The position numbers were made by a program, and so were the translations under genes. Of a stretch of DNA of 39,059 bases, positions 1-39,059 are shown piece by piece. The notes beneath the pieces were generated by a model. The model had not been told where the DNA came from. It searched no databases and worked only from the letters and a program-made list of their open reading frames with translations. Origin of the DNA: Cenarchaeum symbiont of Oopsacas minuta (lineage in GTDB: Archaea > Thermoproteota > Nitrososphaeria > Nitrososphaerales > Nitrosopumilaceae); the NCBI GenBank assembly GCA_029948415.1, contig JAJIZT010000006.1:1-39059 (forward strand), written 5' to 3'. Position 1 is the stretch's first letter; every line of letters begins with the position of its first letter.

Positions 1-53
1 AAGACGAACTTACTAGCGTGTAAACTCTCCGTTTAGAATTCGTCTATAAAATA

Positions 54-133
54 TTGTAACTGTCTAGAGTTTTGAAATACCATCCTCAAGATATACAGTC
101 ATGAAAGTTTAGATTTCATTGTCTACATGTCTC
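54..133. repeat. 80-bp dispersed repeat, left copy
   Basis: This stretch is the reverse complement of 9322-9401 with about three mismatches in 80 bases. Neither copy codes for a recognisable protein. The first 21 bases (56-76) also pair as an inverted repeat with 323-343, so this copy appears to be one end of a short palindromic-ended element. The other copy lies beside an IS66 remnant and has no matching partner end. Confidence 0.85.
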
Positions 134-343
134 CTTTTTTGTCTGTTGTACAGTTTCTCCCTGTTGTTTGTTTTCCTTGCGTAATAATGCAATTTCTTTC
201 TCTAGATTCTAACCTAGGACAAATGTATTTTATCTTTTCATTATTCATGAATGATTTTTTGTATTATGTACCTGATCCAAAAATGTGATGATGAAAAATA
301 TTGGATCAGATGGTCAGATTACTTCAAAACTCTAGATAGTTAC
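56..343. mobile_element. 288-bp non-coding element with terminal inverted repeats (MITE-like)
   Basis: The ends 56-76 and 323-343 are inverted repeats matching at 20 of 21 positions, beginning GTAACT and ending AGTTAC. No coding region lies inside. The interior is AT-rich and holds a second inverted repeat, CTGATCCAA at 272-280 and TTGGATCAG at 301-309, that could fold as a hairpin or act as a terminator for the gene arriving from the right. No transposase with these ends was found in the window, so mobility is inferred. No clear target-site duplication is visible. This entry accounts for the gene-free stretch at the left edge of the window. Confidence 0.5.
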
Positions 344-1159
344 CTTTTTTCTATTCTTAACTTCATTGTCAAGACATAATTGCGCAAATGCTTTTTTATC
401 AAACACAATATGTTTTAGCGGGTTACGGTATTGGATATTTGGATATTCGCTGTACTTTCTTCTATTGATTGTTCTACCACCTGATTTTGGTCTAAAACCA
501 CCCCATTGTTTAAAGAATATTGCAATATTTTGTTTTTTACATTGTTCAATAATTTCTAAAATCCATTCTTTTTCTACTGATCTGAATTTAGCTCCACTTT
601 CTCCTCCAATAATGACCCAATTGATTCCTTTTAGGTTTACTTTTCCAACAGAGTAGATTAATGGTTCAAAACTAATAAAACGAGTTTTACATTTTACTTT
701 TTTTAGTTCATCAATTCGCCATACATAATCTTCATTTTCAACACTAACTCCCATCCAAATATGATTTGGAATATTATATCCAAAATAATCACAGAAAATC
801 TCTGAAAAATCCGACATTATATGAGGACGTTTTGTAAGAATTTGATATCTATGTCTATCAGCTTCAATCATAGTGTTAAAGCATTTTACAATAAATTCAA
901 AAGAAGATTTTTCATGAAACATGTCAGACATACTATTAACAAAAATTTTTTTTGATTTTTTCCATTGTTTTGGTAAATTTAGATCATTAAGATGTTCAGT
1001 AAAGTCAAATTCATTTTCATATTTTTTTAATCCCATTAACTTTAATCTATGAGATAATTTCTCAGCATAACAATTTTTACATCCAGGAGAAATTTTAGTA
1101 CATCCTGTACTCGGGTTCCAAGTTGCTTCAGTCCACTCAATTTCAGAATCTAGAGCCAT
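332..1159 (-). CDS. DUF5131 (phage Gp37/Gp68-type) protein
   Basis: The 275-residue product starts MALDSEIEWTEATWNPSTGC and carries a cysteine cluster C20-x6-C27-x2-C30 followed by YAE, then a conserved stretch FVNSMSDMFH, ILTKRPH and a WVIIGGESG block. This is the pattern of the DUF5131 family, common on phages and mobile elements; its three-cysteine cluster recalls Fe-S (radical-SAM-like) proteins, but the biochemical role is not established. The length is normal for the family. The stop codon lies inside the right inverted repeat of the 56-343 element, so the last three codons are supplied by that repeat. Immediately upstream (1202) an IS5a copy points away, leaving only about 40 bases for a promoter. 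This is probably accessory, horizontally acquired DNA. Confidence 0.8.
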   Translation of the reverse strand: MALDSEIEWTEATWNPSTGCTKISPGCKNCYAEKLSHRLKLMGLKKYENEFDFTEHLNDLNLPKQWKKSKKIFVNSMSDMFHEKSSFEFIVKCFNTMIEADRHRYQILTKRPHIMSDFSEIFCDYFGYNIPNHIWMGVSVENEDYVWRIDELKKVKCKTRFISFEPLIYSVGKVNLKGINWVIIGGESGAKFRSVEKEWILEIIEQCKKQNIAIFFKQWGGFRPKSGGRTINRRKYSEYPNIQYRNPLKHIVFDKKAFAQLCLDNEVKNRKKVTI

Positions 1160-1201
1160 GATTTCACTTTTACCATTTCAACAATGTTTCATTAATGTTT
1201 A

Positions 1202-2360
1202 TACTTAGTTGCATAACCTGCCTAAATATCATATAAACAGAATTCAAACCTAAACAAATAGATCACCCCATGATTATGGATTATTGATGAAAACAACACA
1301 CATCAGGAATGATCCACTTTGAATACGATGGTATTGTTTACTGTACGGATTTTATCTGACATGTGTGCAATCAGGAGGTTCTGCATACATGGCTGATAGC
1401 AAATACGTCAAATGGGGCAAGCATCTAACCATTCAAAAATCCAAATCTTGGAAAATACAAGTAAGAATTAAAAATAAAGGAAAGAATGGAAGGCGATTTG
1501 AGTATTCGGATAAACTATTTGAGAGTCTTGCAATAATATACAGGCATCTCATATAGAGCGTGTCAAGGAATTGCACAGACTGCTCTAGGTTCAAATGCTC
1601 CAGATCATACCACAATATGCCGCAGAATAAACGCGCTAAAAATAAAGACACCTGAAAGAGTTCAACAACCATCTAATCAGTTAAAAGATATCCATCTTGC
1701 AATAGATGGTAGTGGCATAAAACCCAATGAGCGTGGTGAATGGATACGAGACAAATGGAAGATACGACGTGGATTCATCAAGATACACTTTCTCATAAAT
1801 GTTAAAACTCGTAAAATTGTCTCTTACAGTCACCAGAGGAGAAAACAGACAGCTCGCAATTCTCTACCTTGTTAGAAACAGCATCCAAGGCGGTATCAAA
1901 GACAGCTGCGAACAAACGCAATATAGTACTGTATGGAGATGGTGCGTATGATACAAACGCCAATTTTAACCGCTGCCGAAAGCTTGGCATTAAACCTGTG
2001 ATAAAGGTTCGATCAAATTCTGTACTTCATGTTGGTTGTTATGCACGTAACAAAGCGGTCCGTGAGCAGCTTGGAGAAATAAAGCATCTGGCATTTACTC
2101 CAAATGATGCAATGCTAAAAAACCAAGCAGAGTGGAAAAAACGCGTCAGATATGGTCAACGTTGGATAGTTGAGGTAGTGTTTTCTGCATTTAAGAGATT
2201 CTGTCATGTCAAGAAAATGGGATAACATTGTGCAAGAGCTTCGATTAAAGGTGTGGGTGTACAACATATTTTGTGATGCGGGTTTGAGTACACCATGATG
2301 AGAAAACGCGTATCTATCTGACTATTGTTCTTATTTTGTACCGTATTGTTTGTTTTCATT
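1202..2360 (+). mobile_element. IS5a copy 1, right-truncated and decayed
   Basis: The left end begins TACTTAGTTGCATAACC, the same as the intact copy at 7637. Homology runs through the transposase region and stops near 2360, about 90 bases before the right end would be reached. The sequence then changes to the upstream region of an IS110 element. The right terminal repeat is missing, so this copy cannot move by itself. Confidence 0.85.
1365..2276 (+). pseudogene. IS5-family (IS903-like) transposase, frameshifted
   Basis: This is the decayed version of the 304-residue transposase at 7800-8714. Compared with it, an 8-base deletion near 1535 (in the segment encoding LAIIKTYTSIS) shifts the frame. 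Further small deletions near 1826-1840 shift it again, and a C-to-A change makes a premature TAA at 2223-2225 just after the KKMG residues. Remaining pieces include the first catalytic aspartate region (IDGSG), the second (YGDGAYD) and the glutamate region (VEVVFSAFKR). Nucleotide similarity to the intact copies is high, so inactivation is fairly recent. Confidence 0.9.
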
Positions 2361-2434
2361 AGACCTCATGCACAATTAAATTTTAAATTGAAAATGTTAA
2401 ATTTTTAGGCATGAATTACACCATCAATTTTGAA

Positions 2435-3770
2435 AATTAATTCATTAACCATATGTGCACAGAAAAATTAGGACTTTAGAAGGTTGTAAGAATAAGAACA
2501 AAAAGAGATCTGGTCATCACAAAACTAAAAAACAAACAAAATCATTACCGCATTTTGACAGATCCTACATGTACGTTGGTATTGACGTCCACAAGGAGTT
2601 CCTTCAGGTTGCAATGATGGACAAAAAAGGTAAAATTGTCTTTAACGAGAGAGTCGATAGAGACAACGATGAGGTGAAAAAGTTTTTCTTAAAAAATGTT
2701 CCAAAGAGTGCAAAATGTATCATGGAATCCTCATCTGTTTGGTATGGCTTGTTTACGTTCATGACAAAAGATCTAAAGCTGGATGTATCTCTCTCGAACC
2801 CATACCAGACAAAGGCAATTGCGTCATCCAAGAAAAAAACTGACAAGATTGACGCAATGATACTTGCAGACCTTTACCGTGGCGGATATATTGCACTGTG
2901 CCATGTTCCAACAAAAATTGTGGTGGAATGGAGGCGCCTTGTACGACATAGACATTGGAGTGTACAGATGAGAACGAGTGAAAAAAATGCCATACATGGA
3001 ATCCTATTACAAGAGGGGATAAAGATTGCAGGTACAACATTTACTCAAAAGTACAACGAATCGCTTCATTTCATAGGTGATTACAGAATTGATGAATCAT
3101 CTAGAGGCGATAGACTCGTATGATAGACTCATTGCAAAAACAAACAAAAGGATATACCAAATTGCAAGATCTAATAAACAGATCCAATTGCTAAAGACAA
3201 TTCCAGGAATTGGTGATTACAGTGCTTTGGTAGAGATTGATGATGTGAGGAGATTCTCACCGTTTGTACTCGTATGCAGGTTTGGTTAAGTGTACGCAAT
3301 TCTGCAGATATGGTAAAGCATGGCAGTATAACAAAAAGAGGCAGCAGAATGATGAGGTGGGTTTTGAGTGAAGCGGTCCGCACACATGTAAGGTGTGCAC
3401 CAAAAAGCAATGTCACACGGTTTTACAAAAGACTCGCAAGAAAAAAAGGCACGGGCAAGGCCACAGTAGCCACTGCATCAAAGATGTTACGTGTCATATA
3501 CTGGATGTTAAAGATAAGTTTGAAAGCAATTACAGTTAGATTCGCAACCGCGTCTTATGCATTGGAGATTAAACTCCGATTAATAACTGCGGCATGATCT
3601 AACGATTGGATGAAGAAAGGTTGTGAGGGTAAACCTCGTATGGATAATTCTTTAGAAACGGAAAGTACACACCTAGCGAAAGCTATGCGGGATTAACGAA
3701 AAATGCTAGAATTGTTTATAAAGATAGCACATGGATATGCATAAAGTCTATTTTTTATTTTCAAATAATT
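2435..3770 (+). mobile_element. IS110-family element (degenerate)
   Basis: A DEDD-type transposase remnant with about 20-130 bases of flanking non-coding sequence. The left limit is taken from the point where 2435-2717 and its inverted duplicate at 4916-5189 stop matching. The right limit is uncertain; the 3598-3770 stretch has no gene. IS110 elements have no long terminal repeats and carry a bridge RNA in a non-coding end. I cannot fold one confidently here. Confidence 0.55.
2455..3597 (+). pseudogene. IS110-family transposase, multiply frameshifted
   Basis: The amino-terminal half shows the IS110 RuvC-like DEDD fold: MYVGIDVHKEFLQVAMMD (first Asp) and, downstream, KKKTDKIDAMILADLYRGG. The Transposase_20 half follows, with IPGIGDYSALVEIDDVRRF and then SADMVKHGSITKRGSRMMRW and YWMLK. 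These parts lie in different frames: one shift occurs between about 3060 and 3100, and one or two more between about 3260 and 3300. An intact protein of roughly 370 residues is therefore not made. The ATG at 2569 is the natural start of the domain; an in-frame GTG at 2455 extends it. Codons 1 to about 88 of this frame are exactly duplicated at 4916-5178 on the other strand. Confidence 0.85.
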
Positions 3771-3778
3771 GACATTTC
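3771..3778. repeat. 8-bp direct repeat GACATTTC (left flank of IS5b copy 1)
   Basis: GACATTTC directly precedes the left end of IS5b copy 1 and recurs directly after the right end of the IS5b fragment at 12843. Eight bases is the usual target duplication of the ISH1 group of IS5 elements. Confidence 0.75.
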
Positions 3779-4915
3779 GACTTTGTTTCATAACCATGCC
3801 TAGAATACTTGAAGACTACCGAAAGACAAAAAGATCAGTAATAACTCATCACAGTTATTGACATACATCAAAGACAGAAAATACATCAATCATGGCAAAC
3901 AGTTAGTTCTAGATTCAAATCATGATGAATTGTTGGCAGAGATTAAAAATATGAACAAAAACAAAAATGGCAAACCTTTCACATGCCCACAATCTTTGAT
4001 ACAGCAGATGGTATTCCTAAGATCATTATTTGGTCTTGGATACAGACAAATGGATGGCCTATTAACAAAATCAATACAGGAAGAATTTTCCATAGGTTTT
4101 GTTCAATTATGGCGCAGAATCTCTGTCATTAATGTAGGATATGATGAAGACGATGGTGTATTTACATTTTCAAACTCATTAACAGGTAATGTGGAAAAAA
4201 TAAACGTAGCATTTGATGGCAGTGGGTTCAAAGGTGGTAAAGGTGGAGAATGGAGACGTATAAAATGGAATATCCGTCTAGGATTTATCCGAATAACTCT
4301 GGCAGTAAACGCAGATGATAAAAAAATCATAGCAATGACAATCACTGATGAACACACTGGAGAGCTCTCACAATTTCCAAAACTATTGCAAAAAGTCATA
4401 GATGCACGTAATAAACAAACTCGTTTAAAACAAAATAAAAAACCTGGAACAGGCATAACTGCATTTGGAGATGGAATTTATGCTACAAAACAAAATGTAA
4501 ACTGTTGCATCAAAAATGGTGTAAAACCAGTTCTTAAAGTAATGATAAACTCATCAGGTAGATCTCGTGGGTATATGGCTCGAAAGAAATTAGTAGATGC
4601 ACAGCTTGGTGGTGGCCACAAATATATTTCAAAGCTTGATCGTAATCAAAGATTAGAAAATCAAAAAAAATGGTTAAAGGATAATAATTATGGCAAAAGA
4701 CAAGCAGCTGAGATTGCATTCTCCACACTCAAACGCGTCTATGGTGATGCAGTAATGGCAAAAAACTGGACAAATATGCGTCAAGAGATCGCATTATACA
4801 TACAACAAAATCATAGATATGGAGAATGATGTGAGGTAAAGACATGGTATGAGGTAAAAGTGTAGCGCAGTATATGTGAAATGGCATGTACAAAAATTAG
4901 TAATGAAACAAAGTC
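3779..4915 (+). mobile_element. IS5b copy 1, complete (1137 bp, ISH1-like)
   Basis: Ends are inverted repeats: GACTTTGTTTCAT at the left, its complement ATGAAACAAAGTC at the right (4903-4915). The element holds one transposase gene. The left flank GACATTTC is not repeated at its own right flank, which is an IS110 fragment. It reappears at 12844, after another IS5b end. Two further IS5b copies are present: a right half at 12309-12843 and a copy running off the window from 38925. Confidence 0.9.
3858..4829 (+). CDS. IS5b transposase (IS5 family, DDE)
   Basis: The 323-residue DDE transposase cuts and rejoins the IS5b ends. The catalytic residues sit in the usual contexts: D120 in AFDGSG, D205 in FGDGIYAT and E285 in AAEIAFSTLKR, the last followed by the Y/K-rich tail typical of DDE_Tnp_1. 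The frame is open from 3813, but the only usable initiator ahead of the conserved region is TTG at 3858; the first ATG is about 30 codons later. A separate short frame beginning ATG at 3796 (MPRILEDYRK) ends at the TGA at 3859-3861, beside the TTG, so the amino end may have been lost by a small frameshift or may need frameshifting. The reading frame is otherwise intact. Confidence 0.85.
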   Translation: MTYIKDRKYINHGKQLVLDSNHDELLAEIKNMNKNKNGKPFTCPQSLIQQMVFLRSLFGLGYRQMDGLLTKSIQEEFSIGFVQLWRRISVINVGYDEDDGVFTFSNSLTGNVEKINVAFDGSGFKGGKGGEWRRIKWNIRLGFIRITLAVNADDKKIIAMTITDEHTGELSQFPKLLQKVIDARNKQTRLKQNKKPGTGITAFGDGIYATKQNVNCCIKNGVKPVLKVMINSSGRSRGYMARKKLVDAQLGGGHKYISKLDRNQRLENQKKWLKDNNYGKRQAAEIAFSTLKRVYGDAVMAKNWTNMRQEIALYIQQNHRYGE

Positions 4916-5189
4916 CATTTTGCACTCTTTGGGACATTTTTTAAGAAAAACTTTTTCACCTCATCGTTGTCTCTATCGACTCTCTCGTTAAAGACAATTT
5001 TACCTTTTTTGTCCATCATTGCAACCTGAAGGAACTCCTTGTGGACGTCAATACCAACGTACATGTAGGATCTGTCAAAATGCGGTAATGATTTTGTTTG
5101 TTTTTTAGTTTTGTGATGACCAGATCTCTTTTTGTTCTTATTCTTACAACCTTCTAAAGTCCTAATTTTTCTGTGCACATATGGTTATT
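4916..5189 (-). mobile_element. IS110 5'-end fragment, inverted duplicate
   Basis: This is the reverse complement of about 2435-2717. It encodes the first 88 residues of the same IS110 transposase frame (initiator GTG at 5178), after which the frame runs directly into the IS5b end and stops. The match in the coding part looks exact, so duplication was recent. The boundary with IS5b at 4915/4916 is sharp. Confidence 0.85.
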
Positions 5190-6520
5190 GACAAAAAAAT
5201 CAATTATGATGAAACGAAAGATCCAAGATCAAGTGTAATACACACATGGCATGTGTGATTCAGACAAGCGTATGATTCTCAAACTAGAAAAGAAAAATAC
5301 CGAATTGAAAGCAGAAATTGAGAAATTTAAAGCAGAATTGCATGATTACAAGAAAGGCAGATTGTCCAATGACACTGTGTTTGATCAGATAATTGATGAT
5401 GACCAAAACCTTTACGCCACTACGGGATTGGAACGTAACGAGTTTGAATGGATCCTTGTACGATTTGAAAATGCTGTTAAAAATTCACCAAATGCACCAC
5501 GTTTCTCCGAATATGCCAACGAGTCAGGAAACACATGCATTCTCTCTGTAAGACGAGTCTTGTTTATTGCATTGTCTCGCAAACGCAACAACGAAAAGCA
5601 AGAAATATTTGCAGCATATGCCCACATTGATCAGAGTACAGTCAGTAGATATCTAGCATTAGCAGATGTGCTGTTGATGAAGATCCTTCCAACTGCCGAA
5701 AACATTGCAGCTACAATACGGAAAGAACGCACCATCCAAGCGTTTAAAGAATTTGTTCCAGGCAAGAGTGCAGGTGAGCTATATCTTGATGCCACGTTTG
5801 TACAGGTTCAAAGACCACAAGTAGATCAAAAAAAGGCATACTCTGGAAAACACAAGCGACATGTGTACAATATCCAGATAACCTCAAACAAAGATGGACT
5901 AGTACTTGATGTAGGCCATCCTGAAGAAGGTTCTGCACACGACATGGAAGTACTACGACGCAATCCACCAAATTTTGGCAAATGGACAAAGAACATGAGA
6001 GATCCTAATACAAAACAAGAACATCGTATCATACTGTATACAGATAAAGGATATCTTGGTGTAGAGAAAGATTATCCTGGAATAATTTCAAAGCAACCAT
6101 ACAAAAAACCCAAAGGTTACGAGATGACAGAGACAGATCAGAAATACAATAAAAGAATTAGTCGTAAACGTATTAGAGTAGAGCATGCGATAAACCGACT
6201 AAAATGGTTCCGCAGGATGAGTGTATGATAGCAAGGAAGAGTTTTACAAAGAGATCCAAGTTGTCACTGGGCTGACAAATCTGCACATCCTGTTCAATGA
6301 CCGCAAGTATGTCAAACCTATGGAACGAGTCTGTTCTCAAATAAAGTAGCACACCTCTGTGCAACATGCCTGCGCATGATGTTACCGTTTTTGTCATATT
6401 TCTGACATTTTGATCTGTTTGTAGAACTCTCTCAAGCTTTGATCATACTTGTGACATTTTGATTTGTTTGCTCATGCTTTGATCATGCAGTATCCAGTCA
6501 AGAACTGATCTAACTTTATT
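5190..6520 (+). mobile_element. DDE_4-type insertion sequence (limits uncertain)
   Basis: The stretch between the IS110 fragment and the small membrane gene holds a DDE_4/HTH_Tnp_4 transposase pseudogene and about 270 bases of gene-free tail (6350-6616). Within the tail, two related segments start TGACATTTTGAT at 6403 and 6452, 49 bases apart. I could not find convincing terminal inverted repeats, so the limits are approximate. Confidence 0.5.
5251..6349 (+). pseudogene. Transposase with DDE_4 domain, one C-terminal frameshift
   Basis: The first frame gives 325 residues. Residues 1 to about 35 form a charged coiled coil. A helix-turn-helix follows (AAYAHIDQSTVSRYLALADVL), and then a DDE_4 nuclease with Asp in ELYLDATFVQVQRP, Asp in ILYTDKGYLG and Glu in RVEHAINRLKWFR. 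After RRMSV the frame hits TGA at 6226-6228. The expected carboxyl tail (DSKEEFYKEIQVVTGLTNLH and on to QIK) continues in the next frame from 6227 to the TAG at 6347-6349. A single-base indel near 6220-6226 therefore separates the last 40 residues. All three catalytic residues precede the shift, so some activity cannot be excluded. Confidence 0.85.
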
Positions 6521-6564
6521 GGTAATATGCATACGGTCTATTGTACGCTATTGTGTATCTGTGT

Positions 6565-6633
6565 ATGTCAAGCAAGTGTTCGATCTGCAAGGATAGAGAT
6601 GGATTAGAACCAATAAATGAATTTGGCAGGTAA
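6565..6633 (+). CDS. 22-aa mini-ORF with CxxC (doubtful)
   Basis: ATG at 6565 opens a 22-codon frame MSSKCSICKDRDGLEP... ending TAA at 6631-6633, with a Cys-x2-Cys pair. It ends five bases before the preferred start of the membrane peptide and could be a translated leader or the broken head of a zinc-ribbon gene. There is no support beyond the CxxC and its position. Confidence 0.25.
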   Translation: MSSKCSICKDRDGLEPINEFGR

Positions 6634-6637
6634 TAAT

Positions 6638-6844
6638 ATGAGAGAAAATAAGATAGATTTATTCAATGTGGCGTTAATTGGTGCTAAAATAATAAACACG
6701 TTGGCAGTTGTATTGATGTTTCTATATGGAGTGAATCTTTATTTTTACACGTTCAATTATTGGGAATTAAAGCAATTAGAGCTTTTATTGGCAATAATTG
6801 GGATTGGTGGGGGATTGTTTGTGTTTTGGATGTGGAAGAAGTAA
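6638..6844 (+). CDS. Small two-helix membrane protein, unknown function
   Basis: I do not recognise a family. From ATG 6638 the product is 68 residues: a short polar head (MRENKIDLFNV), a first hydrophobic helix (about residues 12-33, rich in L, V and I), a connecting loop YFYTFNYWELKQLE, a second helix with a glycine-rich stretch IIGIGGGLFVFW, and a MWKK end. An upstream ATG at 6617 would add seven residues, but 6638 is preceded by AGGT at a ribosome-site distance and follows the mini-ORF stop. The gene sits among insertion sequences, so it is probably cargo. An inverted repeat at 6859-6880 follows its stop codon. Confidence 0.5.
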   Translation: MRENKIDLFNVALIGAKIINTLAVVLMFLYGVNLYFYTFNYWELKQLELLLAIIGIGGGLFVFWMWKK

Positions 6845-6858
6845 ATTATGAAGAATAC

Positions 6859-6880
6859 ATCGATCAAAAATTAGATCGAT
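6859..6880. terminator. Inverted repeat ATCGATC/GATCGAT after the membrane gene
   Basis: A perfect 7-bp inverted repeat (6859-6865 and 6874-6880) with an AT-only loop lies 15 bases after the stop codon. AAGAAT and ATTCTT (6851-6856 and 6892-6897) form an outer pair. No strong T-run follows, so the terminator role is only suggested by position. Confidence 0.3.
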
Positions 6881-6894
6881 CTATGATGATCATT

Positions 6895-6902
6895 CTTTAA
6901 TA
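6895..6902 (+). promoter_or_regulatory. TATA-like box for the GIY-YIG gene
   Basis: CTTTAATA is centred 26 bases before the ATG at 6924, the spacing expected for an archaeal leaderless transcript. Confidence 0.5.
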
Positions 6903-6923
6903 TGAGATAGCATATCATAAAAT

Positions 6924-7298
6924 ATGGTAACATGGAGTAAAGAGATCGGTTTTACACCTACTGGAGGGTATGTGTTTCCTAATGAAGATGGCGTTTATGT
7001 AATTGCCCAAGTTTTAGAAGATGGTACGTATAATGTAAGATATGTTGGACAAGGCAATATCTATGATAGAATGGAAGATCATAAAAATTTTGAAACTGAG
7101 CAAAATGAATGTTTGGCTGAAGTTATGAGATATGCCACTAATGTAAAAGTTCGCTCAGTTGTAGTTTCAAATGAAGAAGAACGGAAGAATTTGGAACGTA
7201 CGTGTTATGAATATTATATGGCACAAGGTCATAATTTATGTAATGAAATTAAACCACATGGGGAATATTTAGAAGGCATAACTGTACCATTTTTTTAA
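6924..7298 (+). CDS. GIY-YIG-like small protein
   Basis: The 124-residue product shows the order of conserved features of a GIY-YIG nuclease: GVY at 23-25, YVG at 40-42, Arg49 in IYDRMEDH, Glu91 in NLERTCYEYY and Asn107 near LCNE. GIY-YIG domains cut DNA in homing endonucleases, some restriction enzymes and repair proteins. Here there is only the domain, without an obvious DNA-binding extension. The GVY and YVG variants are common in the superfamily. The gene lies in IS-bounded cargo and ends convergently, overlapping the next gene by four bases. Alternative: a non-catalytic relative. Family assignment is by motif reading only. Confidence 0.65.
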   Translation: MVTWSKEIGFTPTGGYVFPNEDGVYVIAQVLEDGTYNVRYVGQGNIYDRMEDHKNFETEQNECLAEVMRYATNVKVRSVVVSNEEERKNLERTCYEYYMAQGHNLCNEIKPHGEYLEGITVPFF

Positions 7299-7531
7299 AA
7301 TGGCAATCTTGTTTTTGTATTATTATTAAGAGTACCACATTCTGTATGATAATATCCACCTATGATAGGCGGTTTATCTTTCCAATTCCAATAACCATAT
7401 TTAGGATTTATTTTTTTATGACATTTTTGGCATATTTTGAATTGTTGTACATAGTAATCCTTTAGATGTTTTTTATATCGTTTGACAGTTTTTATATTTT
7501 TGAAGTATGTAAATGGTTTTAGAAATTTCAA
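7295..7531 (-). CDS. Small putative zinc-binding protein
   Basis: I do not recognise a named family. The 78-residue product is strongly basic in the first 30 residues (MKFLKPFTYFKNIKTVKRYK), followed by a likely metal site CQKCHKKINPKYGYWNWKD, then YYHTEC near residue 65, giving Cys-x2-Cys and His-x2-Cys halves. It converges on the GIY-YIG gene with a four-base overlap (shared 7295-7298). The basic region and zinc knuckle suggest nucleic-acid binding, which is inference. Confidence 0.45.
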   Translation of the reverse strand: MKFLKPFTYFKNIKTVKRYKKHLKDYYVQQFKICQKCHKKINPKYGYWNWKDKPPIIGGYYHTECGTLNNNTKTRLPF

Positions 7532-7627
7532 GGATCAATTAACGTAGAAGTGGTAGTATATTGATCTGTCGGTTGTTTATAGATAGAGGAATCATCCCAC
7601 AACCCTTAACATTAAATTTAACATTTG

Positions 7628-7636
7628 GATATTGAA
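7628..7636. repeat. Target-site duplication GATATTGAA (left of IS5a copy 2)
   Basis: The 9-bp GATATTGAA immediately before IS5a at 7637 is repeated exactly at 8870-8878 immediately after it. Nine bases is the duplication size of the IS903 group of the IS5 family. Confidence 0.9.
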
Positions 7637-8869
7637 TACTTAGTTGCATAACCTGCCTAAATACCATATAGACAGAATTCAAACCTAAACAAATAGATCA
7701 CACCATGATTATGGGTTATTGATGAAAATAACCCACATCAGGAATGATCCACGTTGAATACGATGGTATTGTTTACTGTACGGATTTTAGCTGACATGTG
7801 TGCAATCAGGAGGTTCTGCATACATGGCTGATAGCAAATACGTCAAATGGGGCACGCATCTAACCATTCAAAAATCCAAATCTTGGAAAAAACAAGTAAA
7901 GATTAAAAATAAAGGAAAGAATGGAAGGCGATTTGTGTATTCTGATAAACTATTTGAGAGTCTTGCAATAATCAAAACATACACGAGTATCTCATATAGA
8001 GCGTGTCAAGGAATTGCACAGAATGTTCTAGGTTCAAATGCTCCAGATCATACCACAATATGTCGCAGAATAAATGCACTAAAAATAAAGATACCTGAAA
8101 GTCCATCTGATCAGTTAAAAGATATCTATCTTGCAATAGATGGTAGTGGCATAAAACCAAATGAGCGTGGCGAATGGATACGTGACAAATGGAAGATACG
8201 GCGCGGATTTATCAAGATATACTTTCTCATAAATGTTAAAACTCGAAAAATTGTCTCTTTTACAGTCACCACAGAGGAGAAAACAGACAGCTCGCAATTC
8301 TCTATCTTGTTAAAGGCAGCATCCAAGATAGCATCCACGACAGCTGCGGACAAATGCAATATCGTACTGTATGGAGATGGTGCGTATGATACAAACGCCA
8401 ATTTTAACCGCTGCCAAAAGCTTGGCATTAAGCCTGCGATAAAGGTTCGATCAAATTCTGCACTTCATGCTGGTCGTTATGCACGTAACGATGCGGTTCG
8501 TGAGCAGCTTGAAGAAATAAAGCATCTTGCATTTACTCCAAATGATGCAATGTTAAAAAACCAAGCAGAGTGGAAAAAACGTGTTAGATATGGTCAACGT
8601 TGGATAATTGAGGTAGTGTTTTCTGCATTTAAGAGATTCTGTCATGTCAAGAAAATGGGATCACATTGTGCAAGAGCTTCGATTAAAAGTATGGGTCTAC
8701 AACATGTTTTGTGATGCTGGTTTGAGTACACCTTGATGAGAAAACGCGTATCTATCTGACTATTGTTCTTATTTTGTACCGTATTGTTTGTTTTCATTGG
8801 ATTATTGTACTCTGGTGACACATTTTTGCTGGTATGAGTTAAGGCGATCAAAAGTTGTGCAACTAAGTA
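7637..8869 (+). mobile_element. IS5a copy 2, intact (1233 bp)
   Basis: The element runs from TACTTAGTTGC to GCAACTAAGTA, a perfect 11-bp inverted repeat extended with one mismatch. It is flanked by a 9-bp direct repeat. It appears essentially identical to the inverted copy at 10000-11232. It is inserted beside or into an IS66 remnant. It is the best-preserved copy and defines the ends for the family in this window. Confidence 0.95.
7800..8714 (+). CDS. IS5a transposase (IS5 family, IS903-like)
   Basis: The 304-residue DDE transposase has catalytic residues D114 (LAIDGSGIK), D193 (LYGDGAYDTN) and E271 (WIIEVVFSAFKR). The amino-terminal third is basic and carries the DNA-binding part, with KSWKKQVKIKNKGKNGRRF. 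The start is either GTG at 7800 or the ATG at 7824 (MADSKYVKW). The reading frame is complete and identical in the inverted copy at 10155-11069, so this family is likely to have moved recently. Confidence 0.92.
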   Translation: MQSGGSAYMADSKYVKWGTHLTIQKSKSWKKQVKIKNKGKNGRRFVYSDKLFESLAIIKTYTSISYRACQGIAQNVLGSNAPDHTTICRRINALKIKIPESPSDQLKDIYLAIDGSGIKPNERGEWIRDKWKIRRGFIKIYFLINVKTRKIVSFTVTTEEKTDSSQFSILLKAASKIASTTAADKCNIVLYGDGAYDTNANFNRCQKLGIKPAIKVRSNSALHAGRYARNDAVREQLEEIKHLAFTPNDAMLKNQAEWKKRVRYGQRWIIEVVFSAFKRFCHVKKMGSHCARASIKSMGLQHVL

Positions 8870-8878
8870 GATATTGAA
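8870..8878. repeat. Target-site duplication GATATTGAA (right of IS5a copy 2)
   Basis: Exact repeat of 7628-7636 directly after the right end of the element. Confidence 0.9.
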
Positions 8879-9253
8879 CAGAACCTACAGTATAAAAATC
8901 CCAAAAAAGAGTTTATTGTTTTTGGAAAATGTTTGAAAAAGATCCTAAATGGCTCACATGATGCTGTAAACATTCGTGATAAATCAAATGTTATAAAAAA
9001 ACTCGAGCGTCGTTTATCGTCTCTTGTATCCAAAAAATATACAGAAAAGAATTGTATCAGATTTGTCAAACGTCTAAAGCGTGAACAAGACATGCTTTTC
9101 ACGTTCTTGAAGACTGGAACTGATTCACATAACAATACTGCCGAGAAGCCAAACGTGGTAATACGAAAGATTACAAACGGTCATCGAACAGATGATGGTG
9201 CTACATCTAGTCTGTTGCATAAGCTTCCTAGTATTGAAAATGTCAGGATGTGA
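8870..9253 (+). pseudogene. IS66-family transposase, C-terminal remnant
   Basis: An open frame enters from the IS5a junction (DIEQNLQYKNPKKEF) and reads to a TGA at 9251-9253. It contains FVKRLKREQDMLFTFL, TDSHNNTAEK, NVVIRKITNGHRTDDGA and a tail. This is the end of an IS66-type DDE domain, whose last catalytic glutamate lies in the NN-x-AE motif. Upstream catalytic parts are missing, cut off at the IS5a insertion. Within the NNTAEK/PNVV junction some residues usual in the family (AIR) seem lost. A different IS66 piece, the amino end, lies at 26763-27207. Confidence 0.8.
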
Positions 9254-9274
9254 TTTGGGTACAAAAACTCGAGG

Positions 9275-9288
9275 TATGCAACTAAGTA
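9275..9288. repeat. Solitary IS5a-like end
   Basis: TATGCAACTAAGTA is the exact complement of the first 14 bases of IS5a, but the neighbouring bases differ from any IS5a copy. It may be a leftover end after deletion, or the end of a related element that includes the IS66 remnant. Confidence 0.45.
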
Positions 9289-9321
9289 CGCTACATCACA
9301 CAAGATATTGATGAGTGTAAA

Positions 9322-9401
9322 GAGACATGTAGACAACGAAATCTAAACTTTCATGACTATATATCTTGAGGATGGTACTTCAAAACTCTAGACAGTTACA
9401 A
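9322..9401. repeat. 80-bp dispersed repeat, right copy (inverted)
   Basis: Reverse complement of 54-133 with about three mismatches. The expected other end of the 288-bp element is not found at the matching distance to the left, so this copy is partial. It lies just upstream of the 50-aa/108-aa gene pair. Confidence 0.85.
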
Positions 9402-9450
9402 CATTTGTAATTGAAGGGCAACGAGTTTGGTTTGAGCGTGGAGACTAAGG

Positions 9451-9457
9451 TTTAAAT
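9451..9457 (+). promoter_or_regulatory. TATA-like box for the 50-aa gene
   Basis: TTTAAAT, in the context AAGGTTTAAATCC, is centred 26 bases before the ATG at 9480. This matches a leaderless archaeal promoter and supports the reality of the very short gene. Confidence 0.55.
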
Positions 9458-9479
9458 CCTCAAATTGCAAAGGTTGTGC

Positions 9480-9632
9480 ATGAGTGAATCAGAAAGTTGG
9501 GGCAGAGAAGATACGGTTGCAGCTATAGAATTTGATAAATGGTTAACAGATACAGAAGGGAAAAAAGAACCCATATACTACTATGATGACTTCGGTGAAT
9601 TAGTAGGTGCAATAGATGAAGCAATTAATTAA
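9480..9632 (+). CDS. Acidic 50-residue protein, first gene of an overlapping pair
   Basis: I do not recognise a family. The product starts MSESESWGREDTVAAIEFDK and ends GELVGAIDEAIN; it is strongly acidic, with no cysteines or membrane segment. A TATA-like box at the right distance supports expression from this ATG. The last 17 bases overlap the start of the next gene in another frame, which implies translational coupling. A small acidic protein encoded just before a small partner gene, in mobile DNA, is the arrangement of many antitoxin-toxin pairs, but no motif confirms this. Confidence 0.5.
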   Translation: MSESESWGREDTVAAIEFDKWLTDTEGKKEPIYYYDDFGELVGAIDEAIN

Positions 9633-9942
9633 TTTTTGGAATTTTGGACATTATCCCGATTTTTTTAATAGCATAAAAGATTTAAGTGGACTACAAGTAT
9701 GGCAATTAATTAAACATATTCAGACAATGCGAACAACTTCGTCTGTTGACAGCTTTAAACAGAAATCTAATTGTCCCACTCTTGATGTGAAACATGATCG
9801 TGAAGGGTATTATGCGCTCCTTTTATCAAAAAATGGTAATGGAGAGCATAGTATAAAATTGGATGTATGGTATGATACAGAGAGACGTCTTATTTGGCTT
9901 ATAAGATGTAAAGTTTTAGCAAAAAATCCGTTAGAAAAATAA
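9616..9942 (+). CDS. 108-residue protein of unknown function, second gene of the pair
   Basis: No family recognised. The product begins MKQLINFWNFGHYPDFFNSI, has a middle HDREGYYALLLSKNGN and a probable beta-rich end IKLDVWYDTERRLIWLIRCK followed by a basic tail. The start ATG lies inside the 50-residue gene upstream (17-base overlap). The alternation of aromatic and charged residues suggests a compact globular alpha/beta protein. Both genes sit between inverted IS5a copies. A toxin role is a hypothesis from arrangement only. Confidence 0.5.
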   Translation: MKQLINFWNFGHYPDFFNSIKDLSGLQVWQLIKHIQTMRTTSSVDSFKQKSNCPTLDVKHDREGYYALLLSKNGNGEHSIKLDVWYDTERRLIWLIRCKVLAKNPLEK

Positions 9943-9999
9943 TTTTAGAATTACTCTAATGCCGCTCAACTTTGCAATCAAAGAAGATCATTATTTACC

Positions 10000-11232
10000 T
10001 ACGTAATTGCACAACTTTTGATCGCCTTAACTCATACCAGCAAAAATGTGTCACCAGAGTACAATAATCCAATGAAAACAAACAATACGGTACAAAATAA
10101 GAACAATAGTCAGATAGATACGCGTTTTCTCATCAAGGTGTACTCAAACCAGCATCACAAAACATGTTGTAGACCCATACTTTTAATCGAAGCTCTTGCA
10201 CAATGTGATCCCATTTTCTTGACATGACAGAATCTCTTAAATGCAGAAAACACTACCTCAATTATCCAACGTTGACCATATCTAACACGTTTTTTCCACT
10301 CTGCTTGGTTTTTTAACATTGCATCATTTGGAGTAAATGCAAGATGCTTTATTTCTTCAAGCTGCTCACGAACCGCATCGTTACGTGCATAACGACCAGC
10401 ATGAAGTGCAGAATTTGATCGAACCTTTATCGCAGGCTTAATGCCAAGCTTTTGGCAGCGGTTAAAATTGGCGTTTGTATCATACGCACCATCTCCATAC
10501 AGTACGATATTGCATTTGTCCGCAGCTGTCGTGGATGCTATCTTGGATGCTGCCTTTAACAAGATAGAGAATTGCGAGCTGTCTGTTTTCTCCTCTGTGG
10601 TGACTGTAAAAGAGACAATTTTTCGAGTTTTAACATTTATGAGAAAGTATATCTTGATAAATCCGCGCCGTATCTTCCATTTGTCACGTATCCATTCGCC
10701 ACGCTCATTTGGTTTTATGCCACTACCATCTATTGCAAGATAGATATCTTTTAACTGATCAGATGGACTTTCAGGTATCTTTATTTTTAGTGCATTTATT
10801 CTGCGACATATTGTGGTATGATCTGGAGCATTTGAACCTAGAACATTCTGTGCAATTCCTTGACACGCTCTATATGAGATACTCGTGTATGTTTTGATTA
10901 TTGCAAGACTCTCAAATAGTTTATCAGAATACACAAATCGCCTTCCATTCTTTCCTTTATTTTTAATCTTTACTTGTTTTTTCCAAGATTTGGATTTTTG
11001 AATGGTTAGATGCGTGCCCCATTTGACGTATTTGCTATCAGCCATGTATGCAGAACCTCCTGATTGCACACATGTCAGCTAAAATCCGTACAGTAAACAA
11101 TACCATCGTATTCAACGTGGATCATTCCTGATGTGGGTTATTTTCATCAATAACCCATAATCATGGTGTGATCTATTTGTTTAGGTTTGAATTCTGTCTA
11201 TATGGTATTTAGGCAGGTTATGCAACTAAGTA
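10000..11232 (-). mobile_element. IS5a copy 3, inverted (1233 bp)
   Basis: Same length as copy 2 and opposite in direction. The end at 11232 is perfect (GCAACTAAGTA), but the end at 10000 reads TACGTAATTGCAC instead of TACTTAGTTGCAC, two changes within the terminal repeat. Flanks show no direct repeat. With copy 2 it forms an inverted pair bracketing 8870-9999, a configuration that can move or invert as a unit. Confidence 0.92.
10155..11069 (-). CDS. IS5a transposase (second intact copy)
   Basis: The protein is identical over 304 residues to the product of 7800-8714, with the same GTG start (ATG alternative 24 bases in) and the same D114, D193 and E271. Because one terminal repeat of this copy is altered, it may supply transposase for other copies better than for itself. 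Confidence 0.92.
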   Translation of the reverse strand: MQSGGSAYMADSKYVKWGTHLTIQKSKSWKKQVKIKNKGKNGRRFVYSDKLFESLAIIKTYTSISYRACQGIAQNVLGSNAPDHTTICRRINALKIKIPESPSDQLKDIYLAIDGSGIKPNERGEWIRDKWKIRRGFIKIYFLINVKTRKIVSFTVTTEEKTDSSQFSILLKAASKIASTTAADKCNIVLYGDGAYDTNANFNRCQKLGIKPAIKVRSNSALHAGRYARNDAVREQLEEIKHLAFTPNDAMLKNQAEWKKRVRYGQRWIIEVVFSAFKRFCHVKKMGSHCARASIKSMGLQHVL

Positions 11233-11276
11233 AAGTGCATAGCAACCTTTTTTGATCACCTCGTTTACAACAATTC

Positions 11277-12308
11277 ATGCAAGTCAGTGATGAGGATCTC
11301 CTTCAGGCCTATAACAAATGCAAAGATATACGCATGATAGCACGATTGCATGCCATGTGTTTGATGCAGATACGTGGTCTGGACATGACAGAGACAGCAG
11401 CTTTTATGTTCCGAACGTACCAGTTTGTATACAAATGGCACGATCGATATCAAAAATACGGACTCAAAGGCCTGGAGGAAAGGTCCAGATGCGGTCGTCC
11501 ACCTTTGGTGTGCTCACACACCATTGATGCAGATGGAAAAAACATTTACAGAAACAGGAACCATGATACTTCCAAAGCAAGTACGCGAATATATTAAAAA
11601 TAAAACTGGAATTACATACCATATTACACATGTTTGCAGAATTATGCGTGGATGGAAACTAAAAGCAAAAGTTCCACAAAAAATACACGCCAGCGCCTAC
11701 ATCATACGATGAATGCTATACATGGTATAGGAGCATAACGCAGATAATTACGCACGAAATGTCAAAGAGGACAAAAATTTTTGTCCAGGATGAGAGCATA
11801 GTCAACAGCGATGGAAAGATGATCAAAAAATACTGGTGCAACGAGGATGAGCGCCCCATCTATCGATGGAAGGGTGATCATCGAAAATTCATAGCATACG
11901 GAATGATCTCAATTTCCGGCGAGCGATTCTTTAGATCGTATGATAAATTTGATGGTCCAACATTTCTACGATACGTAAAAGATGCAGTTGCAAAATACGG
12001 TCGCATAATGATAATCGCTGACAGAGCCAGTCAACACAGAACAAAAGATCTTGAAAGGTATGTGCAGGAAAACCAAGACAAAATTCGAATCGAATATCTT
12101 CCAAAAGCATCGCCACAACACAACATCATGGAGACAATCTGGTTTGTTGCCAAGCAGGCTATGGATCATTCAGAGTATTATCCACAACTAGAGGATAAGA
12201 GAAGTAATTTTATGAAATATCTGAGAACAAAAAAACTACCTAATAACGTTACTGATTATTTTAAACCAAAGATGGAGGATTTTTTTAACGAACTTATGAT
12301 CTGCGGTA
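11277..12308 (+). pseudogene. IS630-family transposase, frameshifted and 3'-truncated
   Basis: Three frames together give an IS630 transposase. A helix-turn-helix head comes first (MQVSDEDLLQAYNKCKDIR, later KYGLKGLEERSRCGRPPLV). The middle REYIKNKTGITYHITHVCRI follows after a shift near 11515-11530. A DDE_3 catalytic part follows after a second shift near 11695: IFVQDES, MIIADRASQH and EYLPKASPQHNIMETIW. The glutamate of the DDE set lies in the last motif. The reading frame then passes directly into IS5b sequence near 12309 without meeting its own stop. Confidence 0.85.
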
Positions 12309-12757
12309 TACGTAACAAACAAACTCGTTTAAAACAAAATAAAAAAGCTAGTTTAAAACAAAATAAAAAACCTGGAACAGGCATAACTGCATTTGGAGAT
12401 GGAATTTATGCCACAAAACAAAACGTAAACTGTTGCATCAAAAATGGTGTAAAACCAGTTCTTAAAGTAAAGATAAACTCATCAGGTAGATCTTATGGAT
12501 GTATGGCTCGAAAGAAATTGGTAGATGCACAGCTTGGTGGCGGCCACAAATATATTTCAAAGCTTGATCGTAATCAAAGATTAGAAAATCAAAAAAAATG
12601 GTTAAAGGATAATAATTATGGCAAAAGACAAGCAGCTGAGATTGCATTCTCCACACTCAAACGCGTCTATGGTGATGCAGTAATGGCAAAAAACTGGACA
12701 AATATGCGTCAAGAGATCGCATTATACATACAACAAAATCATAGATATGGAGAATGA
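11759..12757 (+). CDS. Chimeric open frame: IS630 DDE_3 domain fused to IS5b C-terminal half
   Basis: One uninterrupted frame of 332 codons. Residues 1 to about 183 are the IS630 catalytic domain; from about 184 on it is the carboxyl half of the IS5b transposase (FGDGIYATK to IQQNHRYGE), keeping its second Asp and its Glu but lacking its first Asp. At the junction a 21-base unit is duplicated, giving LKQNKKASLKQNKKPG where intact IS5b has one LKQNKKPG. The first ATG is internal to the IS630 gene, so translation of this piece is unproven. It is most likely an accident of recombination, but the in-frame join is notable. Confidence 0.6.
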   Translation: MSKRTKIFVQDESIVNSDGKMIKKYWCNEDERPIYRWKGDHRKFIAYGMISISGERFFRSYDKFDGPTFLRYVKDAVAKYGRIMIIADRASQHRTKDLERYVQENQDKIRIEYLPKASPQHNIMETIWFVAKQAMDHSEYYPQLEDKRSNFMKYLRTKKLPNNVTDYFKPKMEDFFNELMICGIRNKQTRLKQNKKASLKQNKKPGTGITAFGDGIYATKQNVNCCIKNGVKPVLKVKINSSGRSYGCMARKKLVDAQLGGGHKYISKLDRNQRLENQKKWLKDNNYGKRQAAEIAFSTLKRVYGDAVMAKNWTNMRQEIALYIQQNHRYGE

Positions 12758-12843
12758 TGTGAGGTAAAGACATGGTATGAGGTAAAAGTGTAGCGCAGTA
12801 TATGTGAAATGTCATGTACAAAAATTAGTAATGAAACAAAGTC
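12309..12843 (+). mobile_element. IS5b copy 2, right half only
   Basis: It matches IS5b copy 1 from about 4410 to its right end ATGAAACAAAGTC, with scattered substitutions and a 21-base tandem duplication near the left break. The left half is replaced by IS630. It is followed by GACATTTC. Confidence 0.9.
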
Positions 12844-12851
12844 GACATTTC
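12844..12851. repeat. 8-bp direct repeat GACATTTC (right flank of IS5b copy 2)
   Basis: Identical to the bases left of IS5b copy 1 at 3771-3778. It overlaps the stop codon of the zinc-ribbon gene that follows, so the insertion fell at the very end of that gene. Confidence 0.75.
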
Positions 12852-13038
12852 AAATAACATTAATACGGGTTTTACAAATTTCTATATTTTCATCCATCGT
12901 ACAACATAAACCATGAAATTTCTCTTGAGTATAGTTTCCACATTCGGTACAGATTGCGGATGTACATTGAAAGCATTTTTTACATAATTTGATATCAGCT
13001 AGTGAACCTCCACAACCTCTACATGATTCATCTGGCAT
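12850..13038 (-). CDS. Small double zinc-ribbon-like protein
   Basis: From ATG 13038 the product is 62 residues: MPDESCRGCGGSLADIKLCK and then CFQC, CTEC and CC pairs. There are at least four Cys-x2-Cys type pairs, enough for two metal sites. The start is preferred over an upstream ATG at 13149 because the extra residues look non-coding and a TATA-like stretch lies 26 bases before 13038. Such small zinc proteins are frequent in these archaea, but no function can be named. Its stop codon overlaps the GACATTTC repeat that marks the end of the mobile region. Confidence 0.65.
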   Translation of the reverse strand: MPDESCRGCGGSLADIKLCKKCFQCTSAICTECGNYTQEKFHGLCCTMDENIEICKTRINVI

Positions 13039-13055
13039 ATTGTATATCCAAAAAT

Positions 13056-13067
13056 TTAGATTTAAGC
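13056..13067 (-). promoter_or_regulatory. TATA-like box for the zinc-ribbon gene
   Basis: On the minus strand CTTAAATCTAAA is centred near 13061, about 24-26 bases before the ATG at 13038. Confidence 0.45.
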
Positions 13068-13212
13068 ATATGTCAAGTAAACAATGAAGAATGGAACAAA
13101 ATTTACCATATTTAAGATGAGATCGATTAAACACATCATCCACATTCATAAAAAAGCATGAATTTCATTTTAAAAACACAACATACTAAATCTACAAAAC
13201 TCTAGAAATTAC

Positions 13213-14292
13213 ATGAATTTACTTCCTCGTCTCATAACGCATACTATGGAGCAACATGGTGGATTATTCTCTATGCCACATGATATGGATAATGTGATTG
13301 ATTTTAGCTCAAATGTGATTCCTGGAGGACCCCCACCAAAAGTAGCTGCTGCATTGCGTTCTGCCCTCGCAGATGCAGAAAAATATCCAGATCCAGAATC
13401 AAAGAAAATGAAAAAATGCCTTGCTTTGTATATGAGAGTCCCAACAAACACAATTGCAGTAGGTAACGGAGCAACTGATATCATATACCGATTTTGTAGT
13501 TATGTACTATCAAAAAATACTCATGTATGTGTGACAAATCCAACATTTTCTGAATACGAATCTGCATCATCCCTTGCAGGACATCGTGTAACAAAATTTA
13601 CTGGAATAAATATTGGAAGAGATTTAGAAAAATTTTCAAAAGCAATGCCAAAAAATGGCTGTGTATTTGTATGTAATCCAAATAATCCTACTGGCGAATT
13701 ACTAGAGATAAAAGATATACTGTATCTAGCGGATATGGCAAAATCAAAATCATCCATTTTATTTGTAGATGAATCATTTATAGAGCTTGTTCCAGGAAAA
13801 AACAGATCCGTTGTAACATTTGCACCAAAAAGAAAAAATCTATTCGTGTTACGTTCTTTAACAAAATCATTTGCAATTCCGGGAATCAGAGTAGGATATT
13901 GTGTTACAAATAAAAATATGGCTGATATAGTAAACTGCACTTCTATGCCATGGAACGTTTCAGTTTTGGCTCAACGAGCTACATGTGCGGCAGTTTCTTC
14001 ACATAAAAAACATCTTGCATGGGCACGCCAATTGATCAAGACTGAGTCTGAATTTTTACAGAAAAATATAAACAAAATAGATGGATACAAGTGTGTACAA
14101 AACCCATCATCTAATTTTATACTAGTACATTCAAAGCTAAACTCACACGTAATTTGGAAAAAGTTACTTCGGCATAAAATACTTGTGCGTGATTGTACAT
14201 CATTTGGTAATGTTTGCTGTAACCATATACGTATAGCCATTAAAACTCGGACTGAAAATAAAAAATTATTAGAGGCGTTAAAATCCATATGA
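13213..14292 (+). CDS. cobD: CobD-like PLP aminotransferase/decarboxylase of cobalamin synthesis
   Basis: The 359-residue fold-type I PLP enzyme is related to histidinol-phosphate aminotransferase. It shows CNPNNPTGE (cofactor ring contacts), FVDESF (Asp for the pyridine nitrogen) and Schiff-base Lys218 in SLTKSFAIPGIRVGY. In cobalamin synthesis CobD decarboxylates L-threonine phosphate to aminopropanol phosphate for the nucleotide loop. HisC is the main alternative by sequence, but the gene overlaps cobQ by four bases and is first in a cob operon, which favours the cobalamin role. It acts in the cytosol. A TTTTAAAAA stretch at 13168-13176 could be the promoter, giving a leader of about 14 bases. 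Confidence 0.82.
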   Translation: MNLLPRLITHTMEQHGGLFSMPHDMDNVIDFSSNVIPGGPPPKVAAALRSALADAEKYPDPESKKMKKCLALYMRVPTNTIAVGNGATDIIYRFCSYVLSKNTHVCVTNPTFSEYESASSLAGHRVTKFTGINIGRDLEKFSKAMPKNGCVFVCNPNNPTGELLEIKDILYLADMAKSKSSILFVDESFIELVPGKNRSVVTFAPKRKNLFVLRSLTKSFAIPGIRVGYCVTNKNMADIVNCTSMPWNVSVLAQRATCAAVSSHKKHLAWARQLIKTESEFLQKNINKIDGYKCVQNPSSNFILVHSKLNSHVIWKKLLRHKILVRDCTSFGNVCCNHIRIAIKTRTENKKLLEALKSI

Positions 14293-15119
14293 AATCTTTA
14301 ATGGTACAGGGTACCTCTTCTGGAGTAGGTAAAACAACACTCGTGGTAGCTTTATGCAGAATATTTCACAATATGGGATATTCTGTAGCACCGTTCAAGT
14401 CACAAAATATGTCACGTTTTGTATACAAAGGAAATGGTTTTGTCATGTCACAGGCGCAGGCCGTTCAAGCAATTGCTGCAAAGACAAAACCCGAGCCTGA
14501 TATGAACCCAATATTACTAAAACCAAACAGTGAGAATTCTAGTATAGTTTACGTTGATGGGAAGCGCCGCTCAGTATGCACTGCCAAAGAATACTATCAA
14601 TTTGCTCCAAAAAAAGGACTCGTATCTGCAACAACAGCGTTGAGTAGACTTGGTAAATCATACGATCTAGTAATAATGGAGGGTGCAGGCTCTCCAGCGG
14701 AGATAAACTTACAAAAATATGATATTGCAAATATGCGTATGGCAAGCAGAGCAAAAAGTCCAGTACTGCTTGTAACGGACATAGACCGTGGAGGATCGTT
14801 TGCAAGTCTAGTTGGCACGTTGCAACTATTGCAAAAAAAACATAGAGAACTAGTTCGTGGTTATATATTCAACAAGTTTCGTGGCGATGCGAGAATATTG
14901 GATGTGGGTTTTACCAAGTTGCGAAAATTAACCGATATACCAGTACTAGGTCTTGTGCCATATATGGATACAAACTTACCAGAGGAAGATTCTTTGGATG
15001 GATCATCATCTAAGACTGTATGGAAGAATGATCATGCATTGGAGAAAAATATTGAAAAACTTGCCAAAATTGTACGTAAAAATGTAAACATTCCTGCCAT
15101 TGAGGAGATGATAAAATGA
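14289..15119 (+). CDS. cobQ: Cobyric acid synthase, ATPase domain only (no amidotransferase domain)
   Basis: The 276-residue protein matches the amino-terminal (dethiobiotin-synthetase-like) half of CobQ/CbiP: P-loop GTSSGVGKTT at 8-17, KSQNMS, MNPILLKP, VIMEGAGSPAEINL and LLVTDIDRGGSFASL, then FNKFRGD and GLVPYM. CobQ normally continues with a class-I glutamine amidotransferase half (about 480 residues in all) that supplies ammonia for four side-chain amidations. Here the frame ends after a charged linker (KNIEKLAKIVRKNVNIPAIE) and overlaps cbiB by four bases, so there is no room or remnant for the second half. Either the amidotransferase is a separate protein elsewhere, or the enzyme uses free ammonia. 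The gene is otherwise intact. Confidence 0.85.
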   Translation: MKSLMVQGTSSGVGKTTLVVALCRIFHNMGYSVAPFKSQNMSRFVYKGNGFVMSQAQAVQAIAAKTKPEPDMNPILLKPNSENSSIVYVDGKRRSVCTAKEYYQFAPKKGLVSATTALSRLGKSYDLVIMEGAGSPAEINLQKYDIANMRMASRAKSPVLLVTDIDRGGSFASLVGTLQLLQKKHRELVRGYIFNKFRGDARILDVGFTKLRKLTDIPVLGLVPYMDTNLPEEDSLDGSSSKTVWKNDHALEKNIEKLAKIVRKNVNIPAIEEMIK

Positions 15120-16090
15120 TTCCTGAATATGCTGCACTTGTTGTAGCATTTGCGTTAACACTTGATATGCTATGTGGTGATCCTCCAAACAGATATCATC
15201 CAACCGCGTGGGTGGGAAGCATATACGGAAGATTAATTCCGTACCTTGAAACTAGTAAAATGCATAAAGAACTAGCATGGGGTACGATAGTTGTTCTTGG
15301 TGTATGTGCCACAGTTGCATCATTGTTGTTTGTATTAGAGTATGCAATATCTGCAATATTGGAAGGAACTGTAAAGACATTAATTTTAATAATATTAGGT
15401 ACTGTTCTTTTAAAGAGTACCATAGCTATTCGAGGAATGCAAACACATGCAATACGCGTGGCTAAATCGTTGGATGCAAATGACATAAACTGTGCTAGAG
15501 GGAATCTTGCCATGATTGTAAAAAGACATACTGGAGATCTTGAACAAACTCATCTAATATCTGGAACTCTTGAGAGCATATCTGAGAATACCACTGATGG
15601 GATAACTGGATCATTGTTCTATTTTTCATTATTTGGATTACCTGGAGCGTTTGTATACAGAGCAGTGAATACAGCTGATTCTATGATTGGCTACAAGAAT
15701 AAAATATTCTCAAACCTTGGAAGATTTGCAGCCTCATGTGACACTGTGCTGAACTATGTTCCAGCTAGGCTTACGGCTTTTGTAATGGTGATAGCTGCAA
15801 TGGTGCTTAAAATGGACTGGAAAAGATCATACAAGACGATGCGTAAATATGGCTCGTGTACCGATAGCTCAAACGCAGGGTATACTATGGCCGCACTTGC
15901 TGGCGCTCTTAATGTAACACTTGAAAAACCTAAACATTATGTAATATGTGGCGGAAATGTAAATCTAACTACAGTACATGTGCATAAAGCCATACGTCTG
16001 ATGAAAGCTACAATATTCTTTTTTTACATTACAGCCGTATTGCCGATAATGGTGGCTCTCTCTTATACGGGATGGTGGATACATGCATAA
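15116..16090 (+). CDS. cbiB: Adenosylcobinamide-phosphate synthase CbiB
   Basis: The 324-residue integral membrane protein couples adenosylcobyric acid with aminopropanol (phosphate). Diagnostic CbiB features are DMLCGDPPNRYHPTAWVG near the start, the ENTTDGITGSLFYFSLFGLPGAFVYRAVNTADSMIGYKN block (residues about 160-200, read in pieces) and FAASCDTVLNYVPARLTA. Several hydrophobic segments are visible (about residues 3-20, 55-100, 220-235 and the end). The start ATG overlaps the cobQ stop by four bases, and its end overlaps cobS by eight. Length is normal. The product is the substrate of CobY. Confidence 0.93.
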   Translation: MIPEYAALVVAFALTLDMLCGDPPNRYHPTAWVGSIYGRLIPYLETSKMHKELAWGTIVVLGVCATVASLLFVLEYAISAILEGTVKTLILIILGTVLLKSTIAIRGMQTHAIRVAKSLDANDINCARGNLAMIVKRHTGDLEQTHLISGTLESISENTTDGITGSLFYFSLFGLPGAFVYRAVNTADSMIGYKNKIFSNLGRFAASCDTVLNYVPARLTAFVMVIAAMVLKMDWKRSYKTMRKYGSCTDSSNAGYTMAALAGALNVTLEKPKHYVICGGNVNLTTVHVHKAIRLMKATIFFFYITAVLPIMVALSYTGWWIHA

Positions 16091-16814
16091 CCCACTTGCA
16101 TCAGTTCTTTCATTTCTTACACTCGTACCATCTGGATCACATACCCTTGAAGATACTGCCAAAAATATGCACATATTTCCGGCCATAGGTATTGCTATGG
16201 GATTTGTTTTGGGAATGGTAGGACTTGGACTCTCTTATGCAGGAGCTGATCCAATAATTACGGCATTTTTTTTAGTTGCAGCAACAATGGTAGTGACTGG
16301 ACTGCATCATACAGATGGATTGGCAGATTTTGCAGATGGGTTGATGCGTAAGGGCAAGGCATCTGAAAAACTAGCCGCAATGAGGGATATCAATGTCGGA
16401 ACTGGTGGTATTGCGGCGATCATATTGTATGTGGTCGGAATGGTAGCGGCACTCTCAGTTGCAGATGGAGAGATGATATTTTGGATGATACTATTTGGCG
16501 AGGCTATGGCAAAATTCTCAATGGTGCTCGTGGCATCAATGGGTTCTCCTACTAGAACTGGTTCTAGCTTGCCGTTTGTTGATGCAATGCGTCATAGATG
16601 GAGGCTTGTAGTGGCATCTGCTATTACTTTAGTACCACTTGTGGCATTTGGAGGTCCTGTTGCTATCGTTGCCCTTGCATGCTCTTCACTTGTAGCAGTT
16701 TTAACTACAATTTTGGCAGAGCGTGGATTTGGAGGAATAACAGGAGATGTCATTGGCGCTGCAAACGAGCTTGGAAGACTCTCATTTGTAATGGCATACG
16801 TTGTGTTCTCATGA
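16083..16814 (+). CDS. cobS: Adenosylcobinamide-GDP ribazoletransferase (cobalamin synthase) CobS
   Basis: The 243-residue polytopic membrane protein joins GDP-cobinamide with alpha-ribazole (phosphate) in the last assembly step. Family marks are the start FLTLVPSG, the motif TGLHHTDGLADFADGLM (metal- and substrate-binding acidic residues), MRDINVGTGGI, and GFGGITGDVIGAANELGR near the end. Overlap of eight bases with cbiB and four with cobY indicates coupled translation. Length fits the family. Confidence 0.94.
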   Translation: MHNPLASVLSFLTLVPSGSHTLEDTAKNMHIFPAIGIAMGFVLGMVGLGLSYAGADPIITAFFLVAATMVVTGLHHTDGLADFADGLMRKGKASEKLAAMRDINVGTGGIAAIILYVVGMVAALSVADGEMIFWMILFGEAMAKFSMVLVASMGSPTRTGSSLPFVDAMRHRWRLVVASAITLVPLVAFGGPVAIVALACSSLVAVLTTILAERGFGGITGDVIGAANELGRLSFVMAYVVFS

Positions 16815-17398
16815 ACGCGATCGTAATGGCAGGTGGATGCGGAACACGTATGAAATCAAAAAAAGAAAAGCTGCTACTTGATATAGACGGAGAAGCAATG
16901 ATAATACGTACAGTTAGAATTTTGTCTGACTCGCAATTGTTTGATTCTATATCATGTATTACAAGTGCAAATGCTCCAGAGACTGCAACTATTTTAGAAA
17001 ATGCCAAAATACAAACCATATCAACAGCAGGTCTTGGATACTCTAAAGATCTAGGCGAAGCGTTAAGTCATATGTGTGGACATGTATTGATAGTGTCCGG
17101 AGATATGCCACTTCTTGATTCACATATATTACAACGTATGATTAAACTATATGATAAAAATTCTATATGGACAAGTTTTGTAATGACTAGAAAATTTGCT
17201 AATACACTTGACATCGAATACCATCATGTCTTTGGAAAATTTGATTATGTACATACAGGTGTAATGATAGTAAACGCATCTGCATACGAGGGTGAAAACA
17301 AATTCGTGAAAGAAGATCACATTATACTAGATGAGAAAAAACTAGGAATAAACATCAATACTCTACAAGATTATGAGAATCTAATCAGCTTTACCTGA
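16811..17398 (+). CDS. cobY: GTP:adenosylcobinamide-phosphate guanylyltransferase CobY
   Basis: The 195-residue archaeal nucleotidyltransferase activates adenosylcobinamide phosphate with GTP, replacing the bacterial bifunctional CobU. The start MNAIVMAGGCGTRM and KKEKLLLDIDGEAM is the signature loop of the MobA/CobY-type nucleotidyltransferase fold, with SGDMPLLD as the metal-binding Asp motif and a late HTGVMIVN stretch. The ATG sits in an ATGA overlap with the cobS stop. Longer in-frame extensions upstream would lie inside cobS and are not credible. The carboxyl end overlaps the end of rps27e on the other strand by 18 bases. Confidence 0.9.
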   Translation: MNAIVMAGGCGTRMKSKKEKLLLDIDGEAMIIRTVRILSDSQLFDSISCITSANAPETATILENAKIQTISTAGLGYSKDLGEALSHMCGHVLIVSGDMPLLDSHILQRMIKLYDKNSIWTSFVMTRKFANTLDIEYHHVFGKFDYVHTGVMIVNASAYEGENKFVKEDHIILDEKKLGININTLQDYENLISFT

Positions 17399-17578
17399 AA
17401 TGGTGCCGTTTATTTTTGCTACAGAACCAGTAGGAGTAGCTAGATCATTTCCACATGAATTACATGTAACACGTGTGGATGTATGCGAATACACAATCTG
17501 TTCTTCATTACATTCATCACATTTTATTTTTTGAAATTTGCTTTTGGGCTCTGGGATTAGAATATGGTTTCTCTTCAT
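17381..17578 (-). CDS. rps27e: 30S ribosomal protein S27e
   Basis: The 65-residue zinc-ribbon protein of the small ribosomal subunit has Cys-x2-Cys in KCDECNEEQIVYSH and again in RVTCNSCGNDLATPTG, the S27e signature. Its start lies in an ATGA overlap with the rpl44e stop, the usual pairing in archaea. It converges with cobY with an 18-base overlap. Confidence 0.95.
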   Translation of the reverse strand: MKRNHILIPEPKSKFQKIKCDECNEEQIVYSHTSTRVTCNSCGNDLATPTGSVAKINGTISGKAD

Positions 17579-17856
17579 ACGGCAACCAACTCAAATTTCT
17601 TAATCCGAATTCCATATGTGTTGAATTTCTTTTTACATTCAGAGCAGGTAAGGATACGCGTAACTTTTTTGGTTACTTTGGCTGGCTTTGCAAGTTTTGG
17701 AAATTTTTGACCACCATAGCCTTTTTTATCCTCTGCGTGACGCCTCTCACCTATTGCCGATGCTCTACGTTTTCCAGCCTTGTATATGGAGACTTTATGG
17801 GTGGTATGTTTGTTGCATTTTTGACAGTATCTTTTGATCTCCTTTGGATAGTTCAT
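17575..17856 (-). CDS. rpl44e: 50S ribosomal protein L44e
   Basis: From ATG 17856 the product has 93 residues: MNYPKEIKRYCQKCNKHTTH, a basic middle KAGKRRASAIGERRHAEDKKG, and ILTCSECKKKFNTYGIRIKK. The two Cys-x2-Cys pairs bind zinc. This ATG is chosen over an upstream in-frame one at 17940 because the extra 28 residues do not belong to the family and a TATA-like box sits about 25 bases ahead of 17856. First gene of the rpl44e-rps27e operon. Confidence 0.95.
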   Translation of the reverse strand: MNYPKEIKRYCQKCNKHTTHKVSIYKAGKRRASAIGERRHAEDKKGYGGQKFPKLAKPAKVTKKVTRILTCSECKKKFNTYGIRIKKFELVAV

Positions 17857-17874
17857 AAACGTGTTGGACTTTAC

Positions 17875-17887
17875 CTTTAATTTAAAG
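17875..17887 (-). promoter_or_regulatory. TATA-like box for rpl44e-rps27e
   Basis: On the minus strand CTTTAAATTAAAG is centred about 25 bases before the rpl44e ATG, consistent with a leaderless mRNA. Confidence 0.55.
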
Positions 17888-17969
17888 ATTGAAAAAAATC
17901 TAAATCGATCATCCAACACATATTGTAAAAATTCATACACATTTCGTTCTATCCACTCGTTAATTGATC

Positions 17970-18812
17970 CTAGCTAGTAATTTGTAATATCTTTGATCTT
18001 GAAGTTATAGCTATAATTGATACTAGTGATACAGCTAGAACTAGAATTGCAACAATGCCAAATTCTGGTATTACTCTAGTACCAAATATCTCTATTGTTT
18101 CAGAACCGGCGTAAAATTCTATATCCAAAAGCCTATACGTATCTGTTGTCTCTAACTCTTTAAAATTCTTTGGTTCATCGTCGTCTACTAGAACAAAAAA
18201 GTCCCCATTGAGTGGACCTCCTTCAGAATCTATGACGGATCTTGGAAGAAATATTGTAAGTCTTCCATCATCGGTTGCATCTATCTCTATTATTAGAGAA
18301 TTAGAATCTGGATTTGGATATATTGATTTTATAGTTCCTCCTATAATATTATAATTAATATCAATGTCGTCTAAATTGAATACAAGTGTATCGCCTGCTA
18401 TATCTGCAATAGTGCTCTGAGATAATGTTGTGGTATCTGTTGCGGCAGTTCCTTGACCTAATGTAAATGTAGTTTCATTTGTCCACGCGATGCCATACAA
18501 TACACTAATCGTATAAACTCCAGCTTTGGCATTTGGTGACATTTTAAGCTGATGCGACCACGTATTATCATCATTGGGACTGATTTGTGCTACATCCACT
18601 AGATTTCCATTTGATGATCTCACTGTCATGGTAATTTCACCACCACTAGCAAGTTTGTTTATAGTGCCACTTGTATTTATGGTGTCTCCTGGATTGTAAT
18701 TTTCCATATCTGTCTCTATAGTTATTTGTACAGATTGTCCAAAGGCAGGTAATGTGAATACACCTGTTAAAAGAACAGTAGCTATTACAATTGATGCATA
18801 TCTGTTATTCAC
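17970..18812 (-). CDS. Secreted surface protein with PEFG-CTERM sorting signal
   Basis: From GTG 18812 the product has 280 residues. Residues 1-26 form a signal peptide (VNNRYASIVIATVLLTGVFT ending PAFGQS). Next come Ig-like beta domains (the first about residues 27-120: YNPGDTINTSGTI, AKAGVYTISVLYG), a Thr/Ser-rich linker, a second beta-rich domain (NSLIIEIDATDDGRLTIFLP), and a carboxyl end with IPEFG followed by a hydrophobic helix and a SRSKI basic tail. The last part matches the PEFG-CTERM signal, a Thaumarchaeota-specific archaeosortase target. The protein is probably anchored at the cell surface; its binding partner is unknown. GTG is chosen because it precedes the signal peptide directly and a TATATA box lies 25 bases upstream. 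An ATG at 18953 would add an implausible tail. Confidence 0.85.
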   Translation of the reverse strand: MNNRYASIVIATVLLTGVFTLPAFGQSVQITIETDMENYNPGDTINTSGTINKLASGGEITMTVRSSNGNLVDVAQISPNDDNTWSHQLKMSPNAKAGVYTISVLYGIAWTNETTFTLGQGTAATDTTTLSQSTIADIAGDTLVFNLDDIDINYNIIGGTIKSIYPNPDSNSLIIEIDATDDGRLTIFLPRSVIDSEGGPLNGDFFVLVDDDEPKNFKELETTDTYRLLDIEFYAGSETIEIFGTRVIPEFGIVAILVLAVSLVSIIAITSRSKILQITS

Positions 18813-18832
18813 GATATGGAGATCTATCCTGT

Positions 18833-18841
18833 AGTATATAA
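18833..18841 (-). promoter_or_regulatory. TATA-like box for the PEFG-CTERM gene
   Basis: TTATATACT on the minus strand is centred 25 bases ahead of the GTG at 18812, which supports that start. Confidence 0.5.
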
Positions 18842-18953
18842 CAGTTAATTTCACAGTTGAGCAGAGTTGACATATGATCGAGAATATATGCTGATACAAA
18901 ATCCGCATATGTCGAATAGCACAAATCTTGAATATTTGTACAAAATAATACAA

Positions 18954-19266
18954 CCTTTTTGGATGTGGTATTTTTTTAGTATATGGTGGAGAATGTGGGT
19001 TTTCATCATCTGATCTTATGATGACCTATAGGCCTTGTATTGCTTTTCTGTCCTAGCTAACATTGAGCCAAGGATATTGATGATATTCTGGAGCATTCTT
19101 GGCTATTTTGACAGTTGTATGATCTTGTGAATAGTCTATGTTTGGTTTATGACTAGTGTGAATATGTATACAAAACCCCTCTAGATATATATTAACCACA
19201 CGAAGTGTTTTTTGTATATTGCGGGTTAAAATTCAATCTGCGTTCTCTGAATTGGAGTTGTACTGA
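18954..19266. other. Gene-free divergent promoter region
   Basis: No coding region, RNA gene or long repeat is visible in these 313 bases between the divergent PEFG-CTERM gene and rpoH. It contains the putative rpoH promoter (AGATATATATTAA near 19183-19195) and a weak ACAC-GAA-GTGT stem followed by six T bases at about 19199-19215. Confidence 0.5.
19182..19195 (+). promoter_or_regulatory. TATA-like box for rpoH-rpoB-rpoA
   Basis: TAGATATATATTAA is the strongest TATA match upstream of rpoH and predicts a start of transcription near 19215, leaving a leader of about 50 bases. That fits the GGAG ribosome site at 19253-19256. A second candidate, GGTTAAAAT at about 19223, would give a shorter leader. 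Confidence 0.45.
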
Positions 19267-19518
19267 TTGGCGTCAAAAAAAATACCAATACTTGTACCAG
19301 ATCACGTCTATGTACCAAAACATGAGCTAATGACCATGGATGAGGCTTTGGCAGTTTTGGAAAAATACAATTGTCAACCAACCGAACTTCCTCTTATACT
19401 AGCAGATGATCCTGCCATAGTGGGTCTTGGAGTAAAACCTGGAGACATGATTAGAGTCATCCGAGATAGTCATACTGCAGGCGTTTCAGAATATTATAGA
19501 TATGTGGTGGAAGTCTAG
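19267..19518 (+). CDS. rpoH: DNA-directed RNA polymerase subunit H (Rpb5-like)
   Basis: The 83-residue archaeal subunit H corresponds to the carboxyl domain of eukaryotic Rpb5. Recognisable parts are LVPDHVYVPKHELMTMDEA, LPLILADDPAIVGLGVKPGD and RVIRDSHTAGVSEYYRYVV. It sits at the jaw of RNA polymerase. The start is TTG, supported by a GGAG ribosome site 10 bases before it. The TAG stop is immediately followed by the rpoB ATG with no spacing, so the polymerase genes form one operon. Confidence 0.95.
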   Translation: MASKKIPILVPDHVYVPKHELMTMDEALAVLEKYNCQPTELPLILADDPAIVGLGVKPGDMIRVIRDSHTAGVSEYYRYVVEV

Positions 19519-22500
19519 ATGGAAGATACATCAGGAAAACGTTGGCCTATAATACAAGACATACTTCGTAAAGAAGGAATTGCAAAACAACACATCAACT
19601 CTTTTAATGAATTTCTAGAATTTGGTCTACAAAGTATAATTAAAGAAGTAAACCAAATCGAGATTGAAAATGCAGAATATCCGTACAAGATACAACTTGG
19701 AAAAATAAAGCTAAAAAAACCCCGTATGATGGAACTAGATGGATCTATTACAAATATTGCTCCTGCAGAAGCTAGACTTCGTAACGTCTCATATGCAGTA
19801 CCTGTAATGGTGGAGGCAAGTGTAGTAGAGGATGGAAACACTTTGGAATCTAGATTCATTCACATAGGTGACGTTCCTGTTATGGTAAAATCAAACGCAT
19901 GTATTTTGTATAATTTTTCGGATAACAAACTCATAGAGTACGGCGAAGATCCACTAGACCCTGGAGGATACTTTATCATAAACGGATCAGAGCGTGTTAT
20001 AGTTGGACTAGAGGATCTATCTTATAACAAAATAATCGTAGACAAAGAGCTTGTAGGCGGTAACCCAGTATTCAAAGCAAAGATCTATTCGTCTATAGTT
20101 GGATATAGGGCAAAGCTAGAACTTATTATGAAAAATGACGGATTAATTGTAGCACGAATACCTGGCTCTCCTGTAGACATACCAGTGGTCACACTAATGC
20201 GTGCATTGGGTCTAGAATCTGATAAAGATATTGCATCTTCTACATCACTCAACGATGAAATACAAAATGAGTTGGAAGGTTCATTTGAAAAAGCTGGTGA
20301 AGTACCAACATCAAAAGATGCAATCGTCTACATTAGCAAAAGAATAGCTCCTGGAATGCTAGAAGAATTTCAAATAAAACGTGCCGAGATGCTCTTGGAC
20401 TGGGGACTACTTCCACATTTGGGAAAAACTCCAGAAAACCGTAGAGAAAAGGCACAATTTCTTGGAGAGGCAACATGCAAATTGTTAGAGTTAAAACGTG
20501 GCTGGATAGAGCCAGATGATAAAGATCATTATGGAAACAAGGTAGTAAAATTTGCAGGACAAATGCTAGCAGATCTATTCCGTACAGCATTTAGAAATCT
20601 GACTCGTGATATGAAGTACCAATTAGAACGCTCTGGCCAAAAAAGAGGAATAAATGCAGTATCTGCATCAATCCGCCCTGGAATAGTCACAGACAAACTC
20701 AACAATGCAATTGCCACGGGAAACTGGGGACGTGGTAGAGTGGGCGTTACGCAGTTGCTTGATAGAACAAATTATCTCTCAACAATAAGTCATCTTCGTC
20801 GCATCCAGTCGCCGCTTAGCAGAACACAACCAAACTTTGAGGCACGTGATCTTCACGCAACGCACTTTGGTCGCATATGTCCAAGTGAAACACCAGAAGG
20901 ATCAAACTGTGGACTGGTAAAAAATCTTGCACTCTCTGCGATAATCTCAATCAGCGTTCCATCACAAGAGATTGTAGAAAAAATGTTTGATCTTGGAACT
21001 GTACATTTTACCGAAGCTAGTGATGATGTCAAAAAAGATAGCACACGTGTCTTTGTAGATGGCAAGCTTGTGGGATACATGAAAGATGGACAATACTTGG
21101 CTGACTCGATGCGTGCACTAAGACGTTCATCAAAGTTAGATCCACACATTGGAATATCATTTCATAAACCAGAAAAAAAAGGAGCTACAAGCAGACTGTA
21201 CGTAAATTGTAATGCAGGTCGTATAATGCGACCACTGATCATCATAAAGGATGGTCGTCCTCTACTAACTAATGATGTGCTAGATAAAATATCTAAAAAA
21301 CTATTAAACTGGAGGGATCTTTTGCGCATGGGAATAATAGAGCTCATTGATGCAAATGAAGAGGAAAATTGTTACAATACATTGGACGAAAAGAAAACAA
21401 ACAACCGTACACACCTTGAAATATTCTCTTCTGCAATGTTGGGAGCTGGTGCATCAATAATTCCATACCCTGAACACAACCAGTCGCCAAGAAATACGTA
21501 TGAATCGGCCATGGCAAAACAGAGTCTTGGATTCTCAACTCCAATGATGAACACTAGTACGTACGTAAGACAGCATCTCATGCTGTATCCGCAAACTCCC
21601 ATAGTTACCACAAAGGCAATGGGTTTGTTGGGTCTTGAAGATAGACCTGCAGGTCAAAACTGCATAGTGGCTGTATTGCCATTTGATGGTTATAACATAG
21701 AGGATGCTATTGTACTTGGACAAGCCTCCGTAGACCGCGGTCTTGGTAGGACATTCTTTTATCGGATATATGATGCAGAAGCAAAACAATATCCTGGTGG
21801 AATGCGCGATGCATTTGAAATACCAAATGTAGATAGTAACATAAGAGGTTACAAAGGCGAAAAATCTTATAGACTATTAGAAGATGATGGTATAGTAGCT
21901 ACAGAATCGACTGTAATTGGTGGCGATATTTTGATTGGAAAGACTAGTCCTCCAAGATTCATGGAAGAGTATCGTGATATGGACTCTACAGGACCATACC
22001 GCCGTGACACGTCAGTTGGTGTACGACCGTCTGAAAAGGGCACGGTGGATACTGTGGTTATGACACAATCAAACGAGGGAGGCAAAATGTACAAAATCCG
22101 TGTTAGGGACGTGAGAACTCCAGAGATTGGCGATAAATTCGCCGCAAGGCACGGACAAAAAGGTGTCTTGGGCATTTTGGCAAAGTTGGAAGATCTTCCG
22201 TATACTGCACAAGGAATTTCACCAGACGTCTTGATAAATCCACACGCATTTCCATCTCGTATGACAGTTGGAATGTTTATGGAATCTATTACAGGTAAAG
22301 CTGCAGCGTTACGTGGTACTCAGTTTGATGGTTCTGCATTTGTAGGCGAAAAGATGGAAGAAGTGCGCAAAATTATGGATGTAACCGGTTTTAAATATTC
22401 TGGTAAAGAAGTAATGTATGATGGTAGAACTGGCAAGGCATTTCCAGTAGAAGTTTTTATCGGTGTGGTATATTATCAAAAACTTCACCATATGGTGTCA

Positions 22501-22866
22501 GATAAAATACATGCAAGAGCTAGAGGGCAAGTTCAGATGCTTACAAAACAACCCACAGAAGGTAGAGCACGTGGTGGTGGATTGCGTTTCGGAGAGATGG
22601 AACGTGATTGTATAATAGCATACGGTGCTTCGATGATCTTAAAAGACAGACTTCTTGACGAATCAGACAAATCTGAAATTTATGTATGCGAAAGATGTGG
22701 TCTTGTGGCGTATCATGATGTAAAACAACGCAAATATGTATGCAAAGTTTGTGGAGATAAATCAAAAGTTTCTTCCGTATCTGTTGCATATGCATTCAAA
22801 CTATTATTACAAGAGATGCAGAGTCTTATAGTGGCTCCGCGCCTTTTAATAAAGGAGAGAGTCTAG
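19519..22866 (+). CDS. rpoB: DNA-directed RNA polymerase subunit B (unsplit)
   Basis: The 1115-residue second-largest polymerase subunit is full length in one gene (not split into B' and B'' as in many methanogens and halophiles). Visible hallmarks are the lobe motif GYFIINGSERVIVGLED, the GRICPSETPEGSNCGLVKNLAL block, FDGYNIEDAIVLG, EIGDKFAARHGQKGV (catalytic-site lysines), INPHAFPSRMTVGMFMES and GGLRFGEMERDC. A zinc ribbon follows with cysteines at 1057, 1060, 1075 and 1078. The ATG follows the rpoH stop directly, and the stop TAG directly precedes the rpoA ATG. Confidence 0.98.
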   Translation: MEDTSGKRWPIIQDILRKEGIAKQHINSFNEFLEFGLQSIIKEVNQIEIENAEYPYKIQLGKIKLKKPRMMELDGSITNIAPAEARLRNVSYAVPVMVEASVVEDGNTLESRFIHIGDVPVMVKSNACILYNFSDNKLIEYGEDPLDPGGYFIINGSERVIVGLEDLSYNKIIVDKELVGGNPVFKAKIYSSIVGYRAKLELIMKNDGLIVARIPGSPVDIPVVTLMRALGLESDKDIASSTSLNDEIQNELEGSFEKAGEVPTSKDAIVYISKRIAPGMLEEFQIKRAEMLLDWGLLPHLGKTPENRREKAQFLGEATCKLLELKRGWIEPDDKDHYGNKVVKFAGQMLADLFRTAFRNLTRDMKYQLERSGQKRGINAVSASIRPGIVTDKLNNAIATGNWGRGRVGVTQLLDRTNYLSTISHLRRIQSPLSRTQPNFEARDLHATHFGRICPSETPEGSNCGLVKNLALSAIISISVPSQEIVEKMFDLGTVHFTEASDDVKKDSTRVFVDGKLVGYMKDGQYLADSMRALRRSSKLDPHIGISFHKPEKKGATSRLYVNCNAGRIMRPLIIIKDGRPLLTNDVLDKISKKLLNWRDLLRMGIIELIDANEEENCYNTLDEKKTNNRTHLEIFSSAMLGAGASIIPYPEHNQSPRNTYESAMAKQSLGFSTPMMNTSTYVRQHLMLYPQTPIVTTKAMGLLGLEDRPAGQNCIVAVLPFDGYNIEDAIVLGQASVDRGLGRTFFYRIYDAEAKQYPGGMRDAFEIPNVDSNIRGYKGEKSYRLLEDDGIVATESTVIGGDILIGKTSPPRFMEEYRDMDSTGPYRRDTSVGVRPSEKGTVDTVVMTQSNEGGKMYKIRVRDVRTPEIGDKFAARHGQKGVLGILAKLEDLPYTAQGISPDVLINPHAFPSRMTVGMFMESITGKAAALRGTQFDGSAFVGEKMEEVRKIMDVTGFKYSGKEVMYDGRTGKAFPVEVFIGVVYYQKLHHMVSDKIHARARGQVQMLTKQPTEGRARGGGLRFGEMERDCIIAYGASMILKDRLLDESDKSEIYVCERCGLVAYHDVKQRKYVCKVCGDKSKVSSVSVAYAFKLLLQEMQSLIVAPRLLIKERV

Positions 22867-25800
22867 ATGTCATCACAGACTACAAAAGCAATCAACTCTA
22901 TCCGTTTTTCAGTTTGGTCACCAACAGAAGTTCGAAAATATTCTGTAGCTGAAATTACTGTTCCAGAGACGTACGACGAAGATGGTATACCAGTACAGGG
23001 AGGTCTAATGGATGGAAGACTTGGAACACTAGAACCTGGACAAAAATGCCTCACATGTGGAAATATGGCTGCAAGATGCCCAGGACATTTTGGACATTTG
23101 GAACTTGCTGAACCAATCTTACACATTGCGTTCATAGATAACATACACAAGCTTCTCTTGATCTCATGTCGATCCTGCTCTCGCCTAAAGGTACCTCAAA
23201 CTGCACTTGAAGACTTTATACAAATACAAAAACGTGAAGCTGCATACACGGTAATATCACAAAAACACATACCAGAAAAAATACTCGAAGTGGCAAGAAA
23301 AGCAAAAGAGTGCCCTCACTGTGGCAAAGTCCAGTATGAACTCATATTCACAAAACCTACCATCTTTATAGAAAAAACCGAAGTTGGAGAGCACAGGCTA
23401 CTTCCAATTACAATACGTGAAAGATTTTCCCAGATACCCGATGATGATCTAAAATTATTAGGATATGATCCATCAGCTGCAAGACCAGAGTGGTTTATAC
23501 TCCAAGCGCTTCCTGTTCCACCCGTTACTGTTAGACCTTCAATCATACTGGAGACTGGAATCCGTTCAGAAGATGACCTAACTCACAAGATGGTTGATAT
23601 AATACGAGTAAACCAACGCCTAAAAGAGAGTAAAGAGGCTGGCACACCGCCACTCATAGTACAAGATCTAGTGGATCTTTTACAATACCATGCAACCACC
23701 TATTTTGATAATGAAGTATCGGGTATACCTCAAGCACATCATCGATCTGGTAGGCCACTAAAAACACTAACACAGAGGTTAAAGGGAAAAGAGGGTCGTT
23801 TTAGAGGATCACTATCTGGCAAGAGAGTTGACTTTTCAAGCAGAACCGTCATATCCCCTGATCCAAACCTAGATCTCTCCGAGGTTGGAGTTCCTGAAAT
23901 AATTGCAAAAAAACTAACTATCCCTGAGATTGTTACCGAATGGAACATTGAACGTATGCGTTCACTTGTAATAAATGGACCTGAAACATATCCTGGAGTA
24001 AACTATATTGTGCGTCCAGATGGAGTAAAAATTCGTCTAGATTTTGTAGAAGATCGATCAACAATAGCCGAATCTTTGGAGATTGGTTATCTTGTAGAAC
24101 GTCATCTACTAAATGGTGACATTGTAATGTTCAACAGACAGCCATCATTGCACCAAATGTCAATAATGGCTCATCATGTCCATGTACTACCTGGCAAAAC
24201 ATTCCGCCTACATCCATCAGTATGTCCTCCGTATAATGCAGACTTTGACGGTGATGAGATGAATCTACACGTGCCACAAAGCGAAGAGGCCAGAGCTGAA
24301 GCTCTATTGCTCATGAGAGTTCAGGATCAGCTGATATCTCCAAGATATGGCGGACCAATTATTGGTGGACTGCGAGATTTTATTACAGGCTCTTATCTCT
24401 TGACCAAAGATGATTCATTTCTGACACAAGAAGAATTTGCAAACCTTGCAATGCTTGGAGGTTATTCTGGACATCTGCCAAAACCATCCAAAGTGGGAAA
24501 ACTATACACTGGAAAGCAACTATTCTCACTCTTCCTTCCAAAAGACTTCAATTATGTAATGACATCAAAATGGTCAAAGGGAACCTCTGAAAAAACAAAA
24601 GATGTTGTGATTAAAAATGGTGAACTCATTAGTGGTGTAATAGACAAATCATCTATCGGAGCTGAAGAACCTGAAAGTGTTCTACACAGAATTGCAAAAG
24701 ATTATGGTAACGAGCTGGCAAAAATATTTCTAAATTCAGTTCTAATCATCGCAAAACAATTCATCACACACTATGGCTTTAGTTATGGTTATGCGGATCT
24801 AGAATTAGACAATAAAGTACGTACTAGAATACTAGACAATATCAATAAAAGCTACAAGACAGTTTCAGGATTTATCAATGATTACAAAAAAGGTACGCTA
24901 AAGCTTACTCGTGGACTCTCACCAGATGAAGCTCTAGAAGCATATATTGTAAATGAACTCTCAAAAGCTAGGGATTTAGCTGGAAGCACTGCCGATACGT
25001 CATTTGATATTACAAATGCAGGCAAAATAATGGCAACAACTGGAGCTCGTGGCTCTTCTCTCAACATAGGTCAGATGGCAGGAGCACTTGGACAACAGTC
25101 TAGACGTGGAAAAAGACTGCTTACTGGATACAACAATAGAGCTCTAACGCATTTTGAAGAACACGATGATAATCCAGATGCGCACGGATTCGTAAAATCA
25201 AACTATAGAGAAGGTCTCTCTGCATTGGAATTTTTCTTTCACGCAATGGGAGGACGCGAAGGCCTCGTAGACACGGCAGTTAGAACACAGCAGAGTGGAT
25301 ATATGCAGCGTAGACTTATCAACGCCTTGGAGCATATCCGTCTAGAATACGATGGAACCGTACGTGACCCACACGGTCACATTATACAATTCCTATACGG
25401 TGAAGACGGAATTGATGTAGCAAAGAGTGATCACGGTGAGGCGTTTAATGTAAACCGCCTTATTGAATCTCAAATTATAGTAGATTCGGGCAAAAAATCA
25501 ACCGAGCAAGAGAGGGCATCTATAGTTAAAAAATATACAAAAATCTACAACCCAAGATTACGACAGATGGTAACAGATGCCCTAATGAATACAGATCTGA
25601 GTAAAGACGGAGTAGACAAAGTGGCTAAAAAGGGTCTTAGTTTGTATAATCGCGCCAAAGTAGAACCTGGCCAAGCAGTCGGAATCGTTACAGCCCAGTC
25701 TCTAGGAGAGCCTGGAACACAGATGACATTGCGTACATTCCATTTTGCAGGAATCCGAGAAAGAAACGTCACACTTGGTCTTCCACGTCTGATAGAGCTT

Positions 25801-26652
25801 GTGGATGCACGTAAAAAACCAAACACGCCAACGATGGACATTTACCTTGATGAGGAGTCAAAGGGATCGCGAGAAAAGGCCATAAATATTGCACGCAATG
25901 TTCTACAAACCAAAGTAAATGTTCTTGTAGGCGAGATGGACACTGACTATGCAACGGAGATAAAGATAACATTAAACCCAACTAGACTTACTGAACGAGG
26001 TTGCACAATACAAGATGTAGTTGACGCGTTAACATCTAATAAAAAATTCAAAATTGAAGAATATGACAATATTTTGATATTAAAACTCGTAGAAGAGTCT
26101 GATGCACCAACTGTCATTACAATACGCAACAAGGTACTCAATACTACCGTTAAAGGTGTGCCAGATATTACACGCGTGACAATGGTACAAAATGACGGTC
26201 AGTGGGTCATACAAACTACTGGTTCAAATCTTACAAAAGTGTTAGCAGTACCTGGAATTGATAGAAAAAATGTACGCACAAACAATGTTTTTGAGATTGC
26301 CGGTACACTAGGAATAGAAGCTGCACGTAATGCACTCATAAACGAACTACATAACACACTAGCAGATCAAGGTCTAGAAGTAGATCTTCGATATATTATG
26401 CTTGTATCTGACTTGATGTGTTCTCGTGGATATATGCAACAGATCGGACGACACGGTATTGCAGGAACAAAAGATAGTGTCCTAGCTCGAGCAGCATTTG
26501 AGATTACTGTTCCGACTATAGCAAGAGCTGCTCTTTCAGGTGAAACTGAACAATTAAAGGGTGTTACAGAGAACGTCATCGTAGGAAGTAATATCCCAAT
26601 AGGAAGCGGTACAGTAGACTTGTATATGCAAGTTGCCAAGAAAAAAATATAA
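22867..26652 (+). CDS. rpoA: DNA-directed RNA polymerase subunit A, fused A'-A''
   Basis: The 1261-residue largest polymerase subunit is in one uninterrupted frame. The A' part shows the clamp zinc site (CLTCGNMAARCPGHFGHLEL), the SGKRVDFSSRTVISPDPNL block and the catalytic Mg-binding NADFDGD at residues 457-463. The A'' part begins around the GIVTAQSLGEPGTQMTLRTFHFAG stretch (about residue 938; trigger-loop region) and ends with MCSRGYMQQIGRHGI and the final GSGTVDLYMQV. Most archaea split this subunit into rpoA1 and rpoA2; an unsplit gene is characteristic of Thaumarchaeota and close relatives. Last gene of the rpoH-B-A operon; mobile DNA begins about 110 bases after the stop. Confidence 0.97.
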   Translation: MSSQTTKAINSIRFSVWSPTEVRKYSVAEITVPETYDEDGIPVQGGLMDGRLGTLEPGQKCLTCGNMAARCPGHFGHLELAEPILHIAFIDNIHKLLLISCRSCSRLKVPQTALEDFIQIQKREAAYTVISQKHIPEKILEVARKAKECPHCGKVQYELIFTKPTIFIEKTEVGEHRLLPITIRERFSQIPDDDLKLLGYDPSAARPEWFILQALPVPPVTVRPSIILETGIRSEDDLTHKMVDIIRVNQRLKESKEAGTPPLIVQDLVDLLQYHATTYFDNEVSGIPQAHHRSGRPLKTLTQRLKGKEGRFRGSLSGKRVDFSSRTVISPDPNLDLSEVGVPEIIAKKLTIPEIVTEWNIERMRSLVINGPETYPGVNYIVRPDGVKIRLDFVEDRSTIAESLEIGYLVERHLLNGDIVMFNRQPSLHQMSIMAHHVHVLPGKTFRLHPSVCPPYNADFDGDEMNLHVPQSEEARAEALLLMRVQDQLISPRYGGPIIGGLRDFITGSYLLTKDDSFLTQEEFANLAMLGGYSGHLPKPSKVGKLYTGKQLFSLFLPKDFNYVMTSKWSKGTSEKTKDVVIKNGELISGVIDKSSIGAEEPESVLHRIAKDYGNELAKIFLNSVLIIAKQFITHYGFSYGYADLELDNKVRTRILDNINKSYKTVSGFINDYKKGTLKLTRGLSPDEALEAYIVNELSKARDLAGSTADTSFDITNAGKIMATTGARGSSLNIGQMAGALGQQSRRGKRLLTGYNNRALTHFEEHDDNPDAHGFVKSNYREGLSALEFFFHAMGGREGLVDTAVRTQQSGYMQRRLINALEHIRLEYDGTVRDPHGHIIQFLYGEDGIDVAKSDHGEAFNVNRLIESQIIVDSGKKSTEQERASIVKKYTKIYNPRLRQMVTDALMNTDLSKDGVDKVAKKGLSLYNRAKVEPGQAVGIVTAQSLGEPGTQMTLRTFHFAGIRERNVTLGLPRLIELVDARKKPNTPTMDIYLDEESKGSREKAINIARNVLQTKVNVLVGEMDTDYATEIKITLNPTRLTERGCTIQDVVDALTSNKKFKIEEYDNILILKLVEESDAPTVITIRNKVLNTTVKGVPDITRVTMVQNDGQWVIQTTGSNLTKVLAVPGIDRKNVRTNNVFEIAGTLGIEAARNALINELHNTLADQGLEVDLRYIMLVSDLMCSRGYMQQIGRHGIAGTKDSVLARAAFEITVPTIARAALSGETEQLKGVTENVIVGSNIPIGSGTVDLYMQVAKKKI

Positions 26653-26762
26653 TCGCCTACTTTGCATTAAAAACATCTGTATAAGGTTCACCTCATGACT
26701 AACAAATTAGTCCATAACACACGATCATATAGATCCAAGTATATCAATAACTGATCCATTTC

Positions 26763-27207
26763 ATGAAGGATAGACGTCCAACATATAGTGAATTGGAAGA
26801 ATGCATGAGAGTTTTTACAGAAAAAACAAATGAAACAATAGCAAAATTGACAGATCAGAATGATGTATTGAATAAAAAAATTACACTTCTCCAGAATCGA
26901 CTCGCATATTACGAAAACCCCAACACTCTACACGCTCACTTGAATATCTAAAAGAAAAACGCAAGGCAAGAGAAAACGGCGAATCACCACCACCAAAAAA
27001 ATCAGGCGGCAGTCTAGGCCACAAAGGAACATCACGCAAACACTAGTACCGTAATTTATACCATGAAAAATACCAAATGCAGTTGTGGTGGCACCATGAA
27101 ATATTCATACACAAAAACACGTGACATTATGACCAGCAGTTGTAGAAGAGACGACATGAAATCCGCATGTGCGTATGTACAAACTGCAAACGCGTATAGT
27201 ATGGAGC
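26763..27207 (+). pseudogene. IS66-family transposase, N-terminal remnant
   Basis: The first frame (26763-26951) gives the leader coiled coil MKDRRPTYSELEECMRVFTE and LLQNRLAYYENPNT. After a frameshift near 26925 the sequence reads SLEYLKEKRKARENGESPPP, KKSGGSLGHKGTSRKH and a stop. A third frame gives MKNTKCSCGGTMKY and DDMKSACAYVQT, a decayed copy of the IS66 zinc-finger region. The DDE catalytic part is absent. The carboxyl piece of an IS66 transposase lies far away at 8870-9253; whether both derive from one family is not shown. Confidence 0.75.
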
Positions 27208-27232
27208 ATAAATCTTGGAATTCGCATTAACC

Positions 27233-27464
27233 TACTTAGTTGCATAACCTGCCTACATGCCATATAGACAAAACTCAATCCTAAACAAATAGATCACCCC
27301 ATGATTATGTCTATTCATGCAAACAAGCATGATTAGAACGCGTATCTGTTTGACTGTTGTTCTTATTTTGTACCGCATTGTTGGTTTTCATTTGATTATT
27401 GTACTCTAGTGACACATTTTTGCTAGTATGAGTATGTGGCGATCAAATGTTGTGCAACTAAGTA
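27233..27464 (+). mobile_element. IS5a-derived MITE (232 bp)
   Basis: The left about 75 bases match the left end of IS5a (TACTTAGTTGCATAACCTGCC onward) and the right about 130 bases match its right end (to GCAACTAAGTA), with some substitutions. The whole transposase gene is missing. This is an internally deleted derivative that intact IS5a transposase could still mobilise. No flanking direct repeat is visible. It marks the left edge of the phosphorothioation island. Confidence 0.85.
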
Positions 27465-27526
27465 CATAAAATACATTGCTAATGTGACTAGATCCGAATA
27501 TATTCTATCAATTACCTGTGTTAGGA

Positions 27527-27537
27527 TATTTAATAAA
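27527..27537 (+). promoter_or_regulatory. TATA-like box for the PLD-helicase gene
   Basis: TATTTAATAAA predicts transcription from about 27557, which would favour the ATG at 27555 (leaderless) or 27561 over the ATG at 27540. Confidence 0.4.
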
Positions 27538-27539
27538 TA

Positions 27540-29759
27540 ATGTATCTCATAATTATGAATATGGTGCTAAATGATTTCCTGAAAAAGAAAGCATGGGATT
27601 CTGGTTCTGATGATATTCTAGAAAATTTTTACAAACCTGCCTTGTTGTATACTAAAAGATATCGTCGACTCACAGGTTTTTTTTCATCTGGTGTATTTTT
27701 AGTAGCTCTCAGAGAATCATTGGATTTTATAAAAAATGGTGGCATTATCCAAATGGTAACATCTACAAAATTTTCACCAAATGATCTCAATATGATGACT
27801 GATGCTATTACTGGAAAAAATGAACAAAATTTTAACCCTTCAGAAATTCTTACCAAGATAGCCCAAAATGAATTCAATGATTCTACAGAACTCCTAAAAA
27901 ATTGTGCTGCTATACTAGGTTATATGTTACATAACAAGGTGGAAGGTGAATCTCAATTACAAATTAAAATTGCAATTCCAAATGAGAGCAATTCAATATT
28001 TCATCAAAAAATAGGCATATTGGATCTAAAATCTGGCGATCGAGTGAGCTTTTCAGGTTCTGTCAATGAAACAGCCAAAGGATGGAAAGAAAACATAGAG
28101 GAATTCAAAGTATTTCATTCTTCTAATTCTATAACCCATGAATGGTTTGAACATGATTGCAAAACATTTGATAGATACTGGAATAACAACGCACCAAAAA
28201 CCACTGTAATCGATTTACCTGAAGCAATCAACCACCATTTGATCAAAAAAAGAGTAGAAACAAAAGAAGAATTTGAAATTGTCGTAGAAAGCATTCGTAA
28301 GATCTTGGATGAAATTGATGATGGCGCTGATGGTTTGAACACTTTATTTTCTTTGTATCCTGAACAAAATAATGCCATAGATCTGTGGGCTAAAAATAAC
28401 TATCAAGGAATATTGGAAATGGCTACAGGAACAGGTAAAACACTTACTTCTATTGGTTGCATACATAGATTACTGCAGGAACAAAATCGTATGGCGATTA
28501 TAGTGGCCTGTCCATATACACATCTAATTGAACAGTGGGATTCAAGTCTTCATAAATGGAACAAAACACTTCCCAACAAGGAGATCCCAGTATCATTAAA
28601 AATTAATGCTTATGGTGATAGTGGTTCTGATTGGAAAAATGATCTAGATATAGCATGCGATAAATTCAATCGTAAGAGTCTCAGTGAAAGAAAATATACT
28701 CATAACAGAATGATGATCTATACCACGCACCAAACTGCATCTGATAGTGAATTCTTAGCCAGGATTAAGAAACTAAACGGTAGTGTACTGTTAATTGTTG
28801 ATGAAGTTCATAATATCGGAGCTCCAAAATTCTCTAACGCATTAGTAGAAAACTATGAATATCGTTTAGGTCTTAGTGCTACACCTACAAGGCATTTTGA
28901 TGTATTAGGTTCACAAATAATATTAAAATATTTCACTAAAGTTGTTTTCTCATTCTCTATCGGTGATGCTATATCAAAAAAACGTCTATCTGAATATGAT
29001 TACATACCGCATTACGTGGATCTTAACGATGATGAAAAACTCGAATATCAAGAACTGACTAAAAAAATTGCTAGATCATATTATAGTAAAAAAAAATTAG
29101 ACGATGCTGCTGAAGAAGAATACGGCAGTCGTTTTGAAATTGAACGATCAAAAAAAATCACCAAAGCTAGTAACAAATATGATGCCTTGGAAAGAATATT
29201 AGAAACTGAGAATATAAAATATGCATTAATTTACTGTCATGATCAAGAACAAATGCATAAAGTTAACACGATGTTGGTTTCAAGAAATATCAAAAGCAGT
29301 AAAATAACTTGGGAAGATCCAACAGAAGATCGTTTACAAAAAATAAGTCTGTTGACTACGGAACGATATGATTGTATCACCGCAGTTCGATGTCTTGATG
29401 AAGGTGTGGATATACCATATGCTAGTTTGGCCATAATTATGGCTAGCTCGGGAAATCCACGTCAATACATACAAAGGCGTGGAAGAGTTTTGAGAAAAAA
29501 TCCTGATGGCGTGGCAGTTAAATCTAGAATCCATGACATACTTGTTAAAACTATTACTGATGTTGATGGATCAAAAATTCTGCCATTTGAAAGAAAACTT
29601 GTGGCAAAAGAGCTTCTAAGACATAAAGAATTTGCACAAAATGCGGCAAACAAAGATGAAGCTATAGCCAAAATAAGCAAAGTTGCAAAAGAGTATGGAA
29701 TTGATCTAGAGTTACTGTCAGAAGATTACATACTGAACAATCTTACTAAACCGCGTTAA
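27540..29759 (+). CDS. Dnd-associated PLD-nuclease/SF2-helicase fusion (putative interference effector)
   Basis: The protein has up to 739 residues. The amino part is a phospholipase-D-type nuclease domain: HQKIGILD at 155-162 is a perfect His-x-Lys-x4-Asp motif, followed by FSGSVNETAKGW. An SF2 helicase follows: ATGTGKT at 295-301 (Walker A), DEVH at 421-424, GLSATPTR (motif III region) and QRRGR at 645-649 (motif VI). Such enzymes translocate on DNA and cleave or remodel it, and similar proteins are linked to dnd loci as restriction-type components. A single HKD motif implies dimerisation or non-nuclease use. The gene faces the other three genes of the module, ending with a four-base overlap. 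ATG 27555 or 27561 may be the true start. I assign no Pbe or Dpt letter. Confidence 0.8.
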   Translation: MYLIIMNMVLNDFLKKKAWDSGSDDILENFYKPALLYTKRYRRLTGFFSSGVFLVALRESLDFIKNGGIIQMVTSTKFSPNDLNMMTDAITGKNEQNFNPSEILTKIAQNEFNDSTELLKNCAAILGYMLHNKVEGESQLQIKIAIPNESNSIFHQKIGILDLKSGDRVSFSGSVNETAKGWKENIEEFKVFHSSNSITHEWFEHDCKTFDRYWNNNAPKTTVIDLPEAINHHLIKKRVETKEEFEIVVESIRKILDEIDDGADGLNTLFSLYPEQNNAIDLWAKNNYQGILEMATGTGKTLTSIGCIHRLLQEQNRMAIIVACPYTHLIEQWDSSLHKWNKTLPNKEIPVSLKINAYGDSGSDWKNDLDIACDKFNRKSLSERKYTHNRMMIYTTHQTASDSEFLARIKKLNGSVLLIVDEVHNIGAPKFSNALVENYEYRLGLSATPTRHFDVLGSQIILKYFTKVVFSFSIGDAISKKRLSEYDYIPHYVDLNDDEKLEYQELTKKIARSYYSKKKLDDAAEEEYGSRFEIERSKKITKASNKYDALERILETENIKYALIYCHDQEQMHKVNTMLVSRNIKSSKITWEDPTEDRLQKISLLTTERYDCITAVRCLDEGVDIPYASLAIIMASSGNPRQYIQRRGRVLRKNPDGVAVKSRIHDILVKTITDVDGSKILPFERKLVAKELLRHKEFAQNAANKDEAIAKISKVAKEYGIDLELLSEDYILNNLTKPR

Positions 29760-30169
29760 CATTTTTCTGCAATCATGTCTTCTAGGATCTGAGCGCGATT
29801 AGCAGTAGAACCTTTAATTTTTTTATAAATTTCAGAAAATCCTGCATTGGCATATTCTGCACATATTTTGACAATTTTGTTACTATCTTTTACAATTTTG
29901 ACATTTCTTTCTTCATGTATCGCAAGTGTTCTCATCATATGTCTCATTTGTGTATCAAAACCTCTTGGAGGGAGTTTTTTATCTCTACCTTCTATTGGTT
30001 TACGAGGTAGTTTGTTAGCATAAGCATATGACATTGCAAAAATGAATATTTCTGCCAAATCATATCCCTTAAACGGTGACCAGTCTTCAGTATTAAGTTT
30101 ATGATATTCTTCAGAATGATTTTCATCATATGGTATTGTAGGAAATTTAATTTCTAGATCTGATGACAT
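29756..30169 (-). CDS. Dnd system-associated protein 4-like (dnd_assoc_4)
   Basis: The 137-residue, probably all-helical protein has a core GYDLAEIFIFAMSYAYANKL followed by PRKPIEGRDKKLPPRGF, then a helical tail with MRTLAIHEERNVKI. The phenylalanine-rich helix followed by a proline and basic loop resembles the small 'dnd system-associated protein 4' family; this is from memory of the pattern and not from a search. It lies two bases after the stop of the SMC-type ATPase, in the same operon, and its end overlaps the helicase end on the opposite strand by four bases. Function in the family is not known. A structural partner of the ATPase is a reasonable inference. Confidence 0.6.
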   Translation of the reverse strand: MSSDLEIKFPTIPYDENHSEEYHKLNTEDWSPFKGYDLAEIFIFAMSYAYANKLPRKPIEGRDKKLPPRGFDTQMRHMMRTLAIHEERNVKIVKDSNKIVKICAEYANAGFSEIYKKIKGSTANRAQILEDMIAEKC

Positions 30170-30170
30170 T

Positions 30171-32324
30171 TTAGTTATGCTCCTCTATGGTCGAAATGGG
30201 TTTGATTGTGGATGTTCTATTTTTAGTATCATATCTTATTCTATATTCTGTTGTCTTGACATTTTCATTTAATAGCTCTTTCATGGTCTTCCCATTTTTT
30301 TCACCTTTGTTAACTTGTGCCATATACTCTGTATCTGTAGCAAGTAATATTATCTGAGATTCTTCTAAAAACCCTGGTAGTTTTTTGCCTAAAAGTTCTC
30401 TAGGCGTAGATGATACCCTTCCAAGTGGCGTGTCTATTATCAGTGGAAACAGATAGCCAGTAACTTTACGTAATGCTGCAATGAATGATAGAGCCATAAA
30501 CAGTCTTTCTCCTGCAGATAATGATCCTGTGACATCCCATCTATCTGTCTTTAATAATCTGAGATTAAAATTCTCATTTATGGTTATTCTATCAAAATCA
30601 TCTTTATACATTATTTGTTTAAAATATTCGGTCATGGTATTTTGAATTTTCTCTCTTAGATCTTCTTCTAGTGATATTACCATCCCATCTATTGTTGTCT
30701 TTGTATCTTCCCATATTTTTCTATTATGCTGAAAAATTCTTGTACGTTTATCTCTGACATTGAGTTTGCTTCTACTGTGTTGCATGTTTCTAAGTTCATT
30801 TTTTTTGTATTTTATTTCATATTCTAGATTACCAATTTCTCTATTAATATTTTCTTGAGTTTTTCTTAAATTATCTCGTTTAACAAGTAGTTCCACATGA
30901 TCATTATTTCCAGTTTTTTCCATTTTACTTCTAATCAATTTGAGTCTTTTTTGTGCATTTTTGTATGATTCATTTGAAGTTTCGTATTTGTCTCGTGCAT
31001 CATCAATGTCTTTCAATACGTTGCCATAATTTTCAAGCGCATTTTTATTTTCAAATCTTATGTTTAACGCGATATCGACATCTACATCATTCGACAATCT
31101 ATCTCTCATATTTTCTATATTTTTACGTGCTTTATGATTAATATGTAAATCATTTCCACACAGGCATTTGCCAACTGTTAGTAGATCGTCTGCAAATATT
31201 CTCTTTATTTTGTTTGGAAGTCCGCCTCTATCTTCCTCTTTTGATATCATGTCGATTGCATCCGATATTGCATCTTTTAGAAAAATAATTGGACCTTTTT
31301 TTACTAAATTCTGCACGCGTTCACATTCTTGATTCGTGTTGGTTTTGAGCATATAATCTATCTCACTTTCTTGTTCCTTTTCGTCCTGAGACAGCTTTTG
31401 CATGCTCTCTGCACCGATATTCTCTATCTCTTGTTGTGTTTCATTATATTCCTGAGTAATGTTCTCACTGTCTGTTTTTAGATCTTTCAACCGAGCTTCA
31501 CCAGATGCCACATAACATTTCCCACCATCATTTTCATTCCATCGTAAATCATGACTGTAGCGTATTGTTCCATCATCATTACGTGACTCTAAATGATTCT
31601 CAATATTTCGTATCTGTTTATTTAATTCCTCTATTTCTTCACTTAATCCTTTTGGGTTTTTTCTAACAATGTCTTTTATATTTTCTGCCACTTCTCCAAG
31701 CAAATCCACTTGTGCTATTTGATGTACGCCTTTTTTTATTTCTTCAAATTTATCAAAAAGGTTTTCTAGAAATTCTCCATCCAATATAAAAAAACGTGAA
31801 AGATTTTCTGGTAATATTTCCATTATGTGTGCATCAAAATTAAGATTACCTGGTTTATACGCACTATTCCCATCAAGCATATCAAATTCTCGTTTTATGT
31901 TAAATACCTCCAATCCTTTTGGTATGAGTAAACCGTTTTGATCATCAAGAGTGTAAACACTTGATCCATCAACATCTCTTTCTTCTAGACCATGTTTTGT
32001 GGCCTTTAATGTTCTTCTTATGACATAGCGACTCTCATTTTTTTTCATCATTAATTCTACCATTACTTCACATGTACTTTCTAAAGGTGCTTCTTCAAGA
32101 TGCTTGGTATTAATTATAGGTAAACTGGCAGATTTTCTTGTATGTGGTTCTTTGCCATACATGCACCAATTTATTGCATTAAGCAAATTTGATTTACCCT
32201 CTCCATTTTCTCCAAGAAAAACTGTAAATCCTTTATCTCTCTCGATCATGTTGACCGTTACTTGATCATAATACTGTCTGTAATTTTTCAGTTTAATCGA
32301 CGTGATCTCATACTCGTCACTCAT
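30171..32324 (-). CDS. DndD-like SMC/Rad50-type ATPase of the interference module
   Basis: From ATG 32324 the product has 717 residues. It begins with an ABC-type head (IKLKNYRQYYDQVTV; Walker A GENGEGKS at 38-45), has long coiled-coil arms (about residues 200-560), and finishes the head with LSAGERLFMALSF (signature, near 602) and LFPLIIDTPLGR (Walker B, Asp631) and LLATDTEY. Near the middle (C387-x-C389, KCLCGND) is a cysteine pair where Rad50 has a zinc hook. It is related to DndD but separate from the dndD gene in the same island. A longer start at 32393 is possible; 32324 is preferred because the family begins there and it overlaps the 70-residue gene by eight bases. The role is probably sensing or moving on invading DNA with the PLD-helicase. 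Confidence 0.82.
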   Translation of the reverse strand: MSDEYEITSIKLKNYRQYYDQVTVNMIERDKGFTVFLGENGEGKSNLLNAINWCMYGKEPHTRKSASLPIINTKHLEEAPLESTCEVMVELMMKKNESRYVIRRTLKATKHGLEERDVDGSSVYTLDDQNGLLIPKGLEVFNIKREFDMLDGNSAYKPGNLNFDAHIMEILPENLSRFFILDGEFLENLFDKFEEIKKGVHQIAQVDLLGEVAENIKDIVRKNPKGLSEEIEELNKQIRNIENHLESRNDDGTIRYSHDLRWNENDGGKCYVASGEARLKDLKTDSENITQEYNETQQEIENIGAESMQKLSQDEKEQESEIDYMLKTNTNQECERVQNLVKKGPIIFLKDAISDAIDMISKEEDRGGLPNKIKRIFADDLLTVGKCLCGNDLHINHKARKNIENMRDRLSNDVDVDIALNIRFENKNALENYGNVLKDIDDARDKYETSNESYKNAQKRLKLIRSKMEKTGNNDHVELLVKRDNLRKTQENINREIGNLEYEIKYKKNELRNMQHSRSKLNVRDKRTRIFQHNRKIWEDTKTTIDGMVISLEEDLREKIQNTMTEYFKQIMYKDDFDRITINENFNLRLLKTDRWDVTGSLSAGERLFMALSFIAALRKVTGYLFPLIIDTPLGRVSSTPRELLGKKLPGFLEESQIILLATDTEYMAQVNKGEKNGKTMKELLNENVKTTEYRIRYDTKNRTSTIKPISTIEEHN

Positions 32325-32529
32325 TATGATCATCTTCCTGGAATGGGTAATATTCATCAAGTAAGCGTGGGTACCTTTCCTTATACGGTGCAACTTTATT
32401 TAAAGTACTCCATTGGATCTGAACGTCTATTAATTTTTTGATAAAGTCTTCCTCATTTTTGTCCTTTGCTATCTCGTGGATTTTGTTCAAAACAAGATCA
32501 TTGATTTTATAGCCTCCCGTATTACTCAT
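32317..32529 (-). CDS. 70-residue protein, first gene of the interference operon
   Basis: No family recognised. The sequence starts MSNTGGYKINDLVLNKIHEI and is helical and charged, with a WSTLNKVAPYKERYPRLLDE stretch and an acidic tail (FQEDDHNE). It overlaps the ATPase start by eight bases, so translation is likely coupled. A TATA-like box 26 bases before its ATG makes it the leaderless first gene of a three-gene minus-strand operon, divergent from dndB. In gene order it would count as one of four components of a Pbe-like module. Confidence 0.6.
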   Translation of the reverse strand: MSNTGGYKINDLVLNKIHEIAKDKNEEDFIKKLIDVQIQWSTLNKVAPYKERYPRLLDEYYPFQEDDHNE

Positions 32530-32550
32530 GATGGTTAATTATATTATTAC

Positions 32551-32558
32551 GATAAATA
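32551..32558 (-). promoter_or_regulatory. TATA-like box for the minus-strand interference operon
   Basis: TATTTATC on the minus strand is centred 26 bases ahead of the ATG at 32529. Confidence 0.55.
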
Positions 32559-32597
32559 GCCTTTCAATCATGTTATTTTCACTTCATTAATTTATAG

Positions 32598-32607
32598 TAT
32601 ATAAATA
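32598..32607 (+). promoter_or_regulatory. Strong TATA box upstream of dndB
   Basis: TATATAAATA is an excellent archaeal TATA element. It predicts transcription from about 32628, nearly 200 bases before dndB, through the inverted repeat at 32684-32764. A weaker TTAAAG at 32784-32789 is placed for a near-leaderless dndB transcript, so there may be two promoters, or a separate small RNA. Confidence 0.5.
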
Positions 32608-32675
32608 AAAAACAACGTTTTCTAAACAAAAATATACTTCCAAACGATAAAACAATACGTATGACCATCGCTAAT

Positions 32676-32780
32676 ATTCACTCGTATGAGGTCACGTCCC
32701 TGCCTATAATTATCAAGAAAGTTCTGCATTTCCGCACAAAAATACGGAATAGCTGACCTCATACATTCACTCATTTGAGG
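32676..32780. repeat. Direct and inverted repeats in the dndB upstream region
   Basis: GTATGAGGTCA (32684-32694) is the exact complement of TGACCTCATAC (32754-32764). In addition, the 16 bases at 32676-32691 (ATTCACTCGTATGAGG) recur with two changes at 32765-32780. A short TTCCG/CGGAA pair lies within the loop (about 32730-32750). The arrangement could fold as a long stem in RNA or serve as operator sites, for example for DndB, which represses dnd genes in bacteria. Confidence 0.6.
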
Positions 32781-32815
32781 CAGTTAAAGGCAATCAGGCC
32801 AAAAATGACTTTTAC

Positions 32816-33793
32816 GTGGCAATGTGTACGCTCAAATCTGTAGCCAAATTGTTCTCGTTTTATGATCCGAGCACACCTGCAGAATCTAGAGCACAGAGAA
32901 CTCTAAGAAAATCTAGAATACCTCGTATCAGGGATTACATGATAGATAATCCTAAAGATTACATTTTTTCATCACTGACAGTATCAGTTGGCGGTAAGAT
33001 AAATTTTCATTCTTCATCAATTAGCAAATCTAGCAATCTTGGCACTATCTCAATATCCCAAGATGCATCAATTCTGATAAATGATGGACAGCATAGAGTT
33101 GCAGCAATACAAAAAGCAATAGAAGAGATGCCAGAACTTGGTATGGATACAATATCTGTAGTTTTTTTTGAAGATATCGGTCTGAAGAGAAGCCAACAAA
33201 TGTTTTCTGATCTAAATAAAAATGCGGTAAAACCTACCAAATCATTGGGTGTATTATATGATAACCGGAACCCATTCTCTTCCTTTATAGTTAAAATGAT
33301 CAAAAATGTCTCAATATTTCATAATTTAACTGAACTAGAAAAAACAACGATATCAAATCGTTCAAAATGTGTTTTCACACTTAATGGAATATCTGAATCA
33401 ACAAAAATTATTCTTGGTAAATCAAAAATACTTACCAAAGAAGAACAAACTTTAGTTACAGATTACTGGAATGAAGTAACTAAAAATATGGTAGATTGGA
33501 ATCTTCTTATCACAAAAAAAGTTACTGCTACAGAGCTACGAAAAGACTATGTCCATGCTAGTACTAATATGTTACAAGCTCTAGGATTAGCAGGACGAGT
33601 TTTACTTGATGAGTTTCCAAAAAATTGGAAGCGAAAACTTGTTGGACTTTCAAGAATAGATTGGAACAGAACAAACGATCTTTGGGAAGGTAAATTTGTC
33701 CTACACGGCAAGATGATAAAGAATCGAGCTGGTATAATTAGTGCCGCAAACATTATTCTTAAAGAATGTGATGCAAAGAGGAGGGCAAAATAA
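32816..33793 (+). CDS. dndB: DndB, DGQHR-domain regulator of DNA phosphorothioation
   Basis: The 325-residue protein carries the DGQHR motif at 90-94 (LINDGQHRVAAIQKA), followed by VVFFEDIGLKRSQQMFSDLN and NAVKPTKSLGVLYDNRNPF, all typical of the DndB/DGQHR family. In bacteria DndB is not needed for sulfur insertion but adjusts the level and site use of modification and represses dnd transcription. The start may be GTG at 32816 or ATG at 32822, six bases apart. The stop TAA overlaps the dndC ATG by one base (TAATG), so it is the first gene of the B-C-D-E-A operon. The repeats at 32676-32780 lie directly upstream. Confidence 0.88.
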   Translation: MAMCTLKSVAKLFSFYDPSTPAESRAQRTLRKSRIPRIRDYMIDNPKDYIFSSLTVSVGGKINFHSSSISKSSNLGTISISQDASILINDGQHRVAAIQKAIEEMPELGMDTISVVFFEDIGLKRSQQMFSDLNKNAVKPTKSLGVLYDNRNPFSSFIVKMIKNVSIFHNLTELEKTTISNRSKCVFTLNGISESTKIILGKSKILTKEEQTLVTDYWNEVTKNMVDWNLLITKKVTATELRKDYVHASTNMLQALGLAGRVLLDEFPKNWKRKLVGLSRIDWNRTNDLWEGKFVLHGKMIKNRAGIISAANIILKECDAKRRAK

Positions 33794-35205
33794 TGGACTC
33801 ATTTTTTAAGGATCATTCCATGGATGATCTGTTATCTGAAATACAGATGGTATATTTGGCAGACAATAGACCATGGATTCTAGGCTTTAGTGGCGGCAAA
33901 GATTCAACATGCATGATACAGATAATTTGGAAAGCAATGTCTCAACTTCCAAAGAAGAAAAGATCAAAGGAAATATTCATCATATCATCTGACACTCTTG
34001 TAGAGTCACCAAAGATCGTTGAAACTGTAATGAGTACTTTACAAAAGATGGAAAAAAGTGCCAAGGAAAATGATCTTCCAATAAAGACCAACTTGGTCAG
34101 ACCAAAAATTGATGACACGTTTTGGGTCTGTTTATTAGGAAAAGGATATCCTGCCCCTTCAACAACCTTTCGATGGTGCACAGACAGATTAAAGATAAAA
34201 AGTGCAAACAAATTCATCGAGGAGCGCGTCTCTGAATACGGGGAAGTAATAATGGCACTAGGATCTAGAAAAGCTGAAAGTAGCACTAGAGCTCAGGTGA
34301 TCAATGCACATCATATAGAAGGATCCCATCTATCTCATCACAGTACACTTCCACAAGCATTCATCTATCCACCACTACAGGATTTTACTACCGAAGATGT
34401 TTGGAACTATCTACTAAAAAACAAGTTAACTCCATGGGGTACAAACAATCGAGATTTACTTTCCATGTACCAAGATGCAAATGCTGCTGAATGTCCACTA
34501 GTCGTTGACACTAATACATCATCATGTGGAAATAGCAGATTCGGATGTTGGGTGTGCACAGTAGTTGAAAGAGATCGTTCAATGGAAAATCTTATAGATA
34601 GTGGCGAATTATGGATGGAACCTCTTTTAGAACTACGACAAATGCTAAAAGACACACAAGATCCAGAAAAGAAGAAAGAAGTTCGCGATTTAAAACACCG
34701 TAACGGTAACGTTGTTTTTTGGCATGATCGACTTACCATGGGGCCATACAAGTTTGAATTTTGTAAAAAAGTACTTGTATCTTTGCTCGAGGCACAGAAT
34801 GCTGTACGAAAAAATGGTCCAGATCCAAATATCGATCTTATAACTGAAGAAGAACTTCATGAGATCCAGCGAATTTGGAGAATAGAAAGAGGAGATTGGA
34901 AAAATTCTGTATATGAAATATATCGTGAAATCACAGACAAATCAATATCTTCCAACATGGATGATATGGGAACATTTGGAGTCATAGAACAAGAAGAACT
35001 TGAAAGAGCTTGTAAAGACAATGGTGTTCCATCATTGTTGATTGCTAGAGCACTTAATGCAGAATTTGAAACACAAGGTGCATCACATAGGCAAAAAATA
35101 CATCCTAAACTGGAAAAATTGTTATCAGAAGAGTGGGGAGATATGAAAAAGGCAGTAGATGTTGAAAGAAAACGAAAGAAACAGATGGAAGAGGTGCGAA
35201 TCTGA
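33793..35205 (+). CDS. dndC: DndC, PAPS-reductase-like sulfurtransferase
   Basis: The 470-residue enzyme activates the DNA backbone or transfers sulfur during phosphorothioation. It has the ATP-pyrophosphatase P-loop SGGKDS at 33-38, ISSDTLVESPKIVE, TTFRWCTDRLK (PAPS-reductase-like cysteine) and a later cysteine set: AECPL and C245-x6-C252-x2-C255 in SSCGNSRFGCWVC, which binds an Fe-S cluster in characterised DndC. A helical carboxyl extension (about 310-470) is usual for the family. It overlaps dndB by one base and dndD by one base (TGATG), indicating strict co-translation. Length and motifs are complete, so activity is expected. Confidence 0.93.
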   Translation: MDSFFKDHSMDDLLSEIQMVYLADNRPWILGFSGGKDSTCMIQIIWKAMSQLPKKKRSKEIFIISSDTLVESPKIVETVMSTLQKMEKSAKENDLPIKTNLVRPKIDDTFWVCLLGKGYPAPSTTFRWCTDRLKIKSANKFIEERVSEYGEVIMALGSRKAESSTRAQVINAHHIEGSHLSHHSTLPQAFIYPPLQDFTTEDVWNYLLKNKLTPWGTNNRDLLSMYQDANAAECPLVVDTNTSSCGNSRFGCWVCTVVERDRSMENLIDSGELWMEPLLELRQMLKDTQDPEKKKEVRDLKHRNGNVVFWHDRLTMGPYKFEFCKKVLVSLLEAQNAVRKNGPDPNIDLITEEELHEIQRIWRIERGDWKNSVYEIYREITDKSISSNMDDMGTFGVIEQEELERACKDNGVPSLLIARALNAEFETQGASHRQKIHPKLEKLLSEEWGDMKKAVDVERKRKKQMEEVRI

Positions 35206-37187
35206 TGTTACTTACTAATCTAGCGTTAGAAAATTATGGTGTATACAAAGGTCGTAACGAGCTAGATCTTTCTTGTACTGTAAACAAACCCATAGTGTTG
35301 ATCCGTGGCCTTAACGGTAACGGCAAGACAACCATACTAGAAGCCATGATGGTTGCATTATATGGTAGAATATATTTGGGTTCTCAAGCTACAAAAAAAG
35401 ATTACAGCAAATTCATTCAAGATAGAATGCATCGCAGTCTGGGCATTAGAACAAACCATGCATCACTTTCTGTATCATTCCAGTTCCATCACAACGGTCA
35501 GAATGACACGTATATGGTCAAACGTGAATGGATTCGAGGCGGTGGAGACTTTGAAGAATCCCTCATTATAGAAAAAAACGGCAAACGTATGCTTGAAATG
35601 GATGATGAACAATGGCGACAGTTCATTGAGGGACTTATTCCGTTTGGTATAACCAAATTGTTCTTTTTTGACGGTGATAGGATGACAAAGATAGCAAAAT
35701 GGAATAAACAAGGCAGAAATCCAGAACTAAAAAAATCATTTGACATGCTTCTTGGTACAGAACTTGTAAAGAGATTAAAATCCGATCTAGAAGTATATGT
35801 AATGAGGAAATCTGGCAAAACCGATCCAACATTAACCAAACAATTTCAAGAACAAGAAGAAGAGAAAAATGACATACAAAATAGCATTACGATTCTACGC
35901 GATGAACGTAAACATAAATCACAAGAACACGATGATGTGGTGACTAAAATAAGAGTGTTGGAAAGTGAAATACTACACATGGGAGGATGGTATTCTAAGA
36001 AACGTGAAACTCTAATTTCACAAAAGAGTATATCTGAATCGAATGTAACCCATTTGCATGAAAATTTGACATCTATGCTGGAAAGCACGATCCCATTTTG
36101 CATATTGCCAGATCAATTTCTATCTCGAATAACAAAAAAACTTGAGAGTGACATAAAAATGTCTGGTGGAAGATTTGCTAAAAATTTGATCGAAAAAAAA
36201 ATTGTGAGTATAGAAAATAATGAAATCACATCCAAGAAAATTTCAAAACTAAATAGATCTACCGTGCTTGAAATTTTAAACCAATTACTTGATGAATGTA
36301 CGGGAAATAATCTATATTTTGATCTGTCTCCAAATGAACGTGATAAAATAATCTATATGGTGATAAATAAGAAAAAAGAAATAACATCTCTCTACAACAC
36401 GTCGAGTAAATATGCTGATCTCAAGAAAAAATTACTCCAAGTAGAGATGAATCTAGCAAATGTTCCAAAAGATGATGAAATCGGACCCAAAATCACAGAA
36501 TTGAACGCATTAAATCTTGAACTTGGAAGAGTAAAAAATGAGATTGACGAGCTGGATCGTAAGATATCTTCAAAGGAATCATATCTTAGGATCGTTCAAT
36601 CTAGAATGGAAAAACTGCTAAAATCTGCACATTTGAATGGTAAAAATTCGACTGGAGTGACGTTAGCAGGACTTATGCAAAAAACCTTGACTTTGTATTA
36701 TGCAGGTTTGAGAGCAAAAAAAATGATTCGACTTGAGGAAAACTTGTTGGAATCTATACATGTGTTAATGCGTAAAAACATGATAAACCGGGTATCAATT
36801 GACAATGATAATTTTTCAATAATTCCTTATGATAAAAATGGAGATTCTATAACTGGAGGTCTTATGTCCATGGGCGAAAAACAGATGGTAGGTACTTCAT
36901 TACTTTGGGCTCTAGCTAGAACTTCTGAACGACCGTTGCCTTTTGTAATTGATACTCCACTTGCAAGACTTGATGGTGTACATCGCTCTAATTTAATAGA
37001 ATCATTCTATCCGTTTGCTTCACATCAAATAGTAATGTTGTCCACCGATAAAGAAATAGATCAAAAGGAATATACAAAACTTAGAAACTATATATCAAAA
37101 ACATACAGTTTAGTTCAAGATGGATCATCGCGCGTAACAAACATCATAGATGGATATGTAATGGAGGAAGAAATTGTTACAAAATAG
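35205..37187 (+). CDS. dndD: DndD, SMC-like ATPase of DNA phosphorothioation
   Basis: The 660-residue ATPase has split-head SMC architecture. LALENYGVYKGRNELDL leads to Walker A GLNGNGKT at 35-42; coiled coils span about 200-500; the signature SMGEKQM is at about 555-561, Walker B lies around Asp583 in FVIDTPLARLDG, and the switch is VMLSTDKE. DndD hydrolyses ATP, probably to nick or reshape DNA for sulfur incorporation together with DndC and DndE. Its start overlaps the dndC stop by one base, and the dndE TTG start lies 14 bases inside its end. It is distinct from the related ATPase encoded at 30171-32324. Confidence 0.93.
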   Translation: MLLTNLALENYGVYKGRNELDLSCTVNKPIVLIRGLNGNGKTTILEAMMVALYGRIYLGSQATKKDYSKFIQDRMHRSLGIRTNHASLSVSFQFHHNGQNDTYMVKREWIRGGGDFEESLIIEKNGKRMLEMDDEQWRQFIEGLIPFGITKLFFFDGDRMTKIAKWNKQGRNPELKKSFDMLLGTELVKRLKSDLEVYVMRKSGKTDPTLTKQFQEQEEEKNDIQNSITILRDERKHKSQEHDDVVTKIRVLESEILHMGGWYSKKRETLISQKSISESNVTHLHENLTSMLESTIPFCILPDQFLSRITKKLESDIKMSGGRFAKNLIEKKIVSIENNEITSKKISKLNRSTVLEILNQLLDECTGNNLYFDLSPNERDKIIYMVINKKKEITSLYNTSSKYADLKKKLLQVEMNLANVPKDDEIGPKITELNALNLELGRVKNEIDELDRKISSKESYLRIVQSRMEKLLKSAHLNGKNSTGVTLAGLMQKTLTLYYAGLRAKKMIRLEENLLESIHVLMRKNMINRVSIDNDNFSIIPYDKNGDSITGGLMSMGEKQMVGTSLLWALARTSERPLPFVIDTPLARLDGVHRSNLIESFYPFASHQIVMLSTDKEIDQKEYTKLRNYISKTYSLVQDGSSRVTNIIDGYVMEEEIVTK

Positions 37188-37539
37188 AATCCGACTTAGC
37201 TCAAAATCACAAACTTTGTTATCCTTGTTGAAAGGCAAAACTCATTTACCAATAAATGTACTAGCACGATACGGAATATGTTTATCATTGCGTGATAATA
37301 CAATTCCAAATGTAGACATATATGATGAGAACGGTATGGATCTACCACTGCATGTGTTATTTGGAGAATATGATCAGATCTTTGATGTAATCATGCGACA
37401 ACGCTTGGAAGATGATAAATTGGATTATGAAAAATACAGTGACAGAATGCTCAGAGCACATCTGAACAGAGGGGCTGGTATGTTGCATCCTAGGATCAAT
37501 GATCTCGATGACTTTTCAAAACTGATGGAAGTAAGATAG
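37174..37539 (+). CDS. dndE: DndE, small DNA-binding component of phosphorothioation
   Basis: The 121-residue protein matches DndE in size, position and the start RIRLSSKSQTLLSLLKGKTH followed by NVLARYGICLSLRD, then DENGMDLPLHVLFGEYDQIF and LRAHLNRGAGML. In bacteria DndE binds nicked double-stranded DNA. The TTG start overlaps dndD by 14 bases; no ATG fits the conserved amino end. The TAG stop is followed at once by the dndA ATG. Confidence 0.85.
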   Translation: MLQNRIRLSSKSQTLLSLLKGKTHLPINVLARYGICLSLRDNTIPNVDIYDENGMDLPLHVLFGEYDQIFDVIMRQRLEDDKLDYEKYSDRMLRAHLNRGAGMLHPRINDLDDFSKLMEVR

Positions 37540-38688
37540 ATGCAGTTTCCAATATACTTGGATCATCATGCCACAACACCACTTGATCGACGTGTATTAG
37601 ATCACATGATGCCATACCTAACAGATGATTTTGGCAATGCGTCTAGTTTGGATCATAAATTTGGCCATGATGCTTCGTTAGCAGTAGAATCATCTAGAAA
37701 ATCCATAGCTAATTTGATAGGATCAAGACCTACTGAAATTGTGTTTACCAGCGGAGCTACAGAATCGGACAACTTGGCAATCATTGGAACTATGAACCAG
37801 TATAAAGATAGAGGCAATCATATGATAACATGCGTCACAGAGCACAAGGCAGTTTTAGCCACTGCAGAATATATTGAAACGCAGGAAAAATCAGTTACAT
37901 ATCTGTCTGTGGATAAGAAGGGAAGGATCAACTTGAAAGAATTAGAAGATACAATAACAGATTCCACCGTATTGATATCCATTATGGCTGCAAATAACGA
38001 AATTGGTACTATTGCTGATATTGAAGAGATTGGAAAAATTGCCCACAAGAGAAATATCATATTTCATACTGATGCAGCACAGGCAATAGGTCGAATTCCA
38101 ATTGACGTGGTAAAAATGAATATTGATCTTATGTCCATATCTGCACACAAAATGTATGGGCCAAAAGGAGTTGGAGCACTTTATGTACGTGGGATCAATC
38201 CACGGATCAAACCAAGCCCGATATTACATGGCGGAGGTCAAGAAAGAGACATACGTTCTGGAACTTTAAACATACCAGGAATCGTTGGATTTGGCAAGGC
38301 CGCAGATATAGCATCTAAGGAGATGCTGAAAGAACAAAAACAATTCATATTGTGGTCTGATATTATGCTTACAGAATTTGAAAAAGTAGGGGGGGCGCTA
38401 AACGGATCCAAAAAAGATCGACTTGCACACAATTTGAGCATTTGTTTTCCCGGAATAGAGAGTAAAGCTATAATAAATTCTGTCTCAAAAAAGCTTGCTA
38501 TATCCTCTGGTTCTGCATGCACTACTCAAACGGTAGAACCGTCACATGTACTTCTTGCCATCGGTCTAAATGAAAATGATGCACATTCATCCATACGTAT
38601 AGGACTTGGACGGTTTAATACGCTTGAAGAAATAAAAAAATCATCAAAAATTATAACTGATGCAGTAAAAAACATTGATAATATTTAG
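37540..38688 (+). CDS. dndA: DndA, cysteine desulfurase for DNA phosphorothioation
   Basis: The 382-residue PLP enzyme of the NifS/IscS group takes sulfur from L-cysteine as a persulfide and passes it to DndC. Visible features are the start YLDHHATTPLDRRVLDHMMP, TEHKAVL, HTDAAQAIGRIPIDV, Schiff-base Lys204 in SAHKMYGPKG, RSGTLNIPGIVG and catalytic Cys327 in SSGSACTTQTVEPSHVL. The full length is present. Clustering at the end of the operon (order B-C-D-E-A, as in archaeal DndCDEA loci) assigns it to phosphorothioation rather than general Fe-S assembly, although the two roles can overlap. Confidence 0.9.
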   Translation: MQFPIYLDHHATTPLDRRVLDHMMPYLTDDFGNASSLDHKFGHDASLAVESSRKSIANLIGSRPTEIVFTSGATESDNLAIIGTMNQYKDRGNHMITCVTEHKAVLATAEYIETQEKSVTYLSVDKKGRINLKELEDTITDSTVLISIMAANNEIGTIADIEEIGKIAHKRNIIFHTDAAQAIGRIPIDVVKMNIDLMSISAHKMYGPKGVGALYVRGINPRIKPSPILHGGGQERDIRSGTLNIPGIVGFGKAADIASKEMLKEQKQFILWSDIMLTEFEKVGGALNGSKKDRLAHNLSICFPGIESKAIINSVSKKLAISSGSACTTQTVEPSHVLLAIGLNENDAHSSIRIGLGRFNTLEEIKKSSKIITDAVKNIDNI

Positions 38689-38712
38689 TGATACATTATA
38701 GATTTTTTATAT

Positions 38713-38880
38713 TTAAGAGCACATCTTTGTTAGTTTCTTTAATTCTATACTAGTCAAGGTCAATCTGAACAGTACAGCATCTGGATTTTTTGCATTGGTT
38801 GTCATCGGATAAAAACTAATAATGTATTTGTCACCAAATTTTTTCACTTCAAACGGACGTCCACCTATTTTGTCTCGCAT
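38713..38880 (-). CDS. Small hypothetical protein, probable beta fold
   Basis: From ATG 38880 the product has 55 residues: MRDKIGGRPFEVKKFGDKYI, then SFYPMTTNAKNP and AVLFRLTLTSIELKKLTKMC. The alternation of hydrophobic and polar residues suggests a small beta sheet. A TATA-like stretch at 38904-38911 lies 27 bases upstream, which favours this ATG over the one at 38901. It converges on dndA with a 24-base gap. No family recognised. It is the last gene before the IS5b copy. Confidence 0.5.
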   Translation of the reverse strand: MRDKIGGRPFEVKKFGDKYIISFYPMTTNAKNPDAVLFRLTLTSIELKKLTKMCS

Positions 38881-38903
38881 AGTTAAGTTACTATTATGCA
38901 TGT

Positions 38904-38911
38904 GTTTAAAG
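38904..38911 (-). promoter_or_regulatory. TATA-like box for the 55-residue gene
   Basis: CTTTAAAC on the minus strand is centred 27 bases before the ATG at 38880. Confidence 0.4.
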
Positions 38912-38924
38912 TTTTATCCGATAA

Positions 38925-39059
38925 GACTTTGTTTCATTACTAATTTTTGTACATGACATTTCACATATACTGCGCTACACTTTTACCTCATACCATGTCT
39001 TTACCTCACATCATTCTCCATATCTATGATTTTGTTGTATGTATAATGCGATCTCTTGA
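38925..39059 (-). mobile_element. IS5b copy 3, right end (continues beyond the window)
   Basis: The 135 bases from GACTTTGTTTCATTAC onward match the right end of IS5b. They share with copy 2 a T where copy 1 has a G (near the CATGTAC stretch). The last codons of the transposase are included (next entry). It closes the phosphorothioation island on the right. Confidence 0.92.
39011..39059 (-). CDS. IS5b transposase, C-terminal end (partial)
   Basis: On the minus strand the frame ends IQQNHRYGE and a TGA whose complement is at 39011-39013, identical to the end of the transposase at 3858-4829. The rest lies outside the window, so it cannot be judged whether this copy is intact. Confidence 0.9.
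   Translation of the reverse strand, partial: QEIALYIQQNHRYGE

Follow-up and report, generated by a model that had tools for sequence, protein, structure and literature searches.

Gene content of the island

The window (the whole stretch of DNA analysed, 39,059 nt, from the Cenarchaeum symbiont of Oopsacas minuta) carries dndB-C-D-E-A and, adjoining them, four extra genes that are pbeA, pbeB, pbeC and pbeD. All nine reading frames were located at the positions given in an earlier note on this DNA. The pbeB and pbeC frames overlap by 8 nt, given a pbeC start at ATG 32324.

26679..27197, strand not assigned: IS remnant, between rpoA and pbeA
27540..29759, plus strand: pbeA, PLD/HKD nuclease-like domain and SF2 (ResIII + Helicase_C) helicase, 739 aa
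29756..30169, minus strand: pbeD, putative DndE-like partner, 137 aa
30171..32324, minus strand: pbeC, DndD-like ABC ATPase with CxC, 717 aa if the start is ATG 32324
32317..32529, minus strand: pbeB, 70 aa
32684..32764, strand not assigned: MITE-like 81-bp element with 11-bp inverted ends, in the 5' end of dndB
32816..33793, plus strand: open frame of dndB, 325 aa counted from its GTG, without the conserved N-terminus
33793..35205, plus strand: dndC, sulfurtransferase with a C-terminal Sp-DndD-like tail (about residues 403-444)
35205..37187, plus strand: dndD, ABC ATPase, 660 aa
37174..37539, plus strand: dndE, 121 aa, TTG start
37540..38688, plus strand: dndA, cysteine desulfurase, 382 aa

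The locus is almost certainly a DndCDEA–PbeABCD phosphorothioation-based antiviral island. In systems of this type host DNA is marked with sulfur and unmarked DNA is blocked, and the parts found here hint that the blocking machinery duplicates the marking machinery, minus its sulfur enzyme. A thaumarchaeal host, as first supposed, is supported because the RNA polymerase A'+A'' gene is unsplit, which we take to be a mark of Thaumarchaeota. The expectation that sulfur modification would be news in this phylum was not borne out, thaumarchaeal Dnd genes and archaeal Pbe both being already in print: dnd genes have been reported for sponge and marine thaumarchaea. Ahlgren 2017 is reportedly a study of Ca. 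Nitrosomarinus catalina. In Xiong 2019 (PMC6459918), dndCD is counted in 42 archaea, 6 of them Thaumarchaeota.

Modification genes, mobile elements and parallel islands

DndC, DndD and DndE are encoded together, and with them the cysteine desulfurase DndA, as in other Dnd systems. Matches over the cut-off were obtained for DndB (TIGR03233, 361 bits, cut-off 328, profile positions 20-338), DndC (TIGR03183, 519 bits, cut-off 290; PADLOC, E=9e-185) and DndD (TIGR03185, 428 bits, cut-off 246). DndE scored just under the cut-off of TIGR03184 (68.7 bits, cut-off 71.85) and over that of Pfam DndE (76 bits), and DndA was matched by PADLOC (E=1.5e-158, 526 bits) and, under the cut-off of 480, by TIGR03235 (409 bits). 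The profiles dnd_assoc_1, 2 and 3, which are presumably DptG, DptH and DptF, were unmatched in the window's genome; control genomes were likewise unmatched, so that the absence of these genes is unproven.

The island had been called complete and dndB-C-D-E-A intact. The five frames are present, but the 5' end of dndB is interrupted by the 81-bp repeat element, and the island is to that extent broken. The element occurs at 41 places in the genome, its own copy counted, and its flanks in dndB form an 8-bp target duplication. Of 19 further copies inspected, 10 have such a duplication. The conserved DndB N-terminus lies in frame solely 3' of the element, at 32768-32815, and no usual start (ATG, GTG or TTG) occurs in the dndB frame between the element and GTG 32816. 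This N-terminal stretch is visible in the compared part of 15 of 16 relatives, that part falling short of it in the other (L009). With its repressor gene broken by this small element, the operon for marking has probably been released from repression, as in the dndB-less haloarchaeal systems.

Two further dndBCDEA islands with Pbe modules (B and C) are present in the same genome (G000:C1). Island B has a facing pbeA as in the window, and the PbeA of island C lacks the HKD histidine. The dnd module of the window is nearest island C (DndC 70%) and its pbe module nearest island B (PbeA 40%), which suggests that modules have been exchanged. The IS remnant consists of two pieces with 89% and 90% identity to DNA adjoining the dndB of island C. 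The MITE inside dndB, this remnant at the island's edge, the broken pbeA copy of a relative (L014) and the three parallel islands could together indicate relaxed selection on a decaying island. We consider this quite unlikely, as the remaining eight genes are open and family-typical in length, and PT was detected in four haloarchaea that have no dndB (Xiong 2019, PMC6459918).

PbeA

The suggestion that the four further genes are Pbe-like is upheld by PADLOC and NCBIfam matches and by comparison with island B. Profile searches with the individual proteins matched PbeA and PbeC, while PbeD was found only below cut-off and PbeB was unmatched. PbeA, as elsewhere in PbeABCD systems, joins an HKD/PLD domain to an SF2 helicase. 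It was matched by PADLOC over residues 12-710 (E=3.5e-191, 635 bits) and, under the cut-off of 600, by TIGR04095 (377 bits). Its helicase half is over the cut-offs of Pfam ResIII and Helicase_C; Pfam PLDc_2 reached 24.9 bits, under its cut-off of 27, and the alignment places the HKD-type residues H155, K157, N176 and E177. The PbeA-model matches in the family (171 of 250) were rejected as a set of PbeA proteins, most of those listed covering only the helicase half or only the first ~230 profile positions. At most four candidates were scored per genome in that scan, and the near-full-length PbeA places kept number at least nine, in G000, G005, G060, G084, G090, G150 and G173.

The locus set used for the HKD, PbeB and hhalign work comprised 80 of 140 relatives, less 15 loci with weak partial helicase matches (L094-L108). 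The PLD motif had been thought to set this helicase apart from the haloarchaeal one. It does not: 67 of the 71 PbeA-like proteins aligned among the relatives listed retain the HKD residues, 5/5 haloarchaeal PbeA among them (H. jeotgali lying outside the sample), and the PLD domain of PbeA was already described in Xiong 2019 (PMC6459918). The motif was accordingly rejected as a special trait of the window's protein. One of the four motif-less proteins, L093 (1,286 aa), is no true PbeA; the residues are also lost in three thaumarchaeal PbeA among the relatives listed.

These observations bear on whether PbeA cuts DNA, a point on which PMC6459918 and PMC10853773 disagree. It could be that PbeABCD just blocks viral replication and that PbeA, a translocase, never cuts. 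The three HKD-lacking proteins fit such a reading, as do the reports that viral DNA stayed uncleaved and intact by Southern blot and that toxicity was absent without PT (Xiong 2019, PMC6459918). Nevertheless, we regard it as doubtful: retention of the HKD residues across bacteria and archaea suggests that the active site is under selection, and an HNH-nuclease gene adjoins each of the three HKD-lacking thaumarchaeal PbeA, although it also adjoins one intact PbeA. The occurrence of PbeA with and without HKD residues in one genome provides a natural matched pair for this question.

The opposed orientation of the helicase gene noted earlier is a real local layout variant, pbeA facing pbeDCB, and the order A-B-C-D on one strand was not found in the window. 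On comparison of gene order, a facing pbeA proved common to a supported thaumarchaeal PbeA clade, but outside loci with both genes were co-directional in 58/58 cases. The A-B-C-D order is usual and lies outside the protein definition of PbeABCD.

PbeB, PbeC and PbeD

PbeC is the DndD-like ATPase with a CxC hook expected of PbeABCD (PADLOC, E=1.3e-93), the CxC being CLC at residue 386 of P0003. A CxC occurs in the middle part of 40/47 PbeC versus 0/36 DndD, and the two families align strongly (hhalign, P=4.5e-71). Systems with a CxC ABC-ATPase and DndE are said to have been first described in an earlier NAR paper. PbeD is 43% identical to the PbeD of island B and matched TIGR04062 dnd_assoc_4 under the cut-off of 74 (E=6e-9, 36 bits), with no PADLOC PbeD match; its family aligned weakly to DndE (P=0.0036, probability 9%), the next profile being DndD (P=0.085). 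A PDB sequence search returned no DndC/DndD relative at E 0.01 and no useful PbeD relative.

PbeB is the small protein encoded just upstream of pbeC, as in other PbeABCD loci. It was matched directly by none of the Pfam, NCBIfam or PADLOC profiles, and in a one-to-one comparison shared 27% over 60 aa with island B PbeB (40 bits, E=1.8e-11). For the family, 67 loci with PbeC were scanned and 62 picks made by an automatic position rule, omitting L014 (identical to L013), L066, L080, L092 and L109. The L092 protein, the best HMM match, was assigned manually, since its 80-nt overlap with the longest PbeC frame exceeds the 60 nt allowed. With 18 divergent picks set aside, the remaining 44-sequence profile, from the relatives listed, matched the DndC tail (hhalign, P=3.5e-4, probability 37%), compared with P 0.2-0.99 for seven other Dnd/Pbe profiles. 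DndC was still best with all 62 picks (P=0.0015, probability 16.5%). Adding L092 raised the probability to 49%, and unrelated profiles improved too (best P=0.038).

In the reverse direction, the top five of 10,012 small ORFs searched with a DndC-tail HMM were all small ORFs between pbeA and pbeC (E=3.9e-9, 4e-4, 6e-3, 0.012 and 0.058), and the first match still reached 4.4e-9 when the DndC of the top locus was left out. That PbeB ranks high among the small ORFs (AUC 0.979) was discarded as proof, since composition inflates the figure: a control segment from DndD gave 0.968, with 10 of the top 20. The case thus rests on the E-values, the hhalign comparison and a Pfam model, PF20306, which is over its cut-off on the PbeB of Halorubrum salsamenti and on 4/10 DndC tails. 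The tail of the window's DndC matched it under the cut-off of 27.2 (E=1.6e-4, 22.1 bits), and it was unmatched in 6/9 PbeB and 3/15 DndC proteins tested. DndC residues 433-482 bind the head of DndD, according to a predicted complex and pull-downs (PMC12193691), and in that study changes at DndC L458/E462/R471 disturbed the binding of DndC to DndD.

Judged by sequence, the PbeB family thus matches as a counterpart of the C-terminal, DndD-docking tail of DndC, the window's own PbeB being tied to that tail only through its family. With PbeC resembling DndD and PbeD weakly resembling DndE, PbeBCD has the look of DndCDE minus the sulfurtransferase.

An alternative proposal, made in PMC10853773, is that of a suicide module, in which infection would release PbeB as an inhibitor and PbeA would attack host DNA. 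An HKD nuclease accompanied by a small disordered protein would suit it (NAR 2024, PMC10853773). We think it very unlikely, since members of the PbeB family have a domain in common with the docking tail of DndC, unlike a free inhibitor. Furthermore, defence requires pbeB, pbeC, pbeD and the PT mark, and pbeA partly; deletion of pbeB abolished it, and killing of such cells is unreported in the accessible parts of PMC6459918.

Proposed mechanism

On balance we favour a Dnd–Pbe island with a PbeBCD scanner, a PbeA effector and a broken dndB as the whole explanation. From the protein families, DndA would strip cysteine of its sulfur, which DndCDE would insert into the host DNA backbone at a short motif. 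Given the kinship of PbeC with DndD, the weaker one of PbeD with DndE, and the likeness of the PbeB family to the DndC tail, PbeBCD is most likely a site scanner of DndCDE shape, which has lost the sulfurtransferase and samples sites of the same kind. At unmodified sites it would engage the HKD-nuclease/helicase PbeA, which would stall replication and may nick or cut.

More tentatively, with the chances put slightly below even, PbeBCD could be a paralogous DndCDE in which DndC was trimmed to its docking tail, the thaumarchaeal arm having been re-engineered. The restriction arm would then be the modification machine minus its marking enzyme, plus a helicase-nuclease, reading the sites that DndCDE marks. 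The re-engineering would comprise inversion of pbeA, exchange of modules between three islands of one genome, and at least one loss of the HKD residues, accompanied by an HNH protein. Should PbeBCD be a DndCDE that lacks its sulfurtransferase, one short docking tail would give direct experimental access to target recognition.

Comparison with known systems

The island shares with the CxC ABC-ATPase–DndE systems (NAR 2024, PMC10853773) the CxC hook of PbeC, an HKD+SF2 PbeA and a small protein; PbeD, a DndE cognate in those systems, is a putative one here. The small protein is described there as largely disordered and as probably a negative regulator, whereas the family of its counterpart in the window matches the tail of DndC. 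The same kinds of genes, namely PLD-helicase PbeA, ATPase PbeC and dndCDEA, make up the DndCDEA–PbeABCD system of Haloterrigena jeotgali A29 (PMC6459918), in which PbeB has 66 aa and PbeD 152 aa, compared with 70 and 137 aa in the window. The window differs from that system in having a dndB, though broken, in that its pbeBCD is divergent from dnd, and in that pbeA, which leads pbeABCD in H. jeotgali A29, faces pbeDCB.

Gene content and genomic site of the island

All nine reading frames claimed by the earlier note are present at nt 27540–38688, and eight were identified by profile searches as PbeA, PbeD, PbeC and DndB-C-D-E-A, the match of PbeD to TIGR04062 being below cut-off. Its view of the module as Pbe-like is upheld, PbeA, PbeC and PbeD being named by profile. 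The ninth frame specifies a 70-aa protein with no match in the profile libraries searched; it is called PbeB because its gene adjoins pbeC and the protein resembles that at the same position in island B (27% identity over 60 aa, 40 bits). The window PbeC has the CxC hook that separates the PbeC ATPase from DndD (CxC in the middle part of 40/47 PbeC and 0/36 DndD proteins).

The window is an entire contig (C6, 39,059 bases) of a 1.63 Mb genome of 11 contigs and 96% completeness. It carries an unsplit RNA polymerase A'+A'' gene, a mark of Thaumarchaeota. As this gene occurs once in each of six genomes searched (its own and five relatives) and shares 81–84% identity with those of the five relatives, the contig is most likely a true part of the genome. 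Downstream of rpoA, three relatives have an LSm-like gene, then two long genes, then apparent L30e, nusA and rps12 (names by eye), whereas the window has an IS remnant and then pbeA, so the island was probably inserted directly 3' of rpoA. The remnant shows 89–90% identity to DNA beside island C. Several transposase-like stretches (named by eye) within nt 1–13000 show 84–99% identity to DNA in the neighbourhood of islands B and C, and the gene at nt 332–1159 has a below-cut-off match to radical SAM mobile pair protein A.

The dndB gene, previously described as intact, is broken by a small insertion:

nt 32684–32764, 81-bp MITE-like element bounded by 11-bp inverted ends and flanked by an 8-bp duplication

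A genome search placed this element at 41 sites, the window copy included; one other copy is 100% identical over 85 bp, and the 8-bp duplication is present at 10 of the 19 other copies examined. Only downstream of the element does the conserved N-terminal stretch of DndB come into frame; it follows an in-frame stop and has no ATG, GTG or TTG ahead of GTG 32816. For 15 of the 16 relatives examined, the corresponding stretch is part of an open frame; the sequence examined for the sixteenth (locus L009) ends short of it. DndB acts as a repressor, and phosphorothioation (PT) has been detected in four haloarchaea that are without dndB (PMC6459918), so the remainder of the system can still function.

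Three islands in one genome

The genome has three DndC genes, a number reached elsewhere among the 250 family genomes only in G005. The two further islands are on contig C1:

Island B, about 732–746 kb (loci L005, L007): dndBCDEA, an AIPR/AbiU-like gene and pbeB-C-D
Island C, about 913–932 kb (loci L004, L006): dndBCDEA and a divergent Pbe module

The pbeA of island B faces pbeB-C-D and lies next to an HNH gene. In island C, dndBCDEA is flanked at one end by Schlafen-like and GmrSD-like genes; at its other end come an HNH gene and the divergent Pbe module, of which PbeA, PbeC and PbeD were all recognised by PADLOC. The window dnd module is nearest to island C (DndC 70%, DndE 57% identity), and its pbe module nearest to island B (PbeA 40%, versus 27% to island C; PbeD 43%, with no real match in island C). 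For this reason, the dnd and pbe halves are taken to have been exchanged between islands of this genome, in agreement with the weak DndCD-PbeAC correlation given in PMC6459918.

Schlafen/AlbA_2-like and GmrSD-like genes stand beside thaumarchaeal dndBCDEA at L004 2887–5551, L024 14814–17381, L009 13050–19587 and L027 5118–7777, the last three being called by similarity to the L004 pair, the only one library-scanned. In that scan the L004 GmrSD-like protein also matched SspE models. Three other thaumarchaeal dndBCDEA loci (L021 1584–6020, L022 2322–6619, L028 1721–6046), with no Pbe module within the stretch examined, hold a candidate alternative partner module: a GHKL ATPase whose N-terminus is MzaB-like, an SF2 helicase, and one further protein that in L022 is weakly PLD-like.

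Distribution and pbeA orientation

DndC was found over cut-off in 23/250 family genomes searched (13/131 of good quality), and near-full-length PbeA at at least nine places in at least seven. Sulfur-modified DNA in this phylum was put forward earlier as notable, but thaumarchaeal dnd genes already appear in PMC7848895, PMC6790972, PMC12780485 and PMC6459918. A literature search for PbeABCD together with Nitrosopumilus found no paper.

The layout with pbeA facing pbeD-C-B occurs in the window, in island B, in G090 and in both near-identical G173 copies; G005, G150 and island C have pbeA co-directional with the pbe genes, and G084 has it divergent. Of the two Dnd-Pbe islands of G173, one (L013) has a whole pbeA, and in the second (L014:14469–16655) pbeA is in pieces. 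One clade of the PbeA tree (support 1.0) unites the proteins of the window, island B, G090 and the whole G173 copy with a fifth member, G060, whose contig does not extend far enough to show the layout. Among the matches listed, all 58 outside loci with both PbeA and PbeC (of 69 loci examined) are co-directional with PbeA first. The facing helicase gene of the earlier note is thus borne out, as a clade-specific layout.

The HKD nuclease residues are kept in 67/71 PbeA-like proteins among the matches listed, these 67 including 5/5 haloarchaeal PbeA (L089, L092, L109–L111), a set that does not include H. jeotgali PbeA. The exceptions comprise a long ORF that is no true PbeA and the thaumarchaeal PbeA of island C, G150 and G084:

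L004:16148–18280, PbeA with DK replacing HK
L016:743–2863, PbeA with RE replacing HK
L018:5137–7395, PbeA with VE replacing HK

Each of these three adjoins an HNH-nuclease gene, as does the island B PbeA, in which HKD is intact. ORFs of ~225 aa corresponding to the PLD half of PbeA were seen in many family genomes, for example G001 (C1:70204–70839), among the matches listed. They align to only the first 230 or so PbeA profile positions (E around 1e-40 to 1e-53) and look to be stand-alone relatives.

PbeB and the DndC tail

When a profile of 37 DndC C-termini was run over 10,012 small ORFs, the top five places went to small ORFs between pbeA and pbeC, the first with E=3.9e-9 (E=4.4e-9 once the DndC of its own locus was omitted). 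This ORF, from Halorubrum salsamenti (L092), failed the automatic position rule and was assigned manually as PbeB. A 44-sequence PbeB profile without L092 aligned with the DndC tail (P=3.5e-4; seven other Dnd/Pbe profiles, 0.2 or worse); with L092 added, the DndC match reached P=1.8e-4 and none of the other profiles did better than 0.038. Independent evidence comes from the Pfam model PF20306 ('small protein found in certain Dnd systems'), which scored over cut-off in 1/9 PbeB tested and 4/10 DndC tails, and in 3/9 PbeB and 12/15 DndC when matches below cut-off are included. Seven Dnd/Pbe alignments were also cut into 46 segments of about 60 residues; of these, the last DndC segment gave the best E-value for a PbeB (0.0066), and the best of the rest, a DndD segment, gave 0.02. 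A rank statistic was discarded as evidence because middle segments of DndD scored almost as well on it. These profile comparisons link the PbeB family to the DndC tail; the window PbeB, too divergent for a direct DndC-tail match, is linked through its family. Literature on PbeB with DndC, Sp-DndD or small protein/DndC/CxC, in the portions covered, held no statement equating PbeB with the DndC tail, and the likely founding paper lies outside that scope. PMC12193691 describes a predicted complex in which DndC 433–482 docks onto the head of DndD, and point changes in this stretch disrupt the binding.

Comparison with known systems

By this likeness, PbeBCD would scan DNA as DndCDE does, and would bring in PbeA at unmarked sites. 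According to PMC6459918, defence by the haloarchaeal DndCDEA-PbeABCD system needs the PT mark together with pbeB, pbeC and pbeD, and depends partly on pbeA; it blocks replication of the virus, whose DNA shows no visible cutting. For CxC ABC-ATPase-DndE systems, PMC10853773 argues for cutting or suicide.
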